Below are positions 1-48,694 of a stretch of DNA of 48,694 nucleotides, piece by piece. Each line of letters opens with the position of its first letter. The first letter of the stretch is position 1. The stretch lies in assembly GCA_016195085.1 (NCBI GenBank), contig JACQAG010000015.1:1-48694 (forward strand), read 5' to 3'. The position numbers and the translations under genes are program-made. Under the pieces are notes generated by a model that was given only the letters and a program-made list of their open reading frames with translations, was not told where the DNA came from and searched no databases. The stretch comes from Pseudomonadota bacterium. Its GTDB lineage: Bacteria; Pseudomonadota; Alphaproteobacteria; SHVZ01.

Positions 1-39
1 GCCGGTTGTTGGGTAGTGCGAACTCCGGTGACGTGGAAT

Positions 40-201
40 CCCCCTCACCCGTCGGGGACGTCCGCGCCGGATCCTTCCGGCGCGGGCGTTGGGGACGGGG
101 GGATCCGTCCCCAACCGTCCCGACCGGGTAAGGCGTGGCTGGCGCCACGCCAACCCTTCGCAACCCTCTCCCCCACTGGGGGAGAGGGTAGGGTGAGGGG
201 G
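40..201. repeat. Nested multi-hairpin intergenic repeat downstream of leuD
   Basis: This gene-free stretch after the leuD stop is packed with inverted repeats. An outer 11-bp arm pair, CCCCCTCACCC (40-50) and GGGTGAGGGGG (191-201), encloses four hairpins: 63-84 (9-bp stem), 88-115 (perfect 11-bp stem, arm GTTGGGGACGG), 132-151 (8-bp stem, arm GGCGTGGC) and 163-189 (perfect 12-bp stem, arm ACCCTCTCCCCC, 3-nt loop). The last hairpin plus the outer arm resembles GC-rich palindromic intergenic repeats that are common in alphaproteobacterial genomes. It could attenuate read-through or stabilise mRNA ends; that role is inferred. No ORF in it is convincing. Confidence 0.75.
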
Positions 202-235
202 AAACGCCGTTTCATTGGAGCATGGTTCTCGTTGA

Positions 236-853
236 TCAGCCGCGCGGCGCCAGCCAGGGCTGGCTTGCGCGCTGCTTTGCCTCGAAGTTGTCGATGGACG
301 GCGCCTTCGCCATGGTGAGGCCGATGTCATCGAGGCCGTTCAACAGGCAGTGCTTGCGAAACGGATCCAGCTCGAAGCGGATCACCTCGCCGTTGGGCCG
401 GGTGATCTCCTGCTTGGCGAGATCGATGGTGAGCCTGGCGTTGGCGCCCTTCTCGGCATCCGCCATCAGCTTGTCGACCTCCGCCTGGGGCAAGGCCAGC
501 GGCAGGATGCCGTTCTTGAAGCAGTTGTTATAGAAGATGTCGGCGAAGCTGGAGGCGATGACGCAGCGGATGCCGAAATCAAGCAAGGCCCAAGGCGCAT
601 GCTCGCGGCTGGAGCCGCAGCCGAAATTGGCGCCGGCAACCAGGACCTCCGCCTTGCGATAGGCGGGCTTGTTCAGGACGAAGTCCGGGTTCTCATTGCC
701 CTCGAGGTCGCGCCGGAGCTCGTCGAAGAGATACTTGCCGAGCCCGGTGCGCTCGATCGTCTTCAGGTATTGCTTGGGGATGATCCGGTCGGTGTCGACG
801 TTGATCATCGGCAGGGGGGCGGCGATACCGGTGAGCTCGGTGAATTTCTGCAT
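236..853 (-). CDS. leuD: 3-isopropylmalate dehydratase small subunit
   Basis: Small subunit of isopropylmalate isomerase, which with LeuC converts 2-isopropylmalate to 3-isopropylmalate in cytoplasmic leucine synthesis. At 205 aa it matches the usual LeuD length. The start [14 protein letters not shown] is family-typical, and the swivelling-domain signatures are present: [13 protein letters not shown] near residue 18, then [13 protein letters not shown] near residue 79. The ATG at 853 is preceded by an AGGAG ribosome site about 7 nt away. It lies 68 nt downstream of leuC on the same strand, so the two are very likely co-transcribed. Nothing looks broken. Confidence 0.97.
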
Positions 854-921
854 GGGATTGCTCCTCGCCTCAGCTCTTCGGCAATGGCGTGCGGGCGGAC
901 GACTGGCAAACGACGCTCATC

Positions 922-2331
922 CTAGGAGATGAGCTCGCGCACATCGGCGAGCCGGCCGGTGACGGCGGCGGCCACCGCCATGGCCGGGCTCATGAGGTGG
1001 GTGCGGCCGCCGCGGCCCTGGCGACCCTCGAAATTGCGGTTCGAGGTGGAGGCGCAGCGCTCGCCCGGCTCGAGCTTATCGGCGTTCATGGCAAGGCACA
1101 TGGAGCAGCCCGGCTCGCGCCAATCGAATCCCGCCGCCAGGAAGATCCGATCGAGCCCCTCCGCTTCGGCCTGCAGCTTCACCAAGCCCGATCCCGGAAC
1201 GATCATGGCATAGACCTCGGCGGCGACCTTGCGGCCTTCGGCGATTTTGGCCGCGGCGCGCAGATCCTCGATGCGCCCATTGGTGCAGGAGCCGATGAAG
1301 ACCTTGTCGATCCTGACGTCCTTGAGGCGCATGCCGGCAGCCAAGCCCATATAGGCGAGCGAGCGCTCCATGGCGTCGCGCTTGGCCGGATCGGCGACGG
1401 CGGCGGGGTTGGGCACGCTGCCGGTGATCGGCAGCACGTCCTGCGGGCTGGTTCCCCAGGTCACCTGCGGGGCCACGTCCTTGGCTGCGAGCCTGACCTC
1501 CTTGGCGTAAGCCGCGCTGGGATCCGACGGCAACGTCTTCCAATAGGCGAGGGCGGTCTCCCAGGCGCCGGCCTTGGGCGTCATGGCGCGGCCCTCGAGA
1601 TAGGCGAAGGTGGTCTCGTCCGGGGCGATCAGCCCGGCCCTGGCGCCGGCTTCGATCGACATGTTGCAGACCGTCATCCGGCCTTCCATCGAGAGCTTGC
1701 GGACGGCATCGCCCGCATACTCGATGACGTGTCCGGTGCCGCCGGCGGTGCCGACCATGCCGATGACGGCGAGGATCAGGTCCTTGGCGGTGACGCCGAT
1801 GGGCAAATCGCCCTCGACGGTGACCCGCATGTTCTTCGCCGGTTGCTGCACCAGCGTCTGGGTCGCCAGCACATGCTCGACCTCGGAGGTGCCGATGCCG
1901 AAGGCAAGCGCGCCGAAGGCGCCGTGGGTGGCGGTGTGGCTGTCGCCGCAAACGATGGTGGTGCCGGGCAAGGTGAAGCCCTGCTCCGGGCCGATGATGT
2001 GCACGATGCCCTGGCGCACATCGTTCATCTCGAAGAGGGGAACGCCGAACTCGCGGCAATTGGCGGTCAGCGTCTCGACCTGGATGCGGCTCTCCTCGTC
2101 GTCGATGCCGTGGCTGCGGTCGCTGGTCGGCACGTTGTGATCGGCCACGGCCAGGGTCAGGTCCGCGCGCCGGACCTTGCGGCCGGCCAGGCGCAGGCCT
2201 TCGAATGCCTGCGGCGAGGTCACCTCATGCACGAGGTGGCGGTCGATGTAGAGAAGACAGGTGCCGTCGTCCTGCTGGTCGACGAGGTGACTGTCCCAGA
2301 TCTTGTCGAAGAGCGTGCGCGGCTTCGCCAT
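922..2331 (-). CDS. leuC: 3-isopropylmalate dehydratase large subunit
   Basis: Large, iron-sulfur subunit of isopropylmalate isomerase, an aconitase-superfamily enzyme. The 469-aa product carries the three cysteines expected to hold the [4Fe-4S] cluster: Cys349 in IGSCTNGR, and Cys409 and Cys412 in GCSMCLAMN. The early motif [14 protein letters not shown] is also typical. Two in-frame ATGs lie 6 nt apart. I chose 2331 because AGAGG sits about 6 nt upstream of it but directly against the other (2337), and because [12 protein letters not shown] is the usual family start. It is followed by leuD and preceded by rplS after 110 nt, so it may be partly co-transcribed with the ribosomal cluster. Confidence 0.97.
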
Positions 2332-2441
2332 CGCCATCCTCTCGGCTCCGATCGCTCGAAGAGATTACCCGAAATCGAAACGCCTCAAAGCGAGGTGAGG
2401 GCGGGTTTCGATCGGCTGAAAACCGCGCCCCTTGAGCAGCT

Positions 2442-2867
2442 TCAGGACTGGGCTGGCGCGCTCTCGCCGGCAGCCTCGGCGCCGGCGTCCTCGGCCTCTC
2501 CGCCCTGGCGTGCCTGGCGCTCGGTGATGCGCGCCGACTTGCCGGTGCGGCCGCGGAGGTAATAGAGCTTCGCCCGCCGCACTTTGCCGCGACGAACCAC
2601 CTCGATGCCGGCGATCATGGTGGAGTAGAGCGGAAAGACCCGCTCCACGCCCTCGCCGTAGGAGATCTTGCGCACGGTGAAGGAGGAGTTGAGGCCGGCA
2701 TTCGAGCGTGCGATGCATACGCCCTCATAGGCCTGCACCCGCTCGCGCGTGCCCTCGATCACCTTGACGTTGACGCGGAGCGTGTCGCCCGGGGCGAAAT
2801 CCGGCACCGCGCGCTTGGCTTTCAGCTTCTCGACCTGCTCGTGTTCGAGCGTCTGCAACAGATTCAT
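2442..2867 (-). CDS. rplS: Large-subunit ribosomal protein L19 (bL19)
   Basis: Ribosomal protein at the 30S-50S interface. The 141-aa product contains the typical L19 core: [29 protein letters not shown] is family-like at the start, followed by [14 protein letters not shown] and [14 protein letters not shown]. It is about 25 residues longer than E. coli L19 because of an Ala/Glu/Gly-rich C-terminal tail after residue ~115, a common alphaproteobacterial extension. It is last in the rpsP-rimM-trmD-rplS order seen in most bacteria, 32 nt downstream of trmD, and presumably shares its transcript. Confidence 0.97.
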
Positions 2868-2899
2868 GGCACGTTCACCTCGATCCCAAACTCACTCAC

Positions 2900-3610
2900 T
2901 CACGTTCCGGGCTTCGCATCCCGGCTGGCGACATAGCGCGCCCATAGATCGGGGCGCCGTTCCGCCGTCATCCGCTCCGCCTGGCCCTGCCGCCAGGCTC
3001 GAATCTTGTCGTGGTGCCCGGAAAGCAGCACCTCGGGCACCTCGCGGCCGGCCCAATCGCGGGGCCTGGTATAGTGCGGGTACTCGAGCAGACCCGCTTG
3101 GAAACTCTCCTCTTCGAGCCCTTCGGCGGCGCCGATGACCCCCGGCAGCAGCCGCACCACGGCATCGATCAGGGCGATCGCCGCCGGCTCGCCGCCGGAC
3201 AAGACGAAATCGCCGAGGCTTATCTCCTCCAGTCCGCGCGCCTCCAGGACGCGCTCGTCGATCCCCTCGTAGCGGCCGCACAGCAAGACCACCCCCGGCT
3301 CGCTGGCAAGCTCCCGTATGCGCTCTTGATCGAGCCGACGCCCCCTGGGCGAGAGGTAGGCCTGTGGGCCCCGCCGGCCCGCTGCCGCGGCCAGGGCCGC
3401 GTCCACCACATCGGGCCGCAACACCATTCCGGCGCCGCCCCCGAACGGGGTGTCGTCGACGGAGCGGTGTTTATCGCTTGCGAACTCACGGATGTCCAGC
3501 GTCTCAAGCCGCCATAACCCGGAAGCCAGCGCCTTGCCGGCGAGGCTATGGGCGAGCGGCCCCGGAAACATCTCCGGGAAGAGGGTGATGACGGTTACCT
3601 CCCAGGCCAT
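2900..3610 (-). CDS. trmD: tRNA (guanine-N1-)-methyltransferase
   Basis: Methylates G37 next to the anticodon of tRNAs with G at position 36, using S-adenosylmethionine, which prevents +1 frameshifting. The 236-aa product has the SPOUT trefoil-knot signatures: MVLRPDVVD near residue 61, [13 protein letters not shown] near residue 110 and [17 protein letters not shown] near residue 131. The start [17 protein letters not shown] is family-typical. It begins 4 nt after the rimM stop, indicating translational coupling, and precedes rplS by 32 nt, which is the classical operon order. Confidence 0.97.
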
Positions 3611-3614
3611 GGGC

Positions 3615-4148
3615 TCAGCCCCCCGAGCCGCTGCGCTCGGCCGGCAACAGACCGGGCGGCGGCTCGACCACGATCCGCCGGAGGGCCAGGTCCACCGCCG
3701 GCACCACGGCGCGGGTGAACGGCAACAAGGTGCTGCCGCTTGCGTGCCTGACCTCGAGGAGGGCGCCGGCGCCGAAATCCTGCACGGCGCTCACCACCCC
3801 CAGCCGCTCGCCGCTGGCAAGCTCGACCGTGAGCCCGATGAGATCGGCGTGGTAGAACTCGTCCTCCCCCGCCACCGGTAGCTGGCCGCGTTCGAGGAAG
3901 AGCTTGACCCCGCGCAGGCGCTCGGCCGCATTGCGGTCGGTGACGCCGGGCGCCCGGGCGATCACCACCCCGCCCTTGGCCACCCGTTCCAGCCGGAGCT
4001 CGATCGGCTTGCCGTCGGGCTCGGCGATGACCGGGCCATAGGCGAGGAGGTCGGCAGGCTCCTGGGTGAAGCTGCGGACGCGCAAGAGCCCGCCGATGCC
4101 TTGCGCACCGACGATCTCGCCGACCAGGAGCCTTGCCGCTTCAGCCAT
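3615..4148 (-). CDS. rimM: Ribosome maturation factor RimM
   Basis: Assists late 30S subunit assembly, binding S19 and the 16S 3' domain. The 177-aa product has an N-terminal RimM beta-barrel ([20 protein letters not shown] at residues ~7-26) and a C-terminal PRC-barrel ([16 protein letters not shown], then [20 protein letters not shown]). The reading frame is open much further upstream, but that part overlaps rpsP in another frame and looks non-coding, so the ATG at 4148 is chosen. It lies 32 nt after rpsP and 4 nt before trmD. Confidence 0.95.
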
Positions 4149-4180
4149 GGGGTTGCCTCGAGGAGCCTCGCCCGCCCGGC

Positions 4181-4552
4181 TCAGCTGGCCGGCGTCTCGC
4201 CCGGAGCCGCCGCCGGCGCCGCGCCGGCCGCCGCTGCCTGACGCTCGAGGCTCTTCTTGCGCGGCTTCGACTTCTCCGGCGTCTCGCGGATCGCCGGCAT
4301 CGGCCCGAGCTTCGCTTCGCCGAGGAACCGTGCCACCCGCTCGGTCGGCAATGCCCCGTGGGAGAGCCAATGCTTGATACGCTCCTCCTTCAAGGTCAGC
4401 CGCTGCGGGTGGTCCTTGGGCACCATCGGGTTGTAGGTGCCCACCTTCTCCAGGAAGCGCCCGTCGCGCGGGCTGGTCGAGGGAGCGACCACGATCGAAT
4501 AGTGCGGCCGCTTCTTGGCGCCGCCGCGAGCCAGTCTGATCTTCAATGCCAT
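4181..4552 (-). CDS. rpsP: Small-subunit ribosomal protein S16 (bS16)
   Basis: Assembly protein of the 30S subunit. The 123-aa product begins [20 protein letters not shown], a typical S16 start, and continues with [13 protein letters not shown] and [17 protein letters not shown]. Residues after about 85 form a Lys then Ala/Pro-rich tail that makes it about 40 residues longer than E. coli S16; extended S16 tails are common in alphaproteobacteria. It is separated from ffh by a VOC-family gene, whereas ffh and rpsP are directly adjacent in most bacteria. Confidence 0.97.
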
Positions 4553-4581
4553 TTGTTGATCTCGTCCTTTTCGCTTCAGGG

Positions 4582-4977
4582 TTAAACGGGTCGATGACAG
4601 ACAGCCTCGATGCGATGGCCATCGGGGTCGATGACGAAGGCGGCGTAGTAGTTGGCATGGTAGTGCGGGCGAAGCCCGGGCGGCCCGTTGTCGCCGCCGC
4701 CGGCGCCCAGCGCGGCAGCATGGAAGGCATCGACGGATGCCCGGGAGGCGGCGCCGAAGGCGAGGTGGGTTCCGGGCGGCACCGGCATCGGCGCGTTCGT
4801 CGGCCCGACCGCGTTCAGCCAGAACATCGGCCGAGACGGCTCGCCAAAGCCGACCGCGGTATCGAATTCCATCACCCGGGCATAGCCCAAGGGCTTCAGC
4901 ACGGCATCGTAGAAGGCCGCACTTCGCTGCAAATCGGCGACGCCGAAGGATATGTGCTGGAGCATCGCGGTCATCAT
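4582..4977 (-). CDS. VOC-superfamily (glyoxalase/bleomycin resistance-like) protein
   Basis: The 131-aa single-module vicinal-oxygen-chelate protein starts [20 protein letters not shown], followed by [14 protein letters not shown] and, near the C-terminus, [15 protein letters not shown]. His8 and the late Glu in HRIEAVC match the usual metal-ligand positions of glyoxalase-like folds. Substrate is unknown; many such small proteins are annotated as lactoylglutathione lyase without proof. Its ATG overlaps the ffh stop codon by 4 nt (ATGA, 4974-4977), so it is probably translated by coupling to ffh, and rpsP starts 29 nt downstream. Finding it inside the ffh-rpsP junction is unusual. Confidence 0.88.
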
Positions 4978-6326
4978 CCGCGCCCGAACAGGCCCTTGAG
5001 CCCATGGCGCATCAGGCCTTTCTGCCCCAGCTTCGAGACCTGCTTCATCATCCGGCTCATGTCCTGGTACTGCTTCACCAGGCGGTTGACTTCGGGCACG
5101 CTGGTGCCCGATCCAGAGGCGATGCGGCGCTTGCGGCTGCCGTTCAACAGCCGCACATCGCGGCGTTCCGCCCGGGTCATCGAGGAGATGATCGCCTCCT
5201 GACGCTTGACCATGGTGTCGTCGATCTTGGCGCCGGCGAGCTGATCCTTGATCTTGGCGATGCCGGGCAGCATCCCCATGACACCGCCGAGTCCGCCCAT
5301 CTTGCGCAGCTGGCGGAGCTGGCTTGCCATGTCGTCGAGATCGAAGCTGCCCTTCTGCACCTTGAGGGCGAGCTTCTCCGCTTCCTCGCGGTCGATCGTC
5401 TCGGCGGCCTTTTCCACCAGGCTGACGACATCGCCCATGCCGAGGATGCGCCCCGCGATGCGATCGGGATGGAATTCCTCGATCGCATCCAGCTTCTCGC
5501 CCACGCCGATGAACTTGATCGGCGCGCCGGTCGCCTGACGCATCGAGAGCGCCGCACCGCCGCGAGCATCGCCGTCGACCCGGGTCAGCACGATGCCCGT
5601 CACTCCGATGCGCTCCTGAAAGCTCCGGGCAAGGTTGACCGCGTCCTGGCCGGTCATGGCATCGGCGACGAGCAGCGTCTCCGTCGGCCTGACCGCGTCG
5701 CGCACCGCGGCGACCTCCTGCATCAAGGCGTCGTCCACATGCAGGCGCCCGGCGGTGTCCAAGAGCACCACGTCATAGCCCTCGAGCCGACCCATGGCGA
5801 CGGCGCGCCGCGCGATCTCGACCGGCGATTCGCCCGCTACTACCGGCAGGGTGGCGATCTCGGCTTGGCGCCCGAGCTGGGCCAGCTGCTCCTGGGCCGC
5901 CGGCCGATAAACGTCGAGGGAGGCCATCAGCACCCGCTTCTTCTCGCGGGTCTGGAGGCGGCGGGCGAGCTTGGCCGTGGTGGTGGTCTTGCCCGAGCCT
6001 TGCAGCCCCATGATCAGGATCGGCACCGGGGGAACCGCCGCCAGCCGGAGCTCGCTGGCCTCGTGGCCCAAGAGCCGCACCAGATGATCGTGCACGATCT
6101 TGACCACCATCTGACCCGGCGTCACCGAGCGCAGCACGGCCTGGCCGACCGCCTCCTCGCGCACGCCGTCGACGAAGATCTTCACCACCGGCAAGGCCAC
6201 GTCGGCCTCGAGGAGGGCCACCCTGACCTCGCGCAGCGCGGCGGTGACGTCGACCTCGCTCAAGGCGCCGCGGCGCTTCAAACGGTCGAATACTTGACCC
6301 AACCGGCCGGCTAAGCTGTCGAACAC
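4974..6326 (-). CDS. ffh: Signal recognition particle protein Ffh
   Basis: SRP54-type GTPase that binds signal peptides of nascent membrane proteins and the SRP RNA, then docks with FtsY. The 450-aa product begins [20 protein letters not shown], matching the family N-domain. The GTPase G1 motif [14 protein letters not shown] lies near residue 108, then [18 protein letters not shown] and [10 protein letters not shown]. The Met-rich M domain ends with [17 protein letters not shown] and [13 protein letters not shown] start at 6326 is chosen because it aligns with other Ffh proteins and has AAAGGA upstream; an in-frame ATG at 6359 would add 11 residues. FtsY is encoded about 4 kb away on the other strand. 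Confidence 0.96.
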
Positions 6327-6671
6327 GGGAACGGTATCCTTTGCGGCGATCGGCCCCATCAAACGCGAACAGGGCCAAACACAAATGCGCCCGTGCGCGA
6401 ATCTCGCGGACGGACGGAGCCCCGAACCCTTCGGAGCCGGCAAGACACTCCTGCCGAAAGCGGGGCGACCCTATGATCCTGCCCGAAGGCTGTCAAGGCC
6501 AGCGGCCGGGGAGGTCATTGTTGGCAAGGCCCGAACAGAAAACCTGGCAACAACAGCAACGGCATGGCCGGACGAAAACTATGGTATCTTGTGATGTGGG
6601 GAACTACATTTGTCAGCGGTCGTAGTCCGCCGGCGACAATGCTATAGAGGGCTGGGCGGAAGGAGCTTGGG
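6327..6671. other. Divergent intergenic region between ffh and the PilZ cluster
   Basis: The 345 bases separating ffh (minus) from the first PilZ-like gene (plus) must hold promoters for both directions. I see no convincing ORF, hairpin or repeat. A TATAGA hexamer at about 6642-6647 is the best plus-strand -10 candidate, but no good -35 sits at the right distance. GGAAGGAGC just before 6672 is a good ribosome site. Confidence 0.4.
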
Positions 6672-7022
6672 ATGCTCGATTCTTTGAAAAAGCTCTTTGG
6701 TAAGAGCGATCCGGCGGCCAAAGGCGTGCCCGGTCGGCGCGTGGCGCCCAAGGGAGAGAGCGCGGTCATCCTCGACGGTCGGCGCTATCAGCTACGCAAT
6801 TGGAACACCGAAGGCTTTTTATTCGGCCCGTACACCGGCGACCTGGTGGCCGGGCGCCGGGTCAAGGTCGAGCTCATCGTCATGGACGGCGAGTTCAAGC
6901 TTCGCTGTTCGGCGGTGGCCACCATCAACCGAGTCGACGGATCGGGTGTCGACGCCAAGTTCTACTTCATCAGTCCAGAGCATAAGAAGCAAATCCAAGC
7001 TTACGTCTCTCACTACAGCTAG
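6672..7022 (+). CDS. PilZ-like domain protein, paralogue 1 (degenerate ligand motif)
   Basis: A 116-aa protein and the first of three tandem paralogues. After a short basic helix (MLDSLKKLFGK) it has the two-part signature used by PilZ domains to bind cyclic di-GMP, but altered: RxxxK at residues 23-27 instead of RxxxR, and NWNTEG at 43-48 instead of (D/N)xSxxG. The rest (FLFGPYTGDLVAGRRVKVEL, then KFYFISPEHKKQIQAYV) aligns with its neighbours, so the fold should be kept. PilZ assignment is by motif and could be a PilZ-related fold. With the Arg and Ser changes, this copy may bind the ligand poorly or not at all (inference). A strong GGAAGGAG ribosome site supports the start. Confidence 0.8.
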   Translation: MLDSLKKLFGKSDPAAKGVPGRRVAPKGESAVILDGRRYQLRNWNTEGFLFGPYTGDLVAGRRVKVELIVMDGEFKLRCSAVATINRVDGSGVDAKFYFISPEHKKQIQAYVSHYS

Positions 7023-7164
7023 GACCACGTTTTCGGCCATCCGCAATACTTTGATATTGAGAAAAATTTTATTTGGGTTTTACTAAAGTCAAAACCTTGT
7101 ATTTCTGTAATTTCCTTGACTTTCCTGCCTAATCTGGCAGCTTTCAAACAGTAATCGGGCGGGT

Positions 7165-7191
7165 GATTCGCCGGCGGAAACCGCCGGAATC
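7165..7191 (+). other. Small hairpin upstream of the second PilZ-like gene
   Basis: CCGGCGG (7171-7177) and CCGCCGG (7181-7187) form a perfect 7-bp stem with an AAA loop. GATT/AATC outside a 2-nt bulge extends it by 4 bp. It sits 20 nt before the start of the next gene and is not followed by a T-run, so it is not a classical terminator. The 189-nt spacer it belongs to is distinctly AT-rich at 7040-7120 and otherwise shows nothing clear. Confidence 0.35.
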
Positions 7192-7211
7192 CCTCATATT
7201 CGCGAGCATGG

Positions 7212-7577
7212 GTGGTGGCGATGCTGAAGGATCTGAAGAAGTTCTTCACCGAGTCGGTGTCGAGCGAGCCACGGCGCGTGGCGCCGCGGGTCGATGCCCG
7301 GGGTGAGGCCGTCGCGGTCATCGACAGCAAGCGCTACCGCTTGAAGAACTGGAGCACGGCCGGCGTGCTGGTCGGCCCCTATGGCGGCGGCCTCGTTGCC
7401 AAGCAGCGCAGCCGGCTCACCATGATCGTCAAGGATGGCAACTTCAATATTGAGTTCGACGCCGACGTGATCGTTACGCGCGTCGATGACAATGGGCTCG
7501 CCTGCAAGTTCTTCTATCTGAATCCTGCCTACAAGAAGCAGATCGAAGACTATCTGAAGTATTACGGCCACGGCTAA
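7212..7577 (+). CDS. PilZ-like domain protein, paralogue 2
   Basis: A 121-aa protein with the canonical PilZ ligand signature: RVAPR (RxxxR, residues ~22-26) and NWSTAG ((D/N)xSxxG, ~46-51). The following core, LVGPYGGGLVAKQRSRLTM and the KKQIEDYLKYYG end, is shared with its two neighbours. If the assignment is right, it is a cytoplasmic cyclic-di-GMP receptor of unknown output. The start is uncertain. GTG at 7212 gives MVAMLKDLKKFF, which aligns residue by residue with MVGVLDQVKRFF of paralogue 3; ATG at 7221 would give MLKDLKKFF as in paralogue 1. Confidence 0.82.
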   Translation: MVAMLKDLKKFFTESVSSEPRRVAPRVDARGEAVAVIDSKRYRLKNWSTAGVLVGPYGGGLVAKQRSRLTMIVKDGNFNIEFDADVIVTRVDDNGLACKFFYLNPAYKKQIEDYLKYYGHG

Positions 7578-7628
7578 CCGCCGCCGGTAAGGCCCCGTTA
7601 ACCATACGCGGGTAACCTGCCCGTCGGC

Positions 7629-8000
7629 ATGGTTGGCGTTCTCGATCAGGTAAAGCGGTTCTTCGCTCCGGAGGTTGGCGGCGCCAATCGGCGTCAGGCG
7701 CCGCGCGTCGATACGCCGCCGGAATGCGCGGTGTTCTTCGACGGCAAGCGCTTTCCCTTGAAGAACTGGAGCACGCTCGGCTTTCTCGCCGGTCCCTATG
7801 ACGGCGACCTCATTGCCAAGCAGCGCTGCAAGCTCAAGATCCATGTGCGCCAGGAGACCTTCGACATCGCCTTCGACGCCGAGGCGATCATCGTGCGCAC
7901 GGATGCGAGCGGCATCGCCGGCCGTTTCATCTTCCTGCCCCCGGACAAGAAGCGGCAAATCGAAGGCTATTTCGCCCACTTCGCGGCGTCCCCGCGCTGA
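7629..8000 (+). CDS. PilZ-like domain protein, paralogue 3
   Basis: A 123-aa protein, third in the tandem set and 51 nt downstream of paralogue 2. It carries RQAPR (RxxxR, residues ~22-26) and NWSTLG ((D/N)xSxxG, ~46-51), then FLAGPYDGDLIAKQRCKLKI and KKRQIEGYFAHF. The three proteins share the order helix, RxxxR, DGKR-type turn, NWsTxG, GPYxGdL and KKQI, so they clearly arose by duplication. There is no signal peptide or membrane segment. A sensor or adaptor role in cyclic-di-GMP signalling is inferred. No diguanylate cyclase or phosphodiesterase is encoded in the window. Confidence 0.83.
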   Translation: MVGVLDQVKRFFAPEVGGANRRQAPRVDTPPECAVFFDGKRFPLKNWSTLGFLAGPYDGDLIAKQRCKLKIHVRQETFDIAFDAEAIIVRTDASGIAGRFIFLPPDKKRQIEGYFAHFAASPR

Positions 8001-8041
8001 GCAGCGACCCGGACGCGGCCGGCCCTTTCTTTCCATGCAGA

Positions 8042-8071
8042 TAGACAGCTTGCCGGGCCGGGCCATATAAG
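8042..8071 (+). promoter_or_regulatory. Candidate promoter of dapF-mtaB-ftsY
   Basis: TAGACA (8042-8047) and TATAAG (8066-8071), 18 bp apart, each match the sigma-70 consensus hexamers at five of six bases. The expected transcription start falls within about a base or two of the dapF ATG at 8079. AAGG inside the -10 also sits at a plausible ribosome-site distance, which would only matter for read-through transcripts from the PilZ genes. Confidence 0.4.
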
Positions 8072-8078
8072 GCGCAGC

Positions 8079-8924
8079 ATGGATGGGCTGCCTTTCATCA
8101 AGATGCACGGCCTCGGCAACGACTTCGTCGTCGTCGATGCGCGTCAGCGCGCCTTCGCGCTCGATCCCGGGGCGGCACGCCGGATCGCCGACCGCCATAC
8201 CGGCGTCGGCTGCGACCAGCTCATCGTGATCGAGCCGGCGCGCGCCAATCTCGCCGACGCCTTCATGCGCATCGTCAATGCCGATGGCGGCGAGGTCGAG
8301 GCCTGCGGCAACGCGACGCGCTGCGTGGCCGACCTCATCATGCGCGAGAAGTCGGTCGGTCACGTCGTCATCGAGACCGGGGTCGGCCTCCTGGACGCGG
8401 AAGCGGCCGCCGATGGGCTGGTCAGCGTCGATATGGGGCCGGCCCGGTTCGATTGGCGCGACATCCCCTTGGCGACGGCCGCCGACCCTTTGCATCTCGA
8501 GGTGACGGTAGGGCCGCTCAAGGACGGGGTCGCGGTCAACATCGGCAACCCGCACGCGGTCTTCTTCGTCGCCGATGCGCAAGCGATTGATCTCGCCGCC
8601 TTCGGGCCGGTCATCGAGCGCCACACGCTGTTTCCCGAGCGCACCAATGTCGAAGTGGTGCAGGCGCTGGGCGCGGACCGGCTGCGCATGCGCGTTTGGG
8701 AGCGCGGCGTCGGCATCACGCGCGCCTGCGGCACCGGGGCTTGCGCCGCGGTCGTCGCCGCCAGCCGGCGCGGGATGGTGCCGCGGCGCGCCGAGGTGGT
8801 GCTCGACGGCGGCGTGCTCGCGATAAGCTGGGAGCGCGACAATCACGTGATCATGACCGGCCCGGTCGCCGTCAGCTTCACCGGCACGCTGGCGCCCGAC
8901 ATGGTCGGGCGAGCCGCGCCATGA
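8079..8924 (+). CDS. dapF: Diaminopimelate epimerase
   Basis: Converts LL- to meso-diaminopimelate for lysine and peptidoglycan synthesis by a two-base, cofactor-free mechanism. Both catalytic cysteines are visible: Cys76 in EACGNATRC and Cys217 in RACGTGACAA. The start MDGLPFIKMHGLGNDFVVVD is family-typical and the 281-aa length is normal. The stop overlaps the mtaB start by 4 nt (ATGA). The dapF-mtaB-ftsY order recurs in alphaproteobacteria. Confidence 0.97.
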   Translation: MDGLPFIKMHGLGNDFVVVDARQRAFALDPGAARRIADRHTGVGCDQLIVIEPARANLADAFMRIVNADGGEVEACGNATRCVADLIMREKSVGHVVIETGVGLLDAEAAADGLVSVDMGPARFDWRDIPLATAADPLHLEVTVGPLKDGVAVNIGNPHAVFFVADAQAIDLAAFGPVIERHTLFPERTNVEVVQALGADRLRMRVWERGVGITRACGTGACAAVVAASRRGMVPRRAEVVLDGGVLAISWERDNHVIMTGPVAVSFTGTLAPDMVGRAAP

Positions 8925-10213
8925 CCCTCGATGTTCTCACTTTCGGCTGCCGGCTCAATGCCTATGAGTCGGAGGTCATGCGCGGCTTGGCGAAGGAAGC
9001 CGGGCTCGCCAACGCCGTCATCGTCAACACCTGCGCGGTCACCCAGGAGGCCGAACGGCAGGCGTGCCAGGCGATCCGCCGCGCACGTCGCCTGCGCCCG
9101 GATGCCCGCATCATCGTCACCGGATGCGCCGCGCAGATCGCGCCGGAGCGCTACGCGGCGATGCCCGAGGTCGACCGGGTCCTGGGCAACGCCGAGAAGC
9201 TGACCCTCGCCGGCCTCGCCGACACGGCACCTCTGCTAGTCAACGACATCGCCAGCGCCCGCGAGACGGTAGTGCATCTCATCGACGGGCTCGACGGCCG
9301 CACTCGGGCGATCGTGCAGGTGCAGCAGGGCTGCGATCACCGCTGCACTTTCTGCGTGATCCCGCAGGGACGCGGGCCCAGCCGCTCGGTGGCGCTGGGA
9401 CCGATCGTCCAGCAGCTCCGGCATCTGACCGAGCGAGGCTGCCGGGAGGTGGTGCTGAGCGGTGTCGACGTCACCGCCTATGGCGCCGATCTGCCGGGAC
9501 GGCCGAGCCTGGGCCAGATGATCCGCCGCGTGCTGGCGCAGGTGCCCGACCTGCCCCGCCTCCGCTTGTCCTCGCTCGATCCGGTCGAGGTCGACGACGA
9601 CCTCTTCCGGCTCATCGCCGAGGAGCCGCGGCTGATGCCGCATCTGCATCTGAGCTTGCAAGCCGGCAACGATCTCGTCTTGAAGCGCATGAAGCGCCGG
9701 CACACGCGCGCCGAGGCGATCCAGTTCTGCCGGCGGGTGCGCGCGGTGAGGCCGGAGACGGCGTTCGGCGCGGATCTGATCGCCGGGTTTCCGACCGAGG
9801 ACGAGGGAATGTTCGCCGACACCGTGGCGCTGGTCGAGGCGTGCGATCTCGCCTACCTCCATGTCTTTCCCTATTCGCCCCGACCGGGCACACCGGCTTC
9901 GCGCATGCCGCAGACCCCTCAGGCGATCGCGCGCGAGCGCGCCTCCCGTCTGCGCGCGGCCGGTCGGGCGGCGCTGGGCCGCCATCTCGACCGTCGCGTT
10001 GGAAGCCTTGCCCAGGTGCTGGTCGAGCGCGATGGTTTCGGCCGGGCCGAGGATTTCACCCCGGTCATGCTGAAGGATGTCCGGCCGGGCGAGATCGCCA
10101 CCGCTCGGCTCGCGCATCGCAGCGATGAGGCGCTCCAGGGCGAGCGCATACCGGCTGCCAACGACGCTCCTTCAGTCGAAGCGATCGGATCGGAGGCGGG
10201 AATCGCGTCGTGA
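8921..10213 (+). CDS. mtaB: tRNA t6A37 methylthiotransferase MtaB
   Basis: Radical-SAM enzyme that converts t6A to ms2t6A at position 37 of ANN-decoding tRNAs. The 430-aa product has the N-terminal UPF0004 cluster cysteines Cys10 (FGCRLN), Cys38 (NTCAV) and Cys69 (TGCAAQ), and the radical-SAM cysteines 138, 142 and 145 in CDHRCTFC. The sequence GRGPSRS then follows, with a TRAM-like C-terminal part (GSLAQVLVERDGFGRAEDFT). The frame is open upstream, but ATG 8921 overlapping the dapF stop is the natural start. It overlaps ftsY by 4 nt (GTGA). Confidence 0.94.
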   Translation: MTLDVLTFGCRLNAYESEVMRGLAKEAGLANAVIVNTCAVTQEAERQACQAIRRARRLRPDARIIVTGCAAQIAPERYAAMPEVDRVLGNAEKLTLAGLADTAPLLVNDIASARETVVHLIDGLDGRTRAIVQVQQGCDHRCTFCVIPQGRGPSRSVALGPIVQQLRHLTERGCREVVLSGVDVTAYGADLPGRPSLGQMIRRVLAQVPDLPRLRLSSLDPVEVDDDLFRLIAEEPRLMPHLHLSLQAGNDLVLKRMKRRHTRAEAIQFCRRVRAVRPETAFGADLIAGFPTEDEGMFADTVALVEACDLAYLHVFPYSPRPGTPASRMPQTPQAIARERASRLRAAGRAALGRHLDRRVGSLAQVLVERDGFGRAEDFTPVMLKDVRPGEIATARLAHRSDEALQGERIPAANDAPSVEAIGSEAGIAS

Positions 10214-11142
10214 CCGGGTGGTTGGCGCGGCTCAAGACCGGTCTCGGCAAGACCGCTGCCCGGCTCGGCGGCGGCATTGCCGATCTCGTCACCAAGCGCC
10301 GCCTCGACCAGGCGATGCTGGACGAGCTCGAGGAGCTGCTGATCCAGGCCGATCTCGGCGTCGAGGCCGCCGGCCGGCTGATCGAGGATCTGAAGCAGAA
10401 CCGGTTCGACAAGGAAGTGACGCCCGACGAGGTGCGTCGGCTCTTTGCCGAGGACATCGCCCGGCTGCTGGCTCCGGTCCAGCGTCCGCTCACCGTCGAT
10501 CCCCGGCACCGCCCGCATGTGGTGCTGATCGTCGGCGTCAACGGCAGCGGCAAGACGACGACCTTGGGCAAGCTCGCCGCGCTGATGGCGGGCGAGGGGC
10601 GGCGCGTCATGGTGGCGGCCTGCGATACCTTCCGCGCCGCCGCCATCGAGCAGCTCGCCATCTGGTGCAGCCGTGCCGGCGTGCCGGTGGTCACCGGCGC
10701 GCCAGGGGCCGATGCGGCCGGCGTCGCCTTCGAGGCGCTCGAGCGGGCGCAGCGAGAGGGCATCGATGTGCTGCTGATCGACACCGCCGGCCGGCTGCAC
10801 AACAAGGCGGGATTGATGGCCGAGCTGGACAAGCTCATCCGGGTTCTGAAGAAGCGCGATCCTTCCGCTCCGCACGACACGCTGCTGGTCCTCGATGCCA
10901 CCATCGGCCAGAACGCGCATCAGCAGGTGGAGGTCTTCCGTGCGGTCGCCCAGGTGAGCGGGCTTGCGGTGACCAAGCTCGACGGCACCGCCAAGGGCGG
11001 CGTGCTGGTGGCCTTGGCCCAGCGCTTCGGCTTGCCGGTACACTGGATCGGCATCGGCGAGGGGCTTGAGGATCTTCGTCCGTTCGAGGCGGGGCCGTTC
11101 GCCCGCGGGCTCATGGGCTTGGAGGCGGAGAGCCACACCTAG
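10210..11142 (+). CDS. ftsY: Signal recognition particle receptor FtsY
   Basis: Membrane-associated SRP receptor GTPase that releases nascent chains from Ffh to the translocon. The 310-aa product has the NG domain: N-domain LDELEELLIQADLGVEAAGR, G1 GVNGSGKTTTLGKLA near residue 108, [25 protein letters not shown] and TKLDGTAKGG. It lacks a long acidic A domain; only a short amphipathic N-terminus (MTGWLARLKTGLGKTAARLGG) precedes NG, as in many alphaproteobacteria. The GTG start overlaps the mtaB stop by 4 nt. Confidence 0.96.
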   Translation: MTGWLARLKTGLGKTAARLGGGIADLVTKRRLDQAMLDELEELLIQADLGVEAAGRLIEDLKQNRFDKEVTPDEVRRLFAEDIARLLAPVQRPLTVDPRHRPHVVLIVGVNGSGKTTTLGKLAALMAGEGRRVMVAACDTFRAAAIEQLAIWCSRAGVPVVTGAPGADAAGVAFEALERAQREGIDVLLIDTAGRLHNKAGLMAELDKLIRVLKKRDPSAPHDTLLVLDATIGQNAHQQVEVFRAVAQVSGLAVTKLDGTAKGGVLVALAQRFGLPVHWIGIGEGLEDLRPFEAGPFARGLMGLEAESHT

Positions 11143-11226
11143 CGCCGGCCCCGGATCCGCTCGCGGGGGGCGATGGCGCAAGCCTGCACCATACCGATCG
11201 CCGGCACGCGCGCGTAGGATAGCGCC

Positions 11227-12207
11227 ATGCTGAAGCGCTTCGTCTTCGCCAGCGAGGATCGGCCGGACAGGGCCTGGCTGGCGCGCTTCGCCGCCGGCCG
11301 AAATGAAGCCGAGCGCTGGTATCTGGGGGGAGGCCTGGCGGCCCCGCCGACCGCCGCCGAATGCCGAGCCGCGCTCCGCCGCCACATGCCGGAGCTGATG
11401 CCGCATTATGATCGGGTCTGCGATCTGGTCGGCGACGACGATCTGGCCCACCGCATACTGAGCCATTACCGGCCGCCGCCGGTCATCGGCGGCTGCAGCC
11501 AGGCGGTCTGGCTCGGGGACGACGGCCCGGCGCTGGTGCGCAACTATGACTTCCCGCTCGATATCGTCTCCGATGGCTTCGAGGCGACCGCATGGTCCGG
11601 GCGCACAGTGGTCGCCAAGGCGCAGAGGCCCTGGGGCGGTTGTATCGACGGCATGAACGAGGACGGTCTGGTCGCAAGCCTGACGTTCGGCGGGAGTCGG
11701 GCTCAAGGCCGCGGGTTCTCGATCATCCTGATATTGCGCTATGTGCTCGAGACCTGTCGCCGGGTGGACGAGGCGATCACGGCGCTCAGCCGGATTCCGA
11801 TCGGGCTGTCGCAGAACGTGACCTTGCTCGACCGGTCGGGCGCCTACGCGACCCTGTTCCTCGGACCCGACCGCGCGCCGGCGGTCACGGCCGAGCCGCT
11901 CTGCACCAACCATCAAGAGCAGGTGGTCTGGCCCGAGCATGCTGCGATGTGCCGGACGATCGAGCGCCGCGACGCACTTCAGCACCGGCTCGCCGAGCCC
12001 GGCATGACACTGGTTCGGCTGGTCGAATGCTTCCTTGAGCCGCCGCTCTACTCCCGCCGGGCCGCGTCCCCGACCGTCTATACCGCGGTCTACCGGCCAA
12101 CCGAGGGGCGGGTCGACTATCTCTGGCCCGGAAAAACCTTTTGCCAGCGTATCGACCGGTTCGAACCCGGTGAATACACGCACGACTATGGCGCGCTCAT
12201 TCCATAA
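11227..12207 (+). CDS. C45-type autoproteolytic acyltransferase/hydrolase-like protein
   Basis: A 326-aa protein resembling the peptidase C45 / acyl-CoA:6-aminopenicillanate acyltransferase family of Ntn hydrolases. The sequence VIGGCSQAVWLGDDGP, followed by LVRNYDF, matches the pattern of a cleaved Gly-Cys bond with Cys90 as the exposed nucleophile and a downstream Asn/Asp pair. CIDGMNEDGLVASLTFGG and CTNHQE are further family-like segments. Members hydrolyse or transfer acyl groups on small amides; the substrate here is unknown. It starts 84 nt after ftsY on the same strand but is not part of the conserved ftsY cluster. There is no signal peptide, so a cytoplasmic location is likely. Confidence 0.75.
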   Translation: MLKRFVFASEDRPDRAWLARFAAGRNEAERWYLGGGLAAPPTAAECRAALRRHMPELMPHYDRVCDLVGDDDLAHRILSHYRPPPVIGGCSQAVWLGDDGPALVRNYDFPLDIVSDGFEATAWSGRTVVAKAQRPWGGCIDGMNEDGLVASLTFGGSRAQGRGFSIILILRYVLETCRRVDEAITALSRIPIGLSQNVTLLDRSGAYATLFLGPDRAPAVTAEPLCTNHQEQVVWPEHAAMCRTIERRDALQHRLAEPGMTLVRLVECFLEPPLYSRRAASPTVYTAVYRPTEGRVDYLWPGKTFCQRIDRFEPGEYTHDYGALIP

Positions 12208-12294
12208 CCACGAGGGCGGACGACCGCTTATGATTGGCGCTTAGGCGGACCCTGGCTATCGAACGAAACAGACATCCCAAACTTGCGTCACCAT

Positions 12295-12307
12295 CGTATG
12301 TCATACG
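12295..12307. promoter_or_regulatory. 13-bp perfect palindrome upstream of the ABC importer
   Basis: CGTATGTCATACG is a perfect inverted repeat (arms CGTATG/CATACG, single central T), 83 nt upstream of the binding-protein start. Size and GT-N-AC character resemble operators of GntR-family regulators. A TTGACA hexamer at 12309-12314 directly follows it but has no -10 at the right distance; TATAAC at 12356-12361 is the better -10 candidate with a weak -35. No regulator is encoded next to it. Confidence 0.4.
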
Positions 12308-12389
12308 CTTGACACTGCCTCGCCGTCGGCGCGATGGTCATCGCCAAGTCATAAATATAACTGAGCGCTCGGCGCCACGGGAGGGAATG

Positions 12390-13463
12390 ATGAGTTTGGC
12401 TGCGACGGAAGCCTCCGAACGCGGGCCGCATGACCGATCCAATGCCGCGAGGATCAGCAGGCGCAGTTTCCTGGGAGCCACTCTGGCTGCCCCTTTTCTG
12501 GCGAGGGCTGCCCGCGCCGCCACAAGCTTGAATGCCTATTCGATCTGGCCGGAGAACTATGCCCGCCCGATGATGGACGCGTTTGAGAAAGCGTCCGGCA
12601 TCCATGTCAACTTCATCAGGTTCTCGTCGGGCGAGGCGCTCGCACGCGTGATCGCGGAGAAAAGCAACCCACAGATCGACGTCCTGTTCGGCGGTCCGGT
12701 CGAAACCTTTACGGCTGGCCAGGGCAAGGACGTGTTCGAACCCTATAAGCCCGCTTCCTGGTCGGAGCTACCGGCGCGCTTCAAGGATGCCGGCGGCATG
12801 TGGACCGCGATGGCTGACGACCCGCTAGTTTTCATGGCCAACACGGAGTTCCTTAAGCAGCACAATTTAAATCCGCCGTCCTCCTGGGATGATCTGCTCA
12901 ATCCGGCCTATAAGGGCATGATCCAGATGGCCGACGCGCGCACCTCAGGGACCGCGGTGACGCGCATCTTCTCGATCCTGCAGATCCATAACCGCAACGA
13001 GGAGCAGGCTTTCGCATACATGAAGAAGCTCCGGCAGAACGTGCAGCTCTACACCAAGAGCGGTGGCGGTGGCACGCTACCTGTCGGCCTCGGCCAGGCA
13101 GGAGCCGGTATCTTCTTCATCGTCGATGCGCTCTACACGCGTCAGCAGGGCTACAACGTGCAGATCAGCTTTCCGAAAGAGGGCATCGGCTCGGCGGCGG
13201 AGTGCATCGCGCTCATCAAAGGTGCCAAGAATCCCGACGCCGGCAAGAAGCTCATCGATTGGGCGACGAGCCCGGCGATGCAGTCCCTGCTTGCCCCCAG
13301 CAAGATCAATTTCATTCCCGCCCATCCGAAGGTCGAGACGGACCCGAGCCTCGTCAGCGTGCTCAAGGGCGTCAAGATCATCGAGATCGATGACAGCTGG
13401 GCCGGGGCAAACCGCCAGCGCATCGTCGAACGCTGGATTGCCGAAGTCCTCAACGCCAGCTGA
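12390..13463 (+). CDS. ABC importer periplasmic substrate-binding protein
   Basis: A 357-aa extracellular solute-binding protein of the iron(III)/spermidine-type class. Its N-terminus carries a twin-arginine signal, SRRSFLG near residue 27, followed by a hydrophobic stretch and a cleavage-like ARAARAATS, so export by Tat is likely. The mature part has NAYSIWPENYARPMMDAFEK and a late INFIPAHPKVE segment. The paired tyrosines that bind iron in FbpA are not apparent, so the substrate is left open; phosphonate-type or metal ligands are alternatives. GGGAGGG sits 5 nt before ATG 12390; the ATG just before it is spaced less well. It leads a complete three-gene importer. Confidence 0.87.
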   Translation: MSLAATEASERGPHDRSNAARISRRSFLGATLAAPFLARAARAATSLNAYSIWPENYARPMMDAFEKASGIHVNFIRFSSGEALARVIAEKSNPQIDVLFGGPVETFTAGQGKDVFEPYKPASWSELPARFKDAGGMWTAMADDPLVFMANTEFLKQHNLNPPSSWDDLLNPAYKGMIQMADARTSGTAVTRIFSILQIHNRNEEQAFAYMKKLRQNVQLYTKSGGGGTLPVGLGQAGAGIFFIVDALYTRQQGYNVQISFPKEGIGSAAECIALIKGAKNPDAGKKLIDWATSPAMQSLLAPSKINFIPAHPKVETDPSLVSVLKGVKIIEIDDSWAGANRQRIVERWIAEVLNAS

Positions 13464-13466
13464 ACG

Positions 13467-15161
13467 ATGATCGCCGCATCGACCGCGCGGCGACGATGGC
13501 GCGTCGCGGATGATCCTTTGCGTGCGATCGTTATCGCCGGGCTCTGGCTGCTGCTCGGCGTTTTTGTTGTCTATCCGCTCGCGTGCCTGGTCGTTAGGGC
13601 CTTTAGCGACGACGGCGCCTTCACTCTCGCGCCGTTCGTCTCGACGTTGCGGAACGCAAACCATCTGCGCGCCTTGCGCAATAGCCTCCTGCTGGCGTTC
13701 TTGGTCGCGGTCGTCGGCACGGTTGCGGGATTCCTCTTCGCCTTTACCGCGGAGCGGGCGAGGATCTCGCGCAGCGCGAAGCGTCTCCTCGATGCGGTCG
13801 CGCTGCTACCGTTGATCTCGCCGCCTTTCACCTCCTCGATCGCTTTCGTATTCTCCTTCGGCCCGCGCGGATTGATCACGCATGATCTGCTCGGCCTGCA
13901 GAACACCCAGGTCTATGGGTGGACGAGCACGCTGGCAGCCGAGGCGCTCACCTATTTCCCGCTGGCTTACCTTGCTTTGCGTCCGCTGATCGCGTCGATC
14001 GGCGGCGACCTCGAGGAGGCAGCCTACAGCCTTGGCGGCTCTCGCTGGCGCGTCTTCCGTACGGTGACGCTGCCATTGACCGTGCCCGGCCTCGGCAACG
14101 CCTTCCTGCTGCTGTTCGCAGCCTCGCTTGCCGATTTCGCCACGCCGCTAATCCTCTCCGGCAACGATTTGCCGGTTCTGCCGACGGAAGCCTATCTGCA
14201 GATCACCGGCATGTTCGACCTCAAGAGCGGTGCGGTACTCTCGCTTCTGCTGCTGGCGCCGGCGGCGCTTGTCTTTCTGGCGCAGCGCCACTTCGTCGCG
14301 CGCCGCAGCTATGTGACGGTCACGGGAAAGGTCGGCGGCCAGGGCCGGCCGGATAGCGTCGCGCCTTGGACGCGGGTGTTCCTGATCTGCATCTGCGTCG
14401 CCGTCATGGCCTTCATCGTCTACCTCTACGCGCTCCTCGTCTATGCCTCGGCTGTCGTCGCGTTCGGTGCCAACGGGACGCTGACGCTCAACCACTACCG
14501 CGTCATCTTCACGGAGGGGCTGCCGGCGATCAGGGATACGCTGATCATCGCCCTCATCGGCATGCCGCTCGGCGGCCTCTACGGCGTGGTCGTCGGCTAT
14601 CTCGTGAGCCGCACGCGCTTCGCCGGCCGACAGGCGATGGAGATCGTCAGCATGATCAACTATGCGCTTCCCGGCACCATCGTCGGCATCGCCTATCTGA
14701 TCGCCTTCAACGACAAACCCTTCGTCCTGACGGGCACGGCCGCGATCATAATCGTCTGCTACGTCTTTCGCTACAGCCCGACCGGAATCCGCACCACAGT
14801 CGCGCTGCTGCAGCAGATCGACCGCAGCATCGAGGAAGCCTCCTTCAGCCTGGGAGCGGGAAGTTTTGCGACATTCCGGCGCATCATGCTGCCACTCATC
14901 TTGCCGGCTTTCTTCGCCGGCCTCGGCGTCGTCTTCATCCGCGCCATGACGGCGATCAGCGCCACGATCTTCCTCGTCTCGATCAACTGGACGCTGATCA
15001 CCGTACGGATCCTCGAGAACATGACCGAACTGTCGCTCGGCCCGGCAGCCGCCTTTTCGGTCTTCGTCATTGTCGTCGTTCTAGTCGTGACCAGCGCCCT
15101 CAATCTCGCGCTACGGCAGATGACGACGCCGGAGATGCGTCCATCGACGGTGGGCGGCTGA
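13467..15161 (+). CDS. ABC importer permease, two fused transmembrane domains
   Basis: The 564-aa inner-membrane permease consists of two BPD-type domains in one chain, as in FbpB/SfuB-like systems. Each half has an EAA loop for docking the ATPase: EEAAYSLGGSRWRVFRTV near residue 186 and EEASFSLGAGSFATFRRI near residue 457. About a dozen hydrophobic segments are visible. It starts 3 nt after the binding-protein stop and ends 3 nt before the ATPase start, which fixes the three as one operon. Confidence 0.92.
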   Translation: MIAASTARRRWRVADDPLRAIVIAGLWLLLGVFVVYPLACLVVRAFSDDGAFTLAPFVSTLRNANHLRALRNSLLLAFLVAVVGTVAGFLFAFTAERARISRSAKRLLDAVALLPLISPPFTSSIAFVFSFGPRGLITHDLLGLQNTQVYGWTSTLAAEALTYFPLAYLALRPLIASIGGDLEEAAYSLGGSRWRVFRTVTLPLTVPGLGNAFLLLFAASLADFATPLILSGNDLPVLPTEAYLQITGMFDLKSGAVLSLLLLAPAALVFLAQRHFVARRSYVTVTGKVGGQGRPDSVAPWTRVFLICICVAVMAFIVYLYALLVYASAVVAFGANGTLTLNHYRVIFTEGLPAIRDTLIIALIGMPLGGLYGVVVGYLVSRTRFAGRQAMEIVSMINYALPGTIVGIAYLIAFNDKPFVLTGTAAIIIVCYVFRYSPTGIRTTVALLQQIDRSIEEASFSLGAGSFATFRRIMLPLILPAFFAGLGVVFIRAMTAISATIFLVSINWTLITVRILENMTELSLGPAAAFSVFVIVVVLVVTSALNLALRQMTTPEMRPSTVGG

Positions 15162-15164
15162 TCG

Positions 15165-16256
15165 ATGGCGGGCGCATCTTCCGTTGGAATCCGATTGCTC
15201 CGCGTGTCGGCGGTGTTTCGCCACCCGGAGCGCGGGGATATTCCTGCTGTGCGCGATGTCGATCTCGAGGTGCGACCGGGTGAGCTCCTGACGCTTCTCG
15301 GCCCTTCGGGCTGCGGCAAGACGACAACGCTACGCATGATTGCGGGTTTTCAGGAGCCCACCTCCGGTCAAATCTTCATCGGCGAGCGCGAGGTAACGCA
15401 TGTGCCGGTGAACAAGCGCGACATCGGCTTCGTGTTTCAGAGCTACGCGCTATTTCCGCATCTGAGCGTATTCGAGAATGTCGCCTACGGGCTGCGCGTG
15501 CGCGGCATGTCCGGGAGCGAGGTGCGCGCCGCGGTCACCGACGTGCTCGCTCTCGTGGGATTGGAGGGCTTCGACCGGCGGCAACCCAGCGAATTGTCTG
15601 GTGGCCAGCAGCAGCGCGTTGCTCTCGCTCGCGCAATCATCATCAGGCCGCGGGTGCTGCTCTTCGACGAGCCTCTCTCAAATCTTGATGCTAAGCTCCG
15701 CGTCGAGATGCGGACCGAGATCCAGAGGCTTCAAGGGACGCTCGGCATCACAACCCTCTACGTCACGCACGATCAGGAGGAGGCCATGGCCATCTCCGAC
15801 CGCATCGCGGTGATGCAGGATGGCAGCATCGCCCAGCTCGGGACCGCCGAAGAGCTCTATCGGCGGCCCGCCTCCACCTTCGTAGCGGGATTCCTCGGCC
15901 GCGCAAATATCCTCTACGGTGTCGTGCGCGAGGTCGTCGGCAACCGCATGACCCTCGACGTGGGCGGGACGATGATGCGATTTAAGAGCCCGTTTTCCTA
16001 TACGCCGGGTACCAAATTGGGTGTCGTGATCCGTCCCGAGGCAATCTCGCTCGGCCCTTCGGACGAGAGCGTGAGTGCGGAGGTCGTGAGCCGCGTCTAC
16101 CTTGGTGACAAGGTCGAATACGTCGTGCGCTTGGCGGGGCAGATGTTGCAAGTCGTACGCTCCGACCCGCCTGAAGCGGAGATTTTCGCGCCAGGTCAGG
16201 ACGTCAGCCTCAGTCTGCCGAGCGAAGGTGTGCAGCTTCTCAGCGACAACTCTTGA
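15165..16256 (+). CDS. ABC importer ATP-binding protein with TOBE domain
   Basis: The 363-aa nucleotide-binding subunit of the importer belongs to the FbpC/PotA-like class. Walker A GPSGCGKTTT lies near residue 46, then the Q-loop FVFQSYALFPH, the signature LSGGQQQRVALA, Walker B LLFDEPLSNLD and the switch region YVTHDQEEAM. Residues after about 240 (FLGRANILYG, VVIRPEAISLG) form the C-terminal TOBE domain common in this class. Fe3+, polyamine or phosphonate uptake cannot be told apart from the ATPase alone. The 180 nt after its stop show no clear terminator before the next gene. Confidence 0.93.
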   Translation: MAGASSVGIRLLRVSAVFRHPERGDIPAVRDVDLEVRPGELLTLLGPSGCGKTTTLRMIAGFQEPTSGQIFIGEREVTHVPVNKRDIGFVFQSYALFPHLSVFENVAYGLRVRGMSGSEVRAAVTDVLALVGLEGFDRRQPSELSGGQQQRVALARAIIIRPRVLLFDEPLSNLDAKLRVEMRTEIQRLQGTLGITTLYVTHDQEEAMAISDRIAVMQDGSIAQLGTAEELYRRPASTFVAGFLGRANILYGVVREVVGNRMTLDVGGTMMRFKSPFSYTPGTKLGVVIRPEAISLGPSDESVSAEVVSRVYLGDKVEYVVRLAGQMLQVVRSDPPEAEIFAPGQDVSLSLPSEGVQLLSDNS

Positions 16257-16392
16257 TCGTCGCCGCTCTAAGGCAAAGTTGGTCTCCTCCCGGTTTCTTG
16301 GACTGACCTGAGGGAATGTCATCCGGCCACGGCGGCAAGCGCTATGTTTCGATGCGGCATGACGGACGATCCTTCGCAGCCGCGGCGGTTTC

Positions 16393-16418
16393 AACGATAC
16401 TGCCATAGATAACGATAC
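16393..16418 (+). promoter_or_regulatory. Direct repeat AACGATAC x2 before the dehydratase-like gene
   Basis: AACGATAC occurs at 16393-16400 and 16411-16418, an 18-bp spacing close to two helical turns, ending 18 nt before the ATG at 16437. Its position suggests a regulator site overlapping the promoter or leader, but the repeat is short and chance is possible. Confidence 0.25.
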
Positions 16419-16436
16419 CGGCTCGGGAGCGAATCC

Positions 16437-17594
16437 ATGAAGATCACCGCACTGGCGCCCTGGCTCGTCCGCGTGGACGGGATTGGATGGGGGGAATATT
16501 TGTTCGTCGAGGTCCGGACCGACGAGGGCATCACCGGCTGGGGCGAGGTCACGACGACGACGCGCATTGCCAACCGGGCCGTGGCGGGCATGATCCGCCA
16601 GCTCAACGACCTGCTGGTCGGCGAGGACCCGACCGAGATCGAGCGGCTTTGGCACAAGACTTTCCGGTCGTTTACCTACATGGGCACGCGCGGGGCGACC
16701 ACCCACTGCATCAGCGGCATCGACATCGCGCTCTGGGACATCCGCGGCAAGATGCTGGGCCTGCCGATCTACGAGTTGCTGGGCGGCAAGGTGCGCGACG
16801 ACATCCTGCTCTACACCCATCCCGACAGCCGCAAGCTCGCCACCGACGAAGGCCTGCGGGAGGAGATCGAGGCGATCGTCGCCTCCGGCCACACCGCGCT
16901 AAAATTCGATCCCTTCCCGCATCTCGACGGCAAGACCTGGGCGAACGACGGCTATCTGGCCGGTGACATGAGCAAGCAGGGCGAGAAGCACGCCGCCACC
17001 CTGACGGCCCGCATCCGCGAGGTCGCCGGCCCCGACATCGAGATCCTGATCGACGCCCATGGGCGCTTCAACGTGCCGACCGCGATCCGGCTGTGCCGGA
17101 CCCTGGAGGACGCCGGCAAGATCGACTGGTTCGAGGAGCCGGTGCCGGTCGAGAGCTACCACGCGCTGCAGCAGGTGCGCGAAAAGGTCAACGCCGCCAT
17201 CACGGTCGGTGAGCGGCTGCACACCCGCTGGGAGTTCGTGCCGATCCTTGAGAAGCGGCTGGCCGACTACATCATGCCCGACGTCACCTGGACCGGCGGC
17301 ATCACCGAGCTGAAGAAGATCGCGACCATGGCCGAGGCCTACTACATCCCGGTCTCGCCGCATGACGCCAGCGGCCCGATCAACGTCCTAGCCGGCGCCC
17401 ATGTCATGATGACGGTGCCAAACTTCTATCGCGTCGAGACGTCCCGCTACGACCTGAGCCGCTACAACAAGATGATCCAGGAGCCGCTGGACAACACGGG
17501 CGGCCGTCTGCACATGCCCCGCGCCCCTGGACTGGGCGTGGCAATGAACATGGACTATCTGCGCGCCAACGCCCTGGACGGCTTCGGCGGCTGA
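16437..17594 (+). CDS. Enolase-superfamily (mandelate racemase subgroup) sugar-acid dehydratase-like enzyme
   Basis: A 385-aa enzyme of the mandelate racemase/muconate lactonizing class, closest in pattern to D-galactonate dehydratase (DgoD-like). Likely Mg2+ ligands are Asp206 (LIDAHGRFN), Glu233 (FEEPVP) and Glu259 (VGERLHTRWEF). A His-Asp dyad is formed by His309 (SPHDASGP) and Asp282 (MPDVTWTGGI), as in acid-sugar dehydratases. It probably removes water from an aldonic or uronic acid; the exact substrate cannot be read from sequence. It follows an ABC importer and converges on a carbohydrate-type binding protein, which fits a sugar-acid uptake and breakdown role (inference). Confidence 0.85.
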   Translation: MKITALAPWLVRVDGIGWGEYLFVEVRTDEGITGWGEVTTTTRIANRAVAGMIRQLNDLLVGEDPTEIERLWHKTFRSFTYMGTRGATTHCISGIDIALWDIRGKMLGLPIYELLGGKVRDDILLYTHPDSRKLATDEGLREEIEAIVASGHTALKFDPFPHLDGKTWANDGYLAGDMSKQGEKHAATLTARIREVAGPDIEILIDAHGRFNVPTAIRLCRTLEDAGKIDWFEEPVPVESYHALQQVREKVNAAITVGERLHTRWEFVPILEKRLADYIMPDVTWTGGITELKKIATMAEAYYIPVSPHDASGPINVLAGAHVMMTVPNFYRVETSRYDLSRYNKMIQEPLDNTGGRLHMPRAPGLGVAMNMDYLRANALDGFGG

Positions 17595-17675
17595 GGCAAA
17601 AGACAGCGGCGCCATTGCTGGGCAAATGCCGGCAATGGCGCCGAAGCCAGGAACGCCCGGTCTACAGCGCCGGGC

Positions 17676-19187
17676 CTACATCAAGGAAAGCGCGTCCCGC
17701 ACCTTCTTGGCGGCCAAGTCGGTCGCCGCGGCGATCGACATCCTGCCGGTCAACGCGTTCTGCATCATCTCGGGCACGATGATGTTCATGATCTCGTCGG
17801 CCTCGGGGATCGTCGGGAACGGTACGCCGCCGGCAAGCATCGAAGTCGTGACGTTCAGGAACTTGATCTGCTCCAGCCGCTGCTTCATCCACTTGGTGCG
17901 GAAGCCGCGAATGTTGCCGGGATTCGAGCCGGTCCAGGCCAGCTTGACCGACCATTCCGGGCCGGTCATGAAGGCGACGAAGGCGCGCGCCGCCTCCAGG
18001 TCGAGGCCGCCGCCGACACTCCCGTTGTTGAAGATGTGCGCATTCCAGCCGCCGAACACGACGGCGCGGCGTACCGGCCCTTTCGGGATCAGGCCGTAGC
18101 GCATGTTGGCGACTACCGACTCGGCGACCGCCCGGTCGTCGCCGGTCGCCTTGCGGGCGCGGTCGACCATGACGGCATATTCGCTGGGATGGCTGATCAT
18201 CATGCCCAGCTGGCCGGCGATGAACGGGTCCTGGTTCTCGGTCTGGGTATTGGTGAGTGCCGAGCGCGGCACTGACTGGTCGCGCACATACATGTCGTAT
18301 GACGCCTGCAGGGCGGCCCGGGTGCCTTCGTTGTTCATGTAGACGCGCTGGTAGGTCGGGTGATCCTCGGCCTCGTCCAGGGCGCCTCCGCCATAGGCCC
18401 AGGCCTGCGGCATGAACCGGTAGGGCGTGTTGCCGGCGTTGGGCCGGGCCACCATGCCGTAGCCGTACTTGCCGGTCTTGTCCTTGATCTGCTTGGAGAA
18501 CTTGACAAGTTCGTCCCAGGTAGCCGGCGGCGTCTCGGGGTCGAGGCCGGCGTCGCGGAACAGCTGGGCGTTCCAGATCAGCGCCATGGTCTCGTTGTTG
18601 GTCGGGATGCCGTAGGTCTTGCCCTTCCAGGTGACCGACTTCATGGCGCCCGGCCAGAAGTCGGCCGAGTTGTAGCCGACATCCTCGGGTTTCAGCTCGC
18701 GCACCAAGCCCTTGGCGGCCAGCTCCGGGCTCCACATCAGCATAAGCCGCGACACCATCGGCGCCGCATTGCCCAGCGCCGCGGTGCGCAGCTTGTTCTG
18801 GATCTGGTTGTAGTCGAGACTGGTCTTCTCGACGGTGATGTTCGGGTAGGTCTTGCCGAAGGCTTCCCAGAACTGGGCCCAGATCTCATGGTCCAGCTTG
18901 GGCGACGCCTCATTTGGGCCGACCCACCAGAACGTAACCTTGCCCTTATAGGTCAGCGGCACCACCTTGGCGCATTCGGCCGCGGTGTCGACTTCAAGAG
19001 TTCCGGCAATGCTGTTGACGTAGTCGGGGGTCCACAGGGCCGTATCGACACCCCCGGCCGCCGCAGCGGACGCCTGTCCTGGCAGGATCAGGCCGGACGC
19101 CAGCGCGCCGGCGCCGGCCGAATATTGCAGAAATTTACGCCGATCGATAGTGGACGAAACGGCATCACGATTTCGCGAATCGGCCAT
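17676..19187 (-). CDS. Carbohydrate-type (CUT1-like) ABC substrate-binding protein, without transporter genes
   Basis: A 503-aa periplasmic binding protein of the family-1 sugar type. The N-terminus carries a Tat-like signal (DRRKFLQYS near residue 16, then a hydrophobic stretch ending QASAAAAG). The mature region has VTFWWVGPNEASP, PPATWDELVKFSKQIK and a C-terminal MQNALTGRMSIAAATDLAAKKV, typical of CUT1 proteins. AGGGAGG lies upstream of the ATG. Neither permease nor ATPase genes of the CUT1 kind lie beside it: downstream is the convergent dehydratase-like gene and upstream a transposase remnant. It may serve a transporter encoded elsewhere, or be what remains of a larger operon. Confidence 0.9.
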   Translation of the reverse strand: MADSRNRDAVSSTIDRRKFLQYSAGAGALASGLILPGQASAAAAGGVDTALWTPDYVNSIAGTLEVDTAAECAKVVPLTYKGKVTFWWVGPNEASPKLDHEIWAQFWEAFGKTYPNITVEKTSLDYNQIQNKLRTAALGNAAPMVSRLMLMWSPELAAKGLVRELKPEDVGYNSADFWPGAMKSVTWKGKTYGIPTNNETMALIWNAQLFRDAGLDPETPPATWDELVKFSKQIKDKTGKYGYGMVARPNAGNTPYRFMPQAWAYGGGALDEAEDHPTYQRVYMNNEGTRAALQASYDMYVRDQSVPRSALTNTQTENQDPFIAGQLGMMISHPSEYAVMVDRARKATGDDRAVAESVVANMRYGLIPKGPVRRAVVFGGWNAHIFNNGSVGGGLDLEAARAFVAFMTGPEWSVKLAWTGSNPGNIRGFRTKWMKQRLEQIKFLNVTTSMLAGGVPFPTIPEADEIMNIIVPEMMQNALTGRMSIAAATDLAAKKVRDALSLM

Positions 19188-19232
19188 TGACTATCCTCCC
19201 TTGCGGCCATGCTTGCTTTTCGCAAGTGATTA

Positions 19233-19251
19233 CATGACAGGCCCTGTCATG
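19233..19251. promoter_or_regulatory. 19-bp perfect palindrome (operator-like) upstream of the sugar-binding protein gene
   Basis: CATGACAGG (19233-19241) and CCTGTCATG (19243-19251) form a perfect inverted repeat around a single C, centred 55 bp upstream of the ATG at 19187. Position and symmetry suit a dimeric repressor or activator. A second, weaker inverted repeat (CTTGC/GCAAG, about 19211-19225) lies between it and the gene. No regulator gene is adjacent. Confidence 0.5.
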
Positions 19252-19328
19252 GGTCGGCCTCTTAGGCACGAATCCTGCCGGAACTGTGATGCCGAGGGCC
19301 CCTCCTGTCAATCCCAGGTGAACTGACG

Positions 19329-19634
19329 GTATTCAAATATGAACAGGACCTACCCGAGCTCTCCTATCCTCTGCATGAGCGCGCATCCTGGTCACCGCCT
19401 GCGGCCGCATCTGCATGCATCGCAAGCGGGTCAACATCTCAACCGTGCTCGCCGGTCAAAAGCTCGGACTCAAGGAAGTCGACGATGGCATTTGGATCGT
19501 CAGCTTCATGCACTACGATCTCGGCTTCATCGACCTGGAGCAGAAAACCCTGCAACCCCTGGACAACCCGTTCGGCCCGAGGTTGTCACCCATGTCTTAG
19601 GTACGTTCTGTCACCCATCTGTCCGGGCCGGACA
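19329..19634 (+). mobile_element. Transposase remnant (C-terminal end, frameshifted) with terminal repeat
   Basis: Only the last ~90 residues of an integrase-core type transposase survive. EQDLPELSYPLHER (19341-19382) is in one frame and ILVTACGRICMHRKRVNIST (from 19385) in another, so a 1-nt deletion lies at about 19383. The second part runs on through GQKLGLKEVDDGIWIVSF to DNPFGPRLSPMS and stops at 19600. The 15-bp palindrome with arms TGTCCGG/CCGGACA at 19620-19634 probably marks the IS end. The 5' part of the element is missing. Family assignment (IS481-like) is from resemblance and uncertain. It lies 9 nt from the tRNA-Ser remnant. Confidence 0.7.
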
Positions 19635-19643
19635 GGTCGAGAT

Positions 19644-19737
19644 TGGCGGATGGGGTGGGATTCGAACCCACGAGACCCTTGCAGGTCTGCCGGTTTTCAA
19701 GACCGGCTGCCCGCTTCTTGTACCTCTGCGACATGCC
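19644..19737 (-). pseudogene. Degenerate tRNA-Ser(UGA) gene, 5' third damaged
   Basis: On the minus strand the 3' two-thirds are a textbook tRNA-Ser: anticodon arm CCGGT-CTTGAAA-ACCGG (anticodon TGA, decoding UCA), a long variable arm AGACC/GGTCT, T arm GTGGG-TTCGAAT-CCCAC, 3' acceptor strand CCCATCC, discriminator G and encoded CCA. The expected 5' acceptor strand GGATGGG is absent. The sequence starts GGCATGTCGCAGAGG, which pairs with only three of seven acceptor positions, and the D arm is out of register with no proper D stem. Overall length (94 nt) is near normal. I read it as a tRNA gene eroded by small indels, or a 3' copy left by an integration event; function is doubtful. Confidence 0.7.
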
Positions 19738-19822
19738 TAGGCACATGAACGAAGGCCGTTTCCAATCTGGAAGCGGTCATTGCCGCGCCAAGGCGACCCT
19801 TGCCCGCTTCTGAGTTCACGCC

Positions 19823-20362
19823 CTAAGAAGCGGCGTGCTCCGGCGGGTTCGTCCGCGGCGTCCAATGAGGGGTGGCCAGGGAGTCGCGGAAATGCTGGAG
19901 CGCCCAATTGACGCTGGGAAAGGCGATGTCCGCCCAGGGAATCTCCGGCCAGTGGTAGAGCGCCACCTCATGGGCCTCGCGGCCCGGAGCCACATCGGGC
20001 GAGATCAGGCGGGCGCGGTAGATGAGCTGCACCTGGCTGATGCGCGGAATGCTGTAGACCGCGAGCAGTCCTTCGATCTCGATCAGCGCGTTGGCTTCCT
20101 CTTCCGCCTCGCGGAGCGCGCCGGCCTCGGTCGTCTCATTGAGCTCGAGATAGCCCGCCGGCAGCGTCCAGAAGCCGCTGCGCGGCTCGATCGAACGGCG
20201 CACCATGAGGATCCGCTCCTCCCAGCGCGCCACCGAGCCCACCACGATCTTCGGATTCTCGTAGTTGATGAAGCCGCAATCCGGGCAGACCAGACGCAGC
20301 CGGTCGTCGCCCTCGGGTATGCGCGGAACGCTCGGGCCTTTTGGCGTGGGGTCGGAACCCAT
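19823..20362 (-). CDS. NUDIX hydrolase
   Basis: A 179-aa pyrophosphohydrolase. The Nudix box runs from Gly70 to about residue 94 (GYLELNETTEAGAL, then REAEEEANA) and fits GX5EX7REUXEEXGU except that the late Gly is Asn91. Catalytic Glu85, Glu88 and Glu89 are kept. The N-terminus has a CPDC pair (Cys26, Cys29) and INYENPK, as in NUDIX proteins with a small zinc-ribbon-like lead; only two cysteines are visible. FWTLPAGYLE resembles ADP-ribose/NADH-type members, but the substrate is unassigned. The frame is open further upstream through a repeat; ATG 20362 gives the family-like start. Confidence 0.88.
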   Translation of the reverse strand: MGSDPTPKGPSVPRIPEGDDRLRLVCPDCGFINYENPKIVVGSVARWEERILMVRRSIEPRSGFWTLPAGYLELNETTEAGALREAEEEANALIEIEGLLAVYSIPRISQVQLIYRARLISPDVAPGREAHEVALYHWPEIPWADIAFPSVNWALQHFRDSLATPHWTPRTNPPEHAAS

Positions 20363-20378
20363 CGGGGATGCTCTCGGC

Positions 20379-20434
20379 GGGGGTGGACTTTGGGAGGGGG
20401 TGCAGGGCACCCCCTCCCTGACCCTCCCCGGGCG
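20379..20434. repeat. Palindromic intergenic repeat, copy A
   Basis: Left flank GGGTGGACTTT, then a perfect 11-bp inverted repeat GGGAGGGGGTG (20392-20402) / CACCCCCTCCC (20408-20418) with loop CAGGG, then GACCCTCCCCGGG. The same unit, with identical arms and flanks but another loop, recurs at 29123-29178, so it is a dispersed repeat. This copy lies just upstream of the NUDIX start. Confidence 0.85.
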
Positions 20435-20496
20435 ACAGGACGATCGACCGCCCGACCTCGCCCGGCGCGGCCACTCGCCGGCCGATCCGCCGGCGC

Positions 20497-20733
20497 TTAG
20501 GCTCGGATGTCGACCTGGCTGCCGCGGCTCCGCGCGGGATTCTGGCTTGCGGACTCGCGGTCGCCGCGCTCGCGCTCGGTGCGATTTTGCTGCTCGTCGC
20601 GGCTGGCAAGCGTCGGGCGCGAGGGCGGGATCGCCGCCGGCGCCACTTGCCGGCTTTCGAGCGGAATTTCCACCGGCCGCGCGATCACGATCGGTGTCGG
20701 CGGCGGCGGCGGAACGGTGAACTGGATGGTCAA
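20497..20733 (-). CDS. Small proline-rich, charged protein (hypothetical)
   Basis: A possible 78-aa protein starting with TTG (MTIQFTVPPPPPTPIVIARP). A Pro/Val/Ile-rich first half is followed by a hydrophilic Arg/Glu/Gln/Ser half (DEQQNRTERERGDRES). Third codon positions are GC-rich and the composition is more protein-like than the opposite strand. There is no clear ribosome site, and I recognise no family. Without this gene, the roughly 560-nt gap between the NUDIX and DUF2336 genes would hold only the palindromic repeat and an AT-rich promoter-like stretch (20855-20940). Confidence 0.4.
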   Translation of the reverse strand: MTIQFTVPPPPPTPIVIARPVEIPLESRQVAPAAIPPSRPTLASRDEQQNRTERERGDRESASQNPARSRGSQVDIRA

Positions 20734-20921
20734 GGCGGCGCTCGAAACCCCATGGGATTCGCCGGCAGATTAGACCCAATCGAGGGTTGAATCAATCTTG
20801 TGTCCGCCCGTTCCGGCGGCTCCAGCGGACCGCCTTCAGCCCCTTCGATTCTAAGCAAAATCATATATTACAAGAGCTTGCGCCCGTCAGTTGCCATGGA
20901 AGGATAGTGTTAAAAGATAAA

Positions 20922-22100
20922 ATGTTTGATATAATAAGTGCTTGCGGCCATCCCAGGCCGACGGAGGCGGCAACGAGCGAGAAGGATTGGGTTGCCGGCG
21001 GCAAGGCTTGGGACCTTGCCGATTTCAATCAGGTCCTGCGCCTGGCGCAGGAGCGCCGCATCAAGCCGCGCTCGGCCATCGCGGCAACGGTGGGCGGCCT
21101 CTACTTCGCCTATGGGGATGCGTTGACCGAGCGCGAGCGCACGCTCATGGGCGATATCCTGACGCAGCTCGTGCACGACACCGAGCTGCAGGTGCGACGC
21201 GCACTCGCCCAGCATCTCGCGCGCCAAGCCGGCGCGCCGAAAAACCTCATTCTGGCGCTCGCCAATGACGAGATCGAAGTGGCATTGCCGGTGCTGCTGA
21301 CCAGCCCGGAGCTGGACGATGTGGCGCTCATCGAGATCGTCCGGCACCGCACTTTCGCCCATCAGCTGGCCGTGGCGCTGCGTCCCCGACTGAGCGAAGC
21401 CGTGAGCGAGGCGATCGCGGCGACCGGCAGCGAGCCCTTGATGGTGGCGCTGGCGAGCAATCCCGGCGCTGTCCTATCGCCAGAGCTGTTCCAGCATCTG
21501 GTCGAAGAGTCGAAGCGGATCGTGGTCCTCCAGGAGCCTCTGGTCAAACGCGCCGACCTGCCAGTGGAACTGGCGAGGCGGCTCTATGGCTGGGTGTCGG
21601 AGACCCTGCGCCGGGTGCTGATCGAGCGCTGGCATCTCGACCCGACCTTGCTCGGCAACGCCCCCTGGGAGCCGGTCGAGGAGCCGCGCCAGCCGGAAAG
21701 CGCCGATATGCGGGCGACCCGGCTGGCCGATGAGCTGGCGAGCCGCAAGGCCCTGGGTCCGCAGCTGCTGATTCCGACCTTGCAGGCGGGAAATGTCGCA
21801 TTGTTCGAGGCGGTGCTGGCCCGCCTGCTGCGCCTCGAGCCGGCGATCCTGAGGCGGATCGTCTACGAGTCTCCGGGCGAATGCCTGGCGGTCGCGGCCA
21901 AGACCATCGATCTCAATGCCGCCGATTTCGCCACCCTTCTGGGGCTCGTGCGCGGGGCGCATGCGCTCGGCCGCGAGATCGCCCAGAGCGAGGTGCCGCG
22001 CGTGCTGCGCTGTTTTGCGACGTTGCAGCCCGAGGGCGCGCGCGAGGTCGTGGATGGCTGGCGTCGCACCCCCAGCGCCGGCAGACCGGCAGCCGAATAG
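20922..22100 (+). CDS. DUF2336 domain-containing protein
   Basis: A 392-aa, largely alpha-helical protein of the alphaproteobacterial DUF2336 family. The family-like core runs from about residue 60 to 250 with repeated helical pairs (RRALAQHLARQAGAPKNLIL, VALPVLLTSPELDDVALIEI, LPVELARRLYGWVSETLRRV). These resemble HEAT-like repeats, suggesting protein-protein contacts. No enzyme motif, signal peptide or membrane segment is seen, and the function of the family is unknown. The start is unsure: ATG 20922 has a poor ribosome site, while in-frame GTG 20907 has GGAAG just upstream and would add five residues. The upstream 80 nt are AT-rich, unlike their surroundings. Confidence 0.82.
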   Translation: MFDIISACGHPRPTEAATSEKDWVAGGKAWDLADFNQVLRLAQERRIKPRSAIAATVGGLYFAYGDALTERERTLMGDILTQLVHDTELQVRRALAQHLARQAGAPKNLILALANDEIEVALPVLLTSPELDDVALIEIVRHRTFAHQLAVALRPRLSEAVSEAIAATGSEPLMVALASNPGAVLSPELFQHLVEESKRIVVLQEPLVKRADLPVELARRLYGWVSETLRRVLIERWHLDPTLLGNAPWEPVEEPRQPESADMRATRLADELASRKALGPQLLIPTLQAGNVALFEAVLARLLRLEPAILRRIVYESPGECLAVAAKTIDLNAADFATLLGLVRGAHALGREIAQSEVPRVLRCFATLQPEGAREVVDGWRRTPSAGRPAAE

Positions 22101-22110
22101 AGCTCGGATC

Positions 22111-22171
22111 TAGGGCAATATCCACCGGGATCGAACCGGACGGTTCGATCCCGGTGGATGCAATTGCCCTA
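22111..22171. repeat. Large hairpin repeat 1 between DUF2336 gene and pgk
   Basis: A 19-bp perfect stem, ATCCACCGGGATCGAACCG (22120-22138) with its complement at 22141-22159, leaves a GA loop. Outside a 3-nt bulge (GCA, 22160-22162) a further 9 bp pair (TAGGGCAAT, 22111-22119, with ATTGCCCTA, 22163-22171). It lies 11 nt after the DUF2336 stop, in the gap of a convergent gene pair. No T-run follows on either strand. Confidence 0.85.
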
Positions 22172-22183
22172 TCTTTCAAAGAG

Positions 22184-22250
22184 TAGAGCAGCTTTATCCG
22201 GCCAGATGGAATCGCAAAGCGATTCCATCTGGCCGGATAAAGCTGCTCTA
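22184..22250. repeat. Large hairpin repeat 2 overlapping the pgk stop codon
   Basis: A perfect inverted repeat: arm 22184-22215 (begins TAGAGCAGCTTTATCCGG) pairs base for base with 22219-22250, giving a 32-bp stem and a 3-nt AAA loop. The ends read TAGAGCAGC on both strands. Those at 22248-22250 supply the pgk stop codon TAG, so the element abuts or was inserted exactly at the end of pgk. It resembles the long REP/MITE-like hairpins with AGAGCA termini seen in alphaproteobacterial intergenic regions; identity with a known family is unverified. Confidence 0.88.
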
Positions 22251-23450
22251 GGCCCGGCGCTTGAGGGCGGCCACGCCCGGCAGCTCCTTGCCTTCGAGCC
22301 ATTCGAGGAAGGCACCGCCCGCGGTGGACACGTAGCTCAAGCGATCGGCCACACCGGCATCGACCAGGGCTGCCACCGTGTCGCCGCCACCGGCGATGCT
22401 GGCGAGCCCTGCCGTTTGGGTGAGCCCGGCGACGGCGCGGGCGATCTCGGTGGTGCCGGCATCGAAGGGCGGCGTCTCGAACGCGCCGACGGGCCCGTTC
22501 CAGACGAGGGTGCGACAGGTGCGAAGGTGCTGGACCAACGTGCGGACGCTCGCGGGCCCGATGTCGAGGATCATCTTGTCGGCGGGCACCTCGCCGATCG
22601 GCACCGTGGCCGCGGCAACCCCGGGCTTGAGCTCGGACGCCACCACGGCATCCTCGGGCAGGATCAAGGTGCAGCCGCGGGCGCTGGCCTTCTCCCTGAT
22701 GGCGCGGGCGGTCTCGGCCAAGTCGCGCTCGGCGAGCGAGCGGCCGATCGCCACCCCCTGGGCGGCAAGAAAGGTGTTGGCCATGGCGCCGCCGATGGCG
22801 AGCAGGTCGACGCGGGCGACGAGGTTGCCCAGGAGCTCGAGCTTGGTCGAGATCTTGGAGCCGCCGACGATGGCGGCGAGCGGACGCTGGGGATGTTCCA
22901 AGGCCCGTCCGAGGGCTTCCAGCTCCGCCTGCATGAGCCTGCCGGCGGCGGCGGGGAGGAGCCGGGCCAGCCGATCGATCGAGGCGTGCGCCCGATGGGC
23001 CGCGGAAAACGCATCGTTGACGTAGAGCTCGCCCAAGCCCGCCAGCGCCTCGGCGAAGGCGGCATCGTTGGCTTCCTCACCGGCGTGAAAGCGCAGGTTT
23101 TCGAGGAGCGCCACTTCGCCGTCGCCGAGCGCCTGGGCAACCGTCTCGGCTTGCGGGCCGATGCAGTCGGGGGCGAAGCGAACGGCGATCCCGCCCAAGG
23201 TATGGCAGAGCGGCCGGACCAGCTGCGAGAGCGAGTTGGCTCGGTCCGGGCCGCCCTTGGGCCGGCCGAAATGGGAGAGGAGAATGACCCGCGCCCGCTT
23301 TCCCACCAACTCCTTGATGGTCGGCGCCAGGCGATCGAGCCGGGTGGTGTCGCTCACCCGTCCGGCCTGCATCGGCACGTTGAGATCGGCGCGCAGCAGC
23401 ACGCGCTTACCGGCCACCTCGAAATCATCGATGGTCCGAAAATCGGCCAT
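22248..23450 (-). CDS. pgk: Phosphoglycerate kinase
   Basis: Transfers phosphate between 1,3-bisphosphoglycerate and ADP in glycolysis and gluconeogenesis. The 400-aa product shows the family signatures RVLLRADLNVPMQAG near residue 16, LLSHFGRPKGGPD near 58, ALLENLRFHAGEE near 108, AIVGGSKISTKLELL, FLAAQGVAIG and the C-terminal SIAGGGDTVAALVDAG. ATG 23450 is preceded by GGGGGA. The stop codon is formed by the edge of a palindromic repeat, and the last residues are EWLEGKELPGVAALKRRA. No other glycolytic gene is adjacent. Confidence 0.97.
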   Translation of the reverse strand: MADFRTIDDFEVAGKRVLLRADLNVPMQAGRVSDTTRLDRLAPTIKELVGKRARVILLSHFGRPKGGPDRANSLSQLVRPLCHTLGGIAVRFAPDCIGPQAETVAQALGDGEVALLENLRFHAGEEANDAAFAEALAGLGELYVNDAFSAAHRAHASIDRLARLLPAAAGRLMQAELEALGRALEHPQRPLAAIVGGSKISTKLELLGNLVARVDLLAIGGAMANTFLAAQGVAIGRSLAERDLAETARAIREKASARGCTLILPEDAVVASELKPGVAAATVPIGEVPADKMILDIGPASVRTLVQHLRTCRTLVWNGPVGAFETPPFDAGTTEIARAVAGLTQTAGLASIAGGGDTVAALVDAGVADRLSYVSTAGGAFLEWLEGKELPGVAALKRRA

Positions 23451-23606
23451 GGTCCCCCGTCTCGCCCTCAAGCTCGCTTCCTTCCATTCTCAAACCACGA
23501 CCCTCAGCGTCTTGGCAACCCCGTGCCGGTCGGCTGCCAGCACCTGTCGCTTGCTTTCGCCGACCCGAGGGCATCAGCATGATGCCGAGCACTTCAGAGG
23601 GTTCGT

Positions 23607-24659
23607 GTGCAGCCTTTGCAAGCCATCGAGCGGGCGGCCTACGCCCTGTCCCAGGGACTTCGCGTGTCCTGGTATCTGGGCCACTATTTGGCGACGGTCC
23701 GCATCCAGCCCAGGCCAACCGGGCGGAGGCCGCGCCCAAGGGGCGGTGCCAGGCCGCCGGGGCTCGGCGAAGTCTTGGCGGATCTGGGACAGCTCTTTCT
23801 GGCCGATCGCGCCTCGATCGAAGCCGGCCAGTACCGGCTGCCCGGAGGCTTCATCGGGCCCTGGACGATCCTCGATGCCCTTGATCGAAGCCTCCTCTAT
23901 TTCCGCGACCTGCCTGCCGTGTTTCTGCGCCGACGCACCCGGAATGGAGAGGATGTGCGCCAGGATCCGACGGCGAGCCGCTACCCCGCCTATTACCGGC
24001 AGAACTTCCACTACCAGTCCGACGGCTATCTCAGCGCCAAGTCGGCCCGGCTCTACGATCACCAGGTGGAGACGTTGTTCATCGGCGGCGCTGATGCCAT
24101 GCGCCGCCGGCTGCTGGTGCCGCTGGCGGAGCTGCTGCGCCGGCGCGGCCGCAGACCGTCGCGGCTTCTCGATCTCGGCTGCGGCACCGGTCGGCTCCTC
24201 CACCAGATCAAGGCGAACCATCCGCGCCTGGCGACGTTCGGGCTCGATCTGAGCCCACCCTACCTCACCGAAGCGCGTCGATCCCTCGACGGCTGTTCCA
24301 AGCTCGTCTTCATCAATGCCAAGGCCGAGGCATTGCCGCTGGCAAGCGCCAGCATGCAGGCGGTGACGGCGAGCTTTCTCTTCCATGAGCTGCCCGCTCA
24401 GGTGCGCCGCGAGGTGGTGAAGGAGGTGGCACGGGTGTTGGAGCCGGGCGGCGCCTTCCTCTTCCTCGACAGCCTGCAGACGGGCGATCACCCGCCCTAT
24501 GACGCCATCCTCGAACGCTTTCCGGCGGTGGCGCACGAACCCTACTACGCCGACTACATCGGCGCGGACTTGCCCCGGCTGTTCGGCGATCACGGGCTGG
24601 TGGTGGAGCGGAGCGAGCGGGCGTTCTTCGCCAAGCTCCTGGTGGCGCGGCGCCGCTGA
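23607..24659 (+). CDS. Class I SAM-dependent methyltransferase with a ~130-residue N-terminal extension
   Basis: A 350-aa protein. The C-terminal half is a Rossmann methyltransferase: motif I LLDLGCGTGRLL near residue 187, FGLDLSPPYLTEARR, AEALPLASASMQAVTASFL and VLEPGGAFLFLD. The N-terminal ~130 residues have no known domain but include a conserved-looking block, RYPAYYRQNFHYQSDGYLS, then SARLYDHQVETLF, characteristic of a UbiE-like methyltransferase group. Substrate unknown. The GTG start has AGAGG 6 nt upstream. It diverges from pgk and ends 7 nt before the convergent MscS-type gene. Confidence 0.82.
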   Translation: MQPLQAIERAAYALSQGLRVSWYLGHYLATVRIQPRPTGRRPRPRGGARPPGLGEVLADLGQLFLADRASIEAGQYRLPGGFIGPWTILDALDRSLLYFRDLPAVFLRRRTRNGEDVRQDPTASRYPAYYRQNFHYQSDGYLSAKSARLYDHQVETLFIGGADAMRRRLLVPLAELLRRRGRRPSRLLDLGCGTGRLLHQIKANHPRLATFGLDLSPPYLTEARRSLDGCSKLVFINAKAEALPLASASMQAVTASFLFHELPAQVRREVVKEVARVLEPGGAFLFLDSLQTGDHPPYDAILERFPAVAHEPYYADYIGADLPRLFGDHGLVVERSERAFFAKLLVARRR

Positions 24660-24666
24660 CGGCGAT

Positions 24667-26967
24667 TTAGGCGGCCGCGGTCGGTCGACCCAGAAGCGGC
24701 GCCGCCGCGTCGGCGGGCTCGGCGATCGCCGCCGGCGCCGACGGCGCGGTATGCGGCATCACGATGCCGGCGGAATCGAAGGCGAGCTTGATGCGCCGGT
24801 TGTATTCGCGCCCGACCAGCCATTGCCGTCCCGGCCGGGTCTTGATCCTGGCTTTGACGACGATCGCGGTGTCGGTGAACTTGTCGAGGCCGAAGATGTC
24901 CATGCGGTCGAGGATGGCGATGCCCCACTCGCGCTCGCCGCGTACCGTCTCGTCCACCTCTCGGAGGGTGGCGGTGACGTGGTCGACGTCGCTGTCATAG
25001 GCGACGGCGATATCAAAGACGTAGTAGCCGAAATCCTTGGTCATGTTCTTGACCGCGTTCACCTGGCTGAACGGGATGGTGATCTGAGCTCCCTGCACGT
25101 CGCGCATGCGGATGGTGCGGATCGAGATCGATTCGACCACGCCCGAGCGTCCGTCGATGTCGACGACGTCGCCGACATTGATCGTGTCCTCGAACAGGAT
25201 GAAGAGCCCGGTGATGACGTCCTTGACCAAGGTCTGGGAGCCGAAGCCGACGGCAAGGCCGATCACGCCGGCGCCGGCGAGCAAGGGCGCGATGTTGACG
25301 CCGAGCTCGGACAGGACCACGAGGCTGACCACCACCACCAGCATGATGAAGATGGCGTTGTGCATGAGCGGCAGGAAGGTGCGCATGCGGGCGCGGTGGT
25401 CGGCGGTGTTGCCGGCGAGATCCAGGCGCTTCAGCGACCGCTCGATGAGCGCGCTCACCGTCTCCCAGAAGATGACGGCGATGCCCAGCACGAAGGCGAT
25501 GTTGACGACGATGCCGGTGAGCCGGCGGCCGAGATCGGTGCTGAGCCAGGCGAAGCTGGCGACGCCCCAGGATTCCAAGAGCGCGAATCCGGCGAACAGG
25601 AAGATCACCGCGTCGAATACCGTCTTCAGGATCGGCAGATAGAGATTGGCGCGCTTTTCCAGCATGGGATAGGCACGCTTCACGTCCTCGGCGATCGAGA
25701 AGACGTAGGTCACGAGCCGGCGCTGGCCGAGCGAGGCAAGCCGCGCAGCCAGGAGCACGATCGCCGTCAGCAGCGTTCCCCTGAGAATGAAGGGAAAGCC
25801 GCCATCCACGGAGAGCGCCCAGACGAGATAGATCGCAACCAGATAGAAGATGGCGAGCCCATGCCAGATATCGGCGGACCGGCGCTTCAGGCGGACGATG
25901 CCGCTGCCGAGACCATCCGGGCTTAAGGCCGGCTCGGCACTCGACGGCCCCCGCAGCCAATCGGCAACCGCGGCGCGATTCTGCAGGATGAAGATCACAC
26001 CCAGGGTCGCCAGGACGAGGCCGAGGAAATGCACAAGCGCCCGATAGACGCCATAGGGCAGGCCCAGGAACAGCGAGGCATCGAGAAGGAAGTAGCCGTA
26101 GATCCACAGGCCGCCGAAGCGGCGAATCCAGAGATAGAGATAGGCCGCCGTCTCGTCCTCGATCGCCGGCACCCTGAGCCCGGCGCTATAGGGCGAGAGC
26201 AGCAACCGGCCGGCGAGGTTGACCGCTCGGGCCAAGAGCAAGGCGTAGATCAACGTTCCGGCAACCAGCGCGGTGCGCAAGCTGGGCTCGGTCAGCGGCA
26301 AAGAGAGATAGGCGGTGATGCCGAAGACCGCGATCGGCGCCAGCTCGGTCGCGGCGCGCATGAGGAGCAGTCCGAGGCGGCTCAGCAGATTCCGGCCACG
26401 CTTGGCTTCCAGGAGGCGGCGCACCCGTGTCAGCCCTAGCCAAACCAAGGCCTCGCCGGCCAGCGCCGAGCCGAGCACGAGTGCCAGCTTGATCAGGACT
26501 TCCTGCGCTTGCGCGCGTTGGTCGGTCTCGAAGATCAGCTCCTGGACCCAGGAGCCGACGCGCGGCAGCACCGTCAGCACGTCGGTCGCCGAGAGAATGT
26601 CGGTGCTCAGCTGATTGATGCGGGCAGCCAAGGTGGTGAGCGCCAGCTGGCCCAAGGCCTCGACCGGGCTATCTTCGCTCGGCTGCGCGGGCGGTGCATG
26701 GAGCGCCAGCAGCGCCTTCAGCTGCAGCAGCAGCTTGGCGCGCTCGGCATCGTTCTCGAGCGTGCCGATGAGGCTCTTCAGCTGATCGGGCGGAATGGCG
26801 GTGGCGGCCGCGCTTGCCGCTGCCAGCGCCTGCGCCGGCTGGCTGTGGGATTGGGCGGCGGCGGGTGGGCGCGTCTGCGCGCTTGCCATTCCCGGCGCAA
26901 GCGTGAGCCAGGCCCCGAAGAGAGCGGCAATCAACAGGCGTAGGCCGATCATCGCAGGCGCTGTCAT
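24667..26967 (-). CDS. MscS-family mechanosensitive ion channel, large type
   Basis: A 766-aa inner-membrane protein with a signal peptide (LRLLIAALFGAWLTL, cleavage near MASAQ), a periplasmic region of about 130 residues, roughly ten membrane segments and a C-terminal MscS module. The pore helix region is GAGVIGLAVGFGSQTLVKDV near residue 580, followed by the beta domain (EDTINVGDVVDIDGRSG) and the alpha/beta domain ending at RRIKLAFDSAGIVMPH. It should open under membrane tension to release solutes. ATG 26967 is chosen as it begins directly before the signal peptide; a GTG at 26991 would add 8 residues. Divergent from acs. Confidence 0.92.
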   Translation of the reverse strand: MTAPAMIGLRLLIAALFGAWLTLAPGMASAQTRPPAAAQSHSQPAQALAAASAAATAIPPDQLKSLIGTLENDAERAKLLLQLKALLALHAPPAQPSEDSPVEALGQLALTTLAARINQLSTDILSATDVLTVLPRVGSWVQELIFETDQRAQAQEVLIKLALVLGSALAGEALVWLGLTRVRRLLEAKRGRNLLSRLGLLLMRAATELAPIAVFGITAYLSLPLTEPSLRTALVAGTLIYALLLARAVNLAGRLLLSPYSAGLRVPAIEDETAAYLYLWIRRFGGLWIYGYFLLDASLFLGLPYGVYRALVHFLGLVLATLGVIFILQNRAAVADWLRGPSSAEPALSPDGLGSGIVRLKRRSADIWHGLAIFYLVAIYLVWALSVDGGFPFILRGTLLTAIVLLAARLASLGQRRLVTYVFSIAEDVKRAYPMLEKRANLYLPILKTVFDAVIFLFAGFALLESWGVASFAWLSTDLGRRLTGIVVNIAFVLGIAVIFWETVSALIERSLKRLDLAGNTADHRARMRTFLPLMHNAIFIMLVVVVSLVVLSELGVNIAPLLAGAGVIGLAVGFGSQTLVKDVITGLFILFEDTINVGDVVDIDGRSGVVESISIRTIRMRDVQGAQITIPFSQVNAVKNMTKDFGYYVFDIAVAYDSDVDHVTATLREVDETVRGEREWGIAILDRMDIFGLDKFTDTAIVVKARIKTRPGRQWLVGREYNRRIKLAFDSAGIVMPHTAPSAPAAIAEPADAAAPLLGRPTAAA

Positions 26968-27071
26968 GGGTGGGAGATCCGGATCCGACACTATAGAGGC
27001 GCGTTTGGACTGTCATCTCGCAGAGGATTGCGGCAATTGCTTGGCCGCGCCCGGCCACGGCCCTGTGCGGC

Positions 27072-27100
27072 TTGTCTCTGCCGATCAATCCATGGATAAT
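27072..27100 (+). promoter_or_regulatory. Candidate acs promoter
   Basis: TTGTCT (27072-27077) and GATAAT (27095-27100) with a 17-bp spacer, about 80 nt upstream of the acs ATG. It is the best sigma-70-like pair in the 212-nt divergent spacer. The leader then carries GGAGGA (27163-27168) as ribosome site. Confidence 0.4.
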
Positions 27101-27179
27101 TCGGAGGTCTCTTCAGGATCTCGATCCGATCCGAAAAGGCCAAAGGAAACAAAGACTAGCTTGGAGGAATGCCGGCGCC

Positions 27180-29120
<1,941 letters not shown>

Positions 29121-29122
29121 GC

Positions 29123-29178
29123 GGGGTGGACTTTGGGAGGGGGTGAGGATCACCCCCTCCCCGACCCTCCCGGGGGGC
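29123..29178. repeat. Palindromic intergenic repeat, copy B, after acs
   Basis: The second copy of the 56-bp unit at 20379-20434: flank GGGTGGACTTT, arms GGGAGGGGGTG (29135-29145) and CACCCCCTCCC (29151-29161), loop AGGAT, then GACCCTCCCGGGG. Arms and flanks are kept while the loop differs, which is the pattern of a structured dispersed repeat. It begins 2 nt after the acs stop and may form the 3' end of its mRNA. Confidence 0.85.
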
Positions 29179-29184
29179 GTCGCC

Positions 29185-29216
29185 AATAAAAAGTGCCCCG
29201 CGCGAGCGCGCGGGGC
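29185..29216 (-). terminator. Rho-independent terminator-like hairpin (minus strand)
   Basis: A perfect 10-bp stem, GCCCCGCGCG (29195-29204) / CGCGCGGGGC (29207-29216), is followed on the minus strand by ACTTTTTATT. On the plus strand no T-run follows. It therefore best terminates a minus-strand transcript, yet no minus-strand protein gene lies upstream of it. Confidence 0.55.
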
Positions 29217-29390
29217 GAGTTGTCTGGAGGGACCGTGACGGTCGAACCCCGGGGGAGGAGTGGGGCTCGGCAGTGTCTCGATCCGATCCTAGTGTCCTCC
29301 CATCCGCTCCCCCCGGATGTGACCCCGATCACACACAGAAGCGTTTTCTTTGCCAGTCGCCGCGGTCGCTCGGCACGGCTTTGCCATGAC
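29185..29390 (-). ncRNA. Candidate small RNA ending at the minus-strand terminator
   Basis: About 200 nt of minus-strand sequence without a coding frame lead into the strong terminator-like hairpin. They contain other self-complementary segments, for example GACCGTGACGGTC at about 29230-29242. A TATAAT hexamer on the minus strand (29402-29397) could be its -10, though the matching -35 is poor. No known RNA family is recognised. The alternative is a hairpin acting only on read-through from the right. Confidence 0.3.
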
Positions 29391-29409
29391 ATTTGAATTA
29401 TAATATTAT
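29381..29409 (+). promoter_or_regulatory. Candidate promoter of the thioesterase-TetR pair
   Basis: TTGCCA (29381-29386) and TATTAT (29404-29409), 17 bp apart, lie in a sharply AT-rich island (29390-29425) within GC-rich DNA. The predicted start would leave a leader of about 22 nt before ATG 29438. The TetR-type protein encoded downstream could act here, but no clear operator palindrome was picked out. Confidence 0.45.
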
Positions 29410-29437
29410 CTATATAATCTAATTGCATGGTGGCGAC

Positions 29438-29947
29438 ATGAACGACGTGAGCGACCAAACCCGGCGCCGGACGATCGAGTGGCAGGACCCGCAGGCGGGG
29501 CTGGCGGCGGCAAGCGGCCTCGACGGTCTCGGTTTTCTGCGCGCCATCGTGGCGGGCGCGGTGGCGCCGCCGCCGATGGCCCGGCTGCTTGGGCTGGAGC
29601 TGGAATCCGCCGAGCCGGGCGTGGCGGTGTTCGCGGTCGAGCCCGGCGAGCATCACTACAATCCGATGGCCACCGTGCATGGCGGTCTCTTGGCCACCCT
29701 CTGCGACTCGGCCATGGGCTGCGCGATCCTGTCGACCCTGCCGCCGGCAACCTTCTTCACCACGCTCGAGCTGTCGGTGAACTACGTGCGCGCGGCCACG
29801 GCCGAGACCGGTCGCCTCACCTGCGAAGGCCGGGTGCTGCATCGCGGCGGGCGCATCGCCACCGCCGAGAGCAAGGTCCTCGACGAGGCGGGCAAGCTCT
29901 TCGCCCATGCGACCACCACCTGCATGATCCTGGAGGCGAAAAGCTGA
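29438..29947 (+). CDS. PaaI-type acyl-CoA thioesterase (hotdog fold)
   Basis: A 169-aa hotdog-fold thioesterase. The signature TVHGGLLATLCDSAMG near residue 79 includes the HGG turn and the acidic residue that line the active site in PaaI/YbgC-like enzymes. FFTTLELSVNYVRAA and EGRVLHRGGRIATAESKV follow, as usual. It likely hydrolyses a small or aromatic acyl-CoA; the substrate is unassigned. ATG 29438 with GGTGG about 5 nt upstream is preferred over an in-frame TTG at 29423. The tetR gene starts 3 nt after its stop, so the two are an operon. Confidence 0.9.
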   Translation: MNDVSDQTRRRTIEWQDPQAGLAAASGLDGLGFLRAIVAGAVAPPPMARLLGLELESAEPGVAVFAVEPGEHHYNPMATVHGGLLATLCDSAMGCAILSTLPPATFFTTLELSVNYVRAATAETGRLTCEGRVLHRGGRIATAESKVLDEAGKLFAHATTTCMILEAKS

Positions 29948-29950
29948 GGC

Positions 29951-30535
29951 ATGCGCTACGCCGCCGATCATAAGCCGCGCACGCGCGAGCGCATCCTCAA
30001 GGCGGCGGGAGCCATGCTGCGCACCGGCGGGCTCGCCGGCGCCAGCGTGGACAAGATCATGGCGCGGGCCGGGTTGACCGTGGGCGGCTTCTACGCGCAT
30101 TTCCGCTCGAAGGACGCGCTCGTCGCCGAGGCGCTGGGTGCGGCGCTCGGGGAGTCGCAGGCGCTCTGGCTGGCCGGGCTCGAGGCCATCAGCGGACCCG
30201 AGTTCGTGCAAGCCTTCGTGCGCCGCTATTTGAACCGCGGCCATCGCGATCAGCCGGAAGCCGGCTGTCCCTTGGCCCCGGCGCTCTCCGAGCTGGCGCG
30301 GGCCGCCGAGCCGACCCGCCATGCCATCGCCGGCGATCTGGAACGGCTGATCGCCGCCGTCGCTCTGCAGATGCCGGGGCGGGACGAATCCGAGCGCCGG
30401 GCCGAGACCTTGGCGATCCTGGCCTTGTGTTTCGGCGGCATCCAGCTTGCGCGCGCGGTCGGCGGCACGCCGCTTTCGGATGAGGTCTTGCGCGCCGGTC
30501 GCGCCATCGCCGGCAAGCTCAGCCAGCCGGCTTGA
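29951..30535 (+). CDS. TetR/AcrR-family transcriptional regulator
   Basis: A 194-aa regulator. The N-terminal helix-turn-helix spans residues ~8-55 (RERILKAAGAMLRTGGLAGA, then MARAGLTVGGFYAHFRSKDA), a clear TetR DNA-binding domain. The C-terminal ligand domain contains GCPLAPALSELAR, common in the TetR_C subgroup that senses small organic effectors. Translated just after the thioesterase gene, it probably autoregulates the pair. Its last 17 nt overlap the 3' end of the convergent methyltransferase gene. Confidence 0.92.
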   Translation: MRYAADHKPRTRERILKAAGAMLRTGGLAGASVDKIMARAGLTVGGFYAHFRSKDALVAEALGAALGESQALWLAGLEAISGPEFVQAFVRRYLNRGHRDQPEAGCPLAPALSELARAAEPTRHAIAGDLERLIAAVALQMPGRDESERRAETLAILALCFGGIQLARAVGGTPLSDEVLRAGRAIAGKLSQPA

Positions 30536-31061
30536 TCGCGGCGATCCGCTGCACCAGGGCGGGTCTTGGCGTCGCCACCTCGAGATGCTCGTAGGCGATC
30601 ACCGCCAGCGCGCCATGGACGGCCTCCAGAAGCTCGCCCGGGCGGAGCAGGAAATCGGGATTGCGAGGTCGGCCGAAGCGCTCATTGCCGACGGCGAAGG
30701 TCTCGTAGAGCAGGGCGCCGCCGGGAGCGACGGCGCCGAGGATCGCCGGCAACAAGGGCCGCCAGAGATAGTTGGCAACGACGACGCCGGCGAAGCGCCC
30801 TTGGCCCAAGGGCCACGGCGCGCCCGACTCGAGATCGGCAGCGACCACCTCGACGGCGGCGTCCTCTGCGAGATCGGCAAGACCAGCGATGTCCCGATCG
30901 ACGGCGAGGACGCGGTAGCCGAGCCGCCTGAAGAAGCGCGTGTGGCGGCCGCTCCCTGCTGCCAGGTCCAAGACCGTCCCGCCGGAAGGCACCAGCCGGG
31001 CGAAGCGTTCGACCCAGGACGAGACTTGGGGGGAGGAGTCGCAAGCCGGCGTCTGTGGCAT
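30519..31061 (-). CDS. Class I SAM-dependent methyltransferase (TehB-like)
   Basis: A compact 180-aa methyltransferase. Motif I VLDLAAGSGRHTRFF starts at residue 30, the acidic loop is VLAVDRDIAGL, and GGALLYETFAVGNERFGRP follows. The sequence resembles small TehB/SAM-methyltransferase domains; substrate unknown. ATG 31061 is used; a TTG directly before it would add one residue. The 3' end overlaps tetR by 17 nt in convergent orientation. Confidence 0.82.
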   Translation of the reverse strand: MPQTPACDSSPQVSSWVERFARLVPSGGTVLDLAAGSGRHTRFFRRLGYRVLAVDRDIAGLADLAEDAAVEVVAADLESGAPWPLGQGRFAGVVVANYLWRPLLPAILGAVAPGGALLYETFAVGNERFGRPRNPDFLLRPGELLEAVHGALAVIAYEHLEVATPRPALVQRIAAIKPAG

Positions 31062-31232
31062 CAAGGCGTCACCATCCCATGAAGCGCCGACCGAGCCATC
31101 GTAAGCTCTTGCCTTGGCGATCTTCCGATGCCACTTGAATTACCGTAGCATGACGATTCGACGCTGGTGCGATCCTGGGGGGCTGGACCAGGCGGCGCCA
31201 AGAGCGGGGTCGGATTTGAGGACTGGGGCCGA

Positions 31233-31673
31233 ATGATCCTTTACGATCTCAGATGCAAGGATGGCCATTCCTTCGAGGGCTGGTTCCGCGACAGCGCCGG
31301 TTACGATCAGCAAGCCAAGGCGCGCAAAATCATTTGCCCGGTCTGCGGCAGCAAGAAGGTCGAGAAGGCGCTGATGGCGCCCCGGCTCGCCCGCTCTCGC
31401 CGCGGAGAGAGCAAGCTCCCGGCGAAGAACGAGAAGATGGTGAATGTCGAGCAAGCCGAGATGCTGAAGGCGCTCCGCGGGGTGCGCAAGCAGATCGAGG
31501 ACAACTGCGACTATGTCGGCGAACGCTTCCCGGAAGAGGCAAGGAAGATCCATTACGGCGAGACCGAGCAGCGCGGCATCTACGGCGAGGCGAGCGACAC
31601 CGAGGCTGAGGCGCTCAAGGATGAAGGCATCACCGTCAACCGGGTGCCCTGGGTTCCGCCCGCCGACAACTGA
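31233..31673 (+). CDS. DUF1178 family protein
   Basis: A 146-aa protein of the proteobacterial DUF1178 family, function unknown. It starts MILYDLRCKDGHSFEGWF, followed by CPVCGSKKVEKALMAP. The Cys8/His and CPVC pairs suggest a small zinc ribbon at residues ~5-45. A helical middle (EQAEMLKALRGVRKQIEDNC) and the conserved end FPEEARKIHYGETEQRGIYG follow. The frame is open for 22 codons upstream, but ATG 31233 gives the family start. It converges on ubiG with a 9-nt gap. Confidence 0.92.
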   Translation: MILYDLRCKDGHSFEGWFRDSAGYDQQAKARKIICPVCGSKKVEKALMAPRLARSRRGESKLPAKNEKMVNVEQAEMLKALRGVRKQIEDNCDYVGERFPEEARKIHYGETEQRGIYGEASDTEAEALKDEGITVNRVPWVPPADN

Positions 31674-31682
31674 TCTCCCACC

Positions 31683-32420
31683 TCAGTCCTTGACCGCGAA
31701 GCCGAGATAGTTGACGTCGAGGTCCTTGCTGAGGCGCCAGCTATCCGCCAGCGGGCTATAGCTCACCCCCGAAAGCTGCTGGAGCCGCATGCCCGAAAGG
31801 CGCAGTGCGGCGTCCAGCTCCGAGGGGCGGACGAACTTGGTCCAGGAATGCGTGCCCCGCGGCACCCAGCCCAGCACATACTCGGCCCCGAGGATGGCGA
31901 AGGCGAAGGCCTTGGCGGTGCGATTGAGCGTGGCCACGACCATGGCGCCGCCGGGCTTGAGCAAGCCGGCTGAGGCCTGGATGAACAGCTCCACATCGGC
32001 CACGTGCTCGACCACCTCCAGATTGAGGACCGCATCGAAGCGCTCGCCCGCTTGCCAAAGCGCCTCGGCGGTGCCCGAGCGGTAGTCGATCGCGAGGCCT
32101 GCTTGCTCGGCATGCAGGCGCGCGACCACGACATTCTTCTCGCCCGCATCGATGCCGACCACCTCGGCCCCGAGCCGCGCCATCGGCTCGCTCACCAGGC
32201 CGCCGCCGCAGCCGATGTCGAGGAGGCGCAAGCCGGCGAGCGGCCGCTTTGCCGTGGGCTCGCGGCGGTAATGGAAGCTGAGTTGATCGCGGATGAAGGC
32301 CAAGCGCACGGGGTTGAGCTTGTGCAGCGGGCGGAAGGCGCCCTGCGGATCCCACCACGCATCCGCCAGCTTGGCGAAGCGCTCGATCTCGGCGGCATCG
32401 ACGCTGGTCGCGGTCGGCAT
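31683..32420 (-). CDS. ubiG: Ubiquinone biosynthesis O-methyltransferase
   Basis: Carries out the two O-methylations of ubiquinone synthesis. The 245-aa product starts with [17 protein letters not shown] and [16 protein letters not shown], hallmarks of UbiG/COQ3. Motif I is [19 protein letters not shown] near residue 67, with [10 protein letters not shown] as the acidic loop and [19 protein letters not shown] near the end. Divergent from lysC. Confidence 0.96.
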
Positions 32421-32466
32421 GGCTCTAGCCCCTATTCGCTCCTCACGCCTCTCCCGGCGGCCAATC

Positions 32467-32495
32467 TTGCTCCCGCCCGGGACTTCCCATATCTA
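32467..32495 (+). promoter_or_regulatory. Candidate lysC promoter
   Basis: TTGCTC (32467-32472) and TATCTA (32490-32495) are separated by 17 bp in the ubiG-lysC divergent spacer, about 75 nt before the lysC ATG. The leader is too short for a lysine riboswitch and none is seen. Confidence 0.35.
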
Positions 32496-32571
32496 TAGCC
32501 CGCGCGTCGCACTTGAACCATCTCGGGTCCGCTTCGAGGACCCTCTTAGGCCCCATGCCGGCCCGGATCCC

Positions 32572-33792
32572 ATGGCAAGACTGGTGATGAAATTCGGCGG
32601 CACCTCCGTCGCCGATGTCGAGCGCATAAAGAACGTGGCGCTTCGGGTGAAACGCGAGGCGGACGCCGGCCACGAGATCGCCGTGGTGGTCTCCGCCATG
32701 GCCGGGTCCACCAACCAGCTGGTCAACTGGTGCACCGAGGCGGGCCAGCTGCACGACGCGCGCGAATACGACGCGGTGGTCGCCTCGGGCGAGCAGGTGA
32801 CCGTGGGTCTCCTCGCGATCGCCTTGCAGAGCATCGGCGTCAACGCCCGCTCCTGGCTCGGCTGGCAGCTGCCGGTCAGAACCGACGGGGTGCACGGCAA
32901 AGCGCGCATCGAGGGCATCGAGACGGCCGAGCTGATTCGCCGATTCGCGCAAGGCCAGGTCGCCGTCGTCGCCGGATTCCAGGGGCTCGGCCCCGACCAG
33001 CGCGTGACCACGCTGGGGCGCGGCGGATCGGACACATCTGCGGTGGCGTTGGCGGCGGCGCTCGCTGCCGACCGTTGCGACATCTTCACCGATGTCGATG
33101 GGGTCTACACGACCGACCCCCGGATCGTGACGAAGGCGCGCAAGCTCGATAAGATCACCTATGAGGAGATGCTGGAGATGGCGTCCCTCGGCGCCAAGGT
33201 CCTGCAGACGCGCTCGGTGGAAATGGCGATGAAGCACCGGGTCAGGGTGCAGGTGCTTTCCAGCTTCGTGGATGCGCCCGGGACCCTTGTGGTAGGCGAG
33301 GACGAGATCGTGGAACAGGAACTGGTGAGCGGCATCGCCTACAGCCGGGACGAGGCGAAGATCACCGTGGTCAAAGTGGCCGACCGCCCAGGCGTCGCGG
33401 CCGGCATCTTCGGACCGCTGGCGGATGCGGCGGTCAACGTCGACATGATCGTGCAGAACGCCTCGGAGGACGGGCGCCAGGCCGACATCACCTTCACCGT
33501 GGCGCGCGCCGACCTCGAGCGCGCGCTGGCCGTGCTCGGGCAGAACCGGAAAAGCTTGGGATTCGCCGATCTGGTCTCCGATCCGAACGTGGTCAAGGTA
33601 TCCGTGATCGGCGTCGGCATGCGCAGCCATGCGGGCGTCGCCCAGCGCATGTTCCGGACCTTGGCGGAGAAGGGCATCAACATCCAGGTGATCTCCACCT
33701 CGGAGATCAAGGTGAGCGTGCTGATCGCGGAGGAATACACCGAGCTTGCCGTCCGCGCGCTGCATACGGCCTACGGCCTCGACGGCGCCTGA
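32572..33792 (+). CDS. lysC: Aspartate kinase
   Basis: First enzyme of the aspartate family (lysine, threonine, methionine, diaminopimelate). The 406-aa product has the kinase signature MKFGGTSVADVERIKN at residue 6, GRGGSDTSAVALAAAL and DIFTDVDGVYTTDPR, then two C-terminal ACT domains (ITVVKVADRPGVAAGIFGPL and VSVIGVGMRSHAGVAQRMF) that bind feedback amino acids. It supplies the precursor used by dapF elsewhere in the window. It is followed after 1 nt by a nitronate monooxygenase-like gene. Confidence 0.97.
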   Translation: MARLVMKFGGTSVADVERIKNVALRVKREADAGHEIAVVVSAMAGSTNQLVNWCTEAGQLHDAREYDAVVASGEQVTVGLLAIALQSIGVNARSWLGWQLPVRTDGVHGKARIEGIETAELIRRFAQGQVAVVAGFQGLGPDQRVTTLGRGGSDTSAVALAAALAADRCDIFTDVDGVYTTDPRIVTKARKLDKITYEEMLEMASLGAKVLQTRSVEMAMKHRVRVQVLSSFVDAPGTLVVGEDEIVEQELVSGIAYSRDEAKITVVKVADRPGVAAGIFGPLADAAVNVDMIVQNASEDGRQADITFTVARADLERALAVLGQNRKSLGFADLVSDPNVVKVSVIGVGMRSHAGVAQRMFRTLAEKGINIQVISTSEIKVSVLIAEEYTELAVRALHTAYGLDGA

Positions 33793-33793
33793 G

Positions 33794-34828
33794 GTGACGG
33801 CGGACGCCGAGGCCCGGCTCGATCGCCTCTGGCGCCGCGGTCGAGACTTCCTCGGCGTGAGGCTCGCCGTGATGGGCGGCGCCATGACCTGGGTCTCGGA
33901 GCACAATCTGGTGGCCGCCATCTCCAATGGCGGCGGCTTCGGCGTGCTGGCCTCGGGCTCGATGACGCCTTCGCGGCTCAGCGAGGAGATCGAGGCGACG
34001 ACCCGGCTCACCGCCAAGCCCTTCGGCGTCAACCTCATTGTCATGCATCCGGAACTGATGGGCCTGGCCGAGGCCTGCATCGCTGCCGAGGTGAGCCACG
34101 TCGTGCTCGCCGGCGGTCTGCCGCCGACGGCGATCGTCCGCCGGCTCAAGGATGCCGGCGTCAAGGTCATGGGCTTCGCCCCAGCCGTGGTCTTCGCCAA
34201 GAAGCTGATCCGCGGCGGGGTGGATGCGCTCATCATCGAAGGCACCGAGGCGGGTGGCCATATCGGCCCGGTGTCGACCAGTGTGCTGGCCCAGGAGATC
34301 CTGCCGGCGGTGAGCGAGGTGCCGGTGTTCGTCGCCGGCGGCATCGGCCGCGGCGAGGCCATCGCCAGCTATCTGGAGATGGGCGCCAGCGGCTGCCAGC
34401 TCGGCACCCGCTTCGTCTGTGCGAGGGAATCGATCGCCCATCCGCGCTTCAAGCAGGCGTTCATCCGCGCCGTCGCGCGCGACGCCATGCCCTCGCTGCA
34501 GCTCGACCGGCGCTTTCCGGTGATCCCGGTCAGAGCGCTGGAGAACAAGGCGAGCCAGCGCTTTCTCGAAACCCAACGCCAGGTGATCGAGCGCTTCAAC
34601 AAGGGCGAGATCGACCAGAAATCCGCCCAGCTCGAGATCGAGCATTTCTGGGCGGGCGCCTTGCGCCGGGCGGTCATCGACGGCGATGTGGAGAACGGCT
34701 CGCTGATGGCCGGCCAAAGCGTCGGCATGGTCAAGAGCGAGCAGTCGACCGAGACGATCCTCGATGAGCTCGTCGGCCAGGCGATCGCCACGATCGCCCG
34801 CCAGGAGCGGATCGGAGCGGCCGGATGA
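33794..34828 (+). CDS. Nitronate monooxygenase (2-nitropropane dioxygenase)-like flavoprotein
   Basis: A 344-aa FMN-binding TIM-barrel protein. The segments MGGAMTWVSEHNLVAAISNG, GFGVLASGSMTP, GTEAGGHIGP near residue 150 and VFVAGGIGRGEAI with SGCQLGTRF are typical of this class, which oxidises alkyl nitronates such as propionate-3-nitronate; FabK-like enoyl reductases are related. Physiological substrate unknown. A GTG start at 33794, 1 nt after the lysC stop, is chosen, and its stop overlaps ptsP by 4 nt. It is thus translationally tied into a lysC-ptsP transcript. Confidence 0.85.
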   Translation: MTADAEARLDRLWRRGRDFLGVRLAVMGGAMTWVSEHNLVAAISNGGGFGVLASGSMTPSRLSEEIEATTRLTAKPFGVNLIVMHPELMGLAEACIAAEVSHVVLAGGLPPTAIVRRLKDAGVKVMGFAPAVVFAKKLIRGGVDALIIEGTEAGGHIGPVSTSVLAQEILPAVSEVPVFVAGGIGRGEAIASYLEMGASGCQLGTRFVCARESIAHPRFKQAFIRAVARDAMPSLQLDRRFPVIPVRALENKASQRFLETQRQVIERFNKGEIDQKSAQLEIEHFWAGALRRAVIDGDVENGSLMAGQSVGMVKSEQSTETILDELVGQAIATIARQERIGAAG

Positions 34829-37104
34829 TGCAAGCCGCCGGCGCCTGGAGTGGCGGTCCCCGGCTTTTGCTCAAGCGCTTGCGCGACGTCATGGCTGGTC
34901 CCGGCTCGGGCCAGGAGCGGCTCGACCGGATCGTGCGTCTGATCGCCGCCGAGATGGTGGCCGAGGTCTGCTCCTGCTACGTGGTGCGCGGCGGTGTGCT
35001 CGAGCTGTTTGCGACCGAAGGCCTGAAGCAGGAAGCGGTGCACCGCACCCGCCTCAGGGTCGGCGAAGGCCTCGTCGGCGACGTGGCGCTCAATGCCCGG
35101 CCGCTGGCGCTCGCCGACGCGCAGAGCCATCCCAACTTCGCCTACCGCCCGGAGACCGGCGAGGAGGTCTATCACTCGCTGATGGGCGTGCCGATGCTGC
35201 GCGGCGGCCGCACCTTGGGCGTTCTCGTCGTGCAGAACCGATCGAAGCGGCAATATGCCGAGGAGGAGGTCGAGGCGCTCGAGACCATCGCCATGGTGGT
35301 GGCCGAGCTGGTCGCCGGCGGCCATCTCGTCGGTCTGGCGGAGCCGGGGACGGCGGATGAAACCTCGCTCTTGCCCGCCAGGCTCGAGGGCACGCGGCTC
35401 CATGACGGCCTGGCGATCGGCAGCGCGGTCCTGCACACGCCGCGCATCACCGTGCATCAGCTCGTCGCCGAGGATCCCGCTCTTGAGCTCGAACGGCTGA
35501 AGCGCGCCGTCTCGGAGATGCACGATGAGCTGGATGATCTTCTCGAGGATGGCGAGCTCGCGCATGCGGGCGAGCACCGCGACGTGCTCGAGACCTATCG
35601 CATGTTCGCGGAAGACCGCGGCTGGCTCGGGCGCATTCGCGAGGCGATCGGCTCGGGGTTGACCGCCGAAGCTGCGGTGCAGAAGGTGCAGAACGACACC
35701 CGCGCGCGCATGGCGCAGATCGCCGATCCGTATCTGCGCGAGCGGCTGCTGGATCTCGAGGACCTGAACAACCGGCTCCTGGCGCATCTCGCCGGCGCCG
35801 ACCGCGGGCGCGAGCTGCCGGAGGATGCCGTGCTGATCGCCCGCAACATGGGGCCGGCGGAGCTGCTCGACTACGATCGCACGCGGCTCAGAGCCCTCGT
35901 CCTGGAGGAGGGCTCGCCCACCGCCCATGTCGCCATCGTGGCGCGCGCTCTGGATCTGCCGACGGTCGCCCGCGTGCCCAACATCCGCACCACCGTCGAG
36001 CCCGGCGATCGCATCGTCGTCGACGGAACCCACGGCGTCGTCTATGTCAGGCCTTCCGAGGATATCGTCGAGACCATTGCCAGCACGGTGGCGGCGAGCC
36101 AAGCGCGCCGCGCCCACTACTTCCAGCTCAAGGATTTGCCGGCGGTGACCCTCGACGGCACGCCGATCGCGCTCTATCTCAACGCCGGTCTGCTCATGGA
36201 TGTGGCCCAGCTCGAGGACACCGGCGCCGACGGCGTCGGTCTCTATCGCACCGAGATTCCCTTCATGGTGCGCACCCACTATCCCAGCCTCGAGGATCAG
36301 ACGACCGTCTATCGCCATGTGCTGCAGCGCGCCGGCGACAAGCCGGTGGTGTTCCGCACGCTCGATGCCGGCGGCGACAAGCGTCTGCCGTATTTCTCCT
36401 ACGCCGAAGACGAGAACCCGGCCATGGGCTGGCGCGCGCTGCGCATTTCCCTCGATCGTCCCTCGATGCTGCGCCAGCAGCTGCGCGCGCTGGTCCGGGC
36501 GGCAGCGGGGCGGCGGCTCTTCGTCATGTTTCCGATGGTGGCCGAGGTGGCCGAGCTCACCCTGGCGCGGGCGATCCTGGAGCTCGAGCTCGAGCGGGCG
36601 CGGGAGTCCCTGGGCGGCGAAGGTGTGCTCGAGCCGCCGAGCGCGGTCAAGGTGGGCGCCATGCTGGAAGTGCCGGCGCTCCTTTATCAGCTTCCGGCAT
36701 TGCTTCAGCGGGTCGATTTCGTCTCGGTCGGATCGAACGATCTCTTGCAGTTCTTCTTTGCCAGCGACCGCGGCAGCCCGAGGATGGCGGAGCGCTACGA
36801 TCCCTTGTCGCCGCCCGTGCTCTCGCTCCTCTGGCGCCTCGCCCAGGCCTGCGAGCGGGCGCGGGTCCCGTTGACCATGTGCGGAGAGATGGCGAGCCGG
36901 CCCTTGGAGGCGATGGCGCTTTTGGGTCTCGGCTTCCGCAGCCTGTCGATGCCGCCGGCCACCGTCGGCGCGGTCAAGACTATGGCGCGGAGTCTTGCTA
37001 TTCTGCCGCTCCGGCAGTACCTGCAATCATTACTCGACCTGCCGGACCATAGCGTTAGGGAAAAACTCAGGGGCTTTGCACAAGATCATGGTGTTAACGT
37101 TTAA
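34825..37104 (+). CDS. ptsP: Phosphoenolpyruvate-protein phosphotransferase PtsP (EI-Ntr)
   Basis: Enzyme I of the nitrogen-related phosphotransferase system, passing phosphate from PEP to NPr and then EIIA-Ntr. The 759-aa product starts with a GAF sensor domain (residues ~20-165), which in this family binds glutamine. The phospho-histidine domain carries GSPTAHVAIVARALDLPTV with His368 as acceptor. The PEP-binding barrel shows GVGLYRTEIPFM, TLDAGGDKRLPYF, VSVGSNDLLQFFFASDR and the CGEMASRP cysteine. It overlaps the upstream gene by 4 nt. NPr and EIIA-Ntr genes are not in the window. Confidence 0.96.
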   Translation: MMQAAGAWSGGPRLLLKRLRDVMAGPGSGQERLDRIVRLIAAEMVAEVCSCYVVRGGVLELFATEGLKQEAVHRTRLRVGEGLVGDVALNARPLALADAQSHPNFAYRPETGEEVYHSLMGVPMLRGGRTLGVLVVQNRSKRQYAEEEVEALETIAMVVAELVAGGHLVGLAEPGTADETSLLPARLEGTRLHDGLAIGSAVLHTPRITVHQLVAEDPALELERLKRAVSEMHDELDDLLEDGELAHAGEHRDVLETYRMFAEDRGWLGRIREAIGSGLTAEAAVQKVQNDTRARMAQIADPYLRERLLDLEDLNNRLLAHLAGADRGRELPEDAVLIARNMGPAELLDYDRTRLRALVLEEGSPTAHVAIVARALDLPTVARVPNIRTTVEPGDRIVVDGTHGVVYVRPSEDIVETIASTVAASQARRAHYFQLKDLPAVTLDGTPIALYLNAGLLMDVAQLEDTGADGVGLYRTEIPFMVRTHYPSLEDQTTVYRHVLQRAGDKPVVFRTLDAGGDKRLPYFSYAEDENPAMGWRALRISLDRPSMLRQQLRALVRAAAGRRLFVMFPMVAEVAELTLARAILELELERARESLGGEGVLEPPSAVKVGAMLEVPALLYQLPALLQRVDFVSVGSNDLLQFFFASDRGSPRMAERYDPLSPPVLSLLWRLAQACERARVPLTMCGEMASRPLEAMALLGLGFRSLSMPPATVGAVKTMARSLAILPLRQYLQSLLDLPDHSVREKLRGFAQDHGVNV

Positions 37105-37173
37105 AGTGTTGCCTTCATCGCTCTGATTTTGCTATTTTTTAGTAGCGACTTGCGATGGGTCTTTTAACCTAAT

Positions 37174-37204
37174 TTGAGGCAAAAGAAGTAGCGGACCCTA
37201 TACT
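37174..37204 (+). promoter_or_regulatory. Candidate rodZ promoter
   Basis: TTGAGG (37174-37179) and TATACT (37199-37204) with a 19-bp spacer lie in the AT-rich gap after ptsP, 34 nt before the next ATG. The long spacer makes it weak, but it is the best pair in the 133-nt gap. Confidence 0.3.
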
Positions 37205-37237
37205 GGCCAAGTAACGTCCAAGCTGAGTGGATTACCA

Positions 37238-38440
37238 ATGGCGTTGCGACAGCATAAAGAGCGCGAGATCGCGCCGCCCGAATCGGGGGCGGGCGACGAT
37301 GCGCGCGTGCTGGGACCGACGCTGATCAAGACGTCGCTCGGAACCGAGCTGAGGCGCGCCCGGGAGTTCCGGGACTATGAGCTGGTCGCCGTCGCCAGCG
37401 CGCTCAAGATCCGCCCCGATTACTTGCGAGCCATAGAAGACGGCCGCTACGACGTCCTGCCCGGTCGCGCCTATGCCATCGGCTTCGTGCGCGCCTATGC
37501 CGGCCTTCTCGGGCTCGACGTCGAGGAGGCCCTGGCCCGGTTCAAGCAAGAGGCGAACGGGATCGACCGCGTTCCGGTGCTGACCTTTCCCTCGCCGCCG
37601 CCGGAGGGCCGCGTTCCCGGTGGCGCGGTGTTGTTCGCATCGATCGTGCTTGGCGTGCTCGCCTACGGCGCCTGGTACTGGCTGACGGCGCGCGAGCGGT
37701 CGCTGGTGGAGCTGGTGCCCGAGGTGCCGGCGCGCCTCGCGCAGATCGTCTCCAACCTGGCGCCCTCGGGCGAGCCGGTGACCTTGCGGCTGCCGCGCGC
37801 CGATCAGGCCGAGGCCGCGGTGACGCGGAGCCTTCCCGATCAGCCGCGTGCGGCGCTGGGTTCGGCTTCGCCGATCAGCCCCGTTGCCGCCGCACCGAGC
37901 CCGGTTGCCGCCCCAAGCCAAACCGCGAGCGCGGCCGGCAGTCAACCGGCGCCGCCCATTTCCGGCGAGTCCGCCACCGCGGCGAGCGCTTCGGCGGAGC
38001 CCGGGCCGGTCGAAGAGGCCGCCGAGGAAGAAGATGGGGTGGCTCCGCCCCCGGAGGAGCGGCCGCCGACCGCCGTCGCCGACAGTTCCCAGCGTGCGGC
38101 CTCCGCCACCCCGCCCCGCTCGCAGCTGGCCGCCGTGCCGGCGGCGCCGGCGGTCGAGACCGGCGGCGGCCGGGTCATGCTGCGGGCCAAGGAGGAAAGC
38201 TGGGTTCAGGTTCGCGACGCCGACAATTCGCCGGTCATTACCCGGGTGCTGAAGCCTGGCGATTTCGTGCGGGTTCCCGATCGCTCGGGGCTCACCCTGC
38301 TCACCGGCAATGCGGGCGCCCTTGAAGTCTTGGTCGATGGCGAGCTGGTGCCGGCCGTCGGCCCCCGCGGCCAGGTCCGGCGCGACATCGTCCTCGACCC
38401 GGAACGGCTGAAATCCGGCACCGCCGCACCTAGGTCTTAA
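37238..38440 (+). CDS. rodZ: RodZ-like helix-turn-helix membrane protein
   Basis: A 400-aa protein with the RodZ layout. A cytoplasmic helix-turn-helix (residues ~35-100: [20 protein letters not shown], then [20 protein letters not shown]) would contact MreB. One membrane segment follows near residues 128-150 ([19 protein letters not shown]). A long Ala/Pro/Ser-rich periplasmic linker leads to a C-terminal DUF4115-type beta domain ([19 protein letters not shown]). The expected role is rod-shape maintenance with the MreB complex. The pairing with ispG downstream is widespread in bacteria. Confidence 0.9.
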
Positions 38441-38564
38441 GCCTCGTCCAGCTCGAGGAGCCTCGCTCGGCTCTGTTCGAGGCCACTGGCTCCGTGCTAC
38501 TTCCTCGCCTGCATCGATAGGCGCTGCTTCCGTTGCCGGAAGGCGCCCGACGGAGTTCGAAGTC

Positions 38565-39713
38565 ATGAGCATTCGCCCCTACCGCGACGTCCATCGCCGC
38601 GCCTGCCGCAAGATCCATGTGGGATCGGTCCCGGTCGGCGGCGATGCGCCCATCGCCGTGCAGACGATGACCAACACGCCGACCGCGGATGCCAAGGCCA
38701 CCATCGACCAGATTCGGCGGGCGGAGGAGGCGGGCTGCGACATCGTGCGCGTATCGTGCCCGGATGTGGAGTCGACCGCCGCTCTCAGGACCATCGTCAA
38801 GGCGGCGAAGATCCCGATCGTGGCCGACATCCATTTCCACTATAAGCGCGCCATCGAGGCGGCCGAGGCGGGGGCTGCGTGCCTGCGCATCAATCCCGGC
38901 AATATCGGCTCGGCCGACCGCGTGCGCGACGTGGTCAAGGCGGCCAAGGATCATGGCTGCTCCATGCGCATCGGCGTCAATGCCGGCTCGCTCGAGCGCG
39001 ACCTCCTGGAGAAGTTCGGCGAGCCCTGTCCCGAGGCGATGGTCGAGAGCGCCCTCAACCACGCGAAGATTCTGCAGGATCACGACTTCCACGAGTTCAA
39101 GATCAGCGTGAAGGCCTCCGATGTGTTCCTGGCGGTCGCCGCCTATCAGGGCTTGGCCGAGGCCTGCGACTATCCCTTGCACATCGGCATCACCGAGGCG
39201 GGCGCCCAGCGCCTCGGCACCGTCAAGTCTTCGATCGGTCTCGGCATGCTGTTGTGGAGCGGCATCGGCGACACCATTCGCGTGTCGCTGTCGGCCGATC
39301 CGGTGGAAGAGGTGAAGGTCGGCTACGACATCTTGAAAGGCCTTGGGATCAGGCGCCGTGGGGTGACGGTGATCGCCTGCCCGTCCTGCGCCCGCCAGCA
39401 ATACGATGTCATCAAGACGGTGGAGGCCCTGGAGGAGCGGTTGACCCATATCACCACGCCGATGACCCTCTCGGTGATCGGCTGCGTGGTCAACGGTCCG
39501 GGCGAGGCGCGGGAAACCGATATCGGCTTCACCGGCGGCGGCAGCGGGACGCACATGGTCTACCTGAACGGCCAGCCGGCGCATCGTCTGAAGGACAAGG
39601 ACATCGTCGACCATCTCGTCGGTCTCGTCGAGAAGAAGGCGGCCGAGATCGAAGCCGCGAAGCCCGCGGCGACGCAAAGCGCTTTCAAGGAAAGCGCGAG
39701 AGCCGCCGAATAG
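38565..39713 (+). CDS. ispG: 4-hydroxy-3-methylbut-2-en-1-yl diphosphate synthase
   Basis: Penultimate enzyme of the MEP isoprenoid pathway, a [4Fe-4S] reductase producing HMBPP. The 382-aa product has [19 protein letters not shown] and [14 protein letters not shown] in the barrel. The C-terminal cluster ligands are Cys272 and Cys275 ([12 protein letters not shown]) and Cys307 ([11 protein letters not shown]), with the adjacent Glu314. Length and start ([20 protein letters not shown]) are typical. It is 124 nt after rodZ and 16 nt before hisS. Confidence 0.97.
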
Positions 39714-39729
39714 CTGGAGATCTCGGTCC

Positions 39730-40974
39730 TTGGCAGCGTTGCAGCCGGTTCGCGGCACCCACGATCTTTTGCCGGAAGACAGCCGGCGGCATCGACATGT
39801 GATCGATACCGCCCGGCGCATCGCCGAGCGCTTCGGCTTCGCCGAGATATCGACGCCGATCTTCGAATTCTCCGACGTGTTCCGCCGCACCTTGGGCGAA
39901 ACCTCCGACATCGTGTCGAAGGAGATGTACACCTTCACCGACCGTGGCGGCGAGGAGGTGACCTTGCGCCCCGAGGCCACCGCCGGCATCGCCCGCGCGC
40001 TCATTTCAGGCGGGCTCAGCCAGCACTTGCCGCTGAAGTATTTCTGCCATGGTCCGATGTTCCGCTATGAGCGGCCGCAGAAGGGGCGCTTGCGGCAATT
40101 CCATCAGATCGACGTCGAGCTCTTGGGCGTTCCCGCCCCGCAGGCCGACATCGAGGTGGTGGCTCTCGGTGCCGAGATCCTGGACAAGCTCGCCATCCTC
40201 GAGCGCTGCACCCTCGAGCTCAACACGCTTGGCGACAGTGACAGCCGCGCCGCCTATCGCAAGGTGCTGGTCGATTATCTCAGCGGCCATCGCGGCGGAT
40301 TGTCCAAGGACAGCCTCGATCGCTTGGAGCGCAATCCGCTCCGCATCCTCGATTCCAAGGACGAGGGCGACCGCCGGATCTTGGCGAACGCGCCGATCTA
40401 CAGCGCCTACCTCACCAACTCGGCAGCGGCCTTCTTCGCCGACGTCCGCAATGGCTTGGATGCGCTCGGCATCGCCTACACGATCAATCCCCGCCTGGTC
40501 CGCGGCCTCGACTATTACTGCCATACCGCCTTCGAGTTCATAACCGGCGCCTTGGGCGCCCAGGGCACGGTCATGGGCGGCGGGCGCTATGATGGCCTGG
40601 TGGAGGCCATGGGCGGGCCGGCGACGCCCGGTGTTGGCTGGGCGGCGGGGATCGAGCGCATGGCCATGCTGGTGGAAGATCTGCCGCCGCTCACCCGCCC
40701 GATCGCGGTGGTGCCGATCGGCGAGGCGGCCGAGGCGAAGGCGCTTCAGCTCGCCCACCGGCTTCGCCGCGACGGGTTCACCGTCGAGCATGGCTATGGC
40801 GGCAATTTGGCGCGGCGCTTGAAGCGGGCGAACAAGCTGAATGCCGCCGCCGCCTTGCTCATCGGCGAGAACGAGCTCGCCCGCAACGCCGCCACTCTGC
40901 GTGACCTTGATACGGGCGAGCAGGTGGAGGTCCCGCTCGACGGCTTGGCCGAGCGCCTCAGCCGCTACCGCTAG
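39730..40974 (+). CDS. hisS: Histidyl-tRNA synthetase
   Basis: Charges tRNA-His; a class II synthetase of 414 aa. The N-terminus [19 protein letters not shown] is the conserved HisRS start. Motif 2 appears as [20 protein letters not shown] near residue 101, the histidine-specific segments are [14 protein letters not shown] and [14 protein letters not shown], and motif 3 is [14 protein letters not shown]-terminal anticodon-binding domain follows. TTG at 39730 is the only start that gives the full N-terminus, with GGAGAT upstream. HemA starts 7 nt downstream. Confidence 0.95.
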
Positions 40975-40981
40975 CGGAGCG

Positions 40982-42238
40982 ATGGCCGAGGAGCCACGCG
41001 CTGGCCGCCTCGTCGTCGTCGGCCTCGATCATCGGTCGGCACCGGCCGAGTTGCGCGAGCGCTTGTTCATCGAGGAGCCGGCGGTGCCGACCGCCTTGCA
41101 GGAGCTCCGGAGCGCCGGCTTCTCCGAGGTTCTGACGCTGTCCACCTGCGACCGCGTCGTGGCGATCGGCATCGCCTCCGAGACTGAAGCCGCCCGCAAC
41201 GGCCTTCAGCGCCTTGCCCGGCATGCGGGCCTCAACGAGAACGACGTGCTGGCGATGGCGCGAAGTTTCGAGGGCGAGGCCGCCATCGCCCAGCTCTTCG
41301 CCATCGCATCGGCGCTCGAGAGCCAAATCCTGGGCGAGCCGCAGGTCCTGGGCCAGCTCAAGGCCGCGCACCGTCTGGCCCGCGAGCTGGGCGGGCTCGG
41401 CGGCGAGCTGGAAGCCGTGCTGCAGGCCGCCTATGCCTGCGCCAAGCGCGTGCGCAGCGAAACGGCGATCGCCGAGCATCCCGTGTCGATGGCGGCCTGC
41501 GCCGTCCAGCTCGCCCGCGACCTGCATGGCGAGCTCGGACGCGCCAGCGGCCTGCTCATCGGCACCGGCGACATGGGCCAGCTCCTGGTGGATCAGCTGC
41601 AACGGGCCGGCCTGGGTCAGCTCGTGGTCGTCGCCCGCCAGCCGCACCGTGCCGAGGCGCTGGCGCGGGCATTCGGGTGCAACTTCGCCTCGCTCTCGGA
41701 GCTCGACCGCCTGCTGATCGGAGCCGACGTGATCGTCGCCTGTCAGGGCGAGGGGCGTCTGGCTCTGACGCTCCCCATGGTTGCTCAGGCCTTGCGCCAA
41801 CGCCGCCGCCGGCCGATGTTCTTCGCCGACATGGCGGTGCCCCGCGATGTCGAGCCCGCCATCAACGATCTCGATGGGGCTTTCCTCTACGGAATCGACG
41901 ATTTGGAGCGCGTGGCGCTCGCCGGGCGGACGCAGCGTACGCTGGCGGCGGAGGCCGCGCGGGCGATCGTCGCCGAGGAGGCGCGCCGGTTTTCCGAGAG
42001 CCGGGCCGAGCGCCGAGCGGTGCCCGCCGTAGTGGCGCTCCGCCGCCGGTTCGAGCGGCTCAGGGCCGAGATCCTGGGGGAGACCGGCGATGTCGAGCGT
42101 GCAACCGAGCTCCTGATCAACCGGCTGTTGCATGATCCCTCCGAGGCGTTGCGGCGCCTGGCGGCCGAGGATCCCGGCCTGCAGTCCGACGCGGAAGGGC
42201 TGGTCCGTATGTTGTTTCGCCTGGAGGATGAGGCATGA
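40982..42238 (+). CDS. hemA: Glutamyl-tRNA reductase family protein, divergent active site
   Basis: A 418-aa protein with the full GluTR architecture: the N-terminal catalytic domain, an NADPH-binding Rossmann domain ([11 protein letters not shown] near residue 192) and a C-terminal dimerisation helix. GluTR makes glutamate-1-semialdehyde for tetrapyrrole synthesis by the C5 route. The nucleophile Cys56 and Arg58 are kept in LSTCDRVV (usually STCNR, so Asn is Asp57). The segment [19 protein letters not shown] matches the family, but the His that acts beside the Cys (E. coli His99) is Gln104. Most alphaproteobacteria use 5-aminolevulinate synthase instead, so activity and role are uncertain. 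It lies between hisS and prfA, overlapping prfA by 4 nt. Confidence 0.88.
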
Positions 42239-43308
42239 GTTTGGACGCGAAGCTCGACAAGGTGGTGGCGCGCCATGCCGAGCTGTCGGAAGCGCTGGCC
42301 GCGGAGCGCGTCGATCCCGGCAGCTTCGCCAAGATGTCGAAGGAATATGCCGAGCTCACGCCGATCACTGACGAGATCAAGCGGCTTCGGCAGGTTCGCG
42401 CCGAGATCGAGGGCCTGAACGAGATCATCGCCGATGGCTCGACGGACAGCGAGATGAAGACTTTGGCCGAGACCGAACGTGGCGAGCTCGAGGCGCGTGT
42501 CCCCAAGCTCGAGCGCGCCGTGCAGGTCCTGCTCCTGCCGAAGGACGAGGCGGATACCAAGAACGCCATCCTCGAGGTGAGGGCGGGCACCGGCGGCGAC
42601 GAGGCGGCGCTGTTCGCCTCCGAGCTCTTTCGCATGTATCAGCGTTTCGCGCAGCTCAAGGGTTGGAAGTTCGAGACGATGGATCTGTCGGAGACGGCAC
42701 TCGGCGGCTTCAAGGATGCGACCGCCTCGATCGTCGGGCGCAATGTCTTCGCCAGGCTCAAATTCGAGTCGGGCGTGCACCGGGTGCAGCGGGTGCCGGC
42801 AACCGAGGCATCGGGCCGTATTCACACCTCGACGGCGACCGTGGCCGTGCTGCCGGAAGCCGAAGAGGTGGACGTCCATATCGAGGAGAAGGACCTCCGC
42901 ATCGACGTCTTCCGTTCGAGCGGCCCCGGCGGCCAATCGGTCAACACCACCGACTCCGCCGTCCGCATCACGCATCTGCCGACTGGGATCGTCGTGCAGC
43001 AGCAGGACGAGAAGTCGCAGCATCGCAACAAGGCGAAGGCGCTCAAGGTGCTGCGCGCCCGGATTTATCAAGCCCAGCGCGAGAGGCAGGAAGCCGAGCG
43101 GGCCGCCAACCGGAAGAGCCAGATCGGCTCCGGCGACCGTTCCGAGCGTATCCGCACCTACAACTACCCGCAGGGTCGCGTGACCGACCACCGCATCAAT
43201 CTCACCCTCTACAAGATCGAGAAGGTGCTGCTGGGCGAAGCCTTGGACGAGTTCGTGGACGCGCTCACCGCCGAGGACGAGGCCGAGCGGATGGCGACGC
43301 TGGCATGA
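42235..43308 (+). CDS. prfA: Peptide chain release factor 1
   Basis: Terminates translation at UAA and UAG. The 357-aa product has the stop-codon reading tripeptide Pro188-Ala-Thr190 ([12 protein letters not shown]) and the catalytic GGQ at 232-234 ([20 protein letters not shown]). Gln234 is the target of PrmC, encoded immediately downstream with a 4-nt overlap. The start also overlaps the hemA stop by 4 nt, so hemA-prfA-prmC are translationally coupled. Confidence 0.98.
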
Positions 43309-44159
43309 CCATCGGCGAGGAGCTGAGCCAGGCCGTCCAGATCCTGGCTCAAGCCGGCGTGCCGCAGCCGCGCCTGGATGCCCGCGTGCTGCTGGCGCAT
43401 GCGCTGGGGGGGCCGCTCGAGCCCCTGATGGGCGCTGGCGAGGTGAGCCTGCCGCCGGCGGTCAGCGACCAGTATCAGCGGTTCATTGCCCGGCGCGTTG
43501 GGCGCGAGCCGGTGAGCCGGATCGTCGGCCACCGTGAGTTCTGGAGCCTCAATTTCGTGCTTTCGCCGGCGACCCTCGACCCCAGGCCCGACAGCGAGAC
43601 CCTGATCGAGGCGGCACTTGCGGTAAGCCGGCCGGAAACACCGCTTGCGGTTCTCGACCTCGGCACCGGCAGCGGTTGCCTGTTGCTGGCGCTGTTGAGC
43701 GAGAGGCCGCTCGCCACCGGACTCGGCATCGATATCGACCCGGAGGCTGTCGCCGTCGCCGGGCGGAACGCGGCCCGCCACGGCCTTGCCGGTCGGGTTC
43801 GATTTCAAGAGGGCGATTGGGGTGCGGGGCTCGATGGTCCCTACGATCTCATCTTGTGCAATCCGCCCTATTTGCCGACGGGCGAGATCGAGCAGCTTGA
43901 GCCCGAGGTGGCTCGCCACGAACCCCGCCTGGCACTCATCGGCGGGTCCGACGGGCTCGAGCAGTACCGGCGGCTCGGGGCCGAACTCCTTCGCCTCATC
44001 GGGTCCGCCGGCTTCGCGGTGGTGGAGGTCGGACGGGGCCAAGCCGACGAGGTGGAGGCGATCTTGCGGGCGTCCGGGCTCAGAACCGTCGAACGGCGGC
44101 GGGACTTATCGGCGATCGAGCGCTGTCTCACCCTGGTTCGGGCCGGCAACAGTGCCTAA
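43305..44159 (+). CDS. prmC: Release factor glutamine methyltransferase
   Basis: Methylates the GGQ glutamine of release factors using S-adenosylmethionine. The 284-aa product has the SAM motif [16 protein letters not shown] near residue 115, a catalytic NPPY at 186-189 ([18 protein letters not shown]) and an N-terminal helical substrate domain ([15 protein letters not shown]). The frame is open upstream inside prfA; the ATG overlapping the prfA stop is the natural start. Confidence 0.96.
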
Positions 44160-44367
44160 GAAAAACAGGCCAGGCCCAAAATATCTGTTGGATTTACCGC
44201 GCGTTCCGACTACGGTTGCCTGCATAGACGAGCCGCTGGCTCCGCGCCCAGGGGGGCGCCCGAACAAAAGATCATCATAACCGGGGTCCAGAACCTTCAA
44301 GGTGAGGTCTGGGACCACAGCGCGCGGATCGCCGCTTGTCATTCCACATGGTCAAAACTAAGGCAAT

Positions 44368-44853
44368 ATGAGACAAGGTCCTCACCCCAAGCGGTCGCGG
44401 GGCCGCGGCAATGGCGGTGGCGGTGGTAGCGGCGGCGGCGGTGGCCGCAAGCACCATCTACCGCTTCGGCTCCAGACTTTCGACTCGAACGGTCCAGACG
44501 TTCGAATTCGCGGCAATGCCTACCAGGTGCATGAGAAGTATCTGCAGCTCGCGCGCGACGCTTCGGCGGCGGGCGACCGGGTGGCGGCGGAGAACTACTT
44601 CCAGCATGCCGAGCATTATTTCCGCATTATCAGCGCGGACTTGGCCAATACCCAGGCCCACCAAGGTCCGGGCGGCCTGCAGAACGGCAATGGCCAGCGC
44701 AATCCAGGCGACCCCCTGGGGCCGCCGGGCGGCCTGCCGTCGAGCGGTCTGCCGGTCGGGGCCGGAGGCCAGCCGCTCCTCGGCGGCGACCTGGACGAAG
44801 TGGACGAGGGCGGCCAGCCGCTCTTGCCGCCGCGCGAACCGAATCTCGGTTAG
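44368..44853 (+). CDS. DUF4167 domain-containing protein
   Basis: A 161-aa alphaproteobacterial protein that typically follows prfA-prmC. A basic Gly/Arg/Lys-rich N-terminus (KRSRGRGNGGGGGSGGGGGR) suggests nucleic-acid binding. The conserved core FDSNGPDVRIRGNAYQVHEK, AENYFQHAEHYFRII is the DUF4167 signature at residues ~38-95, followed by a low-complexity Gly/Pro tail. Function unknown. AAGG lies 5 nt before the ATG. The 208 nt between prmC and this gene hold a small GC hairpin near 44250 (GCGCCC/GGGCGC) and no other clear feature. Confidence 0.9.
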   Translation: MRQGPHPKRSRGRGNGGGGGSGGGGGRKHHLPLRLQTFDSNGPDVRIRGNAYQVHEKYLQLARDASAAGDRVAAENYFQHAEHYFRIISADLANTQAHQGPGGLQNGNGQRNPGDPLGPPGGLPSSGLPVGAGGQPLLGGDLDEVDEGGQPLLPPREPNLG

Positions 44854-44875
44854 CCCGGCCGCTCTCGGTTAGCCC
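44844..44875 (+). repeat. Short tandem duplication across the DUF4167 stop codon
   Basis: TCTCGGTTAGCCC occurs at 44844-44856 and again at 44863-44875 (19-bp period), with a third, imperfect copy near 44881. The stop codon TAG (44851-44853) is inside the unit, so each copy carries an in-frame-looking stop. Probably slippage in the convergent spacer before the MOSC gene. Confidence 0.6.
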
Positions 44876-44887
44876 AGCCAATCTTGG

Positions 44888-45661
44888 CTATGCGGGACCG
44901 CCGGGCAGCGGTTCCAGAGCGTCGCCAAGGCTGACGGTTCCGGGGGCGAGCACTTCTGCGTAGACGCCCATATGGACATGGCCAAAGCCGCGCTCGAGAT
45001 CGCGCGGGATGGCAAGATCGCGTTCCGCCGTCGCCGGATTGACCGTGGTGGCGGCGCACCGCGCGATGGGCTTGGCGACCCTCATCCGGGCGCTGCCAAG
45101 CCGGATCTCGCTTCCGACCCAAGACAGCTCCTCCCAGGCCGTGCTCCCCGTTAGATAGACATTGGCGCGAAAGCGCAGCTTCTCGACCGGCCGACCCACG
45201 ACCCGGGCCAGATCCTCGACGCTGGCTTCGCCGATGATCGAGACACGCGGGTGCGAGACGTCGGCGAGCCCGGTTTCCGGCGCCTCCACCAGGCGAGGCT
45301 GGCCGCGGGCATCCTGGGCGAGATAGGCCCTCAAAAACTGGTCGATGATGGTGCGACCGATCGGCGTCGTGACCTGGCCCCGGGCCACCGTGCGGCCGTC
45401 GCGGGCGAGCGTCAACGTGCCGGAATCTGCCTCGAAATCCGCCGTGAGCGTCGCCAACCTCGAATTGCTCATGAGCTGGAGGAAGGCGGTCTTCGGCTGC
45501 CAGCGGGGCTCGGTCTGGTCGTATTGGGTGGTGCCGTGGGCGATGGCGAACCGCCGGTCATGGGGAAAGCCGCGCCCGGGCGATAGTTTGACGCAGGTCA
45601 AGGACTCGGCCGTCAGGCCTTTGACAGGGTAGCGGTAGAGGCCACTGACCAGGATCGGCAT
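44888..45661 (-). CDS. MOSC domain-containing protein
   Basis: A 257-aa protein with an N-terminal MOSC beta-barrel (LVSGLYRYPVKGLTAESL, then GRGFPHDRRFAIAHG) and a C-terminal MOSC domain (LRFRANVYLTGSTAWEELSW; a conserved Cys in KPIARCAATTVNP near residue 222). MOSC proteins handle sulfur on a cysteine, as in molybdenum-cofactor sulfuration or N-hydroxylated compound reduction (YcbX/mARC-like). The specific role here is unknown. There is no ferredoxin domain, unlike YcbX. Divergent from clpB. Confidence 0.88.
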   Translation of the reverse strand: MPILVSGLYRYPVKGLTAESLTCVKLSPGRGFPHDRRFAIAHGTTQYDQTEPRWQPKTAFLQLMSNSRLATLTADFEADSGTLTLARDGRTVARGQVTTPIGRTIIDQFLRAYLAQDARGQPRLVEAPETGLADVSHPRVSIIGEASVEDLARVVGRPVEKLRFRANVYLTGSTAWEELSWVGSEIRLGSARMRVAKPIARCAATTVNPATAERDLAIPRDLERGFGHVHMGVYAEVLAPGTVSLGDALEPLPGGPA

Positions 45662-45719
45662 GGGCGGGAGCTTAGGGCTAGGAGCCCGTCTGAGCCATGG
45701 GTCCGGCCGTCCTGAATCC

Positions 45720-45748
45720 CTTGTGTGTCCGTTTTGACACGCCCATAT
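45720..45748 (+). promoter_or_regulatory. Sigma-32 (RpoH)-type promoter of clpB
   Basis: CTTG at 45720-45723 and CCCATAT at 45742-45748 are separated by 18 bp. This fits the alphaproteobacterial RpoH pattern CTTG-(17-18)-CYTATNT with one mismatch. It lies about 75 nt before the clpB ATG, where a heat-shock promoter would be expected. A nearby TTGACA (45734-45739) has no matching -10. Confidence 0.6.
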
Positions 45749-45825
45749 GGTTTTCAGTCGGTCGGCTCCAGGGCGGCCGGAGACGCCGGGCTCGCTCGTG
45801 AGCCGGCGGTCGAGAGGGGAAATTC

Positions 45826-48423
<2,598 letters not shown>

Positions 48424-48483
48424 CGGCGCAATACGCGATCGCGCGCACCCTTGAAAACGGCCCGCGCGCATTCCTCCGAGCCT

Positions 48484-48499
48484 GCCTCGGGGGCGAGGC
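48484..48499. terminator. Weak hairpin after clpB
   Basis: GCCTCG (48484-48489) and CGAGGC (48494-48499) form a 6-bp stem with a GGGG loop, 60 nt after the clpB stop. No T-run follows, so termination is only possible, not clear. It lies just before the strong promoter. Confidence 0.25.
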
Positions 48500-48508
48500 C
48501 GGAGAATG

Positions 48509-48537
48509 TTGACAGGCTAGGGTGCGCAGCGTATAAG
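48509..48537 (+). promoter_or_regulatory. Strong sigma-70 promoter, probably of an rRNA operon
   Basis: TTGACA (48509-48514), a perfect -35, and TATAAG (48532-48537), one mismatch at -10, are spaced by 17 bp. No coding frame follows to the window end; instead there is a boxA-like site and a leader typical of 16S rRNA genes, so this is most likely the rrn promoter. Confidence 0.7.
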
Positions 48538-48574
48538 CCGCGCCTCTTGCCCGGTGGCGCTGTGCATCGGGCAT

Positions 48575-48586
48575 TGCTCTTTGACA
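48575..48586 (+). promoter_or_regulatory. boxA-like antitermination site in the rRNA leader
   Basis: TGCTCTTTGACA differs by one base from the E. coli boxA TGCTCTTTAACA used by NusB/S10 for rRNA antitermination. It is followed by GGAAGGGATGCGTGGGCGGC, a run resembling alphaproteobacterial 16S leaders. The last 100 bases hold no other feature; the 16S gene itself is not yet reached. Confidence 0.65.
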
Positions 48587-48694
48587 GTGTTTATAGGATG
48601 GAAGGGATGCGTGGGCGGCGGCGCTTTTAGGTGCTGTTTTGGCTCGCGCGTCTTGGTAGAGAGAACGCGTAAGACAGGATGGTTCCTGTTGGTA

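Follow-up and report, generated by a model that had tools for sequence, protein, structure and literature searches.

A 62-bp 3' part of tRNA-Ser(UGA) next to an IS481 remnant, very probably the attachment-site core of a tRNA-Ser element family

The window, by which we mean the whole stretch of DNA that was analysed, is the complete contig C15 (48,694 bp) of a source genome available as a 4.81-Mb draft in 95 contigs. Its gene order runs from ftsY through an ABC-transporter/enolase block, an IS remnant and a tRNA-derived core to a NUDIX gene, a DUF2336 gene and a single-copy pgk. The accessory block (11227-19187), as assigned with Pfam and NCBIfam, comprises a C45 acyltransferase, an ABC transporter (SBP, permease and ATPase), an MR/MLE enolase-like dehydratase and a second SBP. 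Comparison with the six other genomes of the family, which belong to a sister genus, showed that ftsY (10210-11142) is present in 6/6 and that the order from leuC to ftsY (922-11142) is kept as far as the contigs reach. In all six, mrdA-like sequence comes after ftsY (partial at contig ends), and it is followed by an mreB-like gene in the three whose contigs are long enough; the names leuC, mrdA and mreB are those which we presume from the protein sequences. The second SBP (17676-19187) gave no match at E ≤ 1e-30 in any of the six. Since the order on the ftsY side is thus unlike that of every sister genome, the core lies at a break of gene order that is specific to this lineage; this break alone is no proof of an insertion, because the surroundings of pgk also differ between the genera. 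The sister genomes were rejected as a view of the empty site, as they have no synteny on the NUDIX side and carry pgk in other surroundings in 6/6; no genome was seen to have the site empty, and the genus is represented by one genome. C63:19474-20973 holds a paralogue of the second SBP, 72% identical, with an ABC ATPase and an enolase-like gene close by, which suggests that another part of the genome has a related block. Elsewhere in the window, positions 40-202 hold a 163-bp repeat that is 96% identical to C85:32168-32328 and has a partial copy on C42, and positions 6380-6429 (minus strand) match the Rfam ffh sRNA at 38 bits (cut-off 35).

The IS remnant (19355-19634, plus strand) is one end of an IS481-family element, recognised by DNA and protein similarity, so that the transposase remnant which a preliminary description had placed beside the fragment is real. 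It retains the C-terminal 61 aa of the transposase (19415-19600), 47 of them identical to the corresponding residues in genome G034, and its DNA is 79-81% identical to seven places in that genome, whose full-length transposase matches the NF033577 IS481 model at 230 bits (cut-off 224).

The core is a 62-bp 3' part of tRNA-Ser(UGA) on the minus strand, which begins with the anticodon stem's 5' strand at 19705 and ends with the CCA at 19644. The anticodon stem-loop with UGA, the long variable arm, the T arm, the discriminator and the CCA are all intact on our reading of the minus strand, as the preliminary description had held for the part from the anticodon arm onward. When the span is extended to 19737, its 5' acceptor strand (GGCATGT against CCCATCC) pairs at three of the seven positions required, the same count as reported before. 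No tRNA gene was called by ARAGORN in the whole window. The covariance scores, named earlier as a check on tRNA function, fall below cut-off with both models: 22.2 bits against 29 for RF00005 and 30.7 bits against 47 for RF01852. By the former model the displaced fragment at C6:130120 scored 22.0 bits and the intact tRNA-Ser(UGA) 62.3 bits. The window fragment is without tRNA function.

The 5' region had been described as eroded; the results showed that it is absent instead. The 40-base upstream flank scored 2.0 against the tRNA 5' half, a score equalled or exceeded by 93.6% of 2000 shuffles, while in the control the flank of the intact gene scored 28 and 0/1000 shuffles reached this score. 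A dispersed non-tRNA repeat occupies 19722-19825 on the same side of the fragment, with two copies on C3 and one on C42 at 75-79% identity. Given that the flank does no better than its shuffles and that the repeat begins at 19722, the tRNA-like part starts abruptly, at about 19706-19711. We also considered an inverted (fold-back) origin of the flank, of the kind described below for C6:130138, and rejected it, as 17% of shuffles reached the score of the best of five comparisons. At C3:107487-107542 (minus strand; nhmmer E 2e-8) there is a solitary, eroded att core of the same family as the window core, with a copy of this dispersed repeat on either side.

An intact tRNA-Ser(UGA), which the preliminary description had proposed to seek elsewhere in the genome, was found at C6:126816-126905, with a tyrosine recombinase beside it at C6:127025-128011 (PF00589, 103-104 bits). 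After these two genes come six displaced 3' copies of the tRNA, at C6 positions 130138, 149285, 155557, 166262, 172068 and 175322, the whole spanning 48 kb (126816-175613) up to the end of the contig at 175613. In five of the six copies the 62-bp core is joined to an arm of about 125 bp to form a unit of 187-188 bp, and these units are 86-93% identical in pairwise comparison. At the start of the arm are two sites of the TTGGGACA type, spaced by 11 bp; the fifth copy deviates at the second. In the interval between tRNA and integrase, arm sites lie at +67, +78 and +87 from the CCA, with an inverted one at +112. Sites were also found at +68 and +79 after core 155557, so that the 10.7-kb segment from 155.6 to 166.3 kb retains both arms and no integrase. 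No such pair follows cores 130138, 149285, 166262, 172068 or 175322, although single sites occur at +104 after core 166262 and at +96 after core 175322. At core 130138, tRNA positions 126843-126880 recur in reverse complement as C6:130117-130154, and the near-palindromic anticodon stem is the point at which this inverted piece joins a forward core. The inverted piece is clear (0/1000 flank shuffles reach its score), and the fusion looks like the outcome of att-site recombination in inverted orientation.

PF00589 matched once on C6, beside the tRNA, and no second integrase was found in the cargo scan, which took in 34 of the 44 gene calls from 126935 onward. Apart from the integrase and a nearby nucleotidyltransferase-family gene, the scanned cargo is mainly for transport and catabolism: acyl-CoA dehydrogenases, thiolases, enoyl-CoA hydratases, an AMP-binding ligase, ABC transporters, and SDR and aldolase-like proteins, accompanied by regulators of the TetR and GntR types; NCBIfam gave no match for one scanned gene. 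The locus thus holds att-bounded segments without an integrase, and on these sequence features we describe it as a CIME-type array, which the integrase may mobilise, either in cis or in trans. One cargo gene, at C6:168051-169274 (minus strand), matches the AhpD-related (seleno)protein family NF041238 and has an in-frame TGA at C6:168416 in the context CLY-TGA-T, beyond which the reading continues for more than 100 residues. ARAGORN reported a tRNA-Sec at C84:53862-53958, and the array may carry a selenoprotein; the papers found on selenoproteins carried by islands bear only loosely on this. A second possible array was seen at C85:30637-38753, where three tRNA-Leu(UAA) genes that look full-length, two being divergent, and one 3' fragment lie within 8 kb; no PF00589 integrase was found on that contig.

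All six displaced C6 copies share 95-99% identity with the window core. Against C6:172068-172138 this core showed 98.6% identity over 71 bp (BLAST E = 6e-28), far beyond chance, and an nhmmer model built from five C6 units matched it at 19642-19706 with E 9.6e-20. The 71-bp match takes in a stub of 9 bp after the CCA (19635-19643, minus strand) that is identical to the 9 bp after the CCA at C6:172068, and which is probably what remains of the other (P') side of the element. The arm of about 125 bp is lacking on the 5' side of the window core, where the 5' half of the anticodon stem reads tRNA-like CCGGTC as opposed to the arm-type CGCTC, and no TGGGAC arm site was found within 150 bp after its CCA.

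The cores on C15 and C6 have in common a variable arm (AGACC..GGGTCT) and a T stem (GTGGG..CCCAC) that differ from those of the resident tRNA-Ser(UGA). Owing to this difference, the fragment is most likely to be traced to a pool of elements and not to the resident gene. Elsewhere in the class there are tRNA-Ser(UGA) genes that match the cores at up to 98%, and the tRNA-Ser(UGA) genes of the sister genus differ from them. The arm was considered as a class-wide feature and rejected as such, since among the matches listed at E ≤ 1e-13 for 385 genomes, the source genome included, the 188-bp unit extended past its tRNA part in the source genome only. Related integrases were found at E ≤ 1e-50 in 19 of the 385 genomes, the source genome included. 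Of 11 loci around such integrases, seven have a tRNA (Arg, Pro, Val or Leu) and none a tRNA-Ser; likewise, neither a tRNA-Ser nor an att unit was found near the five integrase relatives (32-51% identical) given by another search, which finds close relatives only.

Together, these data indicate that the window sequence is very probably the att core of a tRNA-Ser element family. Its tDNA 3' end is complete to the CCA and starts at a crossover subsite, and the cognate intact tDNA and a tyrosine recombinase are both present in the source genome, with the intact tRNA on another contig (C6) and core genes on both flanks of the fragment. We read the element family as one that targets the anticodon loop of tRNA-Ser(UGA), with the window fragment as a core attachment site. 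The suggestion that the fragment is the scar of an integrated element therefore stands, on the strength of the intact tRNA-Ser(UGA), its adjoining integrase and six sister 3' fragments; the other half of that interpretation, a decayed second gene copy, is not supported, as no residual tRNA sequence is left on the 5' side and 19722-19825 is a dispersed non-tRNA repeat.

As to how the scar arose, we favour, by somewhat better than even judgement, integration at a secondary site followed by IS481-associated loss. A circular form of the element (arm-core-arm) would have entered by recombination at a secondary site outside any tRNA gene, with the NUDIX gene on one side and the ABC block on the other, yielding a foreign left flank, the core and an element side; insertion of an IS481 element and deletion would then have removed the arm and the other end of the element, with the core and 9 bp surviving and the ABC block at 11.2-19.2 kb as possible remaining cargo. 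It is possible, then, that this block is former cargo of the element. Consistent with secondary-site integration are the identity of the core to all six C6 copies, the 9 extra bases common with C6:172068, the junction at the anticodon and the departure of the site from the gene order of all six sister genomes; the missing 125-bp arm, the tRNA-like anticodon-stem 5' half and the shortness of the 9-bp extension are points against it. A direct repeat at the far side of an island, which the preliminary description had proposed to look for, is missing: with the model of the five C6 units the window yielded one att-like match above noise, the next having E = 7.2, and no second att or arm copy. No island with two ends was hence found in the window, and as the missing second end is explicable by erosion, the secondary-site mechanism is put forward as a proposal.

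Secondary-site integration was preferred to its main rival, a rearrangement in which the fragment began as one of the att sites on C6, or as the far end of that array, and moved beside the NUDIX gene and pgk through recombination between att or IS copies; we hold this to be unlikely, though it deserves serious weighing. It would account for the gene-order break, where the accessory block replaces the mrdA-like sequence of the six sister genomes, and odd att recombination seems to have taken place at C6:130117-130154; the C6 array, moreover, is cut by the contig end inside a repeat. That terminal repeat is common to the ends of contigs C45, C1 and C88, none of them C15, with the window no more than a candidate for the far end of the array. 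Against a rearrangement, core genes flank the fragment on both sides (leuC to ftsY on one, the single-copy pgk on the other), the arm found at five of the six C6 copies is absent, and gene order is loose between the two genera anyway.

A still bolder reading, which we think doubtful, would have the one tyrosine recombinase beside tRNA-Ser serve a standing array of integrase-free catabolic cassettes, all of which end in one and the same arm and a tRNA 3' core. It would also drop or fuse cassettes at further places in the chromosome, the window scar being one of these, and could do so in inverted orientation, as at C6:130138, so that the whole would be an integron-like platform on a tRNA gene.

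It is improbable that the IS481-type element, by transposing with adjacent DNA, brought the tRNA 3' end along. The remnant does start 9-10 bp after the core, and one of the IS copies in G034 likewise starts just after a tRNA 3' end; that tRNA, however, is a different one, the other six G034 copies, among the matches listed, cover less of the query's tRNA part, and we know of no mobilisation of flanking DNA by IS481. Less probable again is a second tRNA-Ser(UGA) gene copy that decayed in place: the 5' strand of its anticodon stem is complete (CCGGTC) and its 3' 62 bp are near-perfect, but decay that spared these 62 bp while erasing the rest at one point is implausible, and upstream there are only the shuffle-level flank and the repeat from 19722. 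A chimera of the assembly might be suspected in a 95-contig draft at a site that joins repeats (att core, IS remnant and dispersed repeat), yet the join is internal to the contig and the sequence beyond the 71-bp match is unlike every C6 copy, which leaves this explanation very unlikely.

What appeared to be an eroded tRNA is settled as a recombination scar and not a decaying gene. The scar directs attention to a large composite island in another part of the genome, where at least six att-bounded segments follow a single integrase; the genus has one genome available for comparison. Such arrays bear on how metabolic operons can travel without mobility genes of their own, and the window copy suggests that sites outside tRNA genes can receive their cores as well. 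The C6 array with its single integrase is of more interest than the window fragment.

A literature search that combined partial tRNAs with other subjects gave no papers. Several known systems offer a comparison. When a tyrosine recombinase uses a tRNA gene as its target, the outcome is an intact tDNA together with a displaced fragment, and in the Islander collection, as outlined in its report, the anticodon subsite is used in 2083 of 3919 islands (PMC4383910). The window fragment resembles the displaced tDNA fragments described there in being a clean 3' fragment through the CCA, broken at the anticodon subsite, with cognate tDNA and integrase in the genome, and it departs from them in that it lies on another contig than the tDNA, so that a position downstream of the tDNA and an island between the two are putative at most (PMC4383910). 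The tandem ssrA islands of Dehalococcoides, as presented in PMC3146451, are bounded by direct repeats of the target 3' end with a conserved flanking motif and carry metabolic cargo; 15 of the 31 are without an integration module and are read as cis-mobilizable elements. The row on C6 is a close parallel in its repeat-bounded layout, metabolic cargo and integrase-free members, whereas the Dehalococcoides islands as portrayed there involve serine recombinases and a tmRNA target in place of a tyrosine recombinase and tRNA-Ser, and our row is on C6 and not in the window (PMC3146451). Accretion of CIMEs is described as the stacking of elements whose integrase has been lost and whose att sites (attL/attR) have been kept (PMC5704250); the C6 array is similar in its integrase-free att-bounded segments beside an integrase-bearing element, mobilisation being putative here (PMC5704250). 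For SGI1, secondary-site and tandem integration are both documented in PMC2297512, and on the preferred reading our element family likewise occupies a primary target, an intergenic secondary one and a tandem row; SGI1, as treated in that source, concerns whole elements and a protein gene, thdF, as primary target, whereas here a scar alone is found at the non-tRNA site (PMC2297512). All of this is of known kinds, with a displaced tDNA fragment in the window and an accretion of cis-mobilizable elements on C6.
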